NCBI RefSeq assembly: GCF_025822765.1
Contig: NZ_JACKUK010000011.1
Span: forward strand, 1-64,000
Reading direction: 5' to 3'
Length of the DNA: 64,000 bases
Source: Mycobacterium barrassiae
Lineage (GTDB): Bacteria > Actinomycetota > Actinomycetes > Mycobacteriales > Mycobacteriaceae
Part shown: in pieces, positions 1 to 64,000 of the stretch
Layout: each line of letters begins with the position of its first letter
How positions within the stretch are numbered: the stretch's first letter is position 1
Program-made: the position numbers and the translations under genes
The notes under the pieces: model-generated
What the model was told of the DNA's origin: nothing
Database searches by the model: none
The model's input: only the letters and a program-made list of their open reading frames with translations

Positions 1-93
1 CGTCTGGTCGAAGGCGCACGCACCAACGGCTGGAAACAAGCGCTGGGCGCATTGGCCCTGACCTACCCCGAACGAATCAACCCCTACCTATAA
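1..93 (+). mobile_element. 3' end of an insertion-sequence transposase (cut by window edge)
   Basis: Thirty codons are open from the first base and end at TAA (91-93). The peptide ends ...GWKQALGALALTYPERINPYL, which resembles the C-terminus of Mutator/IS256-type actinobacterial transposases. The family assignment is from memory and is weak. Directly downstream is an acyltransferase gene lacking its 5' part, so the element probably inserted into or deleted that gene. Confidence 0.4.
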
Positions 94-94
94 C

Positions 95-286
95 GGCCAC
101 CTACACAGTAATCTTGACAAGCTCTTTGTCGTTTCGACCGCAGCGACCTTGCCTCTTGCCGCCCTCAGCTGGTTCTTAGTGGAAAAGCGCGCGATGTCCC
201 TGAAATCGCGTCTTGCTCGCAAGGACCCTCCTTACTCCGAGACATTTCAACCTGAGAATTCCCGCGAGCCTGAAGTGCCGACATAA
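95..286 (+). pseudogene. 3' remnant of an acyltransferase-3 (OafA/Atf-like) gene
   Basis: The frame is open from about base 62 to TAA at 284-286. The peptide SNLDKLFVVSTAATLPLAALSWFLVEKR followed by a polar tail looks like the last transmembrane helix and the FxxEK(R/P) end of membrane acyltransferase-3 proteins. No start codon or upstream part of the gene exists; the transposase end abuts it. GPL loci normally carry atf genes that acetylate the sugars next to gtf and rmt genes, so this is probably a destroyed atf. The acyltransferase at 13.6-15.8 kb is a different, complete protein. Confidence 0.55.
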
Positions 287-686
287 GCCGCAGAACCTGG
301 ATCGGTGACCCAGGCCCCGCGTGGCGGAAGCGCGGTCCGCAGCCAGGCGGCGGCACTGAACCGTTCAAACCCGAATCTCACGTGGACGAAAGTGGCGATC
401 GATCGCCGCCGTGTGACACCCCTACTAGCTAAGCGGCCCATTCCGGCAAACGGCGGCAAATATCCACAAAACGAAGCGTGCCGTAACCGGACGTGAACGG
501 TTTGGTCCAGAACGCCAGTAAGACGTCCCTGCTGAGAGCCTGCGGCCATAAATTCATCCGCGGCGGACGATCTGTTTCGGCTATCCCAGCAACAGCCCGT
601 CCCGTCGAGCGGGTACACTCCGAGTTCATAAGCGCTCGCCGTCGGCGGGCAGCAACAAGCCAGAGACCCAGAGACAGGGGCGTTTC
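287..686. other. intergenic region, no gene recognised
   Basis: Only short overlapping frames on both strands occur here, none with family resemblance or a convincing ribosome site. A purine-rich stretch at about 669-680 is the likely ribosome site of the methyltransferase that follows. Confidence 0.5.
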
Positions 687-1490
687 TTGACCGTGACCGA
701 TCGCCATGCTACCGCCGCCTACCTGGACCTGCTTCGGCGGGACCTCACCAGATACGGGGCCGACGAGCTGGTCCCCGTGGGGTGGTACACCATTGGTCGT
801 CCGCTTTTCAAGACGAAGAACATGATGCTCGTTCGCAGGAAGCCGTTCAACAAGCATGCTCGCGACTTGGGGCTCGACTGGCCGGCGGACGCGCTGACGA
901 TGATCGGTATGCAGCGGCTCACCAGTCTGCAGCACTGCGTGGAGGCGGTCCTCGAGGAGGGCATCCCCGGCGACCTCGTCGAGTGCGGAGTGTGGCGCGG
1001 AGGAGCGTCTATTTTGATGCGCGCGATCCTGGCCGCCTACGGCGACGAGACGCGAACCGTCTGGCTAGCCGATTCGTTCGAAGGCGTGCCCCCGCCCGAT
1101 GCAGCGAACTACAAGGCCGATAAGGGGGACAGGCTGCACCGGTACGCGGCGCTGGCGGTGCCCGAAGAGGAAGTACGGGCGAATTTCCAGCGCTACGATT
1201 TGCTGGACGACCAGGTTCGATTCATTCCCGGTTGGTTCAAAGACACCTTGCACAAGGCGCCGATCGAACGGATCGCGGTCTTGCGGCTTGACGGCGACCT
1301 CTATGAATCGACGATTCAGGCGCTCGATGCTCTCTATCCGCGGCTGTCTCCGGGCGGCTTCTGCATCATCGATGACTACCACGCGATCAAGGCATGCGAG
1401 AAGGCCGTCACGGATTACCGCGAGCAGCATGGGATAACCGCGGAGATCGTCGAAGTAGATGGGACTGGCGTCCTTTGGCGCAAGTCGTGA
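687..1490 (+). CDS. TylF/macrocin-type sugar O-methyltransferase
   Basis: This 267-residue class I SAM-dependent methyltransferase is of the TylF (macrocin O-methyltransferase) family, the family of GPL rhamnosyl methyltransferases (Rmt in M. smegmatis, Mtf in M. avium). The SAM-binding motif VECGVWRGG lies near residue 97, followed by an acidic WLADSFEG strand. The metal/substrate segment LRLDGDLYEST and the later IIDDYHA supply the paired aspartates typical of the family. TTG at 687 follows a GAGACAGGGG site; GTG at 693 is an alternative start. It precedes the first gtf by 58 bp on the same strand, suggesting co-transcription. It likely methylates a GPL deoxysugar; the position methylated cannot be read from sequence. 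It is clearly different from the three mutually similar TylF relatives at 4.4, 5.3 and 56.5 kb. Confidence 0.85.
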   Translation: MTVTDRHATAAYLDLLRRDLTRYGADELVPVGWYTIGRPLFKTKNMMLVRRKPFNKHARDLGLDWPADALTMIGMQRLTSLQHCVEAVLEEGIPGDLVECGVWRGGASILMRAILAAYGDETRTVWLADSFEGVPPPDAANYKADKGDRLHRYAALAVPEEEVRANFQRYDLLDDQVRFIPGWFKDTLHKAPIERIAVLRLDGDLYESTIQALDALYPRLSPGGFCIIDDYHAIKACEKAVTDYREQHGITAEIVEVDGTGVLWRKS

Positions 1491-1548
1491 AATTTCCTGG
1501 CCTAGGGTTCCTACCGAGCGATTCATAACCGATGATGTTGGCTGCGCG

Positions 1549-2814
1549 ATGAAAATTGTGCTGGCTTGCTACGGGACGCGGGGCGACGTCGAGCCCGCCC
1601 TGGTGATTGGACGCGAACTGCAGCGCAGGGGTCACAACGTGACTATGGCCGTTGCGCCCGATTTGGTGCCTTTCACTGAGGGCGCAGGTTTGCCCACCGT
1701 CGCTTATGGACTCGACACGCGGACATGGCTGGACACGTACCGCAATTTCTGGACGTCAGCGTTTCACTCCTTCTGGAGGGTCCGGAAATTACGGGTACTT
1801 TGGCGCGAAATGTGGGACATCAGCGACAAAAGCTGGGCACAGATGAATGCGACGCTATCGGCGCTGGCCCGTGGCGCCGATGTGGTGTTGGCCGGACAGG
1901 CTTACCAAGAGACCGCGGTAAGCGTGGTCGAATACCTTGACCTTCCCTTGGTGACACTCCATCACGTTCCGATGCGACCCAACAGTCAACTCGTCGCGTT
2001 TCTCCCACGACCGTTTCGCCGACCCGCAATGAAGGCTTTCGATTGGTTCGCTTGGCGATTGAACAGAAAAGTGGAGAACTCTCAGCGCCGTGAACTGGGG
2101 TTGCCGAAAGCAACGACCCCCTCGCCGCGACGAATCGCGGAACGAGGAGCGGTGGAGATCCAGGCGTACGACGAGGCGTGCTTTCCGGGGTTGGCGGAGG
2201 AATGGGCGAAGTGGGATGGACTTCGACCCTTTGTCGGCACGCTGACGATGGAGCAGAGCACCGAGGTCGACGACGAGGTCGCGTCGTGGATCGCCTCGGG
2301 ATCACCGCCGATCTGCTTCGGCTTCGGCAGTATGCCGGTCGAATCCCCAGCTGAAACAGTTGAGATGATCAGTTCGGCTTGCGCTGAACTGGGCGAGCGT
2401 GCGTTGGTGTGCGCCGGGTGGAGCGACTTCAGCGATGTGTCCTTACCCGACCACGTCAAGGTTGTCGGTGGAGTGAATTACGCGGCTGTCTTTCCGGCCT
2501 GCCGCGCGGTCGTCCATCACGGCGGCTCAGGCACGACAGCGGCAAGCCTGCGGGCCGGAGTGCCTACGCTGATCCTCTCGATGGACGCCAATCAAGCCCT
2601 CTGGGGAACACAAGTCAAGCGAATGAAAGTTGGTACCGCACGGCGATTTTCAAAAACGACTCGCGACACGCTGGTTGCCGATCTGCGCCGCATACTTGCT
2701 CCGGATTATGTGGCCAGAGCTCGAGAACTCTCCACTCGCATGACCAAGCCCGCTGAGAACGTCGTCATCGCGGCTGATCTTGTCGAGAAGTTCGCCAGCG
2801 CCGGAACCCGTTGA
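1549..2814 (+). CDS. GT1-family GPL glycosyltransferase (Gtf/Rtf type)
   Basis: A 421-residue GT1 (UGT-like) glycosyltransferase of the kind that glycosylates the GPL peptide (RtfA/Gtf1-3). The N-terminal donor-fold motif YGTRGDVEPAL starts at residue 8. The C-terminal nucleotide-sugar signature VHHGGSGTTAASLRAGVPTLIL is near residue 325. ATG 1549 was chosen because all four paralogues in the window begin with the same MK(F/I)-V/A-L block; an in-frame start further upstream would overlap the methyltransferase gene. Expected to act at the inner membrane on a lipopeptide, adding deoxytalose, rhamnose or a further sugar; which sugar is unknown. Confidence 0.88.
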   Translation: MKIVLACYGTRGDVEPALVIGRELQRRGHNVTMAVAPDLVPFTEGAGLPTVAYGLDTRTWLDTYRNFWTSAFHSFWRVRKLRVLWREMWDISDKSWAQMNATLSALARGADVVLAGQAYQETAVSVVEYLDLPLVTLHHVPMRPNSQLVAFLPRPFRRPAMKAFDWFAWRLNRKVENSQRRELGLPKATTPSPRRIAERGAVEIQAYDEACFPGLAEEWAKWDGLRPFVGTLTMEQSTEVDDEVASWIASGSPPICFGFGSMPVESPAETVEMISSACAELGERALVCAGWSDFSDVSLPDHVKVVGGVNYAAVFPACRAVVHHGGSGTTAASLRAGVPTLILSMDANQALWGTQVKRMKVGTARRFSKTTRDTLVADLRRILAPDYVARARELSTRMTKPAENVVIAADLVEKFASAGTR

Positions 2815-3077
2815 ATGGAGGAGGCTGCCATTTTTCCCGGGAGACACCGAATAGCTGTGCTCGAATTGACCGCGATCATTGTCCGGCCCTGCACCCGTGT
2901 ACTTGCTGGTCAGGAAACGAAAAATCGATGGTTGCCTGCGCCCGGCAGCTGTAATTCTGCTACGTTCGCGGTGGGAGAATTCGGCAGCTGTCGGCTCGCC
3001 TTCCCATAGACGAGCGGTCGGTAGTTGTCGGACATAAACTGCCGCACAAGGTACGTGTCGTGCGCATGGGGGTCCGG

Positions 3078-4349
3078 ATGAAGTTTGTGCTGGCGGCTTA
3101 CGGGACGCGTGGCGATGTCGAACCATCGCTCGCCGCCGGCCGTGAACTGCTGGCCCGCGGGCATGACGTGCGCATGGCGGTTCCCCCCAATTTGATTGCT
3201 CTCGCGGAGTCGGTCGGACTCACGGCAGTCGCTTACGGACCGCCTCCCCATGATTTCTGGGATGACGAAATCCTCCTGAAGTTTTCGGAGCTCTACCGCA
3301 AATTCTGGACAATCCGAGAGCCGATCAAGGTGGTGCAGGAGGCCTGGGAACCCGTGCGTCGGCATTGGGCGGATATGAGCAAGACCCTGACGGCGCTGGC
3401 GGACGGTGTCGACCTGCTCTTCACGGGTCAGCTCTATCAGGATCTCGCGGTCAATGTCGGTGAGTTCTACGACATTCCTTTGGCGGTGCTGCACTACTTT
3501 CCGATGCGGCCGAACGGCCACCTCATCCCCTTGGTGCCCGCGCCGCTGGCCCGCACCGGATTCAAAATGTACGACTGGATGTGTTGGCGCATGAACAAGC
3601 AGGCCGAGGACGCCCAGCGCCGTGAGCTGGGATTACCTAAGGCTACCGGCGCCTCTCCGCGGCGGATCGCCGAGCTGGGGTCACTGGAGATACAAGCCTA
3701 CGATGAGGCGTGCTTCCCCGGACTGGCTGCCGAATGGGCGAAGTGGAATGGCCGACGACCGTTCGTGGGCGCGTTGACAATGGGGCTGTCCACGGATCGC
3801 GATGACGAGGTCGCGGCTTGGGTCGCTGCGGGATCACCGCCGATTTGTTTTGGGTTCGGCAGCATGCCGGTGGAATCTCCCGTTGACACTGTCGAAATGA
3901 TCAGCTCGGTCTGTGCGGAGTTGGGTGAGCGAGCGTTGGTCTGCTCCGGGTGGACCGACTTCAGCGGGGTGCCGGAGCACGACCACGTCAAGGTCGTAGG
4001 TGCCACGAATTACGAGAGGATCTTCCCCGCCTGCCGCGCAATCGTTCACCACGGCGGCTCGGGGACCACGGCCGCAAGCTTGCGTGCCGGGGTGCCCACA
4101 CTGATCTTGTGGACCGCGGGCGATCAACCGTTCTGGGGAAATCAGATGCGGCGGTTGAAAGTGGGCGCTGCTCGGCGATTTTCGAGCACAACGCGGGAAT
4201 CGTTACTAGCCGATCTCCGTCGCATTCTCAAGCCGCAGTATGCGGCGAATGCCCGTGATCTCGCTGCGCGGATGACGAAGCCCTCCGAAAGCGTTGGTCG
4301 CACAGCCGATCTGCTGGAGAAATTCGCCAGCACGAAGTGTCTCACCTAG
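3078..4349 (+). CDS. GT1-family GPL glycosyltransferase (Gtf/Rtf type)
   Basis: A 423-residue paralogue of the preceding enzyme, starting MKFVLAAYGTRGDVEPSLAAGRELLARGHDVRMAVPPNL and keeping the HHGGSGTTAASLRAGVPTLIL donor-binding block near residue 320. Large parts are near-identical to the gene upstream (for example the LEIQAYDEACFPGLA segment), pointing to tandem duplication. ATG 3078 matches the common start of the family; GTG 3060 and ATG 3066 are in frame upstream. A 263-bp spacer separates it from the previous gtf, so it may have its own promoter. Likely attaches one of the GPL sugars; the acceptor cannot be inferred. Confidence 0.88.
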   Translation: MKFVLAAYGTRGDVEPSLAAGRELLARGHDVRMAVPPNLIALAESVGLTAVAYGPPPHDFWDDEILLKFSELYRKFWTIREPIKVVQEAWEPVRRHWADMSKTLTALADGVDLLFTGQLYQDLAVNVGEFYDIPLAVLHYFPMRPNGHLIPLVPAPLARTGFKMYDWMCWRMNKQAEDAQRRELGLPKATGASPRRIAELGSLEIQAYDEACFPGLAAEWAKWNGRRPFVGALTMGLSTDRDDEVAAWVAAGSPPICFGFGSMPVESPVDTVEMISSVCAELGERALVCSGWTDFSGVPEHDHVKVVGATNYERIFPACRAIVHHGGSGTTAASLRAGVPTLILWTAGDQPFWGNQMRRLKVGAARRFSSTTRESLLADLRRILKPQYAANARDLAARMTKPSESVGRTADLLEKFASTKCLT

Positions 4350-4390
4350 CCGCGGGCGCTACCGAGCCGATATCAGCGGTCGCCCGATGT

Positions 4391-4403
4391 TATGGTTGCC
4401 GCC
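4391..4403 (+). promoter_or_regulatory. leaderless promoter -10 element upstream of a methyltransferase gene
   Basis: TATGGT (4391-4396) is followed by 7 bases and then GTG at 4404. This is the geometry of mycobacterial leaderless transcripts (TANNNT, 6-7 nt, RTG). The same arrangement, with surrounding GCCGTG, precedes the two paralogous genes at 5347 and 56457. There is no Shine-Dalgarno sequence. Confidence 0.55.
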
Positions 4404-5192
4404 GTGGCATCCGGATTGTCAGCTAAGACCCGCATATGGTTGTTGGCGGTGCGCTTCGAGTATTGGCTTGCACGCACCCTGCTACCCAAGGTGTATGCGA
4501 ACGATGCCTTGATCTGCTTCAACAGCTATGCGTTCGTGGACGACCCGGCGTTCCAGCGCGCCTACAAGCGTGGTGCTCGCGCTCTCGGCGGTGAGGACTG
4601 GTATCAGTGGCAATGGCGCGTTCACGTCGGTCTCTGGGCGGCAGCTAGTGCCAGCAAGCTCAAGGGTGATTTCGTCGAGTGTGGCGTCAGCTATGGATTT
4701 CTGAGCAGTGCCATCATGGAGTACCTCGACTGGGATCGACTGGGCAAGACGTTCTATTTGCTCGATACGTTTTCGGGGCTCGACCCCCGGTTCGTCACCG
4801 CCGCTGAACGCGCGGCAGGGGCGCTGGAGACGAGTAAGCACCATGTCGAAACCGGGATGTACGTGAGCTCGGTGGACAGTGTCAGGGCCAACTTCGCGGA
4901 ATGGCAGAACCAGCGCATCATCGTGGGTGCCGTTCCGGAGACTCTCGACCAGGTCGATGCCACTGCTGTGGCATATCTACATATCGACATGAACTGTGCT
5001 CCACCGGAAGTCGCTGCGCTGCGCTATTTTTGGCCGCGGTTGACTCCGGGTGCATTCGTGCTGCTGGACGATTACGCGAATCGGGGACGCGACGAGCAGC
5101 GCTTGGCCATCGATGAAGTGGCGAGTGAATTGGGCGTCGCGGTATGCATGTTGCCCACCGGCCAGGGACTGATCATCAAACCAGCGGTCTGA
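4404..5192 (+). CDS. TylF-like sugar O-methyltransferase, paralogue A
   Basis: A SAM-dependent methyltransferase of 262 residues from GTG 4404 (an in-frame ATG lies at 4392). Motif I is DFVECGVSYGF near residue 91, the acidic strand is FYLLDTFSGLDPRF, and the YLHIDMN...FVLLDDYANRGRDEQR region supplies the family's aspartates. It is one of three closely related copies (5347-6156 and 56457-57251). All contain an aromatic/basic N-terminal stretch followed by a YxxDALICFNS block. The family includes GPL rhamnosyl/fucosyl O-methyltransferases, so it probably methylates a GPL sugar hydroxyl. The start at 4404 is preferred because the -10 hexamer overlaps the upstream ATG and the GTG is conserved across the copies. 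Confidence 0.82.
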   Translation: MASGLSAKTRIWLLAVRFEYWLARTLLPKVYANDALICFNSYAFVDDPAFQRAYKRGARALGGEDWYQWQWRVHVGLWAAASASKLKGDFVECGVSYGFLSSAIMEYLDWDRLGKTFYLLDTFSGLDPRFVTAAERAAGALETSKHHVETGMYVSSVDSVRANFAEWQNQRIIVGAVPETLDQVDATAVAYLHIDMNCAPPEVAALRYFWPRLTPGAFVLLDDYANRGRDEQRLAIDEVASELGVAVCMLPTGQGLIIKPAV

Positions 5193-5333
5193 TCCTGCGC
5201 CAAACCTAGCGATCAACGAGTTCTATTTCGACGGTTACGGCGGCTCGCGGCTCAGCTTCTCCCACGACTGATCGCTGCGGTGCAGGTTGCTGGAAATCGG
5301 CGACATATGCCGCAGGAGTGATGCACGCCAAAG

Positions 5334-5346
5334 TATTGTGTCCGCC
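5334..5346 (+). promoter_or_regulatory. leaderless promoter -10 element upstream of a methyltransferase gene
   Basis: TATTGT (5334-5339), a 7-nt spacer, then GTG at 5347. It is aligned with the equivalent elements of the paralogues at 4391 and 56445; the flanking CCGCCGTG is shared with the first copy. Confidence 0.5.
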
Positions 5347-6156
5347 GTGAGAGTATCGAAGCAGTGGCCGCTGAAGTTCCGACTCATGTGGCTCGCGCTG
5401 CGTACCGGATATGCGATTCCACGGACTTTTCTTCCCGATGTGTATTCCGATGACGCATTGATTTGTTTCAACAGCGATGCCTTTCGGGACGATCCCGCGT
5501 TCCGGCGGGCCTATCAGCGCGGCGTGCAATCACTGGGTGGCGACGATTTCTATCACTGGGAGTGGCGGTTCCACGTCGGACTCTGGGCGGCAGAGAGTGC
5601 CAGCAAAATCGAGGGTGACTTCGTGGAGTGCGGAGTCAGCCACGGTTTCTTGAGCAGTGCGGTGATGCAGCATCTAGATTGGGACCGGCTGGGTAAGACC
5701 TTCTATCTGCTGGACACCTTCGGCGGGATGGATCCACGCTTCGTCACGGATGTCGAGCGGGAGACGGGGTCACTGGAGAAGAGCCGGGCCGCCATCGACT
5801 TTGGCATCTACGCGAATTCGGTTGAAAGTGTCCGGAAGAACTTCGCCGAGTGGCAGAACGTGCGCATCATCGCCGGTACGGTTCCCGAGACTTTGGATCA
5901 GGTCGATACGAACGCCGTCGCGTATCTGCACATCGACATGAACTGTGCGCCACCAGAAGTCGCGGCGCTGCGCTATTTTTGGCCGCGGCTCACACCGGGT
6001 GCTTTTGTCCTGCTGGACGACTACGCGCAGCGGGGACGTGATGAGCAACGCCTGGCGATGGATGGTGTGGCCCGTGACCTCGATGTACCGATCTGCACGT
6101 TGCCCACCGGCCAGGGCTTGCTGATCAAGCCGGCGAGTTCAGGCCGCGAGGGGTAG
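5347..6156 (+). CDS. TylF-like sugar O-methyltransferase, paralogue B
   Basis: A 269-residue methyltransferase closely related to the gene just upstream and even more so to the copy at 56457-57251. The blocks FLPDVYSDDALICFNSDAFRDDP, DFVECGVSHGFLSS and AYLHIDMNCAPPEVAALR are shared with that copy. SAM motif I is near residue 92. It differs by a short C-terminal extension, SSGREG. In-frame GTG 5338 and TTG 5287 are alternative starts; GTG 5347 fits the leaderless -10 element and the paralogue alignment. Role: methylation of a GPL sugar, with regiospecificity unknown. Tandem placement with paralogue A suggests duplication followed by specialisation. Confidence 0.82.
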   Translation: MRVSKQWPLKFRLMWLALRTGYAIPRTFLPDVYSDDALICFNSDAFRDDPAFRRAYQRGVQSLGGDDFYHWEWRFHVGLWAAESASKIEGDFVECGVSHGFLSSAVMQHLDWDRLGKTFYLLDTFGGMDPRFVTDVERETGSLEKSRAAIDFGIYANSVESVRKNFAEWQNVRIIAGTVPETLDQVDTNAVAYLHIDMNCAPPEVAALRYFWPRLTPGAFVLLDDYAQRGRDEQRLAMDGVARDLDVPICTLPTGQGLLIKPASSGREG

Positions 6157-6329
6157 ATCGACGGCACATGCCGGCCGTAGGCGGGGTGGTCGACGCACAT
6201 GAACTGACGTCGCTGTAGACGCAAAGGGGGACCGTCGCAAGCCGTGGGTTCAGCCAGCATTGCGCGAACGGGCGATAATCAGTCTGGGCGTCGACTAGGC
6301 CCATGACACTGAAAGGCACGGATTCCGTA

Positions 6330-7583
6330 ATGAAATTTGCCTTGGCAAGCTACGGAACTCGCGGAGACATCGAGCCCTCCATCGCGGTCGGTCGCGAACT
6401 GCTGGGCCGAGGGCACGAGGTGCGTATCGCCGTCCCACCTAATTTGGTCAGCCTCGTCGAGACAGCCGGGCTCGGCGCCGTCGCTTACGGACCGAATCAA
6501 CAGGAGGGGTTCTGGGACGCCGACTTCCTTCGCAAGTTTTGGCGAGTCAGGGAGGTGACCAGGCTGTGGCGCGAGGCTCAAGCGCAACTCGCCGAGTCTT
6601 GGGCGGAGATGAACGCCACGCTGGTGTCGCTGGCGGACGGGGCCGACCTGCTATTCAGCGGTCCGGGCTTCCCCGCGATACCCGCCAACGTCGCTGAGTT
6701 CTACGACATTCCGTTCGCCACTATGCAGTATTTCCCGATGCGGCCAAATGGCCAGCTCGCTCCGAGCGTGCCGTCGTCACTGGTCCGACTGGCGATGACA
6801 ACGCTGGACTGGCCGCAATGGTGGGTGACCAAGAGAGCCGAGGATGCCCAGCGCCGGAACCTGGGTCTTCCGAAGGCAAGAGGTCCTGCGCCGCAACGGA
6901 TCACCAAACGCGGATCGCTGGAAATCCAGGCATACGACGAGGCTTGCTTTCCCGGCCTGGCAGCTGAGTGGGCTCGATGGGATGGCCAACGGCCGTTCGT
7001 GGGGACGCTCACGATAGAGATGAGCACCGAGGCCGACGCAGAGGCTGCCTCGTGGATCGCCGCGGGCACGCCGCCGATCTTCTTCGGATTCGGCAGCACG
7101 GCAGTCAAGTCTCCCGCGGAGACTGTCGAGATGATCGGCGCAGCGTGCGCAGAGCTGGGTGAGCGGGCGTTGGTGTGCTCGGGCTGGAGCGATTTCAGCG
7201 ACGTAAGCACTCCGGACCACGTCAAGGTGGTGGGCGCGGTGAACTATGCGACGGTGTTTCCCGCGTGCCGCGCGGTGGCGCACCACAGTGGTGCCGGCAC
7301 CACCGCCGCGGGTTTGCGGGCCGGGGTCCCGACGCTGAGCCTGCCTAGCACGGGTGATCAGAAGATCTGGGCAGCTCAGGTCGAGCGACTCAAGATAGGG
7401 AAGGCCCGTGACTTCGCGGCCACCACACGCGAATCCCTGGTCGCAGATCTACGTGAAATTCTCGCCCCGGAATACGTCGCAATGGCTCGCGAGTTCGCCG
7501 GCCGGATGACCGACGCAGCGAAGAGCGCGGCCACTACCGCCGACCTCCTGGAAAAATTCGCTACTACGCGGCATTTCACTTGA
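6330..7583 (+). CDS. GT1-family GPL glycosyltransferase (Gtf/Rtf type), variant donor motif
   Basis: A 417-residue GT1 enzyme with the family start MKFALASYGTRGDIEPSIAVGRELLGRGHEVRIAVPPNLV. The C-terminal donor signature reads AHHSGAGTTAAGLRAGVPTLSL, so the first glycine of the usual HHGG(S/A)GTT is Ser. The adjoining text also differs from the other three gtf genes (VKSPAETVEMIGAACAELGERALVCSG is kept). ATG 6330 is chosen by alignment with the paralogues; ATG 6303 is in frame upstream. It is followed after 59 bp by a GT2 gene on the same strand. The variant motif may reflect a different nucleotide-sugar donor; that is inference. Confidence 0.85.
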   Translation: MKFALASYGTRGDIEPSIAVGRELLGRGHEVRIAVPPNLVSLVETAGLGAVAYGPNQQEGFWDADFLRKFWRVREVTRLWREAQAQLAESWAEMNATLVSLADGADLLFSGPGFPAIPANVAEFYDIPFATMQYFPMRPNGQLAPSVPSSLVRLAMTTLDWPQWWVTKRAEDAQRRNLGLPKARGPAPQRITKRGSLEIQAYDEACFPGLAAEWARWDGQRPFVGTLTIEMSTEADAEAASWIAAGTPPIFFGFGSTAVKSPAETVEMIGAACAELGERALVCSGWSDFSDVSTPDHVKVVGAVNYATVFPACRAVAHHSGAGTTAAGLRAGVPTLSLPSTGDQKIWAAQVERLKIGKARDFAATTRESLVADLREILAPEYVAMAREFAGRMTDAAKSAATTADLLEKFATTRHFT

Positions 7584-7642
7584 GGCTGCCGGTGAAACAC
7601 CGGTGCCGAAATGATCGCAGCCGGCAAGAAAGAAGACTCGAA

Positions 7643-8713
7643 GTGACCGAAGAAGCGGTAGCGCCACCCAGGGTGAGCATCGTAGCGACCACCCACAACC
7701 AGGAGGCGTACGTCCGCCAGGCCTTCGACAGCTTCCTCGACCAGCGGACGGACTTTCCCGTGGAGATTGTCGTCGCTGATGACGCCTCTACCGACTCCAC
7801 CATCTCGATCATCAAGGAGTACACGGACCGATATCCGGCGTTGTTTCGGCCGATCTTCCGGCCCCAGAACCTCGGCCTCAACCGCAACATGACTGGCGCC
7901 CTGTCAGCAAGCCGCGGCGCGTACGTCGCGCTGTGCGAGGCAGACGATTACTGGGTCGATCCGCTGAAACTGAGCAAGCAGGTGGCCTATCTCGACCGCC
8001 ATCCGAAGACGACGGTGTGCTTTCATCCCGTGCGGGTGGTCTGGGAAGACGGTTACGCCAAGGATTCCAAGTTTCCACCGCCACATGTGCGCGGCAATCT
8101 GACTGTCGACGCGCTGCTGCTGATGAACTTCATACAGACCAACTCGGTCATGTATCGCCGCGTCGAGCGCTACGACGACATACCCACCGACGTCATGCCC
8201 CTGGACTGGTACCTGCACGTTCGGCACGCCGCACGCGGTGATATCGGCATGTTGCCCGACACGATGGCCGTCTACCGCCGCCACTCGCAGGGCATGTGGC
8301 ACAACCAGGTGTTAGACCCCCCCAAATTCTGGCTGACGCTGGGACCTGGGCATGCGGCGACCTTCGACGCGATGCTCGACCTCTTCCCGGGCGACGCCGC
8401 ACGTGAGGAGCTCATTGCCGCCATGGCCGACTGGATCCTGCGTCAGATTGCCAACGTGCCCGGTCCGGACGGGCAGGCGGCTCTCCAGGACACCATCGCG
8501 CAGCACCCGCGGATGGAGACGCTGGCGCAGCGCTATCGTCAGGCTGGCCGCGCGCAGCGGCTAAAAGCGATATCTCGCAGACTCGCCCTGGTAGCGCCGC
8601 GGCCGAGGGGACTCGCCGACTTCTGGCCCTCACGCTTGCGTAGAGACACCGAGGTCACCGGCACTGCCACCAGATCGCTTCGCGACCGGTATGCAAGGCA
8701 TCCACGACCTTAG
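7643..8713 (+). CDS. GT2-family glycosyltransferase
   Basis: A 356-residue family 2 glycosyltransferase. The N-terminal VSIVATTHNQEAYVRQAF block opens the GT-A fold. VVADDASTDST is the first nucleotide-binding acidic motif and LCEADDYWVDP, near residue 105, is the DxD-like metal site. A later DTMAVYRRHSQGMW is typical of capsule and O-antigen GT2 enzymes. GTG 7643 was taken as the start because the similarity begins immediately after it; an upstream in-frame TTG overlaps the previous gene. Expected to transfer a sugar from an NDP donor to the growing GPL oligosaccharide. The methyltransferase gene downstream is convergent and abuts it. Confidence 0.82.
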   Translation: MTEEAVAPPRVSIVATTHNQEAYVRQAFDSFLDQRTDFPVEIVVADDASTDSTISIIKEYTDRYPALFRPIFRPQNLGLNRNMTGALSASRGAYVALCEADDYWVDPLKLSKQVAYLDRHPKTTVCFHPVRVVWEDGYAKDSKFPPPHVRGNLTVDALLLMNFIQTNSVMYRRVERYDDIPTDVMPLDWYLHVRHAARGDIGMLPDTMAVYRRHSQGMWHNQVLDPPKFWLTLGPGHAATFDAMLDLFPGDAAREELIAAMADWILRQIANVPGPDGQAALQDTIAQHPRMETLAQRYRQAGRAQRLKAISRRLALVAPRPRGLADFWPSRLRRDTEVTGTATRSLRDRYARHPRP

Positions 8714-9412
8714 TTATTGACGTGCGAAAATAAAGGCGTGGTTCTCGAAATTCGGTAGCCGTCCGAACCGTCCACAGTTTTTCTTGTACATGAGTGTGAA
8801 CCCGAGTTCCGCAATTTTGGACTCAAGGTCATCATCCGTGATACCCCATTGCCAGATGTGGTGCACGTCGCGCCACGGCCTACCGTGATCGGGATGAATT
8901 TCGTCGAGTCTGGCAAAAAGGTTCTTGTAGTTCTCCTGGCGCGGGTTGTGCGGAACATTGCGAAAGTATTCGTTCTCGCCCAAGTCGAGCAGTCTGATAT
9001 TGCTTCCCGGTCCAGTCCATTGCTGATTGTAGATAATAAATGCGCGCACCCGCTTGGCATACATATCCAGGATGGCGTCCCAGTCGGGCGCCACTTGGTG
9101 CAACAACACGTCGAAAAGGAGAACAGCATCAACATCACCGACTTGATCGGCAATTGATTGATCGCCAAAGTTGCCTTTGATCAGGCGAAGTTGGGGATAC
9201 GACTTCGCTCTGTCGATGACTTTTTGCGTCGGGTGCGTATCAACCAGCGCGGCATCCTTGATATTGTGTTTGTCGAGTGCGTGGAAGGTATATCCGCCCT
9301 CTACCCGCCAAACACCGCCAAGGTCTGCGAATGACTCAACATCGAGACTCGTAAAAGCCTGATCGATAATATCGACTTTGTCTTGCAGAATTTTTCGGAA
9401 GAGACCAAACAT
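8714..9412 (-). CDS. SAM-dependent methyltransferase-like protein
   Basis: A 232-residue protein starting MFGLFRKILQDKVDIIDQAF. ATG (9410-9412) has a perfect GGAGGT ribosome site five bases upstream. SFADLGGVWRVEGGYTFHAL with LVDTHPTQKVIDRAKSY and VDAVLLFDVLLHQVAPDWD follows the class I methyltransferase pattern (motif I, acidic strand, motif IV). The last 80 residues (WRDVHHIWQWGITDDDLESKIAELGF) resemble SAM methyltransferases of polysaccharide clusters. It is convergent with the GT2 gene at 7643. Probably modifies a saccharide, but the substrate is unknown and motif I (DLGGVWRVEGG) is not classical. Confidence 0.65.
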   Translation of the reverse strand: MFGLFRKILQDKVDIIDQAFTSLDVESFADLGGVWRVEGGYTFHALDKHNIKDAALVDTHPTQKVIDRAKSYPQLRLIKGNFGDQSIADQVGDVDAVLLFDVLLHQVAPDWDAILDMYAKRVRAFIIYNQQWTGPGSNIRLLDLGENEYFRNVPHNPRQENYKNLFARLDEIHPDHGRPWRDVHHIWQWGITDDDLESKIAELGFTLMYKKNCGRFGRLPNFENHAFIFARQ

Positions 9413-9692
9413 AGCGACCTCCAACACCCCCTGAATCCTTCAGCCGAATGGTGTGCACGACTTGTCTCGTTGCCGGACTGGCTCTTGGGCAATCCGAACC
9501 TACGCGAAGACCCTACAGGCCCAGAAGCGCATCTGCGGTGTTTGCCGAGGCTGGGTGCCAACGGTGTTTGAAGTGAGCGACCAAGGGTTAGGGTCAGCGT
9601 GAGGCGGTAGGGTCGTCACGCTGTACGAGCATGGGCGACTTCGACTGTGCGGCGGTAGGGGATCTTGCGAATGTGAGGAGGGTTGGATCATC

Positions 9693-10502
9693 GTGCCCAA
9701 CGACGCGGCGAGCGCCGGCGCCGAACGACCACGCAGTTCGGCCCCGACGATCTCGGTGATAACAATCTCCTTCAAGGATCTCGATGGGCTCAAGCGCACG
9801 GTGGACAGTGTGCGGGCGCAGCGTTACGCGGGCCACATTGAGCACATCGTGATCGACGGCGGATCCGGCAATGACGTCGTCGAATATCTCTCCACATGCC
9901 AACCGAACCTCGCCTACTGGCAGTCTGAGCCCGACGGCGGGCGCTACGACGCGATGAACCAGGGCATTGCGCACGCATCGGGGGATTTGTTGTGGTTCAT
10001 GCACTCCAGCGATTGCTTCCCCGATCCCGACGCTATGGCCGATGCCGTGGAGGCCATCTCAGGTCACGGGCCGGCCGACGAGGTCTGGGGATACGGCATG
10101 GACAATCTGGTGGGGCTCGAACGGGTGCGCAGCCCCATGCCCTTCAGCCTCCGCAAGTTTCTCGCCGGTTGGCAAGTGATTCCGCATCAGGCGTCGTTCT
10201 TCGGGGCGTCCTTGGTTCGCCAATTAGGCGGGTATGACCTCGATTTCGGAATAGCCGCCGATCAGGAGTTCATCCTGCGGGCCGCTTTGCAACGCCCGCC
10301 AATCACCGTCCGGCGTGTGTTGTGCGACTTCGACACCAACGGGGTCGGGACAAATCGAGCCCCAAGCGAGGTCTTCAACGACCTGCGCCGAATGTGGGAC
10401 ATGCACGGTCACTATCCCTTTGGCGGGCGGGGGGCCTCGCGTGCCTATCTACGTGGTTGCGAATACTATTTCGCCTTCTTGGCCTTCGTTTTCAGGCGTT
10501 GA
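9693..10502 (+). CDS. GT2-family glycosyltransferase (WcaA-like)
   Basis: A 269-residue family 2 glycosyltransferase. Motifs are ISVITISFKDLDGLKRTVDSV at the N-terminus, HIVIDGGSGNDVVEYL, SEPDGGRYDAMNQGIAHASGDLLWFMHSSD (the DGG(I/R)YDAMN signature of this subfamily), and DQEFILRAAL. Such proteins occur in mycobacterial glycolipid clusters. GTG 9693 follows a GTGAGGAGGGTT ribosome site. The 265-bp stretch before it contains two copies of GCGGTAGGG (from about 9604 and 9652) but no gene. Likely adds one of the outer sugars to GPL or a related glycolipid. Confidence 0.83.
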   Translation: MPNDAASAGAERPRSSAPTISVITISFKDLDGLKRTVDSVRAQRYAGHIEHIVIDGGSGNDVVEYLSTCQPNLAYWQSEPDGGRYDAMNQGIAHASGDLLWFMHSSDCFPDPDAMADAVEAISGHGPADEVWGYGMDNLVGLERVRSPMPFSLRKFLAGWQVIPHQASFFGASLVRQLGGYDLDFGIAADQEFILRAALQRPPITVRRVLCDFDTNGVGTNRAPSEVFNDLRRMWDMHGHYPFGGRGASRAYLRGCEYYFAFLAFVFRR

Positions 10503-10529
10503 CCGGTCGTTCTCCCCGCCCAGTCGCGC

Positions 10530-11492
10530 CTAGACCCTCCTGAGCCAGAACGAGCCGGGCTCGCGGGACTCGAACTGCTGCCGAAGGACGGGGCACGCCG
10601 CGGTCAGCTCGTCTGGGTAGTGGTGCTTCAGAAAGTTCAGTGCGCCAACGATTTTGAACTGTGAGTTGTAGCTCAGGAAGGCTTCGAGCAGATACTGCTC
10701 GTTCCAAAAGCAGACCGACTGAATCCACTCTTCCAGGTAATCCTTTGGACTGAAGATGTCATGGATGTGGATCAGCACTCCGGACCGGAGGATAGGCAGA
10801 ATCTCGAAGTACTCGAAGAGCACGTCGCCTTGTGGGCGGATCATGTGCGACGAGTCGATGAAGAGGATGTCGTTTTCCTCCAACTGGAGGAACAGTGACG
10901 TGTCGATCAGCTCAACCGGTTTGCGGACGACTGTCACGCCGAGCTCCTCGAGCCACTCGACTTCATAGGGCTCGATGCAGAGGTGCTCGCACTGGTAGGC
11001 GGGATCTTCGCCGCGATTAGCCTTTATTGCGCTTGCGGCAAGCAACGTTGACCGACCGCTGCCGATCTCGAAGATGCGTTCCGGCTTGAACAGCCGGATC
11101 ATGTTGTACAGGTACTCGGCATCACCCGATTCGAAAAAGCCGTTTCGGTAGAAGAATTCGTGGTCAACCTGGCGTTCGATCGGAAAGGCAGTCAATTCGT
11201 CGTTGAAATGAAATCTTTTCAAAAGGTCTAGCTGCTCGGCGACGTTCCAATCAATCCCCAATAGCTCGCGGTCCTCCGCGAGTGGTTTGCGCAGGTGGGC
11301 GGGATTGAACAACGGCTCGTAGTAATGGTCAAGGACCGGATAAATTCCAACTTTCCGGAAAACTTTGAGCGTCAACGGCATTCGGCCAAATCCGGTCTGG
11401 CGAACGAGCCGCAAGGCCAACGATGCGGTCGCCACGACGGGTATCAGCGCGATATCAATAAGTGTGAGGCTAAGCTTCAGAAATTTTTGCAT
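10530..11492 (-). CDS. membrane-anchored class I SAM methyltransferase (Methyltransf_24-like)
   Basis: A 320-residue protein. Residues 1-30 (MQKFLKLSLTLIDIALIPVVATASLALRLV) form a hydrophobic N-terminal anchor. The C-terminal half has IFEIGSGRSTLLAASAI (SAM motif I), CIEPYEVEWLEELGV, NDILFIDSSHMIRPQGDV and VLIHIHDIFSPKDY, a pattern of Methyltransf_24/CmcI-like enzymes in sugar clusters. ATG (11490-11492) lies 4 bp after the stop of the FkbM gene and has no strong ribosome site, so translation is probably coupled. Substrate unknown; a membrane-associated sugar O-methyltransferase is the best guess. Confidence 0.72.
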   Translation of the reverse strand: MQKFLKLSLTLIDIALIPVVATASLALRLVRQTGFGRMPLTLKVFRKVGIYPVLDHYYEPLFNPAHLRKPLAEDRELLGIDWNVAEQLDLLKRFHFNDELTAFPIERQVDHEFFYRNGFFESGDAEYLYNMIRLFKPERIFEIGSGRSTLLAASAIKANRGEDPAYQCEHLCIEPYEVEWLEELGVTVVRKPVELIDTSLFLQLEENDILFIDSSHMIRPQGDVLFEYFEILPILRSGVLIHIHDIFSPKDYLEEWIQSVCFWNEQYLLEAFLSYNSQFKIVGALNFLKHHYPDELTAACPVLRQQFESREPGSFWLRRV

Positions 11493-11496
11493 CAGG

Positions 11497-12228
11497 TCAG
11501 TCTTTCTCGCGAAAGAAGATGCCGTCCGCCTGCAACATTCGACCATCGCGAGGATCGCTGAAGCCCGGCACTAACCCCATCAAAATGAAGCCCAGCGAGT
11601 AAGCGAGGTCGAGTGCCTCGCGTATGAGCATTGCCCCCTCGTAGAGTGGCACAAAGGATAGTTCGAGCTGCAGCCCGATGACGTGGTCAGCGATGGTCTT
11701 TTCGCCGCCTGCGATCACGTTCTTCTCGAAACCCTGAACATCGATTTTGAGAAAGGCCACGTCGGTCGGGCGCAGAAACTCCGATGCCACCGAATCGAGC
11801 CGCTGGATCGGCACCTCTTCGGTATCTACATAATTCGCGGGAGGGAAAGCCTCGCTATGGGCTTTCAGCATCGGTAGGATCGAGCTGCTTGCGCCGGCGT
11901 TGCCCGCCACATTTATTGATACTGAGCCATCGCTATCGCCCAACGCGCACTGACGGCAATCCCATGCGGGATCTTTCGATGCGTTACGTTTCAAAAGGGC
12001 AAAGGGCCCCGATAGCGGTTCAAATGAGACAATGCGGCCGCTGTACGCCGCCATCCGAAGGTCGGTGGCATATTGTCCAGAATTGGCGCCGACATCGAAA
12101 ACAAGATTTAAATTGCGTGATTCGAGTTGCTTGACAAACTGACGTTTCCAGCCCTTTTCCGAATACGGGCGTGAGATTTCGATCGTGGCATTGCGCGAGA
12201 TCAAACCGCCGCGTCGGAACAAATCCAC
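11497..12228 (-). CDS. FkbM-family methyltransferase
   Basis: A 243-residue FkbM-type SAM methyltransferase. LVFDVGANSGQYATDLR is motif I, followed by IVSFEPLSGPFALLKRNA, the VPIQRLDSVASEFL linker, and VAFLKIDVQGFEKNVIAGGEKTI, the hallmark (LKIDVQGxExxVLxG) of the family. GPL loci contain an FkbM-family gene (fmt/mtfF), so methylation of a GPL sugar or of the lipid 3-hydroxyl is plausible. The GTG start (12226-12228) has a TAATGT hexamer six bases upstream and no Shine-Dalgarno, which suggests a leaderless mRNA. It is the first gene of a two-gene unit with the anchored methyltransferase. Confidence 0.83.
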   Translation of the reverse strand: MDLFRRGGLISRNATIEISRPYSEKGWKRQFVKQLESRNLNLVFDVGANSGQYATDLRMAAYSGRIVSFEPLSGPFALLKRNASKDPAWDCRQCALGDSDGSVSINVAGNAGASSSILPMLKAHSEAFPPANYVDTEEVPIQRLDSVASEFLRPTDVAFLKIDVQGFEKNVIAGGEKTIADHVIGLQLELSFVPLYEGAMLIREALDLAYSLGFILMGLVPGFSDPRDGRMLQADGIFFREKD

Positions 12229-12240
12229 TGCGCTACATTA
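12229..12240 (-). promoter_or_regulatory. leaderless promoter -10 element of the fkbM-type gene
   Basis: On the minus strand TAATGT (12240-12235) and a 6-nt spacer lie directly before the GTG start at 12228, the TANNNT-N6-GTG geometry of mycobacterial leaderless genes. Single instance, so moderate confidence. Confidence 0.4.
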
Positions 12241-12557
12241 ACATGTTGGCCGCAGGCCAGCACGGGGTTGGCAGACAGACGGCTCATCGATGCTCAAGCA
12301 TGGAGCATAGCCCTACCCGAGGCTGGCTGCCCTGGTGGAGGAACGACAGAAGGGGTTGGGTGGCCCTTGCGCGCGGCTGCAACAGCGCCAGGCGCATCGG
12401 GCAACTACGCAGGGTGCAATGCCGGCTGTGCTTCACCTATCCGGTCCACCAACCTTGACGATTGCTTGCCGGGTTCTATAGCGTGAGCGCTCATTTCGTG
12501 AACCAACCCTCATGGACGGCTTATGCGCATTTCGCTGATTCACCCCGATGCGTTAGA
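12241..12557. other. divergent intergenic region, no gene recognised
   Basis: This stretch lies between divergent genes and must hold promoters for both. Only short low-quality frames are present. Confidence 0.5.
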
Positions 12558-12588
12558 GATGGGACTGTGACAGGGATGGGACTGTGAC
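12558..12588 (+). repeat. tandem 14-bp direct repeat at a start codon
   Basis: GATGGGACTGTGAC occurs at 12558-12571 and again at 12575-12588 (17-bp period). The second copy supplies GTG 12584, the start of the glycosyltransferase gene. The first copy supplies a GTG that opens a six-codon frame ending in the TGA overlapping the real start, so it could act as a tiny coupled leader. Confidence 0.6.
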
Positions 12589-13564
12589 GACGACACCGCC
12601 GATCATCTTCATCATCTTCAACCGTCCGGACACCACCAGGCAGGTGTTTGAGACGATAAGGGCTGCGAGGCCGACCAAGCTCCTGGTGATCGCCGATGGC
12701 CCACGTGCCGACCGCGAAGGGGAGGCGGACAAGTGTGCTGCGACGCGTTCGATAATTGACGACGTCGATTGGGACTGTGACGTTCAGACGAACTTTTCAG
12801 AAACCAATCTGGGCTGCCGTCTCCGTATTTCCTCCGGTATATCGTGGGCCTTCGAACTCGTTGATAAGGCGATTATCCTCGAGGACGACTGTGTACCTTC
12901 CGAGTCATTTTTCCATTACTGCACCGAGCTTCTCGATCGTTATGAGAACGACGAGAGGGTGATGATGGTATCTGGAAATAATCATCTATTCGGGCAGGCT
13001 GAGACTGCGGACAGCTATTACTTTTCACGGTATCCCCATTACTGGGGCTGGGCTACGTGGCGGCGGGCTTGGAATAAATATGACCTCGATATGAAGCAGT
13101 GGCCGGAGATCAGGGACAGGCGGCTATTCGACCAGTATTTTCCCCGACTGATCGACCGCCTTTACTGGGAGTTGGTTTTCCAGCGCACCTATGAAGGGCA
13201 ATACAACTCGTGGGCCTATCAGTGGGTGTACTCCATATGGGCTAACTCGGGCCTCTGCGCAGCTCCTGCCCGGAACTTGGTTCAAAACATCGGCTTTCAA
13301 CACGAGGATGCCACGCATACGACGTCTGGCAGTGTCTACTCGACGCTGAGTGCCGAGGAGTTGGAACTGCCCCTCGTCCATCCAGCGACGGTTTTGGCGA
13401 GCTCGGACCACGACGAGCTGGAGGCGCGGCTCCGGGCTGCTCGAACCCGGGGTCTGCTGTATGCCGTGAATAAGTACGCCACCTTCCTGCGGGCCATTGT
13501 GAAGCGAAAAACGGGTCGTGGTCCGTGGCCCAACGCGGGGTTACTCATTCGTGGCGGTGGATGA
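12584..13564 (+). CDS. glycosyltransferase family A protein
   Basis: A 326-residue GT-A fold protein. The N-terminal IIFIIFNRPDTTRQVFETIRAARPTKLLVIADGPR opens the nucleotide-binding domain. AIILEDDCVPSESFFHYCTELL near residue 98 is the acidic metal motif typical of the GNT-I/'HlpA-like' glycosyltransferases of surface polysaccharide clusters. RYPHYWGWATWRRAWNKYD and GFQHEDATHT are further conserved blocks. Start GTG 12584 follows CAGGGATGGGACT. A plausible transferase for an outer GPL sugar; donor and acceptor unknown. It converges with the acyltransferase gene, 14 bp away. Confidence 0.75.
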   Translation: MTTTPPIIFIIFNRPDTTRQVFETIRAARPTKLLVIADGPRADREGEADKCAATRSIIDDVDWDCDVQTNFSETNLGCRLRISSGISWAFELVDKAIILEDDCVPSESFFHYCTELLDRYENDERVMMVSGNNHLFGQAETADSYYFSRYPHYWGWATWRRAWNKYDLDMKQWPEIRDRRLFDQYFPRLIDRLYWELVFQRTYEGQYNSWAYQWVYSIWANSGLCAAPARNLVQNIGFQHEDATHTTSGSVYSTLSAEELELPLVHPATVLASSDHDELEARLRAARTRGLLYAVNKYATFLRAIVKRKTGRGPWPNAGLLIRGGG

Positions 13565-13578
13565 GGATCCTGTTCGCG

Positions 13579-15804
13579 TCATCCGGTGAACAATGCGCGG
13601 TCGGCCAATGCGCCCATTGCCGGGGCCAGCAGCTGCGCGTAATAGGGCGTCAGATGATATTGGTTGTGATACACCAGTGCGTTGCCCACAATGGCCGGGC
13701 AGCGATCGGCGGTGCAGAACAGTTCCGTGAGATCGGCGTATCGACCGCCGCCGGCTTCGGCCGCAGCGCGCTCACTCGCCATTCCAGTTTCGTTGACCGC
13801 GGTACCCCTTGGCGATGAACAGGCCGTTGCATCGTCGAGGTGAACGGACAGGCACTCCGGGACGTTCGAGTGCAGGTTCGGGATCGGTCCGAGCACCAAT
13901 ACCTCTGCTCCCGTGTCCCGCAGCTGCCGCACCAGGCCTGTCAGGCTGTCGAGCCACGCCCTGGCGTATGGAGGGAAACCTGTGGGGAAGTCGGCGCGCA
14001 ACATGCTGAGTACGACCAACTGCGGACGCTCACTCTGCAGCCTCGCGATGACTCGACCGCGCCATTGTTCGCACTCCGTGTACGTGCGTTGGACGAGGGC
14101 GTTGTACAAGGGCAGGTCCAGCATTGGGCAAGAGGCTTTGCTCAGCGTCTCCAACCGCCACCGACGCTGCTCGGCGACCTCCTGAAACGAAGTGCTCCAC
14201 ATCCCGGCGGTCGAGTCGCCGATCAGGGCCACCGTGGTGGCCGAGGATATGTCGCCCGTCGCGCACTCAGGCTGATCGACATCCAGAATATTGAGCATGC
14301 ACCCGGTCGCGTCGGTCGTTCCCGGCTTCACAGCATCGACAAGCGACGGTTCGAGGTTCGACGGTACGTCTTTGACACCGGCAGACTCTGCTACGGCGGC
14401 CTGAACCTGCGCGAACGTGTGCTGGACGGCCGCGTCGTACGGCTCGGCATCGGGACCCGCGGGAGGAGGCCCTGCAGCGATGCTCAGTGTCGGCGCTGCC
14501 GGTCCGCGTCCGACCGGGTTGGGCACGAATACCAGCAGTACCAATCCCACGCCGACCGCTATTGCCGTGGCTGCAGCGCCGAGCGCAAGACTGCGCCCCG
14601 GCGACTTACGTAGTGACGTGGAATACCGAAACGGGTTCTCGATGAAGCGCAGCGTCAGCACGGCCAGTAGGTAGGAGACGAGCAGGGCCGCCAGACCTTC
14701 GAACAGCCCCAGTCCCGGCAGTCCTAGTAACGGCGCGGCGAACAGCAGCACTGGCCAATGCCAGAGGTACCACGAGTACGAAACGCGACCGACGGACGTC
14801 ATCGGCCGTAGCCCCAAAACGCGGCCGCAGCCCTGAGATGGTCCAGCACATCCCGCACCGATCACCAGCGCCGTGCCCAAGACTGGTAGTAGTGCGGCTG
14901 TACCCGGATAGGGTGTGGCCGCGCCAACCGTGGCGCAGGCCAGCAGGATCAGAGCAATCCCAACCCACCCCGCGATCACGGCGGGGATCCGCGCGAGTCG
15001 ACTCCACTGAGTGGCCGTGAGCGCGACAAGGCCGCCGACAGCCAACTCCCAGGCGCGGGTGGGTAGCGAAAAGAACGCCACCGAAGGTGCCACATTGATC
15101 GATACGAGCGAGAGGACAAAGGAGCCGACGGTGATCAGTCCCAGGACCACCAGGTATGGAGTCGTAGACGTCGTCGCAGGTTTCTCGGAGCGCCGGCGTG
15201 CACGCAGGATGAGCCAGGCCGTGCCGATGATCACTGCCGGCCAGATGAGGTAGAACTGCTCCTCGACCCCCAGCGACCAGTAGTGCTGAAACGGTGACGG
15301 CGGTCGGTTGGCCATCTGATAGTCGACGCCTTGTAGGGCGAATCGATAGTTGCCGACATAAAGCGCGCTGGCGATGGCGTCACCGATAACGGTTCTGGCT
15401 TGCAGCGGGTTCAATAGCGCGACTGACGCGATCACGGTGACGATCCCGACGGTGGCTGACGCCGGCAGCAAGCGGCGCGCCCGAGCGCCGTAGAACGCGC
15501 GCAGGCGGATGGTCCCGGTGGAACTCGCCTCACGGAAGAGCAGCCCTGTAATCAGGAAGCCTGAGATGACAAAGAACACGTCGACACCGACGAAGCCCCC
15601 GGCGAACCCGGGGAACTTTGTATGAAAGAGGACAACGGTGATTACCGCGACGGCGCGCAAGCCTTCGACATCTGGGCGAAATTCCCAGTGCCGGTGCGGT
15701 TCCCCGGTGGCGTCGTCTGCAGTCGTCTGCGGTTCCACGATGTGGGCTTGGGCGCCAGAGATCGGCGAGGGAGTTTCATCCCGAGTGCCATCTTTGAAGC
15801 TCAT
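13579..15804 (-). CDS. OafA-type membrane acyltransferase with C-terminal SGNH domain
   Basis: A 741-residue protein. An N-terminal acyltransferase-3 domain starts at about residue 40 (EFRPDVEGLRAVAVITVVLFH, containing the conserved R and H) and includes many transmembrane helices to about residue 420. An extracytoplasmic SGNH-hydrolase-like domain follows (VALIGDSTAGMW, block I Ser near residue 525). Near the C-terminus NQYHLTPYYAQLLAP corresponds to the DxxH block, but the Asp position is Asn here. Proteins of this build O-acetylate surface sugars. ATG (15802-15804) has an AGAAGG site. It could acetylate GPL sugars; the class also acts on peptidoglycan or other glycans. Confidence 0.85.
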   Translation of the reverse strand: MSFKDGTRDETPSPISGAQAHIVEPQTTADDATGEPHRHWEFRPDVEGLRAVAVITVVLFHTKFPGFAGGFVGVDVFFVISGFLITGLLFREASSTGTIRLRAFYGARARRLLPASATVGIVTVIASVALLNPLQARTVIGDAIASALYVGNYRFALQGVDYQMANRPPSPFQHYWSLGVEEQFYLIWPAVIIGTAWLILRARRRSEKPATTSTTPYLVVLGLITVGSFVLSLVSINVAPSVAFFSLPTRAWELAVGGLVALTATQWSRLARIPAVIAGWVGIALILLACATVGAATPYPGTAALLPVLGTALVIGAGCAGPSQGCGRVLGLRPMTSVGRVSYSWYLWHWPVLLFAAPLLGLPGLGLFEGLAALLVSYLLAVLTLRFIENPFRYSTSLRKSPGRSLALGAAATAIAVGVGLVLLVFVPNPVGRGPAAPTLSIAAGPPPAGPDAEPYDAAVQHTFAQVQAAVAESAGVKDVPSNLEPSLVDAVKPGTTDATGCMLNILDVDQPECATGDISSATTVALIGDSTAGMWSTSFQEVAEQRRWRLETLSKASCPMLDLPLYNALVQRTYTECEQWRGRVIARLQSERPQLVVLSMLRADFPTGFPPYARAWLDSLTGLVRQLRDTGAEVLVLGPIPNLHSNVPECLSVHLDDATACSSPRGTAVNETGMASERAAAEAGGGRYADLTELFCTADRCPAIVGNALVYHNQYHLTPYYAQLLAPAMGALADRALFTG

Positions 15805-15952
15805 TCTGACCCTTCTGACAGTCTGCGTAATTGTCGACTAAGGGCTCGACTGGCGCCCGGATATCGGTGACATCACCGCACGGATGACTGGTAGACCGAC
15901 CGGCGGCACGCGTCGAATTGGTCAGGCGACGAGGCTGTCGCGATGCGCACGC

Positions 15953-16915
15953 CTACTGCCTCGCCGTATCCGCATGCGCGCGATACCACGCCACGGTTGT
16001 GTCGATACCTTCACGCAGCGAGATCTCCGCCTGCCACCCGGCCTCACGCAGGACGGAGATGTCAAGTAGTTTGCGTGGAGTCCCGTCAGGTTTGGTTGCA
16101 TCCCAACGTGTTTCGCCGGTGTAGCCCACTGCTGTGGCGACCAAATCGGCGATCTCGCCGATGGTGTGGTCGATCCCGGTGCCCACGTTGACATGTTGTG
16201 CACCGTCAAAGTGTTCCAAAAGGTACAGGCACGCGCTCGCCAGATCATCGACATGTAGTAGCTCGCGCCGGGGCGTTCCGGTGCCCCAATTCGTCACCTC
16301 GCGAGCGCCGGTGGAGCGGGCCTCTTCGTACCTGCGGATGAGGGCAGGAAGGAGATGCGAGCCTGAAGGGGAGAAGTTGTCGCCCGGTCCGTAGAGGTTG
16401 GTTGGCATCGCCGAGATCCATGCCAGGCCGTACTGCCGCCTGACTGCCTGTACTTGAAGGATGCCGGCGATCTTGGCGATTGCATATGCATCGTTTGTCG
16501 GCTCCAGGGGGCCGGTCAGTAGTGCGCTCTCCTTAATCGGCTGTGGTGCGAATTTCGGATAAATGCATGATGAGCCGAGGAACAGCAGCCGTGGGACGCG
16601 TGCGGCCGCGGCAGCGTCCAGCAGGTTGACCTGGATCTGGAGGTTTTCAGAAAGGAATTCGGCGGGATAGGTGCTATTGGCCATGATGCCGCCGACCTTG
16701 GCTGCAGCGTCGATGATGACTCGAGGCCTTGACGCCAAGACGAAGTCGAATACGGCGGCCCTATCCGTCAGATCGAGCTCACTGTGCGACCGCACGAGCA
16801 GGTTGGTGAAGCCCTCTGCTTCAAACTTGCGAAGCAGGGCAGCGCCGACCAGCCCGCGGTGCCCAGCGATATAGACCGGCAATGCACGATCAAGGGGGCC
16901 GATTGGACTGTCCAT
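15953..16915 (-). CDS. fcl: GDP-L-fucose synthase
   Basis: A 320-residue short-chain dehydrogenase, GDP-4-keto-6-deoxymannose epimerase/reductase. The VYIAGHRGLVGAALLRKF Rossmann motif is at residue 14. SSCIYPKFAPQPIKESALLTGPLEPTNDAYAIAKIAGI contains the catalytic Ser, Tyr and Lys (YxxxK). NLYGPGDNF and RRELLHVDDLA are typical of the family (EpiA/WcaG; M. tuberculosis epiA). It follows gmd by 7 bp on the same strand, forming the classical GDP-mannose to GDP-L-fucose pair. This would provide fucose for GPL oligosaccharides, a sugar known from several M. avium-complex serovars. Confidence 0.92.
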   Translation of the reverse strand: MDSPIGPLDRALPVYIAGHRGLVGAALLRKFEAEGFTNLLVRSHSELDLTDRAAVFDFVLASRPRVIIDAAAKVGGIMANSTYPAEFLSENLQIQVNLLDAAAAARVPRLLFLGSSCIYPKFAPQPIKESALLTGPLEPTNDAYAIAKIAGILQVQAVRRQYGLAWISAMPTNLYGPGDNFSPSGSHLLPALIRRYEEARSTGAREVTNWGTGTPRRELLHVDDLASACLYLLEHFDGAQHVNVGTGIDHTIGEIADLVATAVGYTGETRWDATKPDGTPRKLLDISVLREAGWQAEISLREGIDTTVAWYRAHADTARQ

Positions 16916-16922
16916 CGGCTAG

Positions 16923-17945
16923 TCAGTTCCAACCGGGAACGAGCGGTTTATCGACCCATGGCCTGCCGTCGCACTCCAACGCGGCGATGTCGGCTTCCAC
17001 CATGATCCGGGCCAATTCGGCCGAATGCACCGCAGCTTTCCAACCGAGCACATCGGCAGCCTTGGTCGCATCGCCGATGAGCGAATCCACTTCGGATGGA
17101 CGCAGATAGCGGTCGTCAAATTTCACATGCTTCTCCCAGTCGAGACCCGCATGGTCGAACGCGGTCTGGGCGAACTCGCGCACGGTGTACCCGCGACCGG
17201 TCGCCAGAACGAAGTCCTCGGGCTCGTCGGCCTGCAGCATGCGCCACATACCTTCGACATACTCAGGTGCATAACCCCAGTCGCGAACAGCGTCAAGATT
17301 GCCCATATAGACGTCTGACTGGATGCCGGCCTTGATGCGCGCCACAGCTCGGGTGATCTTTCGGGTCACGAATGTCTCACCGCGCCTTGGAGATTCATGA
17401 TTGAACAGAATGCCGTTGACCGCAAACAATCCGTACGCTTCTCGATAATTGCGTGTCACCCAGTACGCGTAGACCTTCGCCGCGCCGTACGGCGACCGCG
17501 GATAAAACGGTGTCTGCTCGTTCTGGGGCGGCGGCGAGGCACCGAACATCTCCGATGAGGATGCCTGGTAAAAGCGGCAGTCCACTCGAGACAGACGAAC
17601 TGCCTCGAGTAGCCGAATGGATCCCATGCCGGTCGTGTCGCCGGTGTATTCCGGTTCGTCGAAGCTGACGCGCACATGTGACTGTGCCGCAAGGTTGTAC
17701 ACCTCGTCCGGGTCGATCGTGTTCAGCAAGGTCACCAGACGAGTGCCGTCGGTGAGGTCGCCGTAGTGCAAGAACAACCGTGCGTCGGGTTGGTGAGGAT
17801 CCACGTAGAGGTGATCGATGCGCGACGTATTGAACGTTGAGGCGCGGCGGATGAGTCCGTGGACCTCATATCCCTTATTGAGCAGCAGTTCGGCGAGGTA
17901 GGAGCCGTCCTGTCCGGTGATCCCGGTTATCAGCGCTCGTTTCAC
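16923..17945 (-). CDS. gmd: GDP-D-mannose 4,6-dehydratase
   Basis: A 340-residue GDP-mannose 4,6-dehydratase (GmdA). [34 protein letters not shown] is the NADP-binding start. [37 protein letters not shown] contains the catalytic Thr/Ser-Glu and Yxxx[20 protein letters not shown] is diagnostic of the family. GTG start at 17945 with AGGAG upstream. First gene of the gmd-fcl operon; converts GDP-mannose to the 4-keto-6-deoxy intermediate for GDP-L-fucose, or for another GDP-deoxysugar such as 6-deoxytalose or rhamnose. Confidence 0.93.
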
Positions 17946-18544
17946 CGGATTCTCGCTCCTACAGACGAGCCCTCGTCACCACACGTCCGGCATTCCATGA
18001 TCGCGGCACTCTCACTCTTCGTTGGGTAGCTACAACGGCCGGGCGTCGCCATCGCTCCATAGTAAATGTCGTGGGCAAGCTCGAAATGAGCACGGCATAC
18101 TCATCAGCCAAGGGAACGTACCCCCGGCGATATCGCACCGGGCGAACTCGAAGGCGTCGATTGCTCGACGGTGGAGACCAGCGATGGTTGTGCCGCTCCG
18201 GGCTCGCCGGGGCGGTTCGCAGTCATTCGTCATAGCCTTGCGTCCACCTATCGTCCAGCTCTATCCCTGCGATCGACTCGCCGCCCGGTGGTGGGGCCCA
18301 TTCGGGAATTCTTCGCGGATGAGGCAACGAAGAGTGTTTGCACACGGCCTTTGATGAGACTCTGCGAGTTGTTGACCAGGCTCGATCGGGATGAGAATAT
18401 CTACGTCTCATGGCGGCGAACCTCCGCGTTGTGGAGTTGACCCGCGATATGTGGACATCCTTTCAGCGGGACCGGCACTCCCATCAGTCAGGTGTCCATC
18501 GTCAGGGGGCAACCCCGCCAGTCCACGGGCGCGGTTAGGAAAAA
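17946..18544. other. intergenic region, no gene recognised
   Basis: About 600 bp between divergent genes. Several frames of up to 110 codons overlap on both strands, but none has recognisable similarity or a good ribosome site. It probably holds the gmd promoter and the promoter of the methyltransferase at 18545. Confidence 0.45.
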
Positions 18545-19492
18545 ATGAGTTTAGTTCGGAATGAATCAGAAATCGTATGGTCTTGGCGGGGGATCTACAT
18601 TCGGTTCGGGTTTCGGCACTGGCTGAACGCTATCAAGCACCCAGTCACAACCTTCAGGAACGCGCTTGCATTGCTCGCTGCCTTCTGGCGGCACAATCCC
18701 AACCGGGATGAAAATAAGATGTTGACTGCGCTCGGGCCGGATCTTGCTTCAATGACCACATGGTCGGCTGTGGACACCGAGCTTCACGGTGAGTTGGCTG
18801 AGGTATTCAACCAGACTCCGAGGGTCCATAAGTTCGCGCACTACTTGCCCATCTACGAGTCTGTACTCGACCGAACGCGGCCGATCCGGATGCTAGAGAT
18901 TGGTAGCTTCTACGGAGGCTCGGTACAGATGTGGCGGGAATACCTTCAACCCGACTCGCTCATCGTCCTTGTTGATATTAACTCCAAGCTCTTACGAATC
19001 GCGGATGCACGAGGCATTCACGTCCGCTTCGGTGGCGAGCCGAACGTTTCTTTTCTGGCAGAAGTGGCTGCAGAATTTGGTCCGTTCGACGTCATTCTCG
19101 ATGATGGACTCAGCAGGCGCGCTGGTCATGCGAAATCTGATGGTGGTCATACAAGCTCCCATATGGTGAACTCCTTCCGGTCCCTGTTTGCAAATGCCTT
19201 GACCGACAGCGGCGTCTACATCGTCGAAGACGTCTATTGTGACTATTGGACGGCCTACCGCGACAATCGCGTTTCGTTCATCGATTTCGTCAGGGCGTTA
19301 ATCGACGCTATGCATGGCCATTACCAGCGCGCCACTAGCGAAACCAACTTCCAAGTCGGTCACCCTGACCGGCTCCGGGAAGCTTCAGTGCCTGCAATTA
19401 CGCCGATCTTGGGCAGTGTTGAGATCTACGATTCTATTGTCGTCGTGCGTCGTGCCACCCGGGAGCTGACGCGAAGCATCTGCCGCGAATGA
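18545..19492 (+). CDS. SAM-dependent methyltransferase
   Basis: A 315-residue class I methyltransferase. IRMLEIGSFYGGSVQMWREYL, near residue 117, is motif I. IVLVDINSKLL is the acidic strand, GPFDVILDDGLSRRAGHAKSDGGHTSSHMVNSFRSLF contains the Asp/His metal-site region, and GVYIVEDVYCDYW follows. This arrangement is like metal-dependent sugar O-methyltransferases of the MycE/TylF neighbourhood. ATG 18545 has AGGAAAAA upstream. Base composition is visibly less GC-rich than in the NRPS genes, consistent with acquisition. It sits between the fucose pair and the CDP-sugar operon, so an island sugar is the likely target. Confidence 0.75.
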   Translation: MSLVRNESEIVWSWRGIYIRFGFRHWLNAIKHPVTTFRNALALLAAFWRHNPNRDENKMLTALGPDLASMTTWSAVDTELHGELAEVFNQTPRVHKFAHYLPIYESVLDRTRPIRMLEIGSFYGGSVQMWREYLQPDSLIVLVDINSKLLRIADARGIHVRFGGEPNVSFLAEVAAEFGPFDVILDDGLSRRAGHAKSDGGHTSSHMVNSFRSLFANALTDSGVYIVEDVYCDYWTAYRDNRVSFIDFVRALIDAMHGHYQRATSETNFQVGHPDRLREASVPAITPILGSVEIYDSIVVVRRATRELTRSICRE

Positions 19493-19554
19493 GCAGCCGC
19501 GGAATCTGTCAACCCGAATGAGGCACCGCTGCGCGGTGTTTACTTGCGGGTCCT

Positions 19555-19690
19555 GATGTGGTTGGTTGGGGCGGTTGATCCACGAGTTTCGGGGATCTCC
19601 GGCGGGTTCGCGCGGTTTGTGGACGAACGTTTCCGGGTGGGCGGCATCGAGCACGCCAGCACGCTTGTCGCGGATTGCCTCGGCGAGACG
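19555..19690 (-). mobile_element. remnant of an IS3-type transposase C-terminus
   Basis: On the minus strand the frame reads LDAAHPETFVHKPREPAGDPRNSWINRP, which matches the pattern (AAHPERFVxKPPxPPxLPxxxWINxP) at the C-terminus of actinobacterial IS3-family transposases. The upstream part is frameshifted or absent and no complete transposase is present. It marks a boundary of the sugar island. Confidence 0.5.
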
Positions 19691-19811
19691 TCTTGAAGGA
19701 ACTCTTGAAACATTCGATGTAGGCGTAACGATGCTCCCCTCAGCCGTTGCGGCTGTATAGGTGACATAGCTCCCGGGCGGTTATCGACGGCTTGGGGTTA
19801 TAGATGCGACT

Positions 19812-21035
19812 TCACAGCACGCGCATTTCGGGGACCGCCGTCACAAACCGTGTGCCGCGATGGACAAGATCATCTAACTGGGTCCGCACCTCGCGCGCGA
19901 TGTTCCACGGCAGGATGACCACATAGTCGGGCGGATTCTCCCGCAACGCCTCAGGTGCATAGATGGGAATATGGCTTCCGGGCATGAACTTTCCTTGCTT
20001 GGACGTTGCCGCGTCGCACACGTAGGGCAGCAAGTCCGGCCTGACACCTGCGTAGTTGAGCAATGTGTTGCCTTTCGCGGCGGCCCCGTACGCCGCCACG
20101 GACCGGCCGGCACGCTTCTGCTCGATCAGGAAAGCCAGCAGATCAACCTTCACCCGGTCGACGCGCTTCTGGAACTCGGTGTAGGTCGCAAGCCGGGCCA
20201 CTCCGAACCGGTCCTCGCGCGTTAAGAGCGCATCGACGCGGTCTGTACTGGCCATCGCCGCCTCGGCATGACAGCCATACACGCGGAGGCTACCGCCGTG
20301 GGTCGGCAATTCTTCGACGTCCCATACCCGCAAGCCGGCCCTCGAAAAGATGTGCGCCACCGTGGTGAGTGACAGGTAAGAAAAATGCTCATGGTAGATC
20401 GTGTCGAACTGGGTCTGCTCAATCAGTCGCATGAGGTGCGGAAATTCCAGTGTCACAACGCCTTCAGGCTTCAGAGCGGCGGCCAGTCCACGAGTGAAGT
20501 CGTTGATATCGGGTACGTGGGCATACACGTTGTTGCCCAGGATCAGATCTGCCCGCCGTCCTTCATCAGCCAGTTGGCGTCCCAGAGACTCGCCGAAGAA
20601 TTCCCGCATTACCGGGATCCCCAGCACCTCGGCGGCCGCGGCCGTGCTCGCCGTGGGCTCGATACCCAAGCACGGAATTCCTTCTGCCACAAAATTTTTC
20701 AGCAGATAGCCATCGTTGGAGGCCACTTCGATGACCATGCTCTCGGAGCCGAGATCCAGCCGCTCGATGATCATGCGCACATAGTCGGCGGCGTGATCAA
20801 GCCAACTGCTGGAGGTGCTGGAGAAGTAAGCATAATCAGCGCTGAACAGATCCTCCGCGCAGGCATAATCCTCGGTCTGCACCAACCAACACTGGTCACA
20901 CACCTTCACGCGAAGTGGGTAATGCACCTCAGGTTTCGATAGGTCATCGGCCTTCACGTAGGCGTTGGATGGCGGCGCAAAGCCCAGGTCCACAAAGCTG
21001 TTCTCTAGTGTTCTGCCGCAGTGTCGGCAGTTCAT
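19812..21035 (-). CDS. NDP-sugar C-methyltransferase (TylC3/EryBIII type)
   Basis: A 407-residue sugar C-methyltransferase. The N-terminal zinc-binding domain MNCRHCGRTLENSFVDLGFAPPSNAY...CDQCWLVQTED has the four cysteines (CxxC...CxxC) of the family. The central SAM domain has MVIEVASNDGYLLKNF and ADLILGNNVYAHVPDINDFTRGL. The C-terminal domain has VAAYGAAAKGNTLLNYAG and PIYAPEALRENPPDYVVILPWNI. ATG (21033-21035) overlaps the epimerase stop as ATGA, so translation is coupled. The enzyme class methylates C-3 of NDP-4-keto-6-deoxy sugars to give branched sugars. As last gene of a CDP-deoxysugar operon, its substrate is probably a CDP-4-keto-6-deoxyhexose. Confidence 0.85.
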   Translation of the reverse strand: MNCRHCGRTLENSFVDLGFAPPSNAYVKADDLSKPEVHYPLRVKVCDQCWLVQTEDYACAEDLFSADYAYFSSTSSSWLDHAADYVRMIIERLDLGSESMVIEVASNDGYLLKNFVAEGIPCLGIEPTASTAAAAEVLGIPVMREFFGESLGRQLADEGRRADLILGNNVYAHVPDINDFTRGLAAALKPEGVVTLEFPHLMRLIEQTQFDTIYHEHFSYLSLTTVAHIFSRAGLRVWDVEELPTHGGSLRVYGCHAEAAMASTDRVDALLTREDRFGVARLATYTEFQKRVDRVKVDLLAFLIEQKRAGRSVAAYGAAAKGNTLLNYAGVRPDLLPYVCDAATSKQGKFMPGSHIPIYAPEALRENPPDYVVILPWNIAREVRTQLDDLVHRGTRFVTAVPEMRVL

Positions 21036-21583
21036 AACGCCACTCCGGTGAAATCGGCATTTAGTAGAGGATGGGAAAGATCCCGAGGCGAGAGGTCCTG
21101 TGGCGGCAATGGCCACTCAATCGCAAGTCGCGGGTCGTCGTGACGGAGCCCGCCTTCCGAAGGCGGGTGATAGAACGCCGTGTGCAGATACAGCAATTCG
21201 CTGTCAGGCTCCAATACTTGGAATCCGTGGGCGAAACCCTCTGGGATGGCTAGCATTTGAGCATCGTCCTCTGCTAGTTCCTCGGCGTGCCACTGCAAGA
21301 ACGTTGGGGATCCCGCCCGCAAGTCGACCGCCACATCCCAAACCCGACCGCGAAGGCATCGAATCATTTTCATTTCCGCGTGCGGCGGGTGTTGGAAATG
21401 CATACCCCGCACCGCACCGATGCGGCTGGTTCTGGAGTGGTTGATCTGCACAATCTGGCGATCGCGAATCACGGGCCGAAGTTCTTCGGAGCAAAAGAGG
21501 CGGAGGAAGGCACCGCGGGCATCGCGATGGGGCGCGGACTGGACGATCTTCAGATCCGCCAACGGCGAGTCGAGGATTTTCAT
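21032..21583 (-). CDS. dTDP-4-dehydrorhamnose 3,5-epimerase family (RmlC-like cupin)
   Basis: A 183-residue RmlC-like cupin. IVQSAPHRDARGAFLRLF, QINHSRTSRIGAVRGMHFQHPPHAEMKMIRCLRGRVWDVAVDLR (with the conserved catalytic His) and MLAIPEGFAHGFQVLEPDSELLYLHTAFYHP are the family blocks. The later catalytic Tyr appears in the LYLHTAFY stretch. ATG (21581-21583) overlaps the dehydratase stop as ATGA. In this operon it probably epimerises a CDP-4-keto-6-deoxysugar at C-3 and/or C-5 before or after C-methylation, rather than making dTDP-rhamnose. Confidence 0.85.
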   Translation of the reverse strand: MKILDSPLADLKIVQSAPHRDARGAFLRLFCSEELRPVIRDRQIVQINHSRTSRIGAVRGMHFQHPPHAEMKMIRCLRGRVWDVAVDLRAGSPTFLQWHAEELAEDDAQMLAIPEGFAHGFQVLEPDSELLYLHTAFYHPPSEGGLRHDDPRLAIEWPLPPQDLSPRDLSHPLLNADFTGVAL

Positions 21584-22674
21584 GCCGTCGCCCAACCCAC
21601 CCCGGTGTCTGCCGCGTCGGCGACATAGGCGGCCAGTTCCTCAGAACTCGACACCTCGCCGTTCTCCAAGTATCGGCGATACCAGTTGGCAGTGCGTTGA
21701 ATCGAGTTGCCGAGGTTCCAAACAGGACGCCATCCGAGATGCATTCTCGCCCTTGCGCTGTCGAGCTGCAGCAAGTGCGCCTCGTGCGGCTGCGGACTGG
21801 ATGCCCGTTGCCATCGAAGCTGTGGCCACGTTTGGGCAAGATCGTCTAGCACCTGCTCAACCGTGCGGTTCCCTGTTCCGTCGGGACCGAAATTCCATGC
21901 GTCTGCACAAGTGGTATCGGCCGCAAGAAGTCGCTGGCCCAGTAGCAGATACCCGCTGAGGCAATCCAGCACATGTTGCCAAGGTCGAGTGGAGCGGGGT
22001 GAGCGAACGACTAGTGGTTGTCCGGCGACGATTGAACGGACCAGATCGGGGATGAGCCGGTCCTGAGACCAGTCGCCACCGCCGATCACGTTGCCACCGC
22101 GGGCTGTTGCAAGCAGCGGGGCCGACGCCTGTTGCAAAAACGAACTGCGGTAGCTCGCGGCCACCAACTCAGCGCCGGCCTTAGACGCACTATAGGGGTC
22201 GTGGCCACCCAGCCGATCACGTTCTCGGTAGGGCCACGGCCATTCGCGATTCTCGTAGCACTTGTCCGTCGTGACGACAACCACGGCGCGCACGTCTGGT
22301 GTGCGACGGGCGCCCTCCAGCAGATGCACTGTGCCCATGACATTGGTGGCCCAAGTGGTGACAGGCTCGCGATAGGAACGACGGACCAGCGGCTGGGCAG
22401 CTAGGTGGAAAACTATCTCGGGCCTTTCCGCAGCGAAGACCCCACTAACGGCCACTTCGTCGCGGATGTCGACCCGATGATCGGCGATGGGTAGCTTCAA
22501 CAGATCCCAATGGCTGGGGTCGGACGGCGGGTCCAAGGCGAGGCCAATCACCTCAGCGCCCAGGGTGTGCAGCCATAGACACAGCCAACTGCCCTTGAAA
22601 CCGGTATGACCGGTGACTAGCACCCGACGGCCGCGGTAAGCAGCCCCGAAAGCGTTCAACGCCAGCACTTCCAC
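21580..22674 (-). CDS. rfbG: CDP-glucose 4,6-dehydratase
   Basis: A 364-residue extended SDR. GRRVLVTGHTGFKGSWLCLWLHTLGAEVIGLALDPPS is characteristic of CDP-glucose dehydratases (TGHTGFKG). VVVVTTDKCYENREWPWPYRERDRLGGHDPYSASKAGAELV contains the catalytic Thr-Asp-Lys and YxxxK. ARGGNVIGGGDWSQDRLIPD is a further RfbG block. GTG start at 22674 overlaps the cytidylyltransferase end by 19 bp, so the two are translationally linked. Converts CDP-glucose to CDP-4-keto-6-deoxyglucose. Confidence 0.92.
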   Translation of the reverse strand: MEVLALNAFGAAYRGRRVLVTGHTGFKGSWLCLWLHTLGAEVIGLALDPPSDPSHWDLLKLPIADHRVDIRDEVAVSGVFAAERPEIVFHLAAQPLVRRSYREPVTTWATNVMGTVHLLEGARRTPDVRAVVVVTTDKCYENREWPWPYRERDRLGGHDPYSASKAGAELVAASYRSSFLQQASAPLLATARGGNVIGGGDWSQDRLIPDLVRSIVAGQPLVVRSPRSTRPWQHVLDCLSGYLLLGQRLLAADTTCADAWNFGPDGTGNRTVEQVLDDLAQTWPQLRWQRASSPQPHEAHLLQLDSARARMHLGWRPVWNLGNSIQRTANWYRRYLENGEVSSSEELAAYVADAADTGVGWATA

Positions 22675-23429
22675 GGCGCTTTGCCGCTACTCCACAGTTC
22701 CTCGAGCAGGTTCTTCTCTCGAAGCATGTCCATGGGTTGCCAGAAGCCGGAATGCTCAAAAGCCATCATCTGACCGTCGGCAGCGAGACGCGCCAAGGGC
22801 TGCCCTTCCCAGGCGGTCTCATCGCCGTCGATGTAATCGAGCACGGCGGGTGACAAGACAAAAAACCCGCCATTGATAAGGCCGCCGTCACCCCGCGGCT
22901 TCTCGACAAAGGCCGCGACGCGGTCGCCCGCGGTTTCGATGGCCCCATAACGCCCAGGCGGAAGAACCGCGGTAATAGTGGCGTACCGCCCGTGCTGACG
23001 ATGGAACTCGATTGTGGCGCTGATGTCGACGTCGCTGAGTCCGTCGCCGTAGGTGAAACAGAAGGCCTCATCGTCCTGGATGTACGGCGCTACTCGCTTG
23101 AGGCGCCCGCCAGTCAAGGTGTCCTCACCGGTGTCCACCAGCGTCACTCGCCAAGGTTCTGCGTGCTTCTCGTGCACTTCCATGCTGTTCTTGGCCATGT
23201 CAATGGTGACGTCAGACATGTGCAGGAAATAGTTCGCGAAGTATTCCTTGATGACGTAACCCTTATACCCACAGCAAATAACAAAATCATTCACGCCGTG
23301 GTGGGAGTACAGCTTCATGATGTGCCACAGAATCGGCTTTCCGCCAATCTCAACCATTGGCTTGGGGCGAAGCGTGGTTTCCTCGCTGAGTCGAGTACCG
23401 AGGCCTCCGGCCAGTAGTACGGCTTTCAT
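22656..23429 (-). CDS. rfbF: glucose-1-phosphate cytidylyltransferase
   Basis: A 257-residue nucleotidyltransferase. MKAVLLAGGLGTRLSEETTLRPKPMVEIGGKPILWHIMKLYSHHGVNDFVICCGYKGYVIKEYFANY carries the GGxGTRLxEET signature and Lys of RfbF. FTYGDGLSDVDI is the metal motif and GFFVLSPAVLDYIDGDETAWE follows. Makes CDP-glucose from glucose-1-phosphate and CTP. First gene of the rfbF-rfbG-epimerase-C-methyltransferase operon. In Gram-negative O-antigen loci the same first two steps lead to dideoxyhexoses, but the E1 dehydratase (RfbH/DdhC) is absent here, pointing to a 6-deoxy rather than a 3,6-dideoxy product. Confidence 0.93.
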   Translation of the reverse strand: MKAVLLAGGLGTRLSEETTLRPKPMVEIGGKPILWHIMKLYSHHGVNDFVICCGYKGYVIKEYFANYFLHMSDVTIDMAKNSMEVHEKHAEPWRVTLVDTGEDTLTGGRLKRVAPYIQDDEAFCFTYGDGLSDVDISATIEFHRQHGRYATITAVLPPGRYGAIETAGDRVAAFVEKPRGDGGLINGGFFVLSPAVLDYIDGDETAWEGQPLARLAADGQMMAFEHSGFWQPMDMLREKNLLEELWSSGKAPWKCWR

Positions 23430-23464
23430 TGGACCCGCTTATCTTTGAAATAGTGCAACCTGAA

Positions 23465-24301
23465 TCATTTCCTCGCCCGATTTACTTTTTCTATTCCTTG
23501 GGCGTGCCATATGTCACTATCTAATATAACAGTCACATACCCAAATATTCCGGCGGGAATGTTGTTTGAGTACTTTTCCGCAAGATGACGAATTAGCAGA
23601 AAGGACCCCAGGCACTCAGCGAGAAAGCTGACTGCTCGTATCTGCACTGCTTCATACTTCTCAATCCTATGACGGTAACGAGACAGGAACTGCCTATCAA
23701 TAAGCTCTCTCTTTGACAACTTGCTCATTAACCACGACTTCGGATATATTCCGATTTGACTGCCCCCAGGAATGAAATGCCGCGCAGCCAAGAATTCGTT
23801 CAAGGAATCCGATTCCAACGCGCCCATCTCGATAGCTATAGACGTGTAGTCACGAAGGTCTCTGCGGTCATAATGACGCAGTTCTATCTGTTTCTCAACT
23901 ATTGAATTTTCAAAATATAGAGGCTGTGGAATCAGAAACTCGAGGTCAGCGGGGGGCATTTGCACCGATAGCTCGGCCTTCTCTTCGAAGTCCCCAAATC
24001 TTAACTCCCTACAGCCTGAAACTAATTCGGACTCTATCCCCTCCGAAGAAGCAAGCACCCTCTTCCTGTGGCTGCAAATTTCAATAAGCGTAGCGGCGCT
24101 GGCGAATCTCTCGATTGCGATTGGCAGGACGTTCGTCCCTGCGGTGCCATATGCGATCGGCCTCGCCTCGTGCCAAAACTGGTCAAGTTGTCTTACGTGG
24201 GATACAGAGTCGGGTTGGTAATCCCCAAGGGAGATACAGACGTCATACCAGCTCTCGGGTAATAAAGGCTTCTCATGACTTATACAGAACCTGTGAATCA
24301 T
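23465..24301 (-). CDS. uncharacterised protein of the sugar island
   Basis: A 278-residue protein that I do not recognise. It starts MIHRFCISHEKPLLPESWYDVCISLG and contains TLIEICSHRKRVLASSEG, FLIPQPLYFENSIVEKQIELRHYDRRD, LNEFLAARHFIPGGSQIGIYPKSWLMSKLSKRELIDRQ, and a C-terminal FGYVTVILDSDIWHAQGIEKVNRARK. The opening block faintly recalls the small family of polysaccharide-cluster proteins that begin I-x-I-x-x-x-x-H-K-x (DUF4422-like), but I cannot confirm this. No signal peptide or membrane segment is obvious. Codon use is clearly more AT-rich than its neighbours. It lies 35 bp downstream of rfbF on the same strand's upstream side, so it may share the operon. The TAACTT hexamer six bases before the ATG suggests a leaderless start. 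Confidence 0.65.
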   Translation of the reverse strand: MIHRFCISHEKPLLPESWYDVCISLGDYQPDSVSHVRQLDQFWHEARPIAYGTAGTNVLPIAIERFASAATLIEICSHRKRVLASSEGIESELVSGCRELRFGDFEEKAELSVQMPPADLEFLIPQPLYFENSIVEKQIELRHYDRRDLRDYTSIAIEMGALESDSLNEFLAARHFIPGGSQIGIYPKSWLMSKLSKRELIDRQFLSRYRHRIEKYEAVQIRAVSFLAECLGSFLLIRHLAEKYSNNIPAGIFGYVTVILDSDIWHAQGIEKVNRARK

Positions 24302-24313
24302 AGGGGTAAGTTA
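24302..24313 (-). promoter_or_regulatory. leaderless promoter -10 element of the unknown gene
   Basis: On the minus strand TAACTT (24313-24308) plus a 6-nt spacer precedes the ATG at 24301. There is no ribosome-binding site. Matches the TANNNT-N6-RTG pattern. Confidence 0.4.
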
Positions 24314-24839
24314 GGTCTCGCATGATAGGCTGCTCGCGAGATTTCGCGCTAGCTGCTGCATACGGTGCGCGCTCGGAAATCTAGCATTCGTTGGCCAGCG
24401 ATAATTCGAGCGCGTACGGTCGCGATCGGCGGTCATCTTCTTGAGCTTATCCCCCGTTCAGTACGGCCGCATCAGGGGCAAGTCGGGCCCCAGACGGTTC
24501 GTCATGCGGGCAACCTTAGCCCATCGAGGGCTCGCTGGGTACGCAGGGAGATTGTTGCACCAACCTGAGTGCGCTCCGGCGGTACGTCCGACTCCTCCCG
24601 TGGTGGTCCGTGCGACCGTTTAGAAACACTGGCGTGGGCTCTTGATGGGGTGATCGGCGTTGCGGGCTGAAGACGCAATGTGCTGTCCAGCAGGGATTCT
24701 TGCGATCTTGACTCCCTGAGCGAACGAGGACGGACTTCGTGGGTGTGCTCCTGCCTAACCAAGGTGATTGGAAGAGTGGCCGAACGCAGGATCTTCCAGT
24801 TCTAGCTGCTCTTCGTTCTTGACCGAGCAATCAGCTGCA
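24314..24839. other. intergenic region, no gene recognised
   Basis: About 525 bp with only short overlapping frames. Part may belong to decayed insertion-sequence DNA, because a transposase remnant lies just to the right. Confidence 0.4.
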
Positions 24840-25010
24840 AGTCCGGGTCGCGCCCCGAAGTGGCCAGTTCGGTCCTCGTCGAGGGTGGGCGTTTCACATC
24901 TTCGCGAAGCTCTTGTCCGACAGGCGTTCTCGTGCCCCTAGTAGTCGACGCCGGTTGACCCATTCCGGGTCGGCACGTCTTCGTACGACGTGTATGTTTG
25001 CTGCATGATC
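24840..25010 (-). mobile_element. decayed ISL3-type transposase remnant
   Basis: The minus-strand frame gives RRRADPEWVNRRRLLGARERLSDKSFAKM then a stop. Allowing frameshifts, the text continues with a WN-like and DEDRTG segment. The order DPEW-NRRLL-ERLS-F-K(M/L)W recalls the middle of actinobacterial ISL3 transposases. No complete element is left. Confidence 0.42.
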
Positions 25011-25070
25011 GTTCGTCGGCAAGTTTGGCAGGTGCAGCTTGAGTTTACTATTTGCGAGGTGAATTAACTC

Positions 25071-26207
25071 GTGGCGACGGTCCCAGTATTCAAGCCCCTG
25101 ATCGAGGGTGAAGAAATTGCTGCTGCAGTGGAATCGCTCGAACTTGGGTGGCTCGGCATGGGCAGCTATGTTCAAGCGTTCGAGGAGGCAGTTGAGAAGA
25201 TTTGTCAACTCGAATCGGACGATGACCGTCATGTTGTAGCAGTTAGCACCGGGCACGCTGCGCTCCACCTTTCGCTGCTGATGATGAATGTCGGGCGCGG
25301 CGATGAAGTAATTACTCCATCCTTCAACAACGCCGCAGATTTTCAAGCCATACGCGCCTGCGGGGCCGACCCAGTCTTCGTGGACATCAAGGAAGAGACA
25401 CTCTGTATCGATCCCGATAAAATCGAAGAATTGATCACCCCCAGAACTAAATGCATCATTGCGATGGATTACGACATTTTCATCTGTGATCATGACGCAA
25501 TCGCCGACGTGGCGGCGCGGCACGGCATCCCCGTGCTACACGATGCGGCGCATTCCTTCGGATCATTTTACAAAGGCCGGCCTATTGGCAAACAGCACGA
25601 ATTCACGATATTTAGCTTCGATCCGGTCAAGACAATCACATGTATTGACGGCGGTGCGATTGTTATCCGCGGCCGCGATAACGTGTCGAGACTACATGCG
25701 AAGCGCCTTATTGGCATGACTCAACCGGCGGCACAAATGTATACTAATTCGCGTGCCTGGACCTATGACATTGAAGAACTCGGTTTCAGATATCATTTGG
25801 CGAACCTCCACGCTGCAATAGGGGTTGCACAGATTTCAAAGATCGATGAAATCCGGTCCACGCGGCAACAGGCCTGTAAGCGGTATTACGCAGAACTTTC
25901 GCCACTCAGCTCGATCGATGCCCCTCGCGGCGACTTCGACCAAGTCAATCCGTTCTTGTACTACGTACGCGTGCTGGACGGTCGTCGTGACGAACTTCGT
26001 GCCCACATGAAGGATCATGGAGTCGATACGGGTATCCATTGGCAAGCTGGGCACAATTTCTCTTTCCTCAAGGACTGTCGTAGGGGATCGCTGGAGGTTA
26101 CCGAAAAAATCGCTGATCAGATTCTTTCCATTCCGCTCCACAGTAGGATGAGCAGTGAAGTTCAATCGCGAGTCATCAACTCTATATCGACTTTCAAGGC
26201 TGACTGA
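25071..26207 (+). CDS. DegT/DnrJ/EryC1 PLP-dependent sugar aminotransferase
   Basis: A 378-residue member of the DegT/DnrJ/EryC1 family. VPVFKPLIEGEEIAAAVESLELGWLGMGSYVQAFEEAV opens it. VVAVSTGHAALHLSLLMMNVGRGDEVITPSFNN is the cofactor-phosphate region, IPVLHDAAHSFGS supplies the Asp contacting pyridoxal phosphate, and TIFSFDPVKTITCIDGGAI contains the expected Schiff-base Lys. GTG 25071 follows a GAGGTG site. The family usually transfers an amino group to a 3- or 4-keto NDP-sugar, here possibly one made by the island's dehydratases. Lower GC than the NRPS genes. The stop overlaps the next gene's ATG (TGATG). Confidence 0.88.
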   Translation: MATVPVFKPLIEGEEIAAAVESLELGWLGMGSYVQAFEEAVEKICQLESDDDRHVVAVSTGHAALHLSLLMMNVGRGDEVITPSFNNAADFQAIRACGADPVFVDIKEETLCIDPDKIEELITPRTKCIIAMDYDIFICDHDAIADVAARHGIPVLHDAAHSFGSFYKGRPIGKQHEFTIFSFDPVKTITCIDGGAIVIRGRDNVSRLHAKRLIGMTQPAAQMYTNSRAWTYDIEELGFRYHLANLHAAIGVAQISKIDEIRSTRQQACKRYYAELSPLSSIDAPRGDFDQVNPFLYYVRVLDGRRDELRAHMKDHGVDTGIHWQAGHNFSFLKDCRRGSLEVTEKIADQILSIPLHSRMSSEVQSRVINSISTFKAD

Positions 26208-26854
26208 TGAAATACCAAGAGCTGTTCCAGTGCCTCAAGGGCGTCGGTGATCTCGATCTGTCTTCCCTCTGCCTGCCGGTCGAAGGGACCGCATTTGGTC
26301 TTTTCCCAATCAACTGCCAGGTCAGCCGGATAGATGACCGCATAGCTAGAATGTTGACGGAAGCCCGCAACGCTAATTCCACTTCTTTCCTTACCTATTT
26401 CACTGCCACCACTGAGCGAACGATAGGCTGGCTTGCGGGTGCCGTAGCACGCGATCCTTCACGGATATTGTTTTCATTGCGCAATATCGAATCGAATGAC
26501 CATTATGGCTATATGGGTTTAGCCTACGGGGATCCTGCTGGAGTTCGGATCGAAGGAGACGCGATTGTCCGATTTGCGGAGAAGTCGGAACCTGGTCTGA
26601 TGAGAAGCGCATTCTCATGCTTGGTCAACTGGGCGAAATTAGACCTCGGTATTGGCGATGTGTGGGTTAGGGTGTTGTCCGATAACCCGGCGGTCGGGTT
26701 TTATGAATCGTGCGGCTTTTCTAGAGAGAAAGAGATGCCACTTTACGAAACTCGCGGACGTTATGGCGAGCTTGTCGAGCTTTCAGAAATTCCGTCAGTT
26801 GATTGCGCGGGCGAATCTTCGCGCACCCTTGTGCATATGCGGTATTCGGTGTAA
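26207..26854 (+). CDS. GNAT-like N-acetyltransferase
   Basis: A 215-residue protein whose C-terminal third looks like a GNAT acyl-CoA site: FSCLVNWAKLDLGIGDVWVRVLSDNPAVGFYESCGFSREKEMPLYE. NPAVGFYESCGF is the motif-B signature. The N-terminal half (YQELFQCLKGVGDLDLSSLCLPVEGTAFGLFPINCQ) is not recognised. Its ATG overlaps the aminotransferase stop by one base, so the two are translated together. The most economical role is N-acetylation or other N-acylation of the amino sugar made by the aminotransferase. That is inference from context. Confidence 0.7.
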   Translation: MKYQELFQCLKGVGDLDLSSLCLPVEGTAFGLFPINCQVSRIDDRIARMLTEARNANSTSFLTYFTATTERTIGWLAGAVARDPSRILFSLRNIESNDHYGYMGLAYGDPAGVRIEGDAIVRFAEKSEPGLMRSAFSCLVNWAKLDLGIGDVWVRVLSDNPAVGFYESCGFSREKEMPLYETRGRYGELVELSEIPSVDCAGESSRTLVHMRYSV

Positions 26855-27084
26855 TCCTTCAGTAAGTAGCAATTAGAACCACTTCAGACCTGATCTGATT
26901 ACCGTCGTCGGTTCAATGGTCTGTAGGTCGTTGGGCTGCATACTCGGTTTTGCTGGTTCGGATGTGTGCACTAGCCGGTGGCCATTGGGTGCCGGGGGGG
27001 CCTACGTGCGCACCGTGAAGAGGTCTTCGGGATGGCGGTGCAAGTCTGTGGTCGTCACGTAGGGGGTCGCGGAAGGTCAAGCAT

Positions 27085-27270
27085 TTGGGCTAGGCCGTGG
27101 ACGAGGTTGGGATCGCCGTACTCTCGTAGGTGGGCGCGCAGCGGTTGGCGGCACTCGGCGGTGGCGATTTCGACGTGGTTGGTGTCGCACCAAGGCGTTG
27201 CCGGCTGATGAGTTCGTTCTTGAACAGTTCGAAGGTGATCTCGGCCAACGCTCGATTAGCGCAGCGTCGA
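27085..27270 (-). mobile_element. decayed IS3-family transposase (integrase core) remnant
   Basis: Reading the minus strand, CANRALAEITFELFKNELISRQ, then in a shifted frame PWCDTNHVEIATAE, matches the IS3 ORFB pattern CDNALAESxFxLFKxELI...W...DVExATxEWVxWFN. It is interrupted by frameshifts and has no start or DDE triad. Another IS scar between island modules; the rest of 26855-27542 holds no gene. Confidence 0.5.
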
Positions 27271-27542
27271 CGGAGCCGGCCGAGCGGGACGCATTGCGCG
27301 ATGAGCCGTCGGGTATCGGCCCCGGAGGTGTACTACCTATCGCTGGTATTGACGACCGACTGTCTTGGCGAGCTGCCGACTGTTCAATGGGGGTCCTGGC
27401 ATAACGAAATCGCCTGCACGAGACCCTGCGAGTTCGCCAACCCCGGCCCCGGAACCAAGTAGGAACGAACCTGGGGTACCTCAAGAACAATTGGTGGCTA
27501 GGCTCATCCTTGGAATTGGGATATCCGGAAGGGGTTGCGCGC

Positions 27543-28310
27543 TTGATCACGATTATCGATGACGAACAGGAAGTCGTGATCGTTCGCGACGGCGAGCAGG
27601 AAGTTCGCCACAGCCTTTCCTCGGCCGAGGGTTTCGGAGCCGTTTCGCGTGCATGGATCCGGGCTGGCTGGGACACCAAGTATGTTTACAGTTTCGCCTG
27701 GATGGGTCGCCCGATCATCCAACTCCCAGAGGACATGATCCGTCTCCAGGAGGTCATCTGGAACCTCAAGCCCGACGTGCTAATCGAGACCGGCGTCGCC
27801 CACGGGGGTTCGCTGATTTTCTATGCTTCACTGTTCGAGGCGATGGGCAAGGGCCGTGTCATTGGCATCGACATCGAGATTCGCCTGCATAACCGTGAGG
27901 CGATCGAGGCGCATCCAATGAAGAAGCGGATCGAGTTGCTCGAGGGCTCGTCGACAGCGCCCCACATCGTCGATCAAGTGAAGGCGCTGGTGAAGCAGGG
28001 CGAGACAGTGCTGGTCGTGCTCGATTCCAACCACACGAAGGGCCATGTGCTCGACGAACTTCGCGCCTATGCACCGCTCGTCAGTGTAGGCAGCTACATC
28101 GTTGCAACCGATGGTGTGATGGAGCAGGTTAAAGGCGGCCCCCGCACAGGCGACGATTGGGACTGGAACAATCCCAAGGCGGCGGCGCACGCCTTCGTGG
28201 CTGAAAACGAGCGGTTCACGATCGAGGAGCCGACCTTCCCCTTCAATGAGGGCGTCGTGACCGAGCGTGTGACCTACTGGCCCGATGCATTCATCAAGCG
28301 CATAGCCTGA
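27543..28310 (+). CDS. CmcI/cephalosporin-hydroxylase-family methyltransferase
   Basis: About 255 residues from TTG 27543, which has GGAAGGGG eight bases upstream; TTG 27510 is an alternative. The family is CmcI-like (historically 'cephalosporin hydroxylase'), which includes the rhamnosyl O-methyltransferase Rv2959c of M. tuberculosis phenolic glycolipid synthesis. FAWMGRPIIQLPEDMIRLQEVIWNLKPDVLIETGVAHGGSLIFYASLFEAMG is the SAM motif I region. IGIDIEIR and VLVVLDSNHTKGHVLDELRAYAPLVSVGSYIVATDG carry the acidic and His/Asp residues. Predicted sugar O-methyltransferase. IS debris lies on both sides, so it may have arrived as a separate cassette. Confidence 0.82.
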   Translation: MITIIDDEQEVVIVRDGEQEVRHSLSSAEGFGAVSRAWIRAGWDTKYVYSFAWMGRPIIQLPEDMIRLQEVIWNLKPDVLIETGVAHGGSLIFYASLFEAMGKGRVIGIDIEIRLHNREAIEAHPMKKRIELLEGSSTAPHIVDQVKALVKQGETVLVVLDSNHTKGHVLDELRAYAPLVSVGSYIVATDGVMEQVKGGPRTGDDWDWNNPKAAAHAFVAENERFTIEEPTFPFNEGVVTERVTYWPDAFIKRIA

Positions 28311-28568
28311 CAGCTCGGTGGGTATGTGCCGCAGACCCGATCGCCGCCGGTGGGCAACCGTAGGTAGGTGTTGTCATCAAGATGCTTGACGTCGGTCACG
28401 AGGACCGTTCGGCCGCTGGCGCCGAAGTGTTCGGCGACGAGGTCCGCCTGCATCGACGTCTCGTCTGGCACGCAGAGGTCATCGCCCTCCAAAGGCGACT
28501 TCTACCGTATGAATGACCGCGACCCCGGGCGAGTCCCGGGATCAACCAACGGACTATGAACACCAAGG

Positions 28569-28615
28569 GGGTCAATTTCAACCCTTGGAAGGGTCAATTT
28601 CAACCGTTGTTGACA
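28569..28615 (+). repeat. two 15-bp direct repeats, probable IS21-type terminus
   Basis: GGGTCAATTTCAACC occurs at 28569-28583 and 28591-28605, followed by GTTGTTGACA. Multiple short terminal repeats ending in CA are a feature of IS21-family elements, and this wording recalls actinobacterial IS21 ends. No istA or istB gene is present nearby; the flanking parts of 28311-28907 contain no gene I can support. Confidence 0.45.
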
Positions 28616-28907
28616 CACCAACTACCAAGGCCGAGCTTGGCACCGCGACTGGCTGTCAGGGCGCAAAAGGCCCAGTGGTCGACGGCCTCCTAGGGTGGTT
28701 GTTGCACGTGGCGGTACTAACACGGCGCAATCTTGCGCGGAAGCCACCGTCGAAAGGGTGAAGGTTTCGGCGCAACTCTTGCGAGTGGTGTAGGCAAAGC
28801 AACTATCGGTCTGTTCCTACTCGGTTGCGAGGGCCGGGGTTGGCTGACTCGTAGGGTGTGCTTGCGGCAATATGGGCGGCGATCGACCAAGCGATGAAGG
28901 GGTCAGC

Positions 28908-30230
28908 TTGAGGATTACGGTAATCGGTTCCGGCTACGTCGGCCTGGTGACGGGCGCCTGCCTGGCGGACAGCGGTAACGAGGTCGTGTGCGTCGATATC
29001 GATCACGCCAAGATCGACCGACTGCTCGCGGGGGAGGTTCCGATCTACGAACCCCGGCTGGCTGAACTGATCGAAACTGACCGGGAGAACGGGCTTATCG
29101 ACTTCACCACCGACATCCAGGGCGGAGTCGAACACGGTGACGTGATCTTCATCGCTGTCCCGACGCCCATGAGCGACAGCGGCGCGGCCGACCTCACCTA
29201 CGTGTACTCCGCGGCAGAAGACATCGGTTCTCATATGGACCGCTACAAGGTAGTCGTCAACAAGTCGACCGTCCCCGTCGGAACTGCCGACGAAATTCAA
29301 GCGATCATCAGCAAGAAGACCAACCACGAGTTCGACGTCGTGTCCAACCCCGAATTTCTGAAGCAGGGAAAGGCGATTGCCGACTTCATGGAGCCCGACC
29401 GCGTGGTGATCGGCAGCGACTCGCAGCGCGCTCTCGCGATCATGCGAGAGATCTACGAGCCGTTCCTGCGCAAATCCCGTCCACTGATCGCGATGGACAC
29501 TAGAAGCGCCGAGATGGCAAAGTACGCGGCCAATTCCTTTCTCGCGATGAAGATTTCTTTCATCAACGAGATCTCGAATTTGTGCGAGAGGGCCGGCGCC
29601 GATGTCTCGGCGGTACGAGAGGCCGTTGGGGCCGACAAGCGCATCGGCTATGAATTCCTGTTTCCCGGGATCGGCTACGGCGGCTCATGCCTGCCGAAAG
29701 ATGTTCAGGCCCTTCTATATACCGCGGACGGACTGGGGTTGGGCATGCGACTGTTGCGCGCGGTGGAGCAGGTCAACAGCGAGCAGAAGGCCGTTCTCGT
29801 ATCCAAGGTGGTCACTCGTTTCGGGGGCGAGTCCGTGAGTCTGGACGGTCTGCGCATCGCGATGTGGGGCCTCAGCTTCAAGCCAAGGACCGACGACGTG
29901 CGGGAGGCCCCGTCCCTGGTCATCGCGAAGAGGCTGGTCGAGTTGGGGGCGTTAGTGCGTGCCTTCGATCCCGAAGCAACCGAGCAGGCGAAAAAGAAGC
30001 TAGGCGATTCAATCGAATACGCCGGAAGCATGTACGAGGCCGTCGAGGACGCGGATGCGCTGCTACTGCTCACGGAGTGGAAACAGTTCCAGCGGCCATC
30101 GTGGCAGCGCGTCAAATCGGCCATGCGAGGCCATGTCGTGTTTGATGGGCGAAACATCTACGACCCTGACAAGCTGCGGGCTGAGGGCTTCGAGTACCAC
30201 GGCATGGGCCGGAACAAAGGAAAACAGTGA
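28908..30230 (+). CDS. UDP-glucose 6-dehydrogenase
   Basis: A 440-residue NAD-dependent UDP-sugar dehydrogenase. RITVIGSGYVGLVTGACLADSGNEVVCVDID is the N-terminal NAD motif. VNKSTVPVGTADEI and SNPEFLKQGKAIADFMEPDRVVIG are conserved. The catalytic Cys lies in FPGIGYGGSCLPKDVQAL near residue 255, and MWGLSFKPRTDDVREAPSLVI starts the C-terminal UDP-binding domain. TTG 28908 is preceded by GAAGGGG; ATG 28872 upstream has no ribosome site. Oxidises UDP-glucose to UDP-glucuronate. It may provide glucuronic acid for a GPL oligosaccharide or another glycan. Confidence 0.9.
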   Translation: MRITVIGSGYVGLVTGACLADSGNEVVCVDIDHAKIDRLLAGEVPIYEPRLAELIETDRENGLIDFTTDIQGGVEHGDVIFIAVPTPMSDSGAADLTYVYSAAEDIGSHMDRYKVVVNKSTVPVGTADEIQAIISKKTNHEFDVVSNPEFLKQGKAIADFMEPDRVVIGSDSQRALAIMREIYEPFLRKSRPLIAMDTRSAEMAKYAANSFLAMKISFINEISNLCERAGADVSAVREAVGADKRIGYEFLFPGIGYGGSCLPKDVQALLYTADGLGLGMRLLRAVEQVNSEQKAVLVSKVVTRFGGESVSLDGLRIAMWGLSFKPRTDDVREAPSLVIAKRLVELGALVRAFDPEATEQAKKKLGDSIEYAGSMYEAVEDADALLLLTEWKQFQRPSWQRVKSAMRGHVVFDGRNIYDPDKLRAEGFEYHGMGRNKGKQ

Positions 30231-30288
30231 GACCCCTTTCCGGTACGGACGCCCACGTGACTTCAACCATCGAAGCAAGGAGCAGTTC

Positions 30289-30930
30289 ATGAAATTCAGC
30301 GAATTGTCGTCCCTTCCTGTCGTGAATTTGTACGCCGGCGATGTTCCCGACATGCCTGAATACCAAACGAGGCAACTAGTAGGTCTCTCTCTGGTACAGG
30401 AAGATAAATGGCATATTCGTCACGACGTGACGAAGCCGCTCCCAATTCCTGGCGAATCAGTCGATATCTACCAATCCGAGGACGTGTTCGAACACATAGA
30501 GTTCGACCGGCTTCCTGCGACGATTTCCGAGATCTACCGAGTCCTGAAGAAGGGCGGGCTCTTTAGGTTGTCACTTCCAGACTATCGATGCGATGTCCTG
30601 GTCGAAAGATCCCTGAAAGACGCAGATGGCAATATCATTTTCGATCCGGGTGGCGGCGGAGCATTCAAACGACGTCCACCTATCTTTGGAAAGAAAAAAG
30701 TGGTGAAGGGTGGTCACGTTTGGTTCCCGGTATACGAGAACATTGTGGAGCTATTCGCCAATACTCGATTTTCGAGCGTTGAATTCCTTCACTATTATGA
30801 CGAGACCGGGGCCCCCCATACCAACCCCATCGATTATTCGAAGGGCTATGTTAAGAGAACGCCGGATAACGACGAGCGGGTAGCTCACCCATTCAGGCCA
30901 ATGTCGATAGTGGTTGACTGCATCAAGTGA
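30289..30930 (+). CDS. SAM-dependent methyltransferase-like protein
   Basis: A 213-residue protein. ATG 30289 follows an AAGGAGCAGTTC site, 58 bp after the dehydrogenase gene, probably in the same transcript. DVFEHIEFDRLPATISEIYRVLKKGGLFRLSLPDYRCDV is the post-motif region of Methyltransf_11 enzymes (DVxEHI...EIxRVLKxGGxFRLxLPDY). The canonical GxGxG motif is not visible; VNLYAGDVPDMPEYQ stands where motif I would be, so SAM binding is not certain. Composition is AT-richer than the surrounding genes. Likely a sugar modification enzyme. Confidence 0.68.
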   Translation: MKFSELSSLPVVNLYAGDVPDMPEYQTRQLVGLSLVQEDKWHIRHDVTKPLPIPGESVDIYQSEDVFEHIEFDRLPATISEIYRVLKKGGLFRLSLPDYRCDVLVERSLKDADGNIIFDPGGGGAFKRRPPIFGKKKVVKGGHVWFPVYENIVELFANTRFSSVEFLHYYDETGAPHTNPIDYSKGYVKRTPDNDERVAHPFRPMSIVVDCIK

Positions 30931-31057
30931 TCCCGTAGCGAATAACGCGATATATGAGTAGCGATTCCAGATCCACGTGCCATTCAACGATTGCATTCTC
31001 GGACCGGCAAATTGCGTGGCAGATCGCTTCGGCGATGGCACGCCATGCCGATCAACC

Positions 31058-31849
31058 TTATATATCCGACTCGGCTGCGAGCCGATAGCCGCGCATCGCG
31101 AACGGGGTAAGAGCCACGAAAAGGACGGTCGCCCACAAGAGGGTCATCGTCAGCGGCCACGCCACGGGTCCGCCGAGCGCCAAGGACCGCATCGTCTCAA
31201 TGGGTGGGCTCAACGGCTGCATGCGCACGATCAACTGAAGGGTCTCGGGGTACATATGGATCGGGGTGGTACCGGGGTTGAGGAAAGCCAGCGCGATGGT
31301 TCCGGCCGAGACCAAAGTGATGATGCTCTGTGCTTTGGCGTGGATGACCACCACCGTCACCACCATCGTGAACCCGACGACCACGATCGAGGGAATCAAT
31401 ATGAACAACAGTGCCGCCGCCCAGCCTTGAGTGAAACGCAGCCCCATCACCAAGCCAAGCGCGGTGATGACAACCGTTCCAAAGAGCGCGCGCACCACCT
31501 CCGAGGCGAGTCGTCCGGTGAGAACACTGGCTCGATGCACCGGTAGCACCCACATTCGCCCAAGCAGCCTTGATTGCCGGTCCAGCTGGATACCCACCGA
31601 ATTGCCGAGGGCGCCGAACAACGCGGATAGCACTGCGCAGACCGGAACCAGGCCGTAAACGCTTTCGACACCAGTGACCTTGTACACCCGCTCACCCAAG
31701 ATCACCTGATAAAGCACCAGAAGAAAGATCGGGAAAACCAGCGATCCCAAAAGGACAACGCGGTCGCGCCGCCACCGGGTGAGCAGGCGAGCGGCTTGGA
31801 CCCAAGTCTGCGACAGCAGCGAGTGGTTCAGCGCTCGGTGCGGAGTCAC
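31058..31849 (-). CDS. drrC: ABC-2 transporter permease DrrC
   Basis: A 263-residue permease with about six hydrophobic segments from residue 30 (VVLLGSLVFPIFLLVLYQVIL) to the C-terminus. LLGRMWVLPVHRASVLTGRLASEVVRALFGTVVITALGLVMGL is the typical ABC-2 region. The GTG start overlaps the drrB stop (GTGA). DrrABC systems export lipids in mycobacteria (PDIM in M. tuberculosis), and drr genes are also present in M. avium GPL loci. Here it probably moves GPL or a GPL precursor. Confidence 0.85.
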   Translation of the reverse strand: MTPHRALNHSLLSQTWVQAARLLTRWRRDRVVLLGSLVFPIFLLVLYQVILGERVYKVTGVESVYGLVPVCAVLSALFGALGNSVGIQLDRQSRLLGRMWVLPVHRASVLTGRLASEVVRALFGTVVITALGLVMGLRFTQGWAAALLFILIPSIVVVGFTMVVTVVVIHAKAQSIITLVSAGTIALAFLNPGTTPIHMYPETLQLIVRMQPLSPPIETMRSLALGGPVAWPLTMTLLWATVLFVALTPFAMRGYRLAAESDI

Positions 31850-32586
31850 GCAGTGCGCCTTTGCATCTGGATCGTGATCGTGCCGAACACCAACACCATG
31901 CCTATACACCACGTCAGCGTGATTGCCAGGTTGTCAGTGAGATGCCCGGCCCCCAGACCGCGCAAAGCTTCGGCTGCCTGTGACACCGGCTGATTGCGCA
32001 CCACCGGCCGCAGATATTCAGGAAAGGTCGATTCGGGTGCTATTCCAGTGGACAGCATGAAAAGCAGTAGCGAAGGGATGAACAGTATGTAAGTAGCACC
32101 TTGAATGCTGTTCGCGCGCGAACCGAGTGCGTCCGCGCCCAAAGCGACGCCCAAGCACAGCAGCAATGCCAGGAGTACGAAAGCCACGCTGTATCCGAAG
32201 CCGCCGGCAAACCGGAAACCGAATGCGTAACCAGCGGTCACAGCCACCACCATTGCCAAACCAGCGCGGATGAGGGTGGCTGTCATGCGGGCGGCTACCG
32301 GGGCCACCGCCGCTACCGGCAACGTCTTCAACCGCTCGCCGAACCAAGACAGGTGGTCACGCACCGCGCGATCTGCGGTCATCAGGCCGACGAAGATCAT
32401 TGACTGCACAACCACCGCAGGGACCAGGTATTGCGAATACGTGAGTTCGCCGGTGTCGACCAGACCGCGCAGCGCCACGCTGAAGCCGGCTAGATACACC
32501 ACTGGGGACGCCAATTCGAAGATCAACCCACCGTCCCGCGCTGACGTCTTCAAAGACCGTTCGGTAAGGGCAGCTAGTGGCGTCAT
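31846..32586 (-). CDS. drrB: ABC-2 transporter permease DrrB
   Basis: A 246-residue ABC-2 permease. GLIFELASPVVYLAGFSVALRGLVDTGELTYSQYLVPAVVVQSMIFVGLMTADRAVRDHLSWFGERLKTLPVAAVAPVAARM is the N-terminal membrane and coupling region, with further hydrophobic stretches to residue 246. ATG (32584-32586) overlaps the drrA stop as ATGA. It partners DrrC to form the membrane channel. Confidence 0.87.
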   Translation of the reverse strand: MTPLAALTERSLKTSARDGGLIFELASPVVYLAGFSVALRGLVDTGELTYSQYLVPAVVVQSMIFVGLMTADRAVRDHLSWFGERLKTLPVAAVAPVAARMTATLIRAGLAMVVAVTAGYAFGFRFAGGFGYSVAFVLLALLLCLGVALGADALGSRANSIQGATYILFIPSLLLFMLSTGIAPESTFPEYLRPVVRNQPVSQAAEALRGLGAGHLTDNLAITLTWCIGMVLVFGTITIQMQRRTA

Positions 32587-33527
32587 GGATGGGTGACGGT
32601 CCGATCGGTGAGATGCAGAAATGCCTCATCCAACGATGGTTTACGCAGAGAAATGTCGGAGAGTTCAATGCCTTGTGCATCGATCCGGCGGAACACATCG
32701 ACCAGCATGGCAACCCCGCCGACGGCAACCACCGAGACCGAGTTGTTGTCTGCATCTACATCCACCCCGTCGAGTCCAGCCAGTGCCGCCGCCACCCGTG
32801 GCAGGTCGGCTGGGTTCGCTGGGCTCACCTGGCAATAGTCTGCGCCTACGCGACGCTTCAGTTCCTCGGCGGTGCCGCTGGCGATCACCCGTCCATGATC
32901 GATGACGACTACCGAGTCGCTTAAGATGTCGGCCTCTTCCAGGTACTGCGTGGTCAGTAGAACGGTGGTTCCCTGCTTGGCCAAATCGTCGATGAGATCC
33001 CAGACGTCGCGGCGGCTGCGCGGGTCGAGGCCGACGGTCGGCTCGTCGAGGAACAGCACTTTCGGCGGCACCATCAGCCCGGCCGCGAGGTCCGCACGCC
33101 GCTGCATGCCTCCGGAGTACTTACCCACCGGCCTGTCGGCGGCCGCGACGAGGTCGAACCGTTCGATCAGTTCGTCGGCGCGTGCCTTTGCCTGCTTTCG
33201 GCTCATGCCCCGCAGCCTGCCGAACAAGACAAGGTTCTCCCAGCCGGTCAGCATGTAGTCCAGCGCGATGAACTGCCCGGCGAGCGAGATGCTTTCACGC
33301 ACCTTGGCGGGCTGGCGGGTGATGTCATAACCGGCGACCGTGCCGCCGCCTGTTGTCGGACGGATCCGTGTGGACAGAATATTGATGGTCGTTGTCTTGC
33401 CGGCGCCGTTTTGGCCGAGCAATCCGCACACCGTTCCGGCCGGAACGGAGAAGCTCACGCCCGACAGCGCATTCATTTTTTCGTAGATCTTTGTGAGGCC
33501 GACAACCTCGATCGCCAGTTCGCTCAC
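32583..33527 (-). CDS. drrA: ABC transporter ATP-binding protein DrrA
   Basis: A 314-residue ATPase of the daunorubicin-resistance type. Walker A is GQNGAGKTTT near residue 38, the signature is YSGGMQRRADLA, Walker B is KVLFLDEPTVGLD, and the H-loop position reads LLTTQYLEEAD (Gln replaces the usual His, as in DrrA proteins). The C-terminal extension after residue 220 (GVAMLVDVFRRIDAQGIELSDISLRKPSLDEAFLHLT) is typical of DrrA. GTG 33527 was chosen because similarity begins there. First gene of drrABC. Confidence 0.92.
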   Translation of the reverse strand: MSELAIEVVGLTKIYEKMNALSGVSFSVPAGTVCGLLGQNGAGKTTTINILSTRIRPTTGGGTVAGYDITRQPAKVRESISLAGQFIALDYMLTGWENLVLFGRLRGMSRKQAKARADELIERFDLVAAADRPVGKYSGGMQRRADLAAGLMVPPKVLFLDEPTVGLDPRSRRDVWDLIDDLAKQGTTVLLTTQYLEEADILSDSVVVIDHGRVIASGTAEELKRRVGADYCQVSPANPADLPRVAAALAGLDGVDVDADNNSVSVVAVGGVAMLVDVFRRIDAQGIELSDISLRKPSLDEAFLHLTDRTVTHP

Positions 33528-33937
33528 AGTCGGGAGTATTCCATGTCGCGTTCTCGAGTGTTTGCCCAACTGGCACTTGGACCTGTCCGAGGGATCCGGT
33601 GAACCACGACTAGGCCGAGCATGGAACCCCCCAAGCCGGCGGGTCCGTGCAGGTGACAGATGCGATCAATCTCCGGTGTCGGAGGTGCCGGGCAATCTGG
33701 GCATTGACCCCTGAGGGGGCGTCCACGCGTAGTCGCCGCATGAAACTCAAGCGGGGCTGGTCGGTCGCTGCGGCGCCGCCGAGCATTCGGCCGTTGCAGT
33801 GGAAATGACTGCCGGAGAACGACTTTGCGCTGTGATGTAGGTGCCGAACCGTTTGCTTCAGCGGCGGTAGCCTGCGGTGGCCGTCGCGATGATGTGGTCC
33901 TGCGTGGCACTGCACCAGGTACCGCGCTGAAACGTCG
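33528..33937. other. intergenic region, no gene recognised
   Basis: About 410 bp between two genes on the minus strand. Frames of up to about 125 codons overlap on both strands, but none resembles a known protein. It probably contains the drrA promoter. Confidence 0.4.
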
Positions 33938-35191
33938 TCAAGATGTTTTCGGCGACGCGGCTTCCTCGAAGAGGTCGGCGGCGTGGGCAACGCACTCGTC
34001 CGGTTTGGTCATCCGGGCGGCGAGATCGCGGGCTGCGGTGGCATGTTGCGGGGTGAGGATTTGTTGCAGATCGGCGGTCAGTGATTTGGCGGTGGTCTTC
34101 GAAAAGCTCCGAGCGGTGCCCACACCCAGGCGTTTGAGTTGATTTCCCCAGTATGGCTGGTCGGCCGAGCTCCACAGGATCACGGTGGGGACGCCGGCGC
34201 GCAGGCTTGCCGCGGTAGTGCCCGAGCCACCGTGGTGCACGATGGCACGGCACGCTGGAAAAATCTCGGCGTAATTGACCGCCCCGACTACCTTGATGTG
34301 GTCGGGATGCGGAACGTCGCTGTAGTCAGTCCCACCAGCACATACCAACCCTCGCTGGCCTAATTGGGCGCAGACGGTGCTGATCATTTCCATTGTTTCG
34401 GCGGGGGATTCGACAGGAATGCTGCCGGTGGCGAAACAGATCGGTGGCGGACCCGCGGCGATCCAAGTCGCCACCTCTTCATCGGCCGGCGTGCTCATCT
34501 GCGTGGTCAGCGCGCCGACAAAGGGCCGCTGGCCGTTCCATTTGGCCCATTCGGCCGCCAATCCAGGCACGGATACCGCGTCATAGCCTTGAATTTCCAG
34601 CCAGCCATGTTCGGCGATGCGCCGCGCTGCTCGTCGGGTGGCTTTCGGTAGACCCAGCGCGCGGCGCTGGGCTTCTTCGACATCTCGAGTCGCACGAAAG
34701 AACAGCCACTCTGAGATCGTGCCCCCCGAGCGGACCAGTGGGGCGGGCAGCATCGGAATGAGTTGGCCGTTGGGCCGCATCGGAAAGTGGTGCATGGAGA
34801 TCAACGGAATGCCGTAGTGCTCGGCGACGTTGGCCGCGGCCTGCTCGAAGTTGATCGCGGTCGACAGCAGATCGGCGCCGTCTGCCAGCGCCAACAGTGT
34901 CGTACCGACCTCTTCCCAGTGGCGGATGATCGGTGCCCACAACTCCCGCAACAGCCCTACTGGGTTACGGAAGAACTTCGCCCACAGATTGCGTACGAAA
35001 TCCTCGTTGAGAAGCGCCTGCACGTCTGGGCCGTACGGGACTGCAGTAAGCCCAGCTGCCTCGACGAACTCGACGAGGTCGGGGGCCACGGCCATACGTA
35101 CTTCGTGGCCTCGGCGTAGCAGTTCGCAACCGACAGCCAGGGACGGCTCGACGTCGCCGCGACTGCCCCAGCACGTCAGTACGAATTTCAT
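33938..35191 (-). CDS. GT1-family GPL glycosyltransferase (Gtf/Rtf type)
   Basis: A 417-residue GT1 enzyme with the same start block as the three gtf genes at 1.5-7.6 kb (MKFVLTCWGSRGDVEPSLAVGCELLRRGHEVRMAVAPDL) and the donor signature IVHHGGSGTTAASLRAGVPTVIL near residue 320. ATG (35189-35191) is used by alignment; the open frame extends about 590 bases further upstream, but that part has no similarity. It is separated from the other gtf genes by the sugar island and is transcribed away from the NRPS genes. Probably one of the basal GPL glycosyltransferases that was adjacent to the NRPS locus before the island expanded. Confidence 0.88.
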   Translation of the reverse strand: MKFVLTCWGSRGDVEPSLAVGCELLRRGHEVRMAVAPDLVEFVEAAGLTAVPYGPDVQALLNEDFVRNLWAKFFRNPVGLLRELWAPIIRHWEEVGTTLLALADGADLLSTAINFEQAAANVAEHYGIPLISMHHFPMRPNGQLIPMLPAPLVRSGGTISEWLFFRATRDVEEAQRRALGLPKATRRAARRIAEHGWLEIQGYDAVSVPGLAAEWAKWNGQRPFVGALTTQMSTPADEEVATWIAAGPPPICFATGSIPVESPAETMEMISTVCAQLGQRGLVCAGGTDYSDVPHPDHIKVVGAVNYAEIFPACRAIVHHGGSGTTAASLRAGVPTVILWSSADQPYWGNQLKRLGVGTARSFSKTTAKSLTADLQQILTPQHATAARDLAARMTKPDECVAHAADLFEEAASPKTS

Positions 35192-35500
35192 GGGGGAGTC
35201 TGGGCCTTTCGCTGGTCGTGTCGGTCCGCGACCGGAGATCTGTCCTTCATTATCTATAGCCATCTCTGATGGGAGACTTCCGGCGGATCTTTGAGCCCGA
35301 GGTGCGCGTCGGTTCCCGAGAAAGCCTCGATGTCGGACACCGGGGAAAGGCTCAGCTAAGTTCACGTCAAAATTTGCCTTGGCGGGCGACCTCGGACGAG
35401 AGTTTCCGCATATCTTTACGAGCATCGTTGTAATGCAACGGGACTGATGCGCCGTAACGCATGGCCGATTCTCGCCGGTTTTCCGGTACTTTTCGCCGGG
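35192..35500. other. divergent intergenic region
   Basis: About 310 bp between the gtf and the small ORF. Must contain the gtf promoter; no gene is visible. Confidence 0.45.
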
Positions 35501-35513
35501 TATAGTCGGGCCC
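35501..35513 (+). promoter_or_regulatory. leaderless promoter -10 element of a small gene
   Basis: TATAGT (35501-35506), a 7-nt spacer, then ATG 35514. This is the best match in the window to the mycobacterial leaderless pattern and supports the small ORF being real. Confidence 0.5.
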
Positions 35514-35759
35514 ATGAACCTGGTCGAGTCGATCGAACGCGGCTTGGCGTGGTTGTCGAAGCCTCGCTGGATCCCGGGTCGGCTCGAGATGGAGACGCGG
35601 CGGGGGCAGCGTCTGGAACTGGAGATCGTGTCGTTCCGCATGCGTGTGCCCATCCCGGGTGGGGCGGTCGTGCAGGTGCCCCTGTTCATCGCCCTCATGC
35701 CGGCCGGCTCATCGCCGATCCAGGCGACCGGCGAGCCGTCGGGCCAGGACACCGACTGA
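35514..35759 (+). CDS. small hypothetical protein
   Basis: An 81-residue protein, MNLVESIERGLAWLSKPRWIPGRLEMETRRGQRLELEIVSF followed by IPGGAVVQVPLFIALMPAGSSP. It is probably soluble and basic in the first half; I do not recognise it. Support comes from the strong leaderless promoter geometry and high codon-position GC bias. It lies upstream of a 1.1-kb gap before mbtH. Confidence 0.5.
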   Translation: MNLVESIERGLAWLSKPRWIPGRLEMETRRGQRLELEIVSFRMRVPIPGGAVVQVPLFIALMPAGSSPIQATGEPSGQDTD

Positions 35760-35839
35760 CAACTCACTACGAGGCGCAACTCCGGATTCCGCGTGACGCG
35801 TGGTGCGTCACCGGGGTGAATTGTTTAGCAGAATGCAAA

Positions 35840-35872
35840 TACCTGCAGGTATGGTATATTACTGACCAGTAA
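35840..35872. repeat. two adjacent short palindromes
   Basis: TACCTGCAGGTA (35840-35851) is a perfect 12-bp palindrome. TTACTG-AC-CAGTAA (35859-35872) is a perfect 6-bp inverted repeat with a 2-bp spacer. They lie in an AT-rich stretch and could be operators for a dimeric regulator; no regulator gene is nearby. Confidence 0.5.
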
Positions 35873-36041
35873 CTACTGTAGATACCCGGAACCGCCGGTA
35901 TCAAATCGGGCCATTCCGTTACCGAATGTCGAATTCTAATAGTTTGCTTCCGAGACGCCGCAACCGTTGCTGGATGCGACCGTGACGGGACACACATAAC
36001 GTTGCTGTATGGTCGCCGAAAGCGGCCGGCAAAGTAGCTTC

Positions 36042-36092
36042 GTACATTTCGCTTACTTCGAGGCTGGATTTGTACAGCGCGCTTACTTCAAG
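36042..36092. repeat. 30-bp-spaced direct repeat
   Basis: GTACATTTCGCTTACTTCGAG (36042-36062) and GTACAGCGCGCTTACTTCAAG (36072-36092) match at 17 of 21 positions. The 30-bp spacing is close to three helical turns, so same-face protein binding is possible. Confidence 0.5.
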
Positions 36093-36870
36093 CGACGAAC
36101 GAGGACCGTCGTGATCTCCAGGATTCGCCAGCGAGCGACGCCCCGAATGCGCAAAGTCACGTTCATGCACTACGCGGCTTTGCGAGGAGGGGTCCTCGCG
36201 GTCGTGTGCGACGGTCCGGGTTCCCTCGTGACTCGGGGGGCGCTGGTCGTTGTGAACCCGGCAGGCGGCCCGATTGTGATCAAAGCAACTCCGGCATTGA
36301 GCTGGGGTCTCGCATGTTTGCGGGGGCTCCCTGATTGATTGCTATATCCGCATCCGCATTTCACATTGAGAGATAGCCCACACCCCTGTAGTGGGCGAAG
36401 CTCACTCGATGTGCACCAAATTGTGATGCTGGCAACCTCTTGAGTAGCCCATAAACCGTCGCTAAGCTCTCTGAGCCGTTGGCCGGAGAGAATCTAGCGA
36501 CCATGGCAGCCGTCCTATAGCCGATGGACGACTGTCGCGCAGCGGACTTTTGCACGAATGTTTGCTGGGCGCGTCTTTCCATTGGGAAAGATTCAGCTAG
36601 ACCTCTGGCTGCCGGCTTAGCGAGCCCACAGGAATTTCACATTCGCGCCGATCTCGCAAAGAGAGGTTTCTGCAGGATATAACGCCAGCCTGGGCGGACG
36701 GGAAAGGAATTGACGCCACAGTTAATAGTCAAGGTAAGCTTGCTAAAGTTTGCTGAGGAGCCCAACCCTGGGAACCTCGTGAGAATGATTTGCCCACCAT
36801 TTCAACCTGCACTAGGTTTGCGGTAGGCTCGCCATCGGTTTGCGGTAACCGACGAACAACATGGAGAGAC

Positions 36871-37101
36871 GTGAGCATCAATCCGTTCGACGACGACAGC
36901 GGCAGCTTCTTCGTCTTGGTCAACGACGAGGAGCAGCACAGCCTCTGGCCAAGCTTTGCCGACGTGCCAGACGGCTGGCGGGTGGTTTACGGCGAGGCTG
37001 ACCGTGCAACGTGTTTGGAGTACGTCGAGAAGAACTGGCCGGACATAAGGCCGAAGAGCCTGCGAGAGCGGTTGGCGCAGGACGGGGCTCTTGACGGCTA
37101 G
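36871..37101 (+). CDS. mbtH: MbtH-like NRPS accessory protein
   Basis: A 76-residue MbtH-family protein that binds and activates adenylation domains. [68 protein letters not shown] carries all family landmarks: NPFDD, the V-x-N-x-E-x-x-(H)SLWP block and the W-x-D-x-RP-x-SL end. GTG 36871 has GGAGAG five to six bases upstream; an ATG-headed extension upstream is not conserved. It ends just before mps1 and is presumably co-transcribed. In GPL producers this gene is essential for Mps1/Mps2 activity. A degenerate copy exists at 57408-57484. Confidence 0.95.
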
Positions 37102-37126
37102 TCAGTGCGGTGGGGAGGGCGCGCGC

Positions 37127-40100
37127 GTGGGGACTTACGACGAGGGCTTTCCTCTGTCGCGAGGCCAGATGGACATCTGGCTTTCGCAGGAGAGTGGCCT
37201 CGTCGGCACGGAGTGGCAGCTCGGCCTTCTCGTAAGGATCGACGGCGCGATTCAACGCGATCTCCTGCACCAGGCGATCCGACAGGCGCTGCAGGAAGCT
37301 GAGCCTTCGCGCGCTTGCTTTTTTGAGAGCGACGGCCAGCTCCTACAGAAACCGGTTGATTACTCGGATCTGGAGCTGCCGTTTTACGACGTTCAGGATG
37401 CAGACGATCCTGACGAAAAAGTCCGAGAGATCGCCTCATCAATTCAGCACACCCCGATGCCGCTCACCGGCCGGTTGGTGACATTTGCGCTATTTCAGAC
37501 TCAGCCCGATCAATATTATGCGTTCGGATTGGGCCACCACATTTCGGTCGACGGCGTGGGCATGGCGCTGGTCTGCCGTCGCATCGCGTCGATTTACACG
37601 GCACTGGTCAAGGGCGAACCGGTACCTCCCGCATACTTCGGCTCCTTGCAGGACCTCGTCGACATCGAGGCCCGGTACGCAGCCTCCCCCGAATATGCGG
37701 AAGACCAGGCCTACTGGAGCCAGAATCGCCCCCCGGAAAGCGGACTGGATCGGCGCGCATCGCAGCTCGCGAGCCGCCACGACGGGTATGCGCCCTCTGG
37801 ACAGGTTCAGGTTGGTCAAGCAGCGATCGGCGGCATCAAGTCGCTGGCGAAGGCTCTGCGCATCCGTCGACATACCGTGATGACCGCCGCGTTGGCCTTG
37901 TTGTCGCGGTCATGGTCTGCCAATGGTTCAGAGGTCGCGCTGGACTTTCCTGTCAGCAGGCGAGTCGGCGAAGAGACGAAGTCGATTCCCGCGATGCTCG
38001 CCGGCATCGTGCCTCTGGTGTTGTCCGCACCACCAGACACCACGGCAGGTGAGTTCTGCCGACATGTGGACCTACGCATTCGAGAGTTGTTGCAGCATCA
38101 GCGATTTCCGGTGCACGCCCTGGATGACGAGTCCGGTGGTCCGCGGCAGACATCCGATCGGGTAGCGATCAGCTTCCTGCCCTCGCGTCTCACCCTGGAC
38201 CTGGCGGGTGTTCCCGCGACCGCAGCCTTCACCAACCACGGTCCGATGGGGCACTTCGGGTTGTTCTTCTCCGGCGCCAGCGACCAGATGTTCCTGGGCA
38301 CGGCCGGTCCAGGGCAGCCGTTCGCCAGGTTCGGTGTCGCCAATCTCGCGGAGCGCCTGGAACGCATCGTGGTGGCGATGGCCGAGGATCCCGATCGGCC
38401 GCTGTCGTCGATAGACGCGCTCGACTCCGACGAGCGTTCCACTCTGGATCGACTCGGTAACCGAGAGGTGTTGGCTCAACCTTCGCCTCGGGCCTCGATT
38501 CCGGAATTGTTTGCCACACATGTGAACAGCTCACCGGAGACGGTGGCGCTGGTGTGCGGCGACCAGTCGTGGACCTATCGCGAGTTGGATGAATCGGCGA
38601 ACCGACTCGCACACCTCTTGGCTGACAACGGCGCTCGCGCAGGCGAATTCGTCATGCTGCTGATGCCCCGGTCCGCCGAGGCGATCATCGCGATTCTCGC
38701 GGTACTCAAGACCGGCGCGGCGTATGTGCCCGTGGACCCGTCGGTGCCGGATGCACGCTTGGAGTTCATCCTCGGTGATGCGGCACCTATTGCGGCGATC
38801 ACCACCGCCGGGTTGCGGTCACGGCTGGACAAGTTCGACGTGGCGGTCATCGACGTCGACGACCCGGCTATCGACGCACAGCCGAGCACCTCGCTGGACG
38901 GTCCGTCACCAGACGACTTGGCCTACATCATCTACACCTCGGGCACCACGGGGACCCCCAAAGGGGTTGCGGTCACCCACCACAGTGCCGGGTACGTGAT
39001 GAAAAATCTGGAATCGAGCGTCCCCCAGCCGGCGGTATGGGCGCAGTGGTTTTCGCTGGCGTTTGACGCTTCGGTATGGGAGATCTTGCGTGCGCTGCTT
39101 CGCGGCGGCCGGTTGGTGGTGGTGCCCGAGGAGGTTGGGAACTCACCGGAGGATCTGCACGACCTATTGATCAGGGAACGGGTCACCATGCTGACCCAAA
39201 CCCCCACGGCGGCCGCGATGTTGTCGCCGGAGGGTCTGGAATCGATGGTGTTGGCAGTGGTCGGCGAGGCATGCCCGCCCGCCTTGATGGAACGGTGGGC
39301 CACCGACGGGCGTGTGATGGTCAACGGTTACGGCCCGACCGAAACGACGGTATGTGCGGCCGTCAGTAGGCCGCTGACCGCGGGATCCGGTGTGGCACCG
39401 ATCGGTGAGCCGGCGCCCGGGGCTGCGCTGTTCGTCTTGGACACCTGGATGCAGCCGGTACCTGTCGGTGTGGTCGGTGAGTTGTATGTGGCCGGCGAGG
39501 GAGTCTCTGCGGGATATCGGGGACGGGCAGACCTGACAGCGTCGCGGTTTGTGGCGTGTCCGTTCGGAGAGCCCGGTGCGCGGATGTATCGAACCGGCGA
39601 CTTGGTGTGTTGGGGCGACGATGGACAGCTGCAGTATCTGGGTCGCGCTGATGAGCAGGTCAAGATCCGCGGCTATCGCATCGAGCTGGGGGAGATCCAG
39701 TCCGACCTGGCCGAACTCGAGGGGGTCGACCAGGCCGCGGTGATCGTGCGCGAGGACCGCCCCGGCGACAAGCGTCTGGTGGGCTATATAGCCGGCACCG
39801 CTGATCCGGCCGAACTCCGTGCCCAGCTTGCGGATCGGCTCCCGCCCTACATGGTGCCGACCGCAATTGTGGTGGTGGAGAAGCTGCCGGTGACGGTCAA
39901 CGGCAAGCTGAACGTCCGCGCGCTGCCGGCACCGGAATATCAAGGACTGGGCGCCAACTATCGCGCGCCTTCCACGGCGATCGAGGAGATCCTGGCGGGC
40001 ATCTTCGCTCAGGTGCTGGGGCTGGAGCGCGTCGGCGTCGATGACTCGTTCTTCGACATGGGTGGCGACAGCATCTTGTCGATGCAGGTGGTGGCCCATG

Positions 40101-43100
40101 CCCGGGCGGCAGGACTGTTGTGCCGCCCGCGTGACATCTTCGTCGAGCAGACCGTCGCCCGGTTGGCCGCGGTGGTCACGGTGGTCGGCGGTGAAGCCGC
40201 CATTGTGGACGAGGGCATCGGAGCGGTCGTGCCGACTCCGATCATTCGTTGGCTCCACGACGTCGACGGTCCGATTGACGAGTTCAACCAGACCCTGGTT
40301 TTGCAGGCTCCCGACGGGGTCACCGCTGACGACGTGGTGGTCGTGCTGCAGGCGCTGCTGGACCGGCACGGCACGCTGCGGCTGCGTGTCGACGAGCACG
40401 ATGCGACCGGTCAGTGGTCGTTGGCGGTGCCCGAGGCCGGCGCGGTGCATGCGCAGGATTGCGTGCACACGGTCGATGCGTTGACCGACGAAGCGATTGC
40501 CGAGGCGCGGTCGCGGTTGAGTCCGGCGGCTGGTGCGATGGTCAGTGCGTTGTGGGTGGCCTCGACGAGCCAGCTGGTGTTGATGATCCACCATCTGGCC
40601 GTCGATGGGGTGTCATGGCGAATCCTGTTGGAGGACATCAACATCGCCTGGGCGCAGCATCACAACGGTCAACCGATAGAACTCCCGACGGGTGGCACGT
40701 CGTTCCAGCGTTGGGCCTCGCTGCTCGACGAGCACGCGGGCAGCTCCGAGGTGGTGGCCACGGCCGACGCGTGGCGGCAGGTCACCGAGGTTCCCGCGGT
40801 GCTGCCCGCGATGCAGCCAGAGTTGGACACGTACGCCAACGCCGGCCGGCTGACGGTGTCGCTGGATACCGACACGACGCGGCAGCTTCTTGGTGAGGTA
40901 CCTGCAGCGTTTCACGCTGGCGTGCAAGACATTTTGTTGATCGCGTTCGGGTTGGCCTGGACTGAGTTTCTGGGCACCAACAAACCCATCGGCTTCGATG
41001 TCGAGGGCCACGGCCGCCATGAGGAACTGCGCGCCGATGTCGATCTGTCGCGCACGGTGGGCTGGTTCACCACCAAGTACCCGATCGCCCTGACTGTCGG
41101 CCGGGTGCCGTGGGCGCAGGTGAGCGTCGGGGACTCGGCGTTGGGTGCGGTGATCAAGGACGCCAAGGAGCAACTGCGCTCGCTGCCCGACGGGTTGACC
41201 TATGGTCTGCTGCGCTATCTGAATTCCGACGTCGACCTCAGTGGCGGCGATCCGGCGATCGGCTTCAACTACCTGGGCCGCCTCGGCGCGGGTGCCGGTG
41301 ATCTGTCCGAGGATCTGTGGCGTATCAGCGGCGACAGCCTGACGACGGCGGATGTGGCCTCAGCGGTGGCCATGCCGTTGGCGCATGCCGTCGAGCTCAA
41401 CGCGGGCACCGCCGACACCGAGGCCGGTCCGGTGCTGCAGGCCAACTGGTCCTGGGCGCCTTCGGTGCTCGACGCCGAGAAGGCCGAACGGTTGAGCCAG
41501 TTGTGGTTCGAGGCCCTGACGGGCATCTGCGCGCATGTGAGCGCGGGTGGCGGCGGGGTGACCCCGTCGGATCTGGCGCCGGCGCGGTTGACCCAGCCCC
41601 AGATCGACGACCTCACAAAGCAGTACCGATTCGTCGATGTGTTGCCGTTGACGCCGTTGCAGCAGGGCCTGTTGTTCCAGTCGGCGTTCGTCGAGGAATC
41701 CGCTGACGATGTGTATGCCGTGCAGTTGGGCATCACGATGGCCGGCCAACTCGACGCCGAGCGGCTGCGCGGGGCGGTGGTCGCGATGGTGGCTCGGCAT
41801 CCGAACCTGGCGGCGCGGTTCGTCGCCGACCGGTTCGACGAGCCGGTGCAGGTCATCCCTGCCGATCCCGAGATCGCCTGGCAATACGTCGAATTGGATA
41901 CCGCCGGTGATGTCGAGAGCCAGGTCGAGGCGATCTGTGCCGCCGAGCGCGCAGCGGTGTGCGACCTGTCGGGGACCCAGCCGCTGTTTCGTGCCGCGCT
42001 GATCGCGCTGCCGAACAACCAGCACCGGCTGGTGATCAGCATTCACCACATCGTGGTCGACGGGTGGTCGTTGCCGATCCTGTTGCAGGACGTCTTCGCC
42101 GGCTATTTCGGGCACCGGTTGCCCGCGCCGGCACCGTTTCGCAATTACGTGACGTGGCTGGCCGCCCAGGATCGTGAGGCCGCGGCGGCGGCTTGGCGTG
42201 CGGTGCTCGCCGGGTTCGAAACGCCGACATTGGTGGCGCCACCGGCCCAAGCCGGGGTGCGCCGGGTGCAGTCGCATCGGCTGTCGGCCGAGATCACCGC
42301 AGCGCTAGGGGAGTTGGCGCGTGCGCAGCAGACCACGATCAACACGGTGCTGCAGGCGGCGTGGGCACAGCTGCTGATGTGGCTGACCGGCCATCAGGAT
42401 GTGGCGTTCGGTACCGCGGTGGCGGGCCGCCCGGTGGAGCTGCCCGGCGCGGACGCCATGGTCGGGCTCTTGATCAACACCGTGCCGGTGCGCGCCAACA
42501 TGACCGCGACGAGCACCGTGGGCGACCTGTTGGCTCAGCTGCAACGTGCCCACAACGACACCGTGGACCACGAGCATCTGTCGCTCGCCGAGATCCACCG
42601 CGCCGTCGGCCAGGACCGGCTGTTCGACACCTTGTTCGTCTACGAGAACTACCCGATCGACCCCGCCGCGCTGTTGAGCGTGGAGGACCTGGCCGTCACC
42701 GACTTCAGCAGCCGCGAATACAACCACTACCCGCTGTCGCTGGTGGCCACCCCGGGGCACGAGGTGAGCCTGCGGGTCGAATTCGACACCGAGGTGTTCG
42801 AGGCAGCGGAGATCGAAACGCTGATCGGTCGGTTGAACCAGGTGCTGGCCGCCATGGTTGCCAATCCGGGCGCGCAGTTGGCCTCTGTTGATCTGCTGGC
42901 TGCCGGTGAACGCGACCAGCTCGATGAGTGGGGCAATCGCTCGTTCCTGACCCAGCTGGCCACCACCCCGGTGTCGATCACGGCGATGTTCGACGAGCAG
43001 GTGGCCCGGTCGCCGGAGGCGGTCGCGGTGACGTGCGAGGGCCGGTCGATGACCTACGGCGAGCTCGATGAGGTCGCCAATAGGTTGGCTCACCGACTGT

Positions 43101-46100
43101 CGGGTCTGGGTGCGCGTCCTGGACAGCGGGTGGCGTTGTTGCTTCCGCGGACGCCGGAGGCGATCGCGGCGATCGTGGCGGTGCTCAAGACCGGGGCGGC
43201 GTATCTGCCGATCGATCCGGCCCACCCGGATGCCCGAATCGAGTTCGTGGTGGGGGATGCGGCGCCGGTCGCGGCGGTCACGACGGCGGATCTGCGGGCG
43301 CGGCTGGAATCGTTCGAGGTTCCGATCATCGACGTCCACGACGCGGTAGTCGGAGAGGCGCCCGCCGGTGAGGCGGTGGTGTCGGTGGCGACGCCCGATG
43401 ATGTGGCCTACATCATCTATACGTCGGGGACGACGGGTAAGCCCAAGGGGGTTGCGGTCACTCACCGCAACGTCACTCGGTTGTTGGAATCGCTTGATGT
43501 CGAGCTGTCGCTGGGTCAGGTGTGGACGCAGTGCCACTCGCTGGCATTCGACTATTCGGTGTGGGAGATCTGGGGCGCGCTGCTTTACGGCGGGCGTCTG
43601 CTGATCGTGCCGGACGCGGTGGTGCGCTCGCCGGAAGAGTTGCACGCGCTGCTGGTCAGTGAGCAGGTCAGTGTCCTGAGCCAGACCCCGTCGGCGTTCT
43701 ATGCCTTGCAGACGGCGGACGCGTTGCAGCCGGAGCTGGGTCAGCAGCTCAAACTGCAGACCGTGGTCTTCGGCGGCGAAGCGCTTGAACCGCAACGCCT
43801 TTCGACATGGCTGCACAGCCATCCTGGCTTGCCGCGGATGATCAACATGTACGGCATCACCGAGACCACGGTGCACGCCTCGTTCCGTGAGATCGGTATC
43901 GGGGACGTCGCCGACAGCTCCAGCCCGATCGGTGTGCCCTTGGAGCACTTGGCGTTCTTCGTCCTCGACGAGTGGATGCGCCAGGTGCCCGTCGGGGTCA
44001 CCGGCGAGTTGTACGTGGCCGGGGCGGGGCTGGCCACCGGCTACGTGGGTCGTTCCGATCTGACGTCGACGCGGTTCGTCGCGTGCCCGTTCGGGGCGCC
44101 GGGGACGCGGATGTACCGCACCGGGGACCTGGTCCGCTGGGGCGCCGACGGGCAGCTGCGCTATGAGGGCCGCGCCGACAAGCAGGTCAAGATCCGCGGC
44201 TACCGCATCGAGCTTGGCGAGATCCAGGCCGCACTGGCCGGCCTCGACGGGGTGGATCAGGCGGCGGTCATCGTGCGCGAAGACCGCCCCGGCGACAAGC
44301 GACTGGTTGGCTATATAACTGGGGCCGCCGACGCGACGACGGTGCGCACCAAGCTCGGTGAGCGGCTGCCGACCTACATGGTGCCCGCCGCGGTGGTGGT
44401 GCTGGACGCGCTGCCGTTGACCGTCAACGGCAAGCTCGACACCCGCGCCCTGCCGGCACCGGAGTTCTCCGACACCGACAACTACCGCGCGCCGTCGACT
44501 GCCTTCGAGGAGATCCTTGCCGGCATCTTCGCCGAAGTCCTCGGTGTGGAGCGGGTCAGTGTCGATGACTCGTTCTTCGACCTGGGTGGCGACAGCATCC
44601 TGTCGATGCAGGTGGTCGCCCGCGCCAGGGCCGCCGGGCTGGTGTGCCGCCCGCGTGACATCTTCGTCGAACAGACCGTCGCCCGGCTGGCACAGGTCAC
44701 GGTCTTCGCCGACGCCGAGGGCGGCGCGGTCGATGAGGGCATCGGGCCGTTGGTGTCCACCCCGATCATGGAGTGGCTCTACGGTCTGGACGGTCCGGTC
44801 GATCAGTTCAACCAGACCGTCGTCTTGCAGGCGCCCACGGGAGTCGGTGAAGACGATGTGGTCGTCGTCCTTCAGGCGCTGCTGGATCGGCACGCCATGT
44901 TGCGGCTGCTCGTCGATGACGACGGCGCCGGTGGCCGATCGCTGAGTGTCCCCGAGGTCGGCGCCGTCGATGCGCGCGCGTGCTTGCACGCGGTGGACAC
45001 CTTCTCCGATGGGGCGCTGGCCGAAGCGCGGGAGTTGTTGAGCCCGGCCGCCGGAGCGATGGTCAGCGCACTGTGGGTCCGCGACACCAGTCGGTTGGTG
45101 CTGCTGATTCACCATCTGGCCGTGGATGCCGTGTCGTGGCGAATCCTGTTGGAGGACATCAACATCGCCTGGGCCCAGCATCACAGCGGTCAGGCTGTCG
45201 CGCTACCGACCGGCGGGACGTCGTTCCAACGCTGGGCGGCGATACTCGACGAGCATGCCCGCGTGCCTGCGGTCGTCGAGCTGGCCGATACCTGGCGCCG
45301 GGTGAGCGAGGTGCCTGCTGCGCTGCCGGCGGTGCAACCCGAGATCGATACCTACGCCAATGCCGGCCAGCTGTCGATGTCGCTGGACACCGAGACCACG
45401 CGGCTGCTGCTCGGGGAGGTGCCCGCGGCGTATCACGCCGGCGTGCAGGACATCCTGCTGATCGCGTTCGCGCTGGCCTTCGCGGAGTTCCTGGGCTCCG
45501 ACACGCCGCTGGGCATCGATGTCGAGGGTCACGGGCGTCAGGAAGAGCTGGCCGATGCGGACCTGTCGCGCACGGTGGGCTGGTTCACGACCAAGTACCC
45601 GGTCGCGCTGAATGTCAATGGGGTCAACTGGGAGCAGGTCGTCGCCGGCGATCCTGCGTTGGGGCCGCTGATCAAGAACGTCAAGGAGCAGCTGCGGTCG
45701 CTGCCTGACGGGTTGACCTACGGCCTGCTGCGCTACATGAATCCCGACGTCGAACTGGCTGGATCTGATCCGGCGATCGGGTTCAACTACCTGGGCCGCC
45801 TCGGTGCGGCCGCCGCCGACCTCTCCGAGGACCTCTGGCGCATCGACCAGGACGGGGTGGCGATCACCTCCGCGGCCACCGCGGTGCCCACACCGCTGGG
45901 ACACACCGTGGAGCTCAACGCGGGCACGATGGACACCGAGTCCGGACCGCACCTTCATGCCACGTGGACGTGGGCGCTGTCGGCCCTCGATCACGAGCAG
46001 ATCAGCCGGTTGGGCCAGTTGTGGTTCGACGCGCTGGCCGGCATCTGCGCGCATGTACAGCAGGGCGGAGGCGGACTGACTCCTTCCGACGTCCTCCCGG

Positions 46101-47401
46101 CACGGGTGAGCCAGGAGCAGATCGACGAGCTGACCCAGCACTACCAGCTTGCCGATGTGCTGCCGCTGACCCCGCTGCAGCAGGGCCTGCTGTTCCACAC
46201 CGGCGCCGCACCCGGCAACGAAGACCTCTACGCGGTCCAGCTGGACATCGCCATCACCGGGCAATTGGATGCGGAGCGCCTTCGCGACGCGGTGCAGAAC
46301 ATGATCAATCGCCATCCCAACCTGGTGGCCCGGTTCAACGAAGACTTCGGCGAGCCGGTACAGGTGCTCGTGTCCGATCCGCCGCTGACCTGGCAGTATC
46401 TCGAGTTCGACGGCTCCGAAGCCGATATCGAGAACCAGATCGAGCAGTTCAGCACCGCCGAACGCACGGCGGTGTGCGACCTGGTCGACGGGCTCCCATT
46501 CCGGGCCGCCCTGATCCGCACCGCGGAAGACCAGTACCGGTTCGTGCTCACCAACCACCACATCGTGCTCGACGGTTGGTCGAAGCCGATCCTGCTGCAG
46601 GAGATCTTCGCCGGCTACTTCGGCGCCCGGTTGCCCGCACCGGCGTCGTACCGGCGGTTCATCACCTGGCTGGCGGCACAGGACCGCGGGGCTGCGCAGG
46701 CCGCGTGGCGTAAGGCGTTCGCCGGATTCGAGCATCCGACCCTGGTGGGCCCGCCTGGCCGCTTGTCCCTGGGGCAACGCGGCGTTGAGGACTTCCACAT
46801 ATCTGCGGAGACCACGCAGGCTCTCAGCGAGCTGGCCCGTTCATGCCGCACCACGGTCAGCACGGTGCTGCAAGCCGGCTGGGCGCAGATGCTGATCTGG
46901 CTGACCGGACAGCACGACGTGGCCTTCGGAACCGCCGTTTCTGGACGGCCAGTTGATTTGCCAGGTGCCGAATCAATGATCGGCCTTTTGATCAATACCG
47001 TGCCAGTACGGGCCAGCGTCACACCCACAACCACAATTGCCGATTTGCTGAACCAGTTACAGAGCGCCTACACTGAGACGTTAGAACACCAACATTTGGC
47101 GCTGAACGAGATCCATCGCGCTACCGGACACGACCAACTGTTCGACACCGTCTTCATATACGAGAACTACCCGATCGACACCGCGGGCATGTTGAACGTG
47201 CCCGAAATGGCGATCACCAGCTACACCAACCGCGAGTACAACCACTACCCGCTGTCGGTACAGGCCGTGCCCGGTAACGAATTGGGTCTACGCGTCGAAT
47301 TCGATAAGGACGTGTTCACCACCGCCCGCATCGGAAAGCTGGTCGACAGATTCCGGCGCGTGCTCGAAGCGATGACCGCAGACACGAGGGGGAAGTCATG
47401 A
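37127..47401 (+). CDS. mps1: nonribosomal peptide synthetase Mps1 (modules 1-2 of the GPL peptide)
   Basis: A 3424-residue NRPS, C-A-T-E-C-A-T-E-C. The starter condensation domain (HHISVDGVG, near residue 136) acylates the first residue. A1 spans about 450-930 ([10 protein letters not shown] near 603). T1 Ser is 982 (GGDSILS). E1 spans about 1030-1480 ([21 protein letters not shown]). C2 is about 1500-1920 (HHIVVDGWS), A2 about 1950-2440, T2 Ser 2490, E2 about 2540-2985, and C3 about 3010-3420 (HHIVLDGWS). Pocket residues by alignment to GrsA read D-A-W-T-A-V-G-V-C-K for A1 (Phe-like) and D-Y-W-S-V-G-M-V-H-K for A2 (Thr-like). The E domains predict D-Phe and D-allo-Thr. GTG 37127 has GGGGAGGG upstream; TTG 37091, overlapping mbtH, is an alternative. 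The stop overlaps mps2 (ATGA). Confidence 0.95.
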
Positions 47402-50400
47402 GTGCTGACGCCACCAGGACACTTCTGTCACTCGACCTCCTCGACGACGACGAGCACGACCAGCTGGCCGAGTGGGGCAACCGCGCGATCCTGACCGAGC
47501 CGGCCCGTCACCGCGACTCGATCCCGGTGTTGTTCAACTCCCAGGTGGTCCGCGCCCCGGAAGCCGTGGCACTGGTATGCGGTGAGCAGTCGTGGACGTA
47601 TCGCGAGCTCGACGAGGCCGCCAACCGCTTGGCAAACCTGCTGATCAGCTACGGCGCCGAACCGGGTAAGACGGTAGCGCTGCTGATTCCGCGGTCTGCG
47701 GAGGCGATCATCTCGATCCTGGCGGTGCTCAAGACCGGGGCGGCGTATCTGCCGATGGATCCCGCGCACCCCGATGAGCGCATCGCGTTCATGCTGGGCG
47801 ACGCCGAGCCGATCGTCGCCGTGACCACCGCGGACCTGCGTACGCGTCTGGGCGGTGCGGACCTGACGGTGATCGACCTCGACGACCCCGCAATCGACAA
47901 GCAACCCAGCACCGAGGTGGCCACGCCCGCACCAGAGGATCTGGCGTATATGACGTATACGTCGGGCACGACGGGCGTGCCGAAGGCGGTGGCGGTTACT
48001 CACGGAAATGTGACGTCATTGGTGGAGACGTTGCATGCCGACTTGCCTGCGGGGCCGGGGCAGGTGTGGTCGCAGTGGCATTCGTTGGTTTTCGATGTCT
48101 CGGTGTGGGAGATCTGGGGTGCGCTGCTGCACGGGGGCCGGCTGGTGGTGGTGCCAGAGGCGGTGGCCAGTTCGCCGATCGACTTCCACAACTTGTTGGT
48201 CACCGAGAAGGTGAGCGTGCTGTGCCAGACGCCGTCGGCGGCGGGGATGTTGTCGACCGAGGAGCTGGAGTCCACGACGTTGGTGGTGGCAGGGGAGGCC
48301 TGCCCGACGGAGTTGGTGGATCGGTGGGCCACCGCCGATCGGGTCATGATCAATGCCTATGGGCCGACTGAAGGCACCATCTACGCAGCGATGAGTACAC
48401 CGTTGGTGGCCGGTTCGGGTGTGGCGCCGATTGGGTCGCCAGTGCCGGGTGCGGCGTTGATGGTTCTGGATAAGTGGTTGCGTCCCGCTCCCGAGGGTGT
48501 GGTCGGTGAGTTGTATATCGCCGGTGAAGGTGTGGCTGCGGGATATGTGCGTCGGGCGGGGTTGACGGCCTCGCGGTTTGTGGCGTGCCCGTTCGGTGGA
48601 CCGGGTGCGCGGATGTATCGCACCGGCGATTTGGTTCGTTGGGGCGAGGATGGCCAGCTGCAGTATCTGGGTCGCGCCGACGAGCAGGTCAAGATCCGTG
48701 GCTACCGCATCGAGTTGGGTGAGGTACAGGCCGCGCTGGCCAAACTCGACGGCGTCGAGCACGCGGTCGTCATTGCCCGCGAGGACCGTCCCGGCGACAA
48801 GCGTCTCGTCGGCTACATCACCGGAACCGCCGAGCCGGCCCAGCTGCGCAGCGCACTGGCAGAACGACTTCCCGCCTACATGGTCCCGGTCGCGATCGTG
48901 GTGTTGGAGACGATGCCGCTGACGGTCAACGGCAAGTTGGACAAGCGTGCACTGCCCGCGCCGGAATACCGCGCAGTCGGTGCGGACTATCGGGCTCCCG
49001 GCACTCCGGTGGAGGAGATCCTGGCGGCGATCTATTCGCAGGTGCTCGGTGTCGAGCGCGTCGGTGTCGACGACTCGTTCTTCGACCTCGGTGGCGACAG
49101 CATCCTGTCGATGCAGGTGGTCGCCCGCGCCCGGGCCGCCGGGCTGCTCTGCCGTCCCCGGGACATCTTCGTGGAACAAACCGTGGCCCGGCTGGCCACG
49201 GTGGCCAAGGTGGTCGGTGGTGAAGCCGCGGTCATCGACGAGGGCATCGGCCCCGTAGAGGCCACCCCGATCATCCGCTGGCTGCAGAGCGTTGAGGGTC
49301 CGGTCGACGAGTTCAACCAGACTCTGGTACTGCAGGCCCCTGCCGGCGTCACCGAGGACGACGTGTTCGTCGTGCTGCAGGCCCTGTTGGACCGCCACGC
49401 GACGCTGCGCCTGCAGGTCGAGGACGACGGTGCCGGTGAGTGGTCATTGCGGGTGCCTGCAGTCGGTTCGGCCGACGCGCGTGCCTGCCTCTACGTCGTC
49501 GATGAGCTGACGGATGAGGCCATCGCCGGGGCGCGGTCGCGGCTGAATCTGGGTGCCGGGGCGATGCTCAGCGCGTTGTGGGTGCCCACCACCGGTGAGT
49601 TGGCGTTGATGATTCACCACCTGGCCGTCGATGGGGTGTCCTGGCGGATCCTGCTGGAGGACCTCAACATCGCCTGGGCGCTGCACCACAGCGGTCAGCC
49701 GGTGGAGCTTCCGACGGGGGGTACGTCGTTCCAGCACTGGGCCGTGCTGCTGGAAGAGCATGCGCGCCGCCCCGAGGTCGTCGCCCACGCCGAGGCGTGG
49801 CGGCAGGTGACGGCGGCGCCGGTGGCGTTGCCTGCGGTCGATCCTGCGGTCGATACCTACATCAGTGCCAAGGAAATGTCGGTGTCTTTGGACGCCGCGA
49901 CCACCCGGTCGCTGTTGGGTGAAGTGCCTGCGGCGTTCCATGCCGGGGTGCAGGACATCCTGTTGATCGCGTTCGGCTTGGCCTGGACCGAGTTCCTGGG
50001 TACCGGTGACGCGCCGGTCGGTTTCGATGTGGAGGGCCATGGCCGCCACGAGGAGCTGGACCCTGAGGTCGACCTGTCGCGCACGGTGGGCTGGTTCACC
50101 ACCAAGTACCCGGTCGCGCTGAACGTCGGCGATATCGACTGGGATCAAGTGGTGGCCGGTGATGCCGGGTTGGGCCCGATCATCAAGGCGGCCAAGGAGC
50201 AGTTGCGGGCGTTGCCGGATCCGTTGACCTACGGTCTGCTGCGGTATCTGAATCCCGATGTGGAGTTGGGTGGTTCGGACCCGGTGATCGGGTTCAACTA
50301 CCTCGGCCGCCTCGGCGCAGGCGCAGCCGATCTGTCCGAGGACATGTGGCGCATCAGCGAGGACGGCCTGAAGGTTGCGGCCGCAGCGGCGGCAGTCCCG

Positions 50401-53400
50401 ATGCCGTTGATGCACACCGTGGAGCTCAACGCGGGCACGCTGGATACCGATGCGGGTCCGCAGTTGCAGGCGTCGTGGACGTGGGCGCCGTCGGCATTGG
50501 ACGAGGCCGCCGTTGAGCGGTTGAGCCGATTGTGGTTCGACGCGTTGACCGGGATCTGCGCGCACGTGCGCGCCGGTGGTGGTGGGTTGACGCCGTCGGA
50601 TCTGGCCCCGGCGCGGTTGACTCAGCAGCAGATCGACCAGCTGACCAGCGAACACGACATCGTCGATGTGCTGCCGTTGACCCCACTGCAGCAGGGCCTG
50701 CTGTTCCACTCCACCATCGCCCGCGGCACCGGCGACGACGTGTACGCCGTGCAGTTGGACATCACTGTCACCGGCGCCCTCGACGCTCACCGCTTCCGCG
50801 ACGCAGTGCAGAACGTCGTGACCCGCCATCCCAACCTGGCGGCCCGCTTCTCTGAGCAGTTCGGTGAACCGGTGCAGATCATCCCGGCCGATCCGGTGAT
50901 GGCGTGGCGGTATCTCGATCTGCGCTGGGATGACCGCAAGTCCGATGCCGAGGTCGAGCAGCTGTGCGCTGCTGAGCGTGCTGCGGTTTGCGACCTCGCC
51001 GACCGGCCGACGTTCCGCGCCGCCCTGATCCGCACCGCGGGCAACCAGCACCGGTGCGTGCTGACCTTCCACCACATCGTCATCGATGGTTGGTCGCTGC
51101 CGGTTCTGTTGCAGGAGGTGCTTGCCGGCTACTTCGGACAGCGCCTGCCCGCGCCGGTGCCGTACCGCAACTTCGTGACGTGGTTGGCCACCGAGGATCG
51201 CGAGGCCGCACGCGAGGCCTGGCGCGAGATCCTGTCCGGATTCGAAACCCCCACCCTGGTGGCACCTCCGGCCCTACCGGGTCCGCGCGGCGTGGAATCG
51301 TATCGCCTGTCCGCCGAGATCACCGGCGCGCTCAGCGAGCTCGCACGGTCGTGCCACACGACAGTCAACACCGTGTTGCAGGCCGGCTGGGCGCAGCTGT
51401 TGATGGCCATGACCGGCCAGCACGATGTCGCCTTCGGCACCGCAGTGTCGGGCCGGCCCGCCGAGTTGGCGGGCGCCGAATCGATCATCGGTCTGCTGAT
51501 CAACACCGTGCCGATTCGCGCGGACATGACCGCCGCCGCCACGGTCGCTGACCTGCTCGCCCAGTTGCAGCGCCACCACAACGACACCGTCGAACACGAG
51601 CACTTGGCTCTCAACGAGATCCACCACGTCGCCGGTCATGAACGACTGTTCGACACCCTGTTCCTGTACGAGAGCTACCCGATCGACGCCAGCGCGTTCG
51701 CAGGTGTCCACGAGCTGGCCATCACCGAATTCAAGAACCGCGAGTACAACCACTACCCGCTCTCCGTCATGGTCCTGCCGGGCCACGAATTGGAGATTCG
51801 CGTCGAATTCGACTCTGACATCTTCGATGTCGCGCGCATCGAATCGCTGATCGGACGCTTCGAGCGGCTCCTGGCCGCCATGATCGCCGACCCGCAGCGG
51901 CCGCTGGCCTCGATCGACGGCCTCGATGCCGAGGAGCATGACCAGCTTGATGGGTGGGCGAACCGGGCGGTGTTGAGCCAACCGGTGGGTGCGCCGAAGT
52001 CCATTCCCGAGGTGTTCGCCGAGCAGGTGGACCGCGACCCGGCGGCGGTGGCGCTGACGTTCGAGGGTCGGTCGATGACCTACGGCGAGCTCGATGAGGC
52101 CGCCAACGCGCTGGCCAACCTGTTGGCCATGCACGGCGCGGGTCCGGGCCAATCAGTGGCTCTCTTGGTGCCGCGTTCCAATGACGCAATTGTCGGGATG
52201 TTGGCGATCCTCAAGACCGGGGCGGCGTATCTGCCGATCGATCCGTCGGTGCCCGAGGCCCGGCTGGAGTTCATGCTGGGCGACGCCAAGCCGATCGCCG
52301 CAGTCACAACGGCCGACCTGCGTGGCCGCCTGGACGGCGCGGATCTGGCGGTCGTCGAAATCGACGACCCCGCAGACTATTTCGCCCATGACAAGCTGCT
52401 GACCCCAGCTGCGGACGACGTGGCGTACCTGATCTATACGTCGGGGACGACTGGTGTGCCTAAGGGTGTGGCGGTGTCGCATGTGAATGTGACGCAGACG
52501 TTGGCGTCGTTGCACCCGGATATGCCTGCGGGTGCGGGGCAGGTGTGGTCGCAGTGGCACTCGTTGGTGTTCGACGTGTCGGTGTGGGAGATCTGGGGTG
52601 CGCTGCTGCACGGCGCGCGTCTGGTGATCGTCCCCGAAGGTGTGGCGGGCTCACCGAGCGAGCTGCACGACCTGCTGGTGCGCGAAAAGGTCAGCGTGCT
52701 GTATCAGACCCCGTCCGCGGCGGGCATGCTCTCGCCGGAGGGTCTGGAGTCCACCACCCTGGTCGTCGCCGGGGAGGCCTGCCCCACAGAGTTGGTGGAT
52801 CGGTGGGCGCCGGGTCGGGTGATGCTCAATGCCTACGGCCCGACCGAGGCCACGATCTACGCGGCGATCAGCGCCCCACTGACGGCGGGCTCGCATGAGG
52901 CGCCGATCGGTTCGCCCGTGCCCGGTGGGGCGACGTTCGTCCTCGATGAATGGTTGCGCCCGGTACCCGCGGGTGCGGTCGGTGAGCTGTATCTGGCCGG
53001 GCGCGGCGTCACGGTCGGCTATGTCAACCGTGGCGAGCTGACCGCATCGCGGTTTGTGGCGTGCCCGTTCGGCGAGCCCGGGGCGCGGATGTATCGCACC
53101 GGCGACCTGGTCCGCTGGGATGCGGACGGACAGCTGCAGTACCTGGGCCGCGCCGATGATCAGGTCAAGATCCGCGGCTACCGCATCGAACTCGGCGAAA
53201 TCCAGGCCGCCCTGGCTGAGCTGGACGGGGTCGAGCAGGCGGTGGTGATCGCCCGCGAGGACCGCCCCGGCGACAAGCGCCTCGTCGGCTACATCACCGG
53301 CACCGCCGAGCCCGCCGAGTTGCGCGCCCAGCTGGGGCAGCGCCTGCCCGGCTATATGGTGCCCGCGGCGGTGGTGGTGCTCGAGGCGTTGCCGTTGACG

Positions 53401-55053
53401 GTCAACGGCAAGCTGGATCGGCGTGCGTTGCCGGCCCCGGAGTATCAGACCGCGACGCGGTATCGGGCGCCGTCGAATGCGATCGAAGAGGTCATCGCCG
53501 GGATCTTCGCCCAGGTGCTGGGTGTGGACCGCGTCGGTGTCGATGATTCGTTCTTCGATCTGGGTGGCGATTCGATCTCGGCGATGCGGGTCATCGCCGC
53601 GGTCAACACCGCCCTGGACGCGCAGTTCGCGGTGCGCACGTTGTTCGAGTCCCCGACGGTGGCCGGGCTGGCCGGCCAGTGGGATCCCGATGCCGCGGTG
53701 GCGGTGCATGGTCCGAGTTTCGCGGCGGTGCATCCGCTGGTCGACGGGCGGGTGCATGCCCGCGAGCTGACGTTGGACAAGTTCCTCGACGAGACGACAC
53801 TGGCCACTGCTCCGACGCTGCCGCGGCCCGGTGCCGAGGTGCGGACGGTGTTGTTGACCGGGGCGACCGGGTTCTTGGGTCGTTATCTGGTGTTGGAGCT
53901 GCTGGAGCAGCTCGCCGCCGTGGACGGCACGTTGGTGTGCTTGGTGCGCGGTAAGGACGACGCTGATGCGCGGCGTCGTCTGGAGAAGACCTTCGACAGT
54001 GGTGACCCGCATCTGCTGGCCCGTTTCCACGAGCTGGCCGCCGACCGTCTGCAGGTCGTCGCCGGCGACAAGGGTGCGGAGTCGATGGGGCTGGATCCCC
54101 AGACCTGGCAGCAGTTGGCGGAGTCGGTCGATCTGATCGTCGACTCGGCGGCGTTCGTCAACAGCGTCCTGCCCTATAGCGAGTTGTTCGCCCCCAATGT
54201 GGTGGGGACGGCGGAGTTGATTCGGTTTGCGTTGACCAGCAAGCTCAAGCCGTATGCGTTTGTGTCGACTTCGGATGTGGGTCGTCAGATCGAGCCGTCG
54301 GTGTTCACCGAGGACGCCGATATCCGCGCCATCAGTGCGACGCGGGTCGTGGATGGCAGTTATGCCAACGGGTATGGCAACAGCAAGTGGGCCGGTGAGG
54401 TGCTGCTGCGTGAGGCCCACGATTTGTGTGGTCTGCCGGTGGCGGTGTTCCGGTCGGGCATGATCATGGCCGATCCGAGCTATGCCGGTCAGCTCAACGT
54501 GTCGGACACGGTGACGCGGATGGTGCTGTCGGTGGTGGCCACCGGGGTGGCCCCGGAGTCGTTCTATCAGCTGGATGCTGAGGGTAAGCGGCAGCGGGCG
54601 CATTTCGATGGTCTGCCGGTGGATTTCGTGGCTGAGGCGATCGCGACCCTGGGTACGCGGTTGGCCGAGGGGTTTGAGACCTATCACGTGATGAACCCCC
54701 ATGACGATGGCATCGGGATCGATCAGTATGTGGATTGGTTGATCGAGGCCGGGTATCCGATCGAGCGCGTCGCTGACTTCAACGAGTGGGTGAGGCGGTT
54801 CGAGGCCGGGCTGCAGGGGTTGCCGGAGGCTCAGCGCCAGCAATCGGTGTTGCAGATGCTGCAGTTGCTGCTGGGCCACACTGATGGTCAGGTGGTGGCG
54901 CCGGAGCCGACGCTGGGATCGTATGCGCCTGCGGATCGGTTCCACGCCGCGGTCAAAGAAGCCAAGATCGGACCCGACCACGACATCCCGCACATCAACG
55001 CATCGGTCATCGTCAAGTACGTCACCGATTTGCAGCTACTCGGACTGCTCTAG
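47398..55053 (+). CDS. mps2: nonribosomal peptide synthetase Mps2 with terminal reductase (modules 3-4)
   Basis: A 2551-residue NRPS, A-T-E-C-A-T-R. It begins with an adenylation domain (about 55-520), completing the module whose condensation domain ends Mps1. T Ser is 568, E spans about 620-1065, C about 1090-1500 (HHIVIDGWS), A about 1540-2015, and T Ser is 2059 (GGDSISAMR). A thioester-reductase domain runs from about 2145 to the end ([13 protein letters not shown] near 2153; catalytic YGNSK near 2326). Pocket residues read D-V-W-C-V-A-A-I-Y-K and D-V-W-Y-V-A-A-I-Y-K; in GPL producers these two modules use Ala. The E domain gives D-Ala and the reductase releases L-alaninol. ATG overlaps the mps1 stop by 4 bp. 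Confidence 0.95.
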
Positions 55054-55055
55054 GC

Positions 55056-55835
55056 ATGTGGGGTCCGGTTCTGGGGCTGGCGCTGCTGATTGCGCTCAAT
55101 CCGATCCTTCTCGGGTTCGTGCTGCTCGTCATCTCCCGTCCGAGGCCCGTGCCGAACCTGTTCGTCTACTGGCTGGGCGCCATGCTCACGAACCTGCCGG
55201 TGTTCGTGGGTCCGCTGGTCTTGCTTCATGTGACACCGGGATTCGCCTCGTTTGCGGACGGTCTGCTCCGATCAACGGAGACATCCCCCGGCACAATCCT
55301 GCCGGGCGCCCTGGCTCTCGGTGTGCTGTTGCTGTCGATTGCGGCGGTGATGGCGGCGCGACCTCGGGTACGTGAGCGCGCGAAAGTGTCCGTCGGTGGC
55401 GGCGATTCGTCCGACACCGAGCTGGAGCCGGAGACGCCGAGCGGCGCAAAGGGTTTGGTTGTCAAAGGTGTCGCCGCTTTTCAGCGGCTGTACGGTCGCC
55501 TCACCGAAACCTGGGAGAACGGCTCGCTGTGGGTGTCTTTCATATTCGGCCTGATGTATGTCCCATCAGCGACGCTCCTGGTGCTCGTAGACACTGCCAT
55601 CCTGTCGTCGGGAGCCGGGATTGGTGAACAGATTGTCGCTGCGACCGCCTATGTGGTCGGTATGCTCGCGGTCCTCGAAATCGTCCTCGTGAGCTGTTTG
55701 ATTGCGCCGAGGAAAACGGAAGCCGTGTTGCGACCGGTGCACGAGTGGGCACGGAGAAACAATCGGCAGATCTTTATCGTCTTCTTCGTGCTGATCGGAG
55801 TTTGGCAACTCCTCAGAGGCTTCGGCATCGCCTGA
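55056..55835 (+). CDS. gap: GPL addressing protein Gap (integral membrane)
   Basis: A 259-residue membrane protein, 2 bp after mps2. About six hydrophobic helices: LGLALLIALNPILLGFVLLVI, NLFVYWLGAMLTNLPVFVGPLVLL, GTILPGALALGVLLLSIAAVMA, then a charged loop at about 110-150, SLWVSFIFGLMYVPSATLLVLVDTAIL, VAATAYVVGMLAVLEIVLVSCLI and IFIVFFVLIGVWQLLRGF. Topology and position match Gap, required for GPL transport to the surface. Immediate downstream placement and the tiny spacing imply one operon with the NRPS genes. Confidence 0.9.
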   Translation: MWGPVLGLALLIALNPILLGFVLLVISRPRPVPNLFVYWLGAMLTNLPVFVGPLVLLHVTPGFASFADGLLRSTETSPGTILPGALALGVLLLSIAAVMAARPRVRERAKVSVGGGDSSDTELEPETPSGAKGLVVKGVAAFQRLYGRLTETWENGSLWVSFIFGLMYVPSATLLVLVDTAILSSGAGIGEQIVAATAYVVGMLAVLEIVLVSCLIAPRKTEAVLRPVHEWARRNNRQIFIVFFVLIGVWQLLRGFGIA

Positions 55836-55940
55836 CGGTGGGCCATCGCCTTGGTCAATCCTTCGGCGAGGTCCAGGCAGGACGTCTAGAGTCCGGTTGG
55901 GCGGGGTTTCGAGTGGAGCTCAGGAGGGGACGGATCGCAC

Positions 55941-56279
55941 ATGATCGCTCGGTCGTTGACCAAGTTGACCGCCGCGTTTGGCGGCTTGGCGCTGTCATTG
56001 GCCGCTGGGGCTGCGATCGCTTCGGCCCAGCCCGACTTCGAACCGATGATCAATACCACCTGCACCTATGACCAGGCGATGGCCGCGATACATGCGGAGA
56101 ACCCGATGGCGGCCCAGTATCTCGATTCATCGCCGCCGAACCTGGAATTTCTGCGGGTGTTCATCGCGTCGACGCCCGATCAGCGCAGAAATCTGATCAG
56201 CCAGGTGCAGAACAATCCGGGCGCTGCAGAGGCGTTCCCCATCATCCAGCAGATGTTTGCCAGCTGCCCCAACTACTGA
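55941..56279 (+). CDS. secreted hemophore-related (Rv0203-like) protein
   Basis: A 112-residue exported protein. A basic N-terminus, hydrophobic core LTAAFGGLALSLAAGAAIASAQP and probable Ala-x-Ala cleavage near residue 30 form a signal peptide. The mature part (FEPMINTTCTYDQAMAAIHAENPMAAQYLDSS...RRNLISQVQNNPGAAEAFPIIQQMFASCPNY) has the two cysteines and helical pattern of the mycobacterial hemophore-related family (Rv0203-like). ATG 55941 has AGGAGGGG upstream. Why it lies between gap and a methyltransferase is unclear; a role in GPL production is not indicated. Confidence 0.8.
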   Translation: MIARSLTKLTAAFGGLALSLAAGAAIASAQPDFEPMINTTCTYDQAMAAIHAENPMAAQYLDSSPPNLEFLRVFIASTPDQRRNLISQVQNNPGAAEAFPIIQQMFASCPNY

Positions 56280-56444
56280 GCTGATCGAACGCGCTCTCTG
56301 ATCACCAGCTGGCCTGGCCATGCGTCGCGATAACGATCGGCACACATCATCGGCCGGGTGGCCGTGAATTGCCGAGCAGGAATCGGCGCTCACGGGATGC
56401 CCGTGCGAAGTGTCCATCTGGCACTGCGGCTGAACGCACCGTTG

Positions 56445-56456
56445 TATGGTTCGGCC
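56445..56456 (+). promoter_or_regulatory. leaderless promoter -10 element upstream of a methyltransferase gene
   Basis: TATGGT (56445-56450) and a 6-nt spacer precede GTG 56457. Same element and GGCCGTG context as at 4391 and 5334. Confidence 0.55.
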
Positions 56457-57251
56457 GTGGGGGTAATGCAAACGTGGCCCAAGAAATTTCGCGTTATGTG
56501 GTTTGCGCTGCGTACAGGGTATTGGGTGCCCAGGACGTTTCTGCCCGATGTGTATTCCGATGACGCGCTGATCTGTTTCAACAGTGATGCGTTTCGTGAC
56601 GATCCGGTGTTTCAGCGTGCCTACCAACGTGGCGTGCAGGCGCTCGGTGGCCAAGATTTTTACCACTGGGAGTGGCGGTTCCACGTCGGCCTGTGGGCGG
56701 CGCGGAGCGCCAGCAAGCTCGAGGGTGATTTCGTCGAGTGCGGTGTCAGCCATGGGTTTTTGAGTAGTGGCATCATGCAGACGCTGGACTGGGACCGCCT
56801 GGGCAAGACGTTTTATCTGCTCGATACGTACGGCGGGATGGATCCGCGTTTCGTCACCGATGTGGAGCGCGAAACAGGAGCGCTGGCCAAGAGCCAGGCG
56901 GCGCTCGACTTCGGCGTCTACGCGAATTCGGTCGAGAGTGTCCAGAAGAATTTCGCGGAGTGGAACAACGTACGCATCATTGCCGGGACGGTGCCGGAAA
57001 CTCTGGATCAGGTCGACGCCGAGAAGGTGGCGTACCTGCATATCGACATGAACTGCGCGCCACCCGAGGTTGCGGCATTGCGCTTTTTCTGGCCGCGATT
57101 GACCCCCGGGGCGTTTGTCCTGCTGGACGATTATGCACAGCGGGGACGCGATGAACAGCGCCTCGCGATGGATGGCGTGGCAGATGAGTTGGGCGTCCCG
57201 ATCTGCACACTGCCCACCGGTCAGGGCCTGATTATGAAGCCGGCCTGCTGA
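56457..57251 (+). CDS. TylF-like sugar O-methyltransferase, paralogue C
   Basis: A 264-residue methyltransferase very close to paralogue B (5347-6156). They share FLPDVYSDDALICFNSDAFRDDP, GDFVECGVSHGFLSS (SAM motif I), DVERETGALAKSQAALDFGVYANSVESVQKNFAEWNNVRIIAGTVPETLDQVD and YLHIDMNCAPPEVAALRFFWPRLTPGAFVLLDDYAQRGRDEQR. Start GTG 56457 by the conserved leaderless promoter; the frame is open further upstream. It lies between the two NRPS sets, 50 kb from its paralogues. Probable GPL sugar O-methyltransferase, perhaps associated with the product of the second NRPS. Confidence 0.83.
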   Translation: MGVMQTWPKKFRVMWFALRTGYWVPRTFLPDVYSDDALICFNSDAFRDDPVFQRAYQRGVQALGGQDFYHWEWRFHVGLWAARSASKLEGDFVECGVSHGFLSSGIMQTLDWDRLGKTFYLLDTYGGMDPRFVTDVERETGALAKSQAALDFGVYANSVESVQKNFAEWNNVRIIAGTVPETLDQVDAEKVAYLHIDMNCAPPEVAALRFFWPRLTPGAFVLLDDYAQRGRDEQRLAMDGVADELGVPICTLPTGQGLIMKPAC

Positions 57252-57407
57252 GGCGGTAGATACCAGCCTGGGCGCTCGGGTCGCCTGCGTCGCCGCGCGG
57301 TCCAGCCACTAAATAAATGCTCTCTTAATTGCAAAGAGTGCGAAAACCCAGAACTACCGGGCTGCCTCCAGTATGTTTGCTGGTTGGACTAGAAAACCTG
57401 GAGGGAA

Positions 57408-57484
57408 CCGGAGCGCCAACCTTTCGACGACGACTATTCAGCCTTTTCGTCTTCATTAGCGACGAGGAGCCGCACAGCCCATGA
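57408..57484 (+). pseudogene. degenerate mbtH copy
   Basis: The DNA from about 57397 aligns without gaps to the ribosome-site and start region of mbtH (36860 onward). At the start codon position it has CCG instead of GTG. The peptide reads PERQPFDDDYSAF; a 1-bp deletion then shifts into VFISDEEPHSP followed by TGA, matching [22 protein letters not shown] of the intact protein. The remaining two-thirds of the gene is not visible. With no start, a frameshift and truncation it cannot make MbtH. It marks a former second NRPS operon. Confidence 0.85.
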
Positions 57485-57746
57485 CCTGCATTCAACCATT
57501 GGCCCACGCCAGGGGCGCGTGCGATTCTCATCCGCCATCGTCGTCGGTCCACCGGGGAGCTCGCCATCGTCGAGGCGCCGAAGATCCAGGTAGAAATTTG
57601 CGGGCCCGTAGATATTGCGGCGTCGTCGCAGGCGACGGGATCCTTGACCGCATCGCCGCGGGCGCAGGGCACATTGAGCGCGGAGGCTGCCGTGGGCGGC
57701 GTCCTCCGACCTTTGAAGACATAGGGGTGGGGCGGCTCCGCGGGGG

Positions 57747-57788
57747 GCGCTGGCGGCCATGACCGCCTGTCTGGGGGGACAGTCATGA
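57747..57788 (+). pseudogene. remnant of the 3' end of a second mps1
   Basis: Codons 57747-57788 read [13 protein letters not shown] then TGA, overlapping the next NRPS start as ATGA. Mps1 ends [13 protein letters not shown] with the same ATGA overlap onto mps2. Over the last 33 bp the two loci match at 23 positions without gaps. Just upstream FEDIGVGRL in another frame recalls the end of the condensation domain. No other mps1 sequence is recognisable in 57485-57746. The stretch is short, so the call is moderate. Confidence 0.55.
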
Positions 57789-60700
57789 CGACCGATGCGG
57801 GACGACGGTTGTGGTCTATTGATGTGCTCGATGATGATGAGCGCGACCAGCTTGCTGGATGGGGTAACCAGGCGATCCTGGCCGAGCCTGCCCGTAACCG
57901 GGACTCGATTACGGCGTTGTTCGGTTCGCAGGTCGCTCGCATCCCAGACGCGGTGGCGTTGGTGTGCGGTGAGCAGTGGTGGACCTATCGCGAGTTGGAT
58001 GAAGCTGCCAATAGGCTGGCGCAAGCGCTGGTGAGCCACGGCGCAGGCCCGGGTGAGGTTGTGGCGCTGCTGGTTCCGCGGTCTTCGGAGGCGATCATCG
58101 CGATCCTGGCGGTGCTCAAAACCGGCGCGGCGTACCTACCGGTCGATCCCGCGCACCCCGACGATCGAGTCGCATTCGTGCTCGGTGACGCGGCGCCCGT
58201 CGTCGCCATCAGCACTACGAAGCTGCGGGCGCGGCTCGGATCGTTCGATCTTCCCGTCGTCGATGTCGACGATCACTCAGGGGCGTTGTCCACGACGGCC
58301 CTGACCACCCCGTCGCCCGACGACGTCGCCTACGTCATCTATACCTCCGGCACCACCGGTACGCCCAAAGGTGTTGCTATCACCCACCACAACGTCACGC
58401 AGTTGCTGTCCTCGCTCGACGCGGCGTTACCGGGTCCGGGCGTGTGGGCTTTGTGTCATTCGTTGGCCTTCGATGTCTCAGCCTGGGAGATCTTGGCCCC
58501 GCTGGTGCGTGGTGGCCGACTGGTGGTGGTGTCGGAGGCGGTGGCACGCTCTCCGGAAGAGCTTCGCGAGGTGTTGATACGCGAAGGTGTCACGGTACTT
58601 ACCCAGACTCCCTCTGCGGCAGGGGTTTTACCCCCCGAGGGTTTGGAGTCGATGACGTTGGTGGCGGCGGGGGAGGCGTGCTCTGCAGAGTTGGTGGATC
58701 GGTGGGGCAGCGGCGACCGGGTGATGCTCAACGCGTATGGGCCGACCGAAACCACGATGTGCGTGACGATCAGCGCCCCATTGACGCCCGGAACGGCTGC
58801 GGTGCCGATCGGTAAGCCGGTGCCCGGCGCTGCACTGTTTGTGTTGGATGCGTGGTTGCGGCCGGTAGCCGCCGGCTTGGTCGGCGAGTTGTATGTGGCC
58901 GGGCGGGGTGTCGGCGTGGGCTATGTCCATCGTGGTGGTTTGACGACGTCACGATTTGTGGCGTGCCCGTTCGGGGCGCCGGGGACGCGGATGTATCGCA
59001 CCGGCGACCTGGTGCGGTGGGGTGACGACGGCCAGCTGCAGTATCTGGGTCGTGCTGATGAGCAGGTCAAGATCCGTGGCTACCGCGTCGAACTCGGTGA
59101 GGTGCAGACCGCGCTCGCCGCACTGGAGGGGGTCGAGCAGGCCGCAGTGATCGCCCGCGAGGACCGCCCCGGCGACAGGCGGCTAGTGGGATATATCGTC
59201 GAATCCTCCACTGGAGCAGTGGATTTGACCCGGATTCGAACTACCTTAGCCGCCCGGCTGCCGAGTTATATGGTCCCGACTGCAGTGGTAGCACTCGACG
59301 CGCTGCCGCTGACAGTCAACGGCAAGTTGGACAAGCGCGCCCTGCCGGCGCCGGAATACGGCGGCGTTGGTAACGAGTATCGGGCCCCGAGTTCTCCGGT
59401 GGAGGAGATCCTAACGGCGATTTATTCGCAGGTGCTCGGTGTGGAGCGCGTGGGTGTCGATGACTCGTTTTTCGAGCTGGGCGGCGACAGCATCCTGTCG
59501 ATGCAGGTGGTGGCACACGCCCGGGCGGCTGGGGTGCTGTGCCGGCCGCGTGACATCTTCGTGGAACAAACTGTCGCCCGGCTGGCCACGGTCGCGGAGA
59601 TCGCCAGCGATGCGGACGATGTCATCGATGACGGCGTCGGCGAAGTGGTGCCGACGCCGATCATCCGCTGGTTGCACGACGTTGAGGGTCCGGTCGATGA
59701 GTTCAACCAGACTTTGGTGCTGCAGGCTCCTGCGGGAGTCACCGAGGACGACGTGGTCGCCGTGCTACAAGCCCTGCTGGATCGCCATGCCGCGCTGCGG
59801 CTGCGCGTCGACGACGATGGCTCTGGCGGATGGTCGTTGACGGTGCCCGAACCCGGTTCAGTCGATGCCGCCGAGCGAGTTCACGCCGTAAATGCGCTGA
59901 CCGATGAGGCCGTTGCCGGGGCGCGGTCACGGTTGAAACTGGGCGTCGGAGCGATGGTCAGTGCGTTGTGGGTGCCGAGTACCCGCGAGTTGGCGTTGAT
60001 GATTCACCACTTGGCCGTGGATGCGGTGTCGTGGCGAATCTTGTTGGAGGACATCAACATCGCCTGGGCCCAGCATCACAGTGGGCAGGCTGTCGCGCTT
60101 CCGACCGGCGGGACGTCGTTCCAACGCTGGGCGGCGATTCTTGACGAGCACGCGCGCGTGCCTGCGGTGGTTGAGCTGGCTGATACCTGGCGCCGGGTGA
60201 GTGAGGTGCCTGCTGCGCTGCCTGCGGTGCAACCCGAGATCGATACCTACGCCAACGCCGGTCAGCTGTCGATGTCGCTGGACACCGAGACCACGCGGTC
60301 GCTGCTCGGCGAGGTGCCCGCGGCGTATCACGCCGGGGTGCAGGACATCCTGTTGATCGCGTTCGGGCTGGCTTGGACGGAGTTCCTGGGTGCCGACACG
60401 CCGCTGGGCATCGATGTGGAGGGTCACGGGCGTCAGGAAGAGCTGGCTGATGCGGACCTGTCGCGCACGGTGGGTTGGTTCACGACGAAGTATCCGGTCG
60501 CGCTGAATGTCGGTGGTATCGACTGGGATCAGGTATCCGCCGGTGATGCCGGGTTGAGTCCGATCATCAAGTCGGCCAAGGAGCAGTTGCGGGCGTTACC
60601 GGATCCGCTGACCTACGGGCTGCTGCGCTACATGAATCCGGATGTGGATCTGGCTGGTTCGGATCCGGCGATCGGCTTCAACTACCTGGGCCGCCTCGGC

Positions 60701-63700
60701 GCGACCGCCGCCGACGTCTCCGAGGAGTTGTGGTGCATCAGCCCGGCCAGCCGGGCCACCGCGGATGCAGCGGCGGCAGTGGCGATGCCGTTGGCTCATA
60801 CCGTGGAATTGAATGCGGGCACGTTGAATACCGAGGCTGGCCCGATGCTTCAGGCCAACTGGTTATGGGCTCCGTCGGCGCTCGATGCCGACAAGGTGCG
60901 GCGGCTCAGCCGGTTGTGGTTTGACGCGTTGATCGGGATCTGTGCGCATGTCCGCGCCGGCGGTGGTGGGTTGACGCCGTCGGATCTGGCACCGGCGCGG
61001 TTGACTCAGCAGCAGATCGACGAGCTGACCAGCGACCACGACGTGCACGATGTATTCCCGTTGACCCCGCTGCAGCAGGGGCTGCTGTTCCATACGCGCC
61101 TTGCGCAAGGTTCCGGCGATGACGTCTACGCCGTTCAGCTGGACATCACCATCACCGGTCCGCTCGATTCGCAGCGGTTGCGGGAGGCGATGGACTCAGT
61201 GGTTCACCGTCACCCCCATCTGGTGGCCCGCTTCTCCGAACAGTTCGGCGAACCAGTGCAGATCCTCGCGGCCGACCCCGACTTCGGGTGGCGGTACTGC
61301 GAACTCGATACCGACGACGAGGTCGACGACCTGCGTGCGGGCGAGCGGGCGGCGGTATGCCAGCTGGCCGACGGGCTTCCGTTCCGGGCAGCGCTGATCC
61401 GGACTGCCGAGGACCGGTATGAGTTCGTGCTGACCGTCCATCACATCGTCATCGATGGCTGGTCGCTACCGGTTCTGTTGCGGGAGATCTTCGCCGGCTA
61501 TTGCGGACACCGGTTACCGGCGCCGGTGCCAGTGCGCAAGTTCGTGACGTGGTTGGCCGGTCAGGACCGCGGAACGGCAGAGGCGGTGTGGGCCAAGGTA
61601 TTCGAGGGGTTCGACACCCCCACTCTGGTCGCCCCTGCAGATCGGCTGGGTCCACGCGGCGTCGCTTCGTATCGGATGTCGGAGGAGACGACGCGGGCGC
61701 TGGGGGAAGTGGCGCGGGCCCAACGCACCACGGTGAGCACAGTGTTGCAGGCCGGGTGGGCGCGGCTGTTGATGGCGGTGACCGGTCAGCGTGATGTGGC
61801 GTTCGGCGCGGTGACGTCAGGACGCCCGGCTGAGCTCGCGGGCGCGGAATCGATAATCGGACTGCTGATCAACACCGTGCCGGTGCGGGCCGACATGACC
61901 GCCACCCTGACGGTGTCCGATCTGCTCACGCGGTTGCAGCGCCACCACAACGACACCGTCGAGCATGAGCATCTGGCACTGGCGGATATTCATCGGGTCG
62001 TCGGACAGGATCGCTTGTTTGACACGTTGTTCGTGTATGAGAACTATCCGGTCGATCTCGCGGCGCTATCGGGGGCACAGGACCTTTCGGTCACCGGGTT
62101 CAGTGCTCGCGAGTACAACCACTATCCGTTGACGGTGGCGGTGACGCCGGGGCCGCAGTTGAGTCTGCGGGTGGAGTACGCCTCAGAGGTGTTCGACGCG
62201 GCGGCCGTCGACGCGATAGCCCGTCGCTTCCAACGGATTCTGGCCGTCGCGGTCACTGATCCCGATCAGCGGTTGTCCGCCATCGATGTCCTGGATGCCG
62301 ACGAGCATGACCAGCTTGATGGGTGGGCGAACCGGGCGGTGTTGAGTCGGCCGATGGATGCGCCGAAGTCCATTCCTGCGGTGTTCGCCGAGCAGGTGGA
62401 CCGCGACCCGACGGCGGTGGCGTTGACGTTCGAGGGTCGGTCGATGACCTACGGCGAGCTCGATGGCGTCGCCAACAGGCTGGCCCATCGACTGTCAGGT
62501 CTCGGTGCAGGCCCGGGTCAGGTTGTGGCGCTGCTGATCCCGCGGTCCGCGGAAGCGATCGTCGCGATGCTGGCGGTGCTCAAGACGGGGGCGGCGTATC
62601 TGCCGATGGACCCCGCGCACCCCGATGCCCGGATCGCGTTCATGATCGAAGACGCCGCGCCTGTCGCCGTGATCACCATGGCGGATCTTTGTTCGCGTCT
62701 TGATCAGTGTGACGTGGCGGTCCTTGATGTCGACGATCCCTCTCTCGCGGAAGAGTCCGGCGGCGCTTCACTACCGGTGCCCGCGCCGAATGATGTGGCG
62801 TATCTGATTTACACGTCGGGGACGACTGGTGTGCCTAAGGGTGTGGCGGTGTCGCATGTGAATGTGACGCAGGCGTTGGAGTTGTTGCCTGTGGAGATGC
62901 CTGCGGGTGCGGGTCAGGTGTGGTCGCAGTGGCATTCGTTGGTGTTTGACGTCTCGGTGTGGGAGATCTGGGGTGCGCTGTTGCATGGTGCGCGGTTGGT
63001 GATTGTGCCTGAGGCGGTGGCGGGTTCACCGACTGAGCTGCATGAGTTGTTGGTGCGTGAGCAGGTCAGTGTGTTGTATCAGACGCCGTCGGCGGCGGGG
63101 ATGCTCTCGCCGCAGGGTTTGGAGTCGACCACGTTGGTGGTGGCTGGTGAGGCGTGTCCGACGGAGTTGGTGGATCGGTGGGCGCCGGGGCGGGTGATGA
63201 TCAACGCTTATGGTCCTACTGAGGCCACGATTTATGCGGCGATCAGTGCTCCGTTGGTGGCGGGTTCGCATGAGGCGCCGATCGGGTCGCCGGTTGCTGG
63301 TGGTGCGACGTTTGTGCTTGATGAGTGGTTGCGTCCGGTGCCTGCGGGTGCGGTGGGTGAGTTGTATCTGGCTGGGCGTGGTGTGACGGTGGGTTATGTG
63401 AACCGTGGCGGGTTGACGGCGTCGCGGTTTGTGGCGTGTCCGTTCGGGGAGCCGGGGGCGCGGATGTATCGCACCGGGGATCTGGTGCGTTGGGGTGCTG
63501 ATGGGCAGTTGCAGTATCTGGGTCGTGCTGATGATCAGGTCAAGATCCGCGGCTATCGCATCGAACTCGGCGAGATTCAGGCCGCGCTGGCCCGGGTGGA
63601 GGGCGTCGTGCAGGCCGCGGTGATCGTGCGCGAGGACCGGTCCGGCGATAAGCGACTGGTGGGTTATGTCACCGAATCGGCAACCGGTGCAGTGGATATC

Positions 63701-64000
63701 GCCGCGATACGACCGATGCTGGCGCAGCGGTTGCCCGGCTATATGGTGCCTGCGGCGGTGGTGGTGTTGGAGTCGTTGCCGTTGACGGTCAATGGCAAGT
63801 TGGACCGGCGGGCGTTGCCGGCGCCGGAGTATCAGACCGCGGCTCGTTATCGGGCTCCTTCTAACGCGATCGAAGAGGTCATTGCCGGCATCTTCGCTCA
63901 GGTGTTGGGTGTGGAGCGCGTTGGTGTCGATGACTCGTTCTTCGATCTGGGTGGGGACTCGATCTCGGCGATGCGAGTGATCGCCGCGGTCAACACCGCC
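57785..64000 (+). CDS. second Mps2-like NRPS, partial (runs off window)
   Basis: 2072 codons are open from ATG 57785 to the window end. Architecture is A-T-E-C-A-T, as in Mps2. The start [42 protein letters not shown] parallels Mps2. T Ser residues are at 569 and 2059 (Mps2: 568 and 2059), so the proteins are colinear and a reductase domain is expected beyond the window. E lies at about 620-1065 and C at about 1085-1500 (HHIVIDGWS). The first adenylation pocket reads D-V-W-T-V-A-A-M-C-K, unlike Mps2's D-V-W-C-V-A-A-I-Y-K and nearer to aromatic/Phe codes. The second is identical to Mps2's last, D-V-W-Y-V-A-A-I-Y-K (Ala-type). It has no starter module and must receive a peptide from an Mps1-like partner. 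Parts are near-identical to mps1 or mps2 DNA. GGGGGGACAGTC precedes the start. Confidence 0.92.

Follow-up and report, generated by a model that had tools for sequence, protein, structure and literature searches.

A second Mps2-type synthetase with a changed first pocket suggests a forked glycopeptidolipid assembly line in a mycobacterium

The window analyzed here (64,000 bases, 1 to 64000) forms the left end of contig C11 (183,474 bases) in a 5.9-Mb mycobacterial genome (G000) and contains a glycopeptidolipid (GPL) locus with the gene order MbtH-like gene, mps1, mps2, gap-like gene, hemophore-related gene, TylF-type methyltransferase gene, and a second mps2-type gene that we refer to as mps2B, all on the plus strand. 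The MbtH-like protein (36790 to 37101; Pfam PF03621, 4.6e-28) is encoded directly 5' of mps1 (37091 to 47401), whose 3,436-residue product has the domain order C-A-T-E-C-A-T-E-C and the pockets DAWTAVGVC (Phe) and DYWSVGMVH (Thr). The free condensation domain at the C terminus of Mps1, the proposed branch point, occupies 46154 to 47392 (PF00668, 1.7e-78, profile positions 3 to 439 of 456) and the frame ends at 47401. The mps2 gene (47398 to 55053) encodes 2,551 residues in the order A-T-E-C-A-T-R and is followed by genes for a gap-like membrane protein of the Sap/gap family (55056 to 55835; PF11139, 2.5e-45), a small hemophore-related protein (55941 to 56279; TIGR04529, 4e-16), and a TylF-type O-methyltransferase (56358 to 57251; PF05711, 9.8e-13). 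An Rfam scan of the window gave 0 matches. NRPS genes with about 73% DNA identity to most of mps1 were observed on plasmids of M. intracellulare and M. avium, among them NZ_CP022224.1 and NZ_AP020328.1.

The first-pass annotation had described a complete-looking Mps2 paralogue 2.7 kb from the mps2 stop that ran off the window. The measured distance is 2.73 kb, and on its own contig the mps2B frame is stop-free from 57785 through 64000 to contig base 65455, encoding 2,556 residues. A whole thioester reductase, without a frameshift, lies past base 64000 and ends the protein (NAD_binding_4, 2.8e-63; Thioester-redct, 2.8e-95). Mps2B has the same A-T-E-C-A-T-R architecture as Mps2 and likewise opens with a bare A domain; its Pfam content is two AMP-binding, two Condensation, and two PP-binding domains and one NAD_binding_4 domain, and the A-domain, HHxxxD, and reductase motifs and the carrier serines are all present. 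The first adenylation domain (57929 to 59344) is followed by carrier serine 569 (codon 59489 to 59491), the internal condensation domain (61046 to 62317; PF00668, 7.4e-82), the second adenylation domain (62393 to 63817), and carrier serine 2059 (codon 63959 to 63961), colinear with serines 568 and 2059 of Mps2. Overall, 1,960 of 2,564 aligned positions (76%) are identical between the two proteins; identity reaches 92 to 96% in several 100-residue windows within the second A domain and the reductase and is 63% over residues 201 to 300.

A second, complete genome (G039, 6.2 Mb) contains mps1, mps2, gap, the methyltransferase gene, mps2B, and a downstream five-module NRPS in the same order, with the small genes recognized by eye. 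Because this genome has the same gene with the same pocket in the same place, mps2B is not a chance occurrence. The G039 mps2B is whole (2,544 residues). Its canonical mps2 (G039:C1:5052306-5059951) is a broken frame of 1,804 and 796 residues, a break that may be biological or may stem from sequencing. All ten residues of the first pocket are equal in G000 and G039, against 67 differences (two of them gaps) over residues 1 to 560. With a dN/dS of 0.165 between the two genomes (dS about 0.6), mps2B is constrained by purifying selection (0.115 in the first A domain and 0.058 in the pocket region), though less than its neighbors mps1 (0.105) and mps2 (0.069 over residues 1 to 1700). Intact motifs together with this purifying selection ruled out Mps2B as a decaying copy. 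At the same site, the relatives G271 and G328 have one mps2, followed by gtf and then htpG (both recognized by eye).

The mps2B gene stands beside mbtH, mps1, and gap in one GPL locus, and its product shares with Mps2 the alaninol-type (Ala-type) second pocket DVWYVAAIY and the reductase. The first pockets differ as the annotation had read them, DVWTVAAMC (DVWTVAAMCK with its tenth residue) in Mps2B versus DVWCVAAIY in Mps2. Position 278, which like 331 is numbered by what we take to be the GrsA scheme, was read by eye from the motif in three of the four Mps2 and Mps2B A domains, and all codes were also printed separately. To assign a class, we used pockets from loci in which an Mps2-type frame adjoins the end of an NRPS frame. 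The search for such loci covered the plus strand of retrieved loci and joined regions and gave 41. Eight were left out (four second copies of species already included, the G000 and G257 rows, L056, and L080) and 33 were kept, among them the M. neglectum and M. lehmannii loci with their canonical mps2. The usable codes numbered 28 for Mps1-A1, 33 for Mps1-A2, 33 for Mps2-A1, and 27 for Mps2-A2, after omission of 5 Mps1-A1 and 6 Mps2-A2 codes not fully readable by script. The class labels Phe, alloThr, Ala, and Ala-ol follow the core described in parts of PMC3537567 and are assumed to hold for all species.

By these canonical pockets, the Phe-type reading of the annotation gained support. The per-position log-likelihood of the Mps2B first pocket was -7.5 in the Phe (Mps1-A1) class versus -15.2 and -15.5 in the two Ala classes, so that this pocket is not of the D-Ala type of Mps2. 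Thr at 278 and Cys at 331 were each seen in 27 of the 28 usable Mps1-A1 codes, whereas none of the 60 usable Mps2 codes had either. The classifier made 5 errors in 121 leave-one-out assignments and 5 in 26 when whole codes were left out, the latter all between the two Ala classes. We infer from the pocket that the substrate of the first Mps2B module is Phe. A recent copying of this A domain from Mps1-A1 or from the five-module NRPS was ruled out, as it forms its own clade with the G039 domain; among 412 A-domain segments of the retrieved loci, its best matches outside the two mps2B genes reach 66 to 67%. The excluded loci L056 (M. rhizamassiliense) and L080 (M. numidiamassiliense) contain Mps1-Mps2-like pairs with pockets that are noncanonical at three of the four positions (DVWGMAAVY, DFWSVGMVH, DYWS(I/V)AGVY, and DIWCLGEMW) and further NRPSs behind the pairs. 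The Mps1-Mps2 layout therefore also exists with other codes.

The annotation had also held that Mps1 alone offers an upstream C-terminal condensation domain. Searches of the G000 genome with Mps2 and with the Pfam condensation model detected no second mps1, and by the condensation model no NRPS other than Mps1 clearly ends in a free condensation domain. This model gave 23 matches (17 on C11, 5 on C35, and 1 on C42), which include split pieces and epimerization domains. The NRPS frames on C35, presumably a mycobactin-like cluster, are 30 to 39% identical to the Mps2 query, and one carries a weak partial condensation match (51 bits) that we read as a probable epimerization-type domain. When nine genomes were searched with the Mps1 terminal domain, the best match in each was the Mps1-type frame (cut by a contig end in G146). 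At E <= 1e-60, the matches in G000, G039, M. neglectum (G169), and G257 were Mps1, Mps2-type genes, the five-module NRPS, and a mycobactin-like frame, with nothing further; in G086, where an orphan Mps2-type gene lies at a distance, they were only Mps1, Mps2, and the orphan. G050, G240, G146, and G291 contain further NRPS frames of 8 to 10 thousand residues, so that the partner need not be unique there. One open-ended upstream partner with at least two downstream partners that bring no C domain of their own to join it was found in G000, G039, M. neglectum, and G257. The N-terminal linker of Mps2B scores 54.1 bits against a linker profile, a value that lies both in the range of paired linkers (42.3 to 80.8) and in that of internal linkers (9.7 to 57.4) and thus fits either kind.

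An intact mps1 partner further downstream, which the annotation had raised, is absent. The next NRPS, a five-module line, brings both a starter C domain and a reductase of its own and therefore needs no Mps2B. It spans contig bases 67419 to 85999 (L016:419-18999) as three overlapping frames of 1,393, about 3,717, and 1,251 residues with the domain order C-A-T-C-A-T-C-A-T-E-C-A-T-C-A-T-R; frame ends cut through two of the C domains. Both frame breaks fall at an exact two-copy 85-base tandem repeat in the repeated C domains, and the G039 counterpart is a single 6,142-residue frame with five A domains. Large NRPSs with the pocket type DFWT..VMW among their modules also lie close behind or downstream of mps2 in L018, L052, L108, L110, and L112, indicating that a lipopeptide NRPS stands beside GPL genes in several species.

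A search for two mps2 genes in other mycobacterial GPL loci, as the annotation had proposed, revealed tandem Mps2-type pairs behind one mps1 in M. neglectum, M. lehmannii, and G257. In these three forks, one copy has a Phe-type second (aminoalcohol) pocket, and this changed A2 domain groups with Mps1-A1 domains in the tree (support 100/98). The first module, the predicted docking partner for Mps1, stays Ala-type. The earlier statement that no GPL locus with such a fork had been described held insofar as we found none among the literature matches listed, but the arrangement itself occurs in at least four other genomes, with residue 4 changed in three. We also found orphan Mps2-type genes, defined by the lack of an NRPS in the 5 to 11 kb of upstream sequence examined. 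Those of M. septicum, M. peregrinum (two strains), GA-1841, URHD0025, M. aquaticum (a frame of only 1,962 residues), and G086 have the second pocket DYWSxxGxY, and those of M. franklinii, Mycobacteroides sp. CBMA 271, and G050 have the first pocket DFWT..VMW. Such orphans occur in fortuitum/peregrinum-group and Mycobacteroides species, and changed first or second pockets were seen in the orphan loci L033, L036, L046, L057, L068, L073, L075, L078, L113, L116, L119, and L120.

Paralogues in this family also share sequence tracts. In M. lehmannii (L060/L101, NZ_NKCN01000017.1), mps2 and the second Mps2-type gene have an exact 3,305-nt tract in common from codon 21, followed by abrupt divergence inside the condensation domain; from residue 61 onward, the first module of the second protein matches that of Mps2 exactly. 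This identity could be either a natural half-enzyme swap or an effect of assembly. In G000, Mps2B residues 740 to 838 in the epimerization domain (60002 to 60298) match Mps1 residues 2673 to 2771 in its second epimerization domain (45107 to 45403) as 99 identical residues, at 93.9% DNA identity versus 74% and 86% on the flanks, which suggests a likely older exchange between mps1 and mps2B. Recent conversion of mps2B with mps2 or mps1 was ruled out by the longest exact shared tracts of 74 and 42 nt.

The intact second gene, its changed and conserved pocket, the single Mps1, and the recurrence of the arrangement elsewhere lead us to favor, with some reserve, a forked GPL line in which one Mps1 feeds Mps2 and Mps2B as alternatives and a second core differs at residue 3; Phe as substrate, the docking of Mps2B to Mps1, and the product are inferred. 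Mps1 would build a lipid-linked acyl-D-Phe-D-alloThr and present the dipeptide at its free C-terminal condensation domain, for which Mps2 and Mps2B, each opening with a bare A domain, would compete by docking via the split C-A linker. Mps2 would add D-Ala and L-Ala and release the chain reductively as alaninol, giving the ordinary core D-Phe-D-alloThr-D-Ala-L-alaninol. Mps2B would instead add Phe, epimerized to D-Phe, and then Ala, with release as alaninol to give D-Phe-D-alloThr-D-Phe-L-alaninol. That one C domain may serve both Ala and Phe is plausible because parts of PMC8097286 dispute condensation domains as stringent filters. The choice of partner would set residue 3 here; in the M. neglectum, M. 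lehmannii, and G257 forks it would set the aminoalcohol.

Other readings of Mps2B were weighed against this forked line. A(Phe)-T-E starter modules occur in gramicidin S and tyrocidine synthetases, and Mps2B might start by itself in this manner to make a free D-Phe-alaninol dipeptide or cyclized aldehyde unrelated to GPL. No C domain stands in front of Mps2B, its architecture resembles that of two-module reductive NRPSs, and it matches the NCBIfam aureusimine AusA model with 947.8 bits, which is far under the cut-off of 2500 and is nearly equaled by Mps2 (944.1). We nevertheless regard this as unlikely, given that the Mps2B N terminus is C-A-linker-like, as in Mps2, and that the three sister forks keep an Ala-type first module, like that for GPL residue 3, in M. 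lehmannii one identical to that of Mps2, which would be superfluous for a free starter.

Less likely again is that Mps2B, although fed by Mps1, still loads Ala, or either residue, and yields only the usual core, perhaps under other conditions. Pocket codes are predictions, and the second A domain and reductase of Mps2B are near those of Mps2; against such redundancy stand Thr-278 and Cys-331, neither of which occurs in the usable Mps2 codes, and a pocket kept the same in G000 and G039. We consider it very improbable that Mps2B belongs to the five-module NRPS or is a mere gene conversion donor. The adjoining position, the exchange of sequence among paralogues, and the residues shared with the Mps1 epimerization domain would fit these ideas, but the five-module line, one frame in G039, has no open end to pair and mps2B is under purifying selection.

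Extending the forked line, GPL synthetases could tentatively be viewed as a general plug-in system, in which many mycobacteria would keep one Mps1 and interchangeable Mps2 cassettes, near or far, and make several cores per cell; we hold this to be possible rather than probable. Such cassettes might specify Phe at residue 3 here, a Phe-type aminoalcohol in the three sister forks, and other residues through the differing pockets of the distant orphans in M. septicum, M. peregrinum, G086, and M. franklinii.

GPLs coat many mycobacteria and influence colony form and surface behavior. In parts of PMC3537567 and PMC1885439, their tripeptide-aminoalcohol core is described as constant and the pattern of sugars on it as variable. 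If the forked line is true, the peptide core itself would be variable within one cell and the constant GPL core would not be constant; it would also be a natural example in which a single condensation domain serves two acceptors, in several lineages and with differing pocket changes. Among the matches listed from the open-licence literature, a scope outside which older subscription GPL chemistry lies, no title or start of an abstract pointed to two mps2 genes in one GPL locus, and glycopeptidolipid combined with phenylalaninol gave no match there. The vatiamide pathway, a cyanobacterial hybrid PKS-NRPS, reportedly passes one upstream line to alternative downstream NRPS partners that are said not to be recent paralogues of each other. 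The likeness to our locus would lie in one upstream line with alternative partners, and the difference in the hybrid PKS-NRPS character and the less closely related partners. A survey of GPL genes in the M. neoaurum clade (PMC6917791) has a main text without mps1 or mps2. As far as parts of PMC3537567 and PMC1885439 describe them, the Mps1-Mps2 systems of M. smegmatis, M. abscessus/chelonae, and M. avium have one mps2 and a core called constant, D-Phe-D-alloThr-D-Ala-L-alaninol. Our locus has in common with them the module order for a four-residue core, the MbtH-like gene in front, gap behind mps2, and reductive release, and is unlike them in having two mps2-type genes with differing first pockets behind one mps1. 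In the anabaenopeptin synthetase (Rouhiainen 2010, as cited in parts of PMC8402340 and PMC8097286), two alternative starter modules similarly provide interchangeable NRPS subunits for one line, but that line forks at the start, whereas the fork here would lie in the second half. Finally, parts of PMC8097286 describe how A-domain specificity is exchanged naturally inside modules that are otherwise conserved, and question C domains as strict filters; such recombination alters one line, whereas here both the old and the new version are retained.
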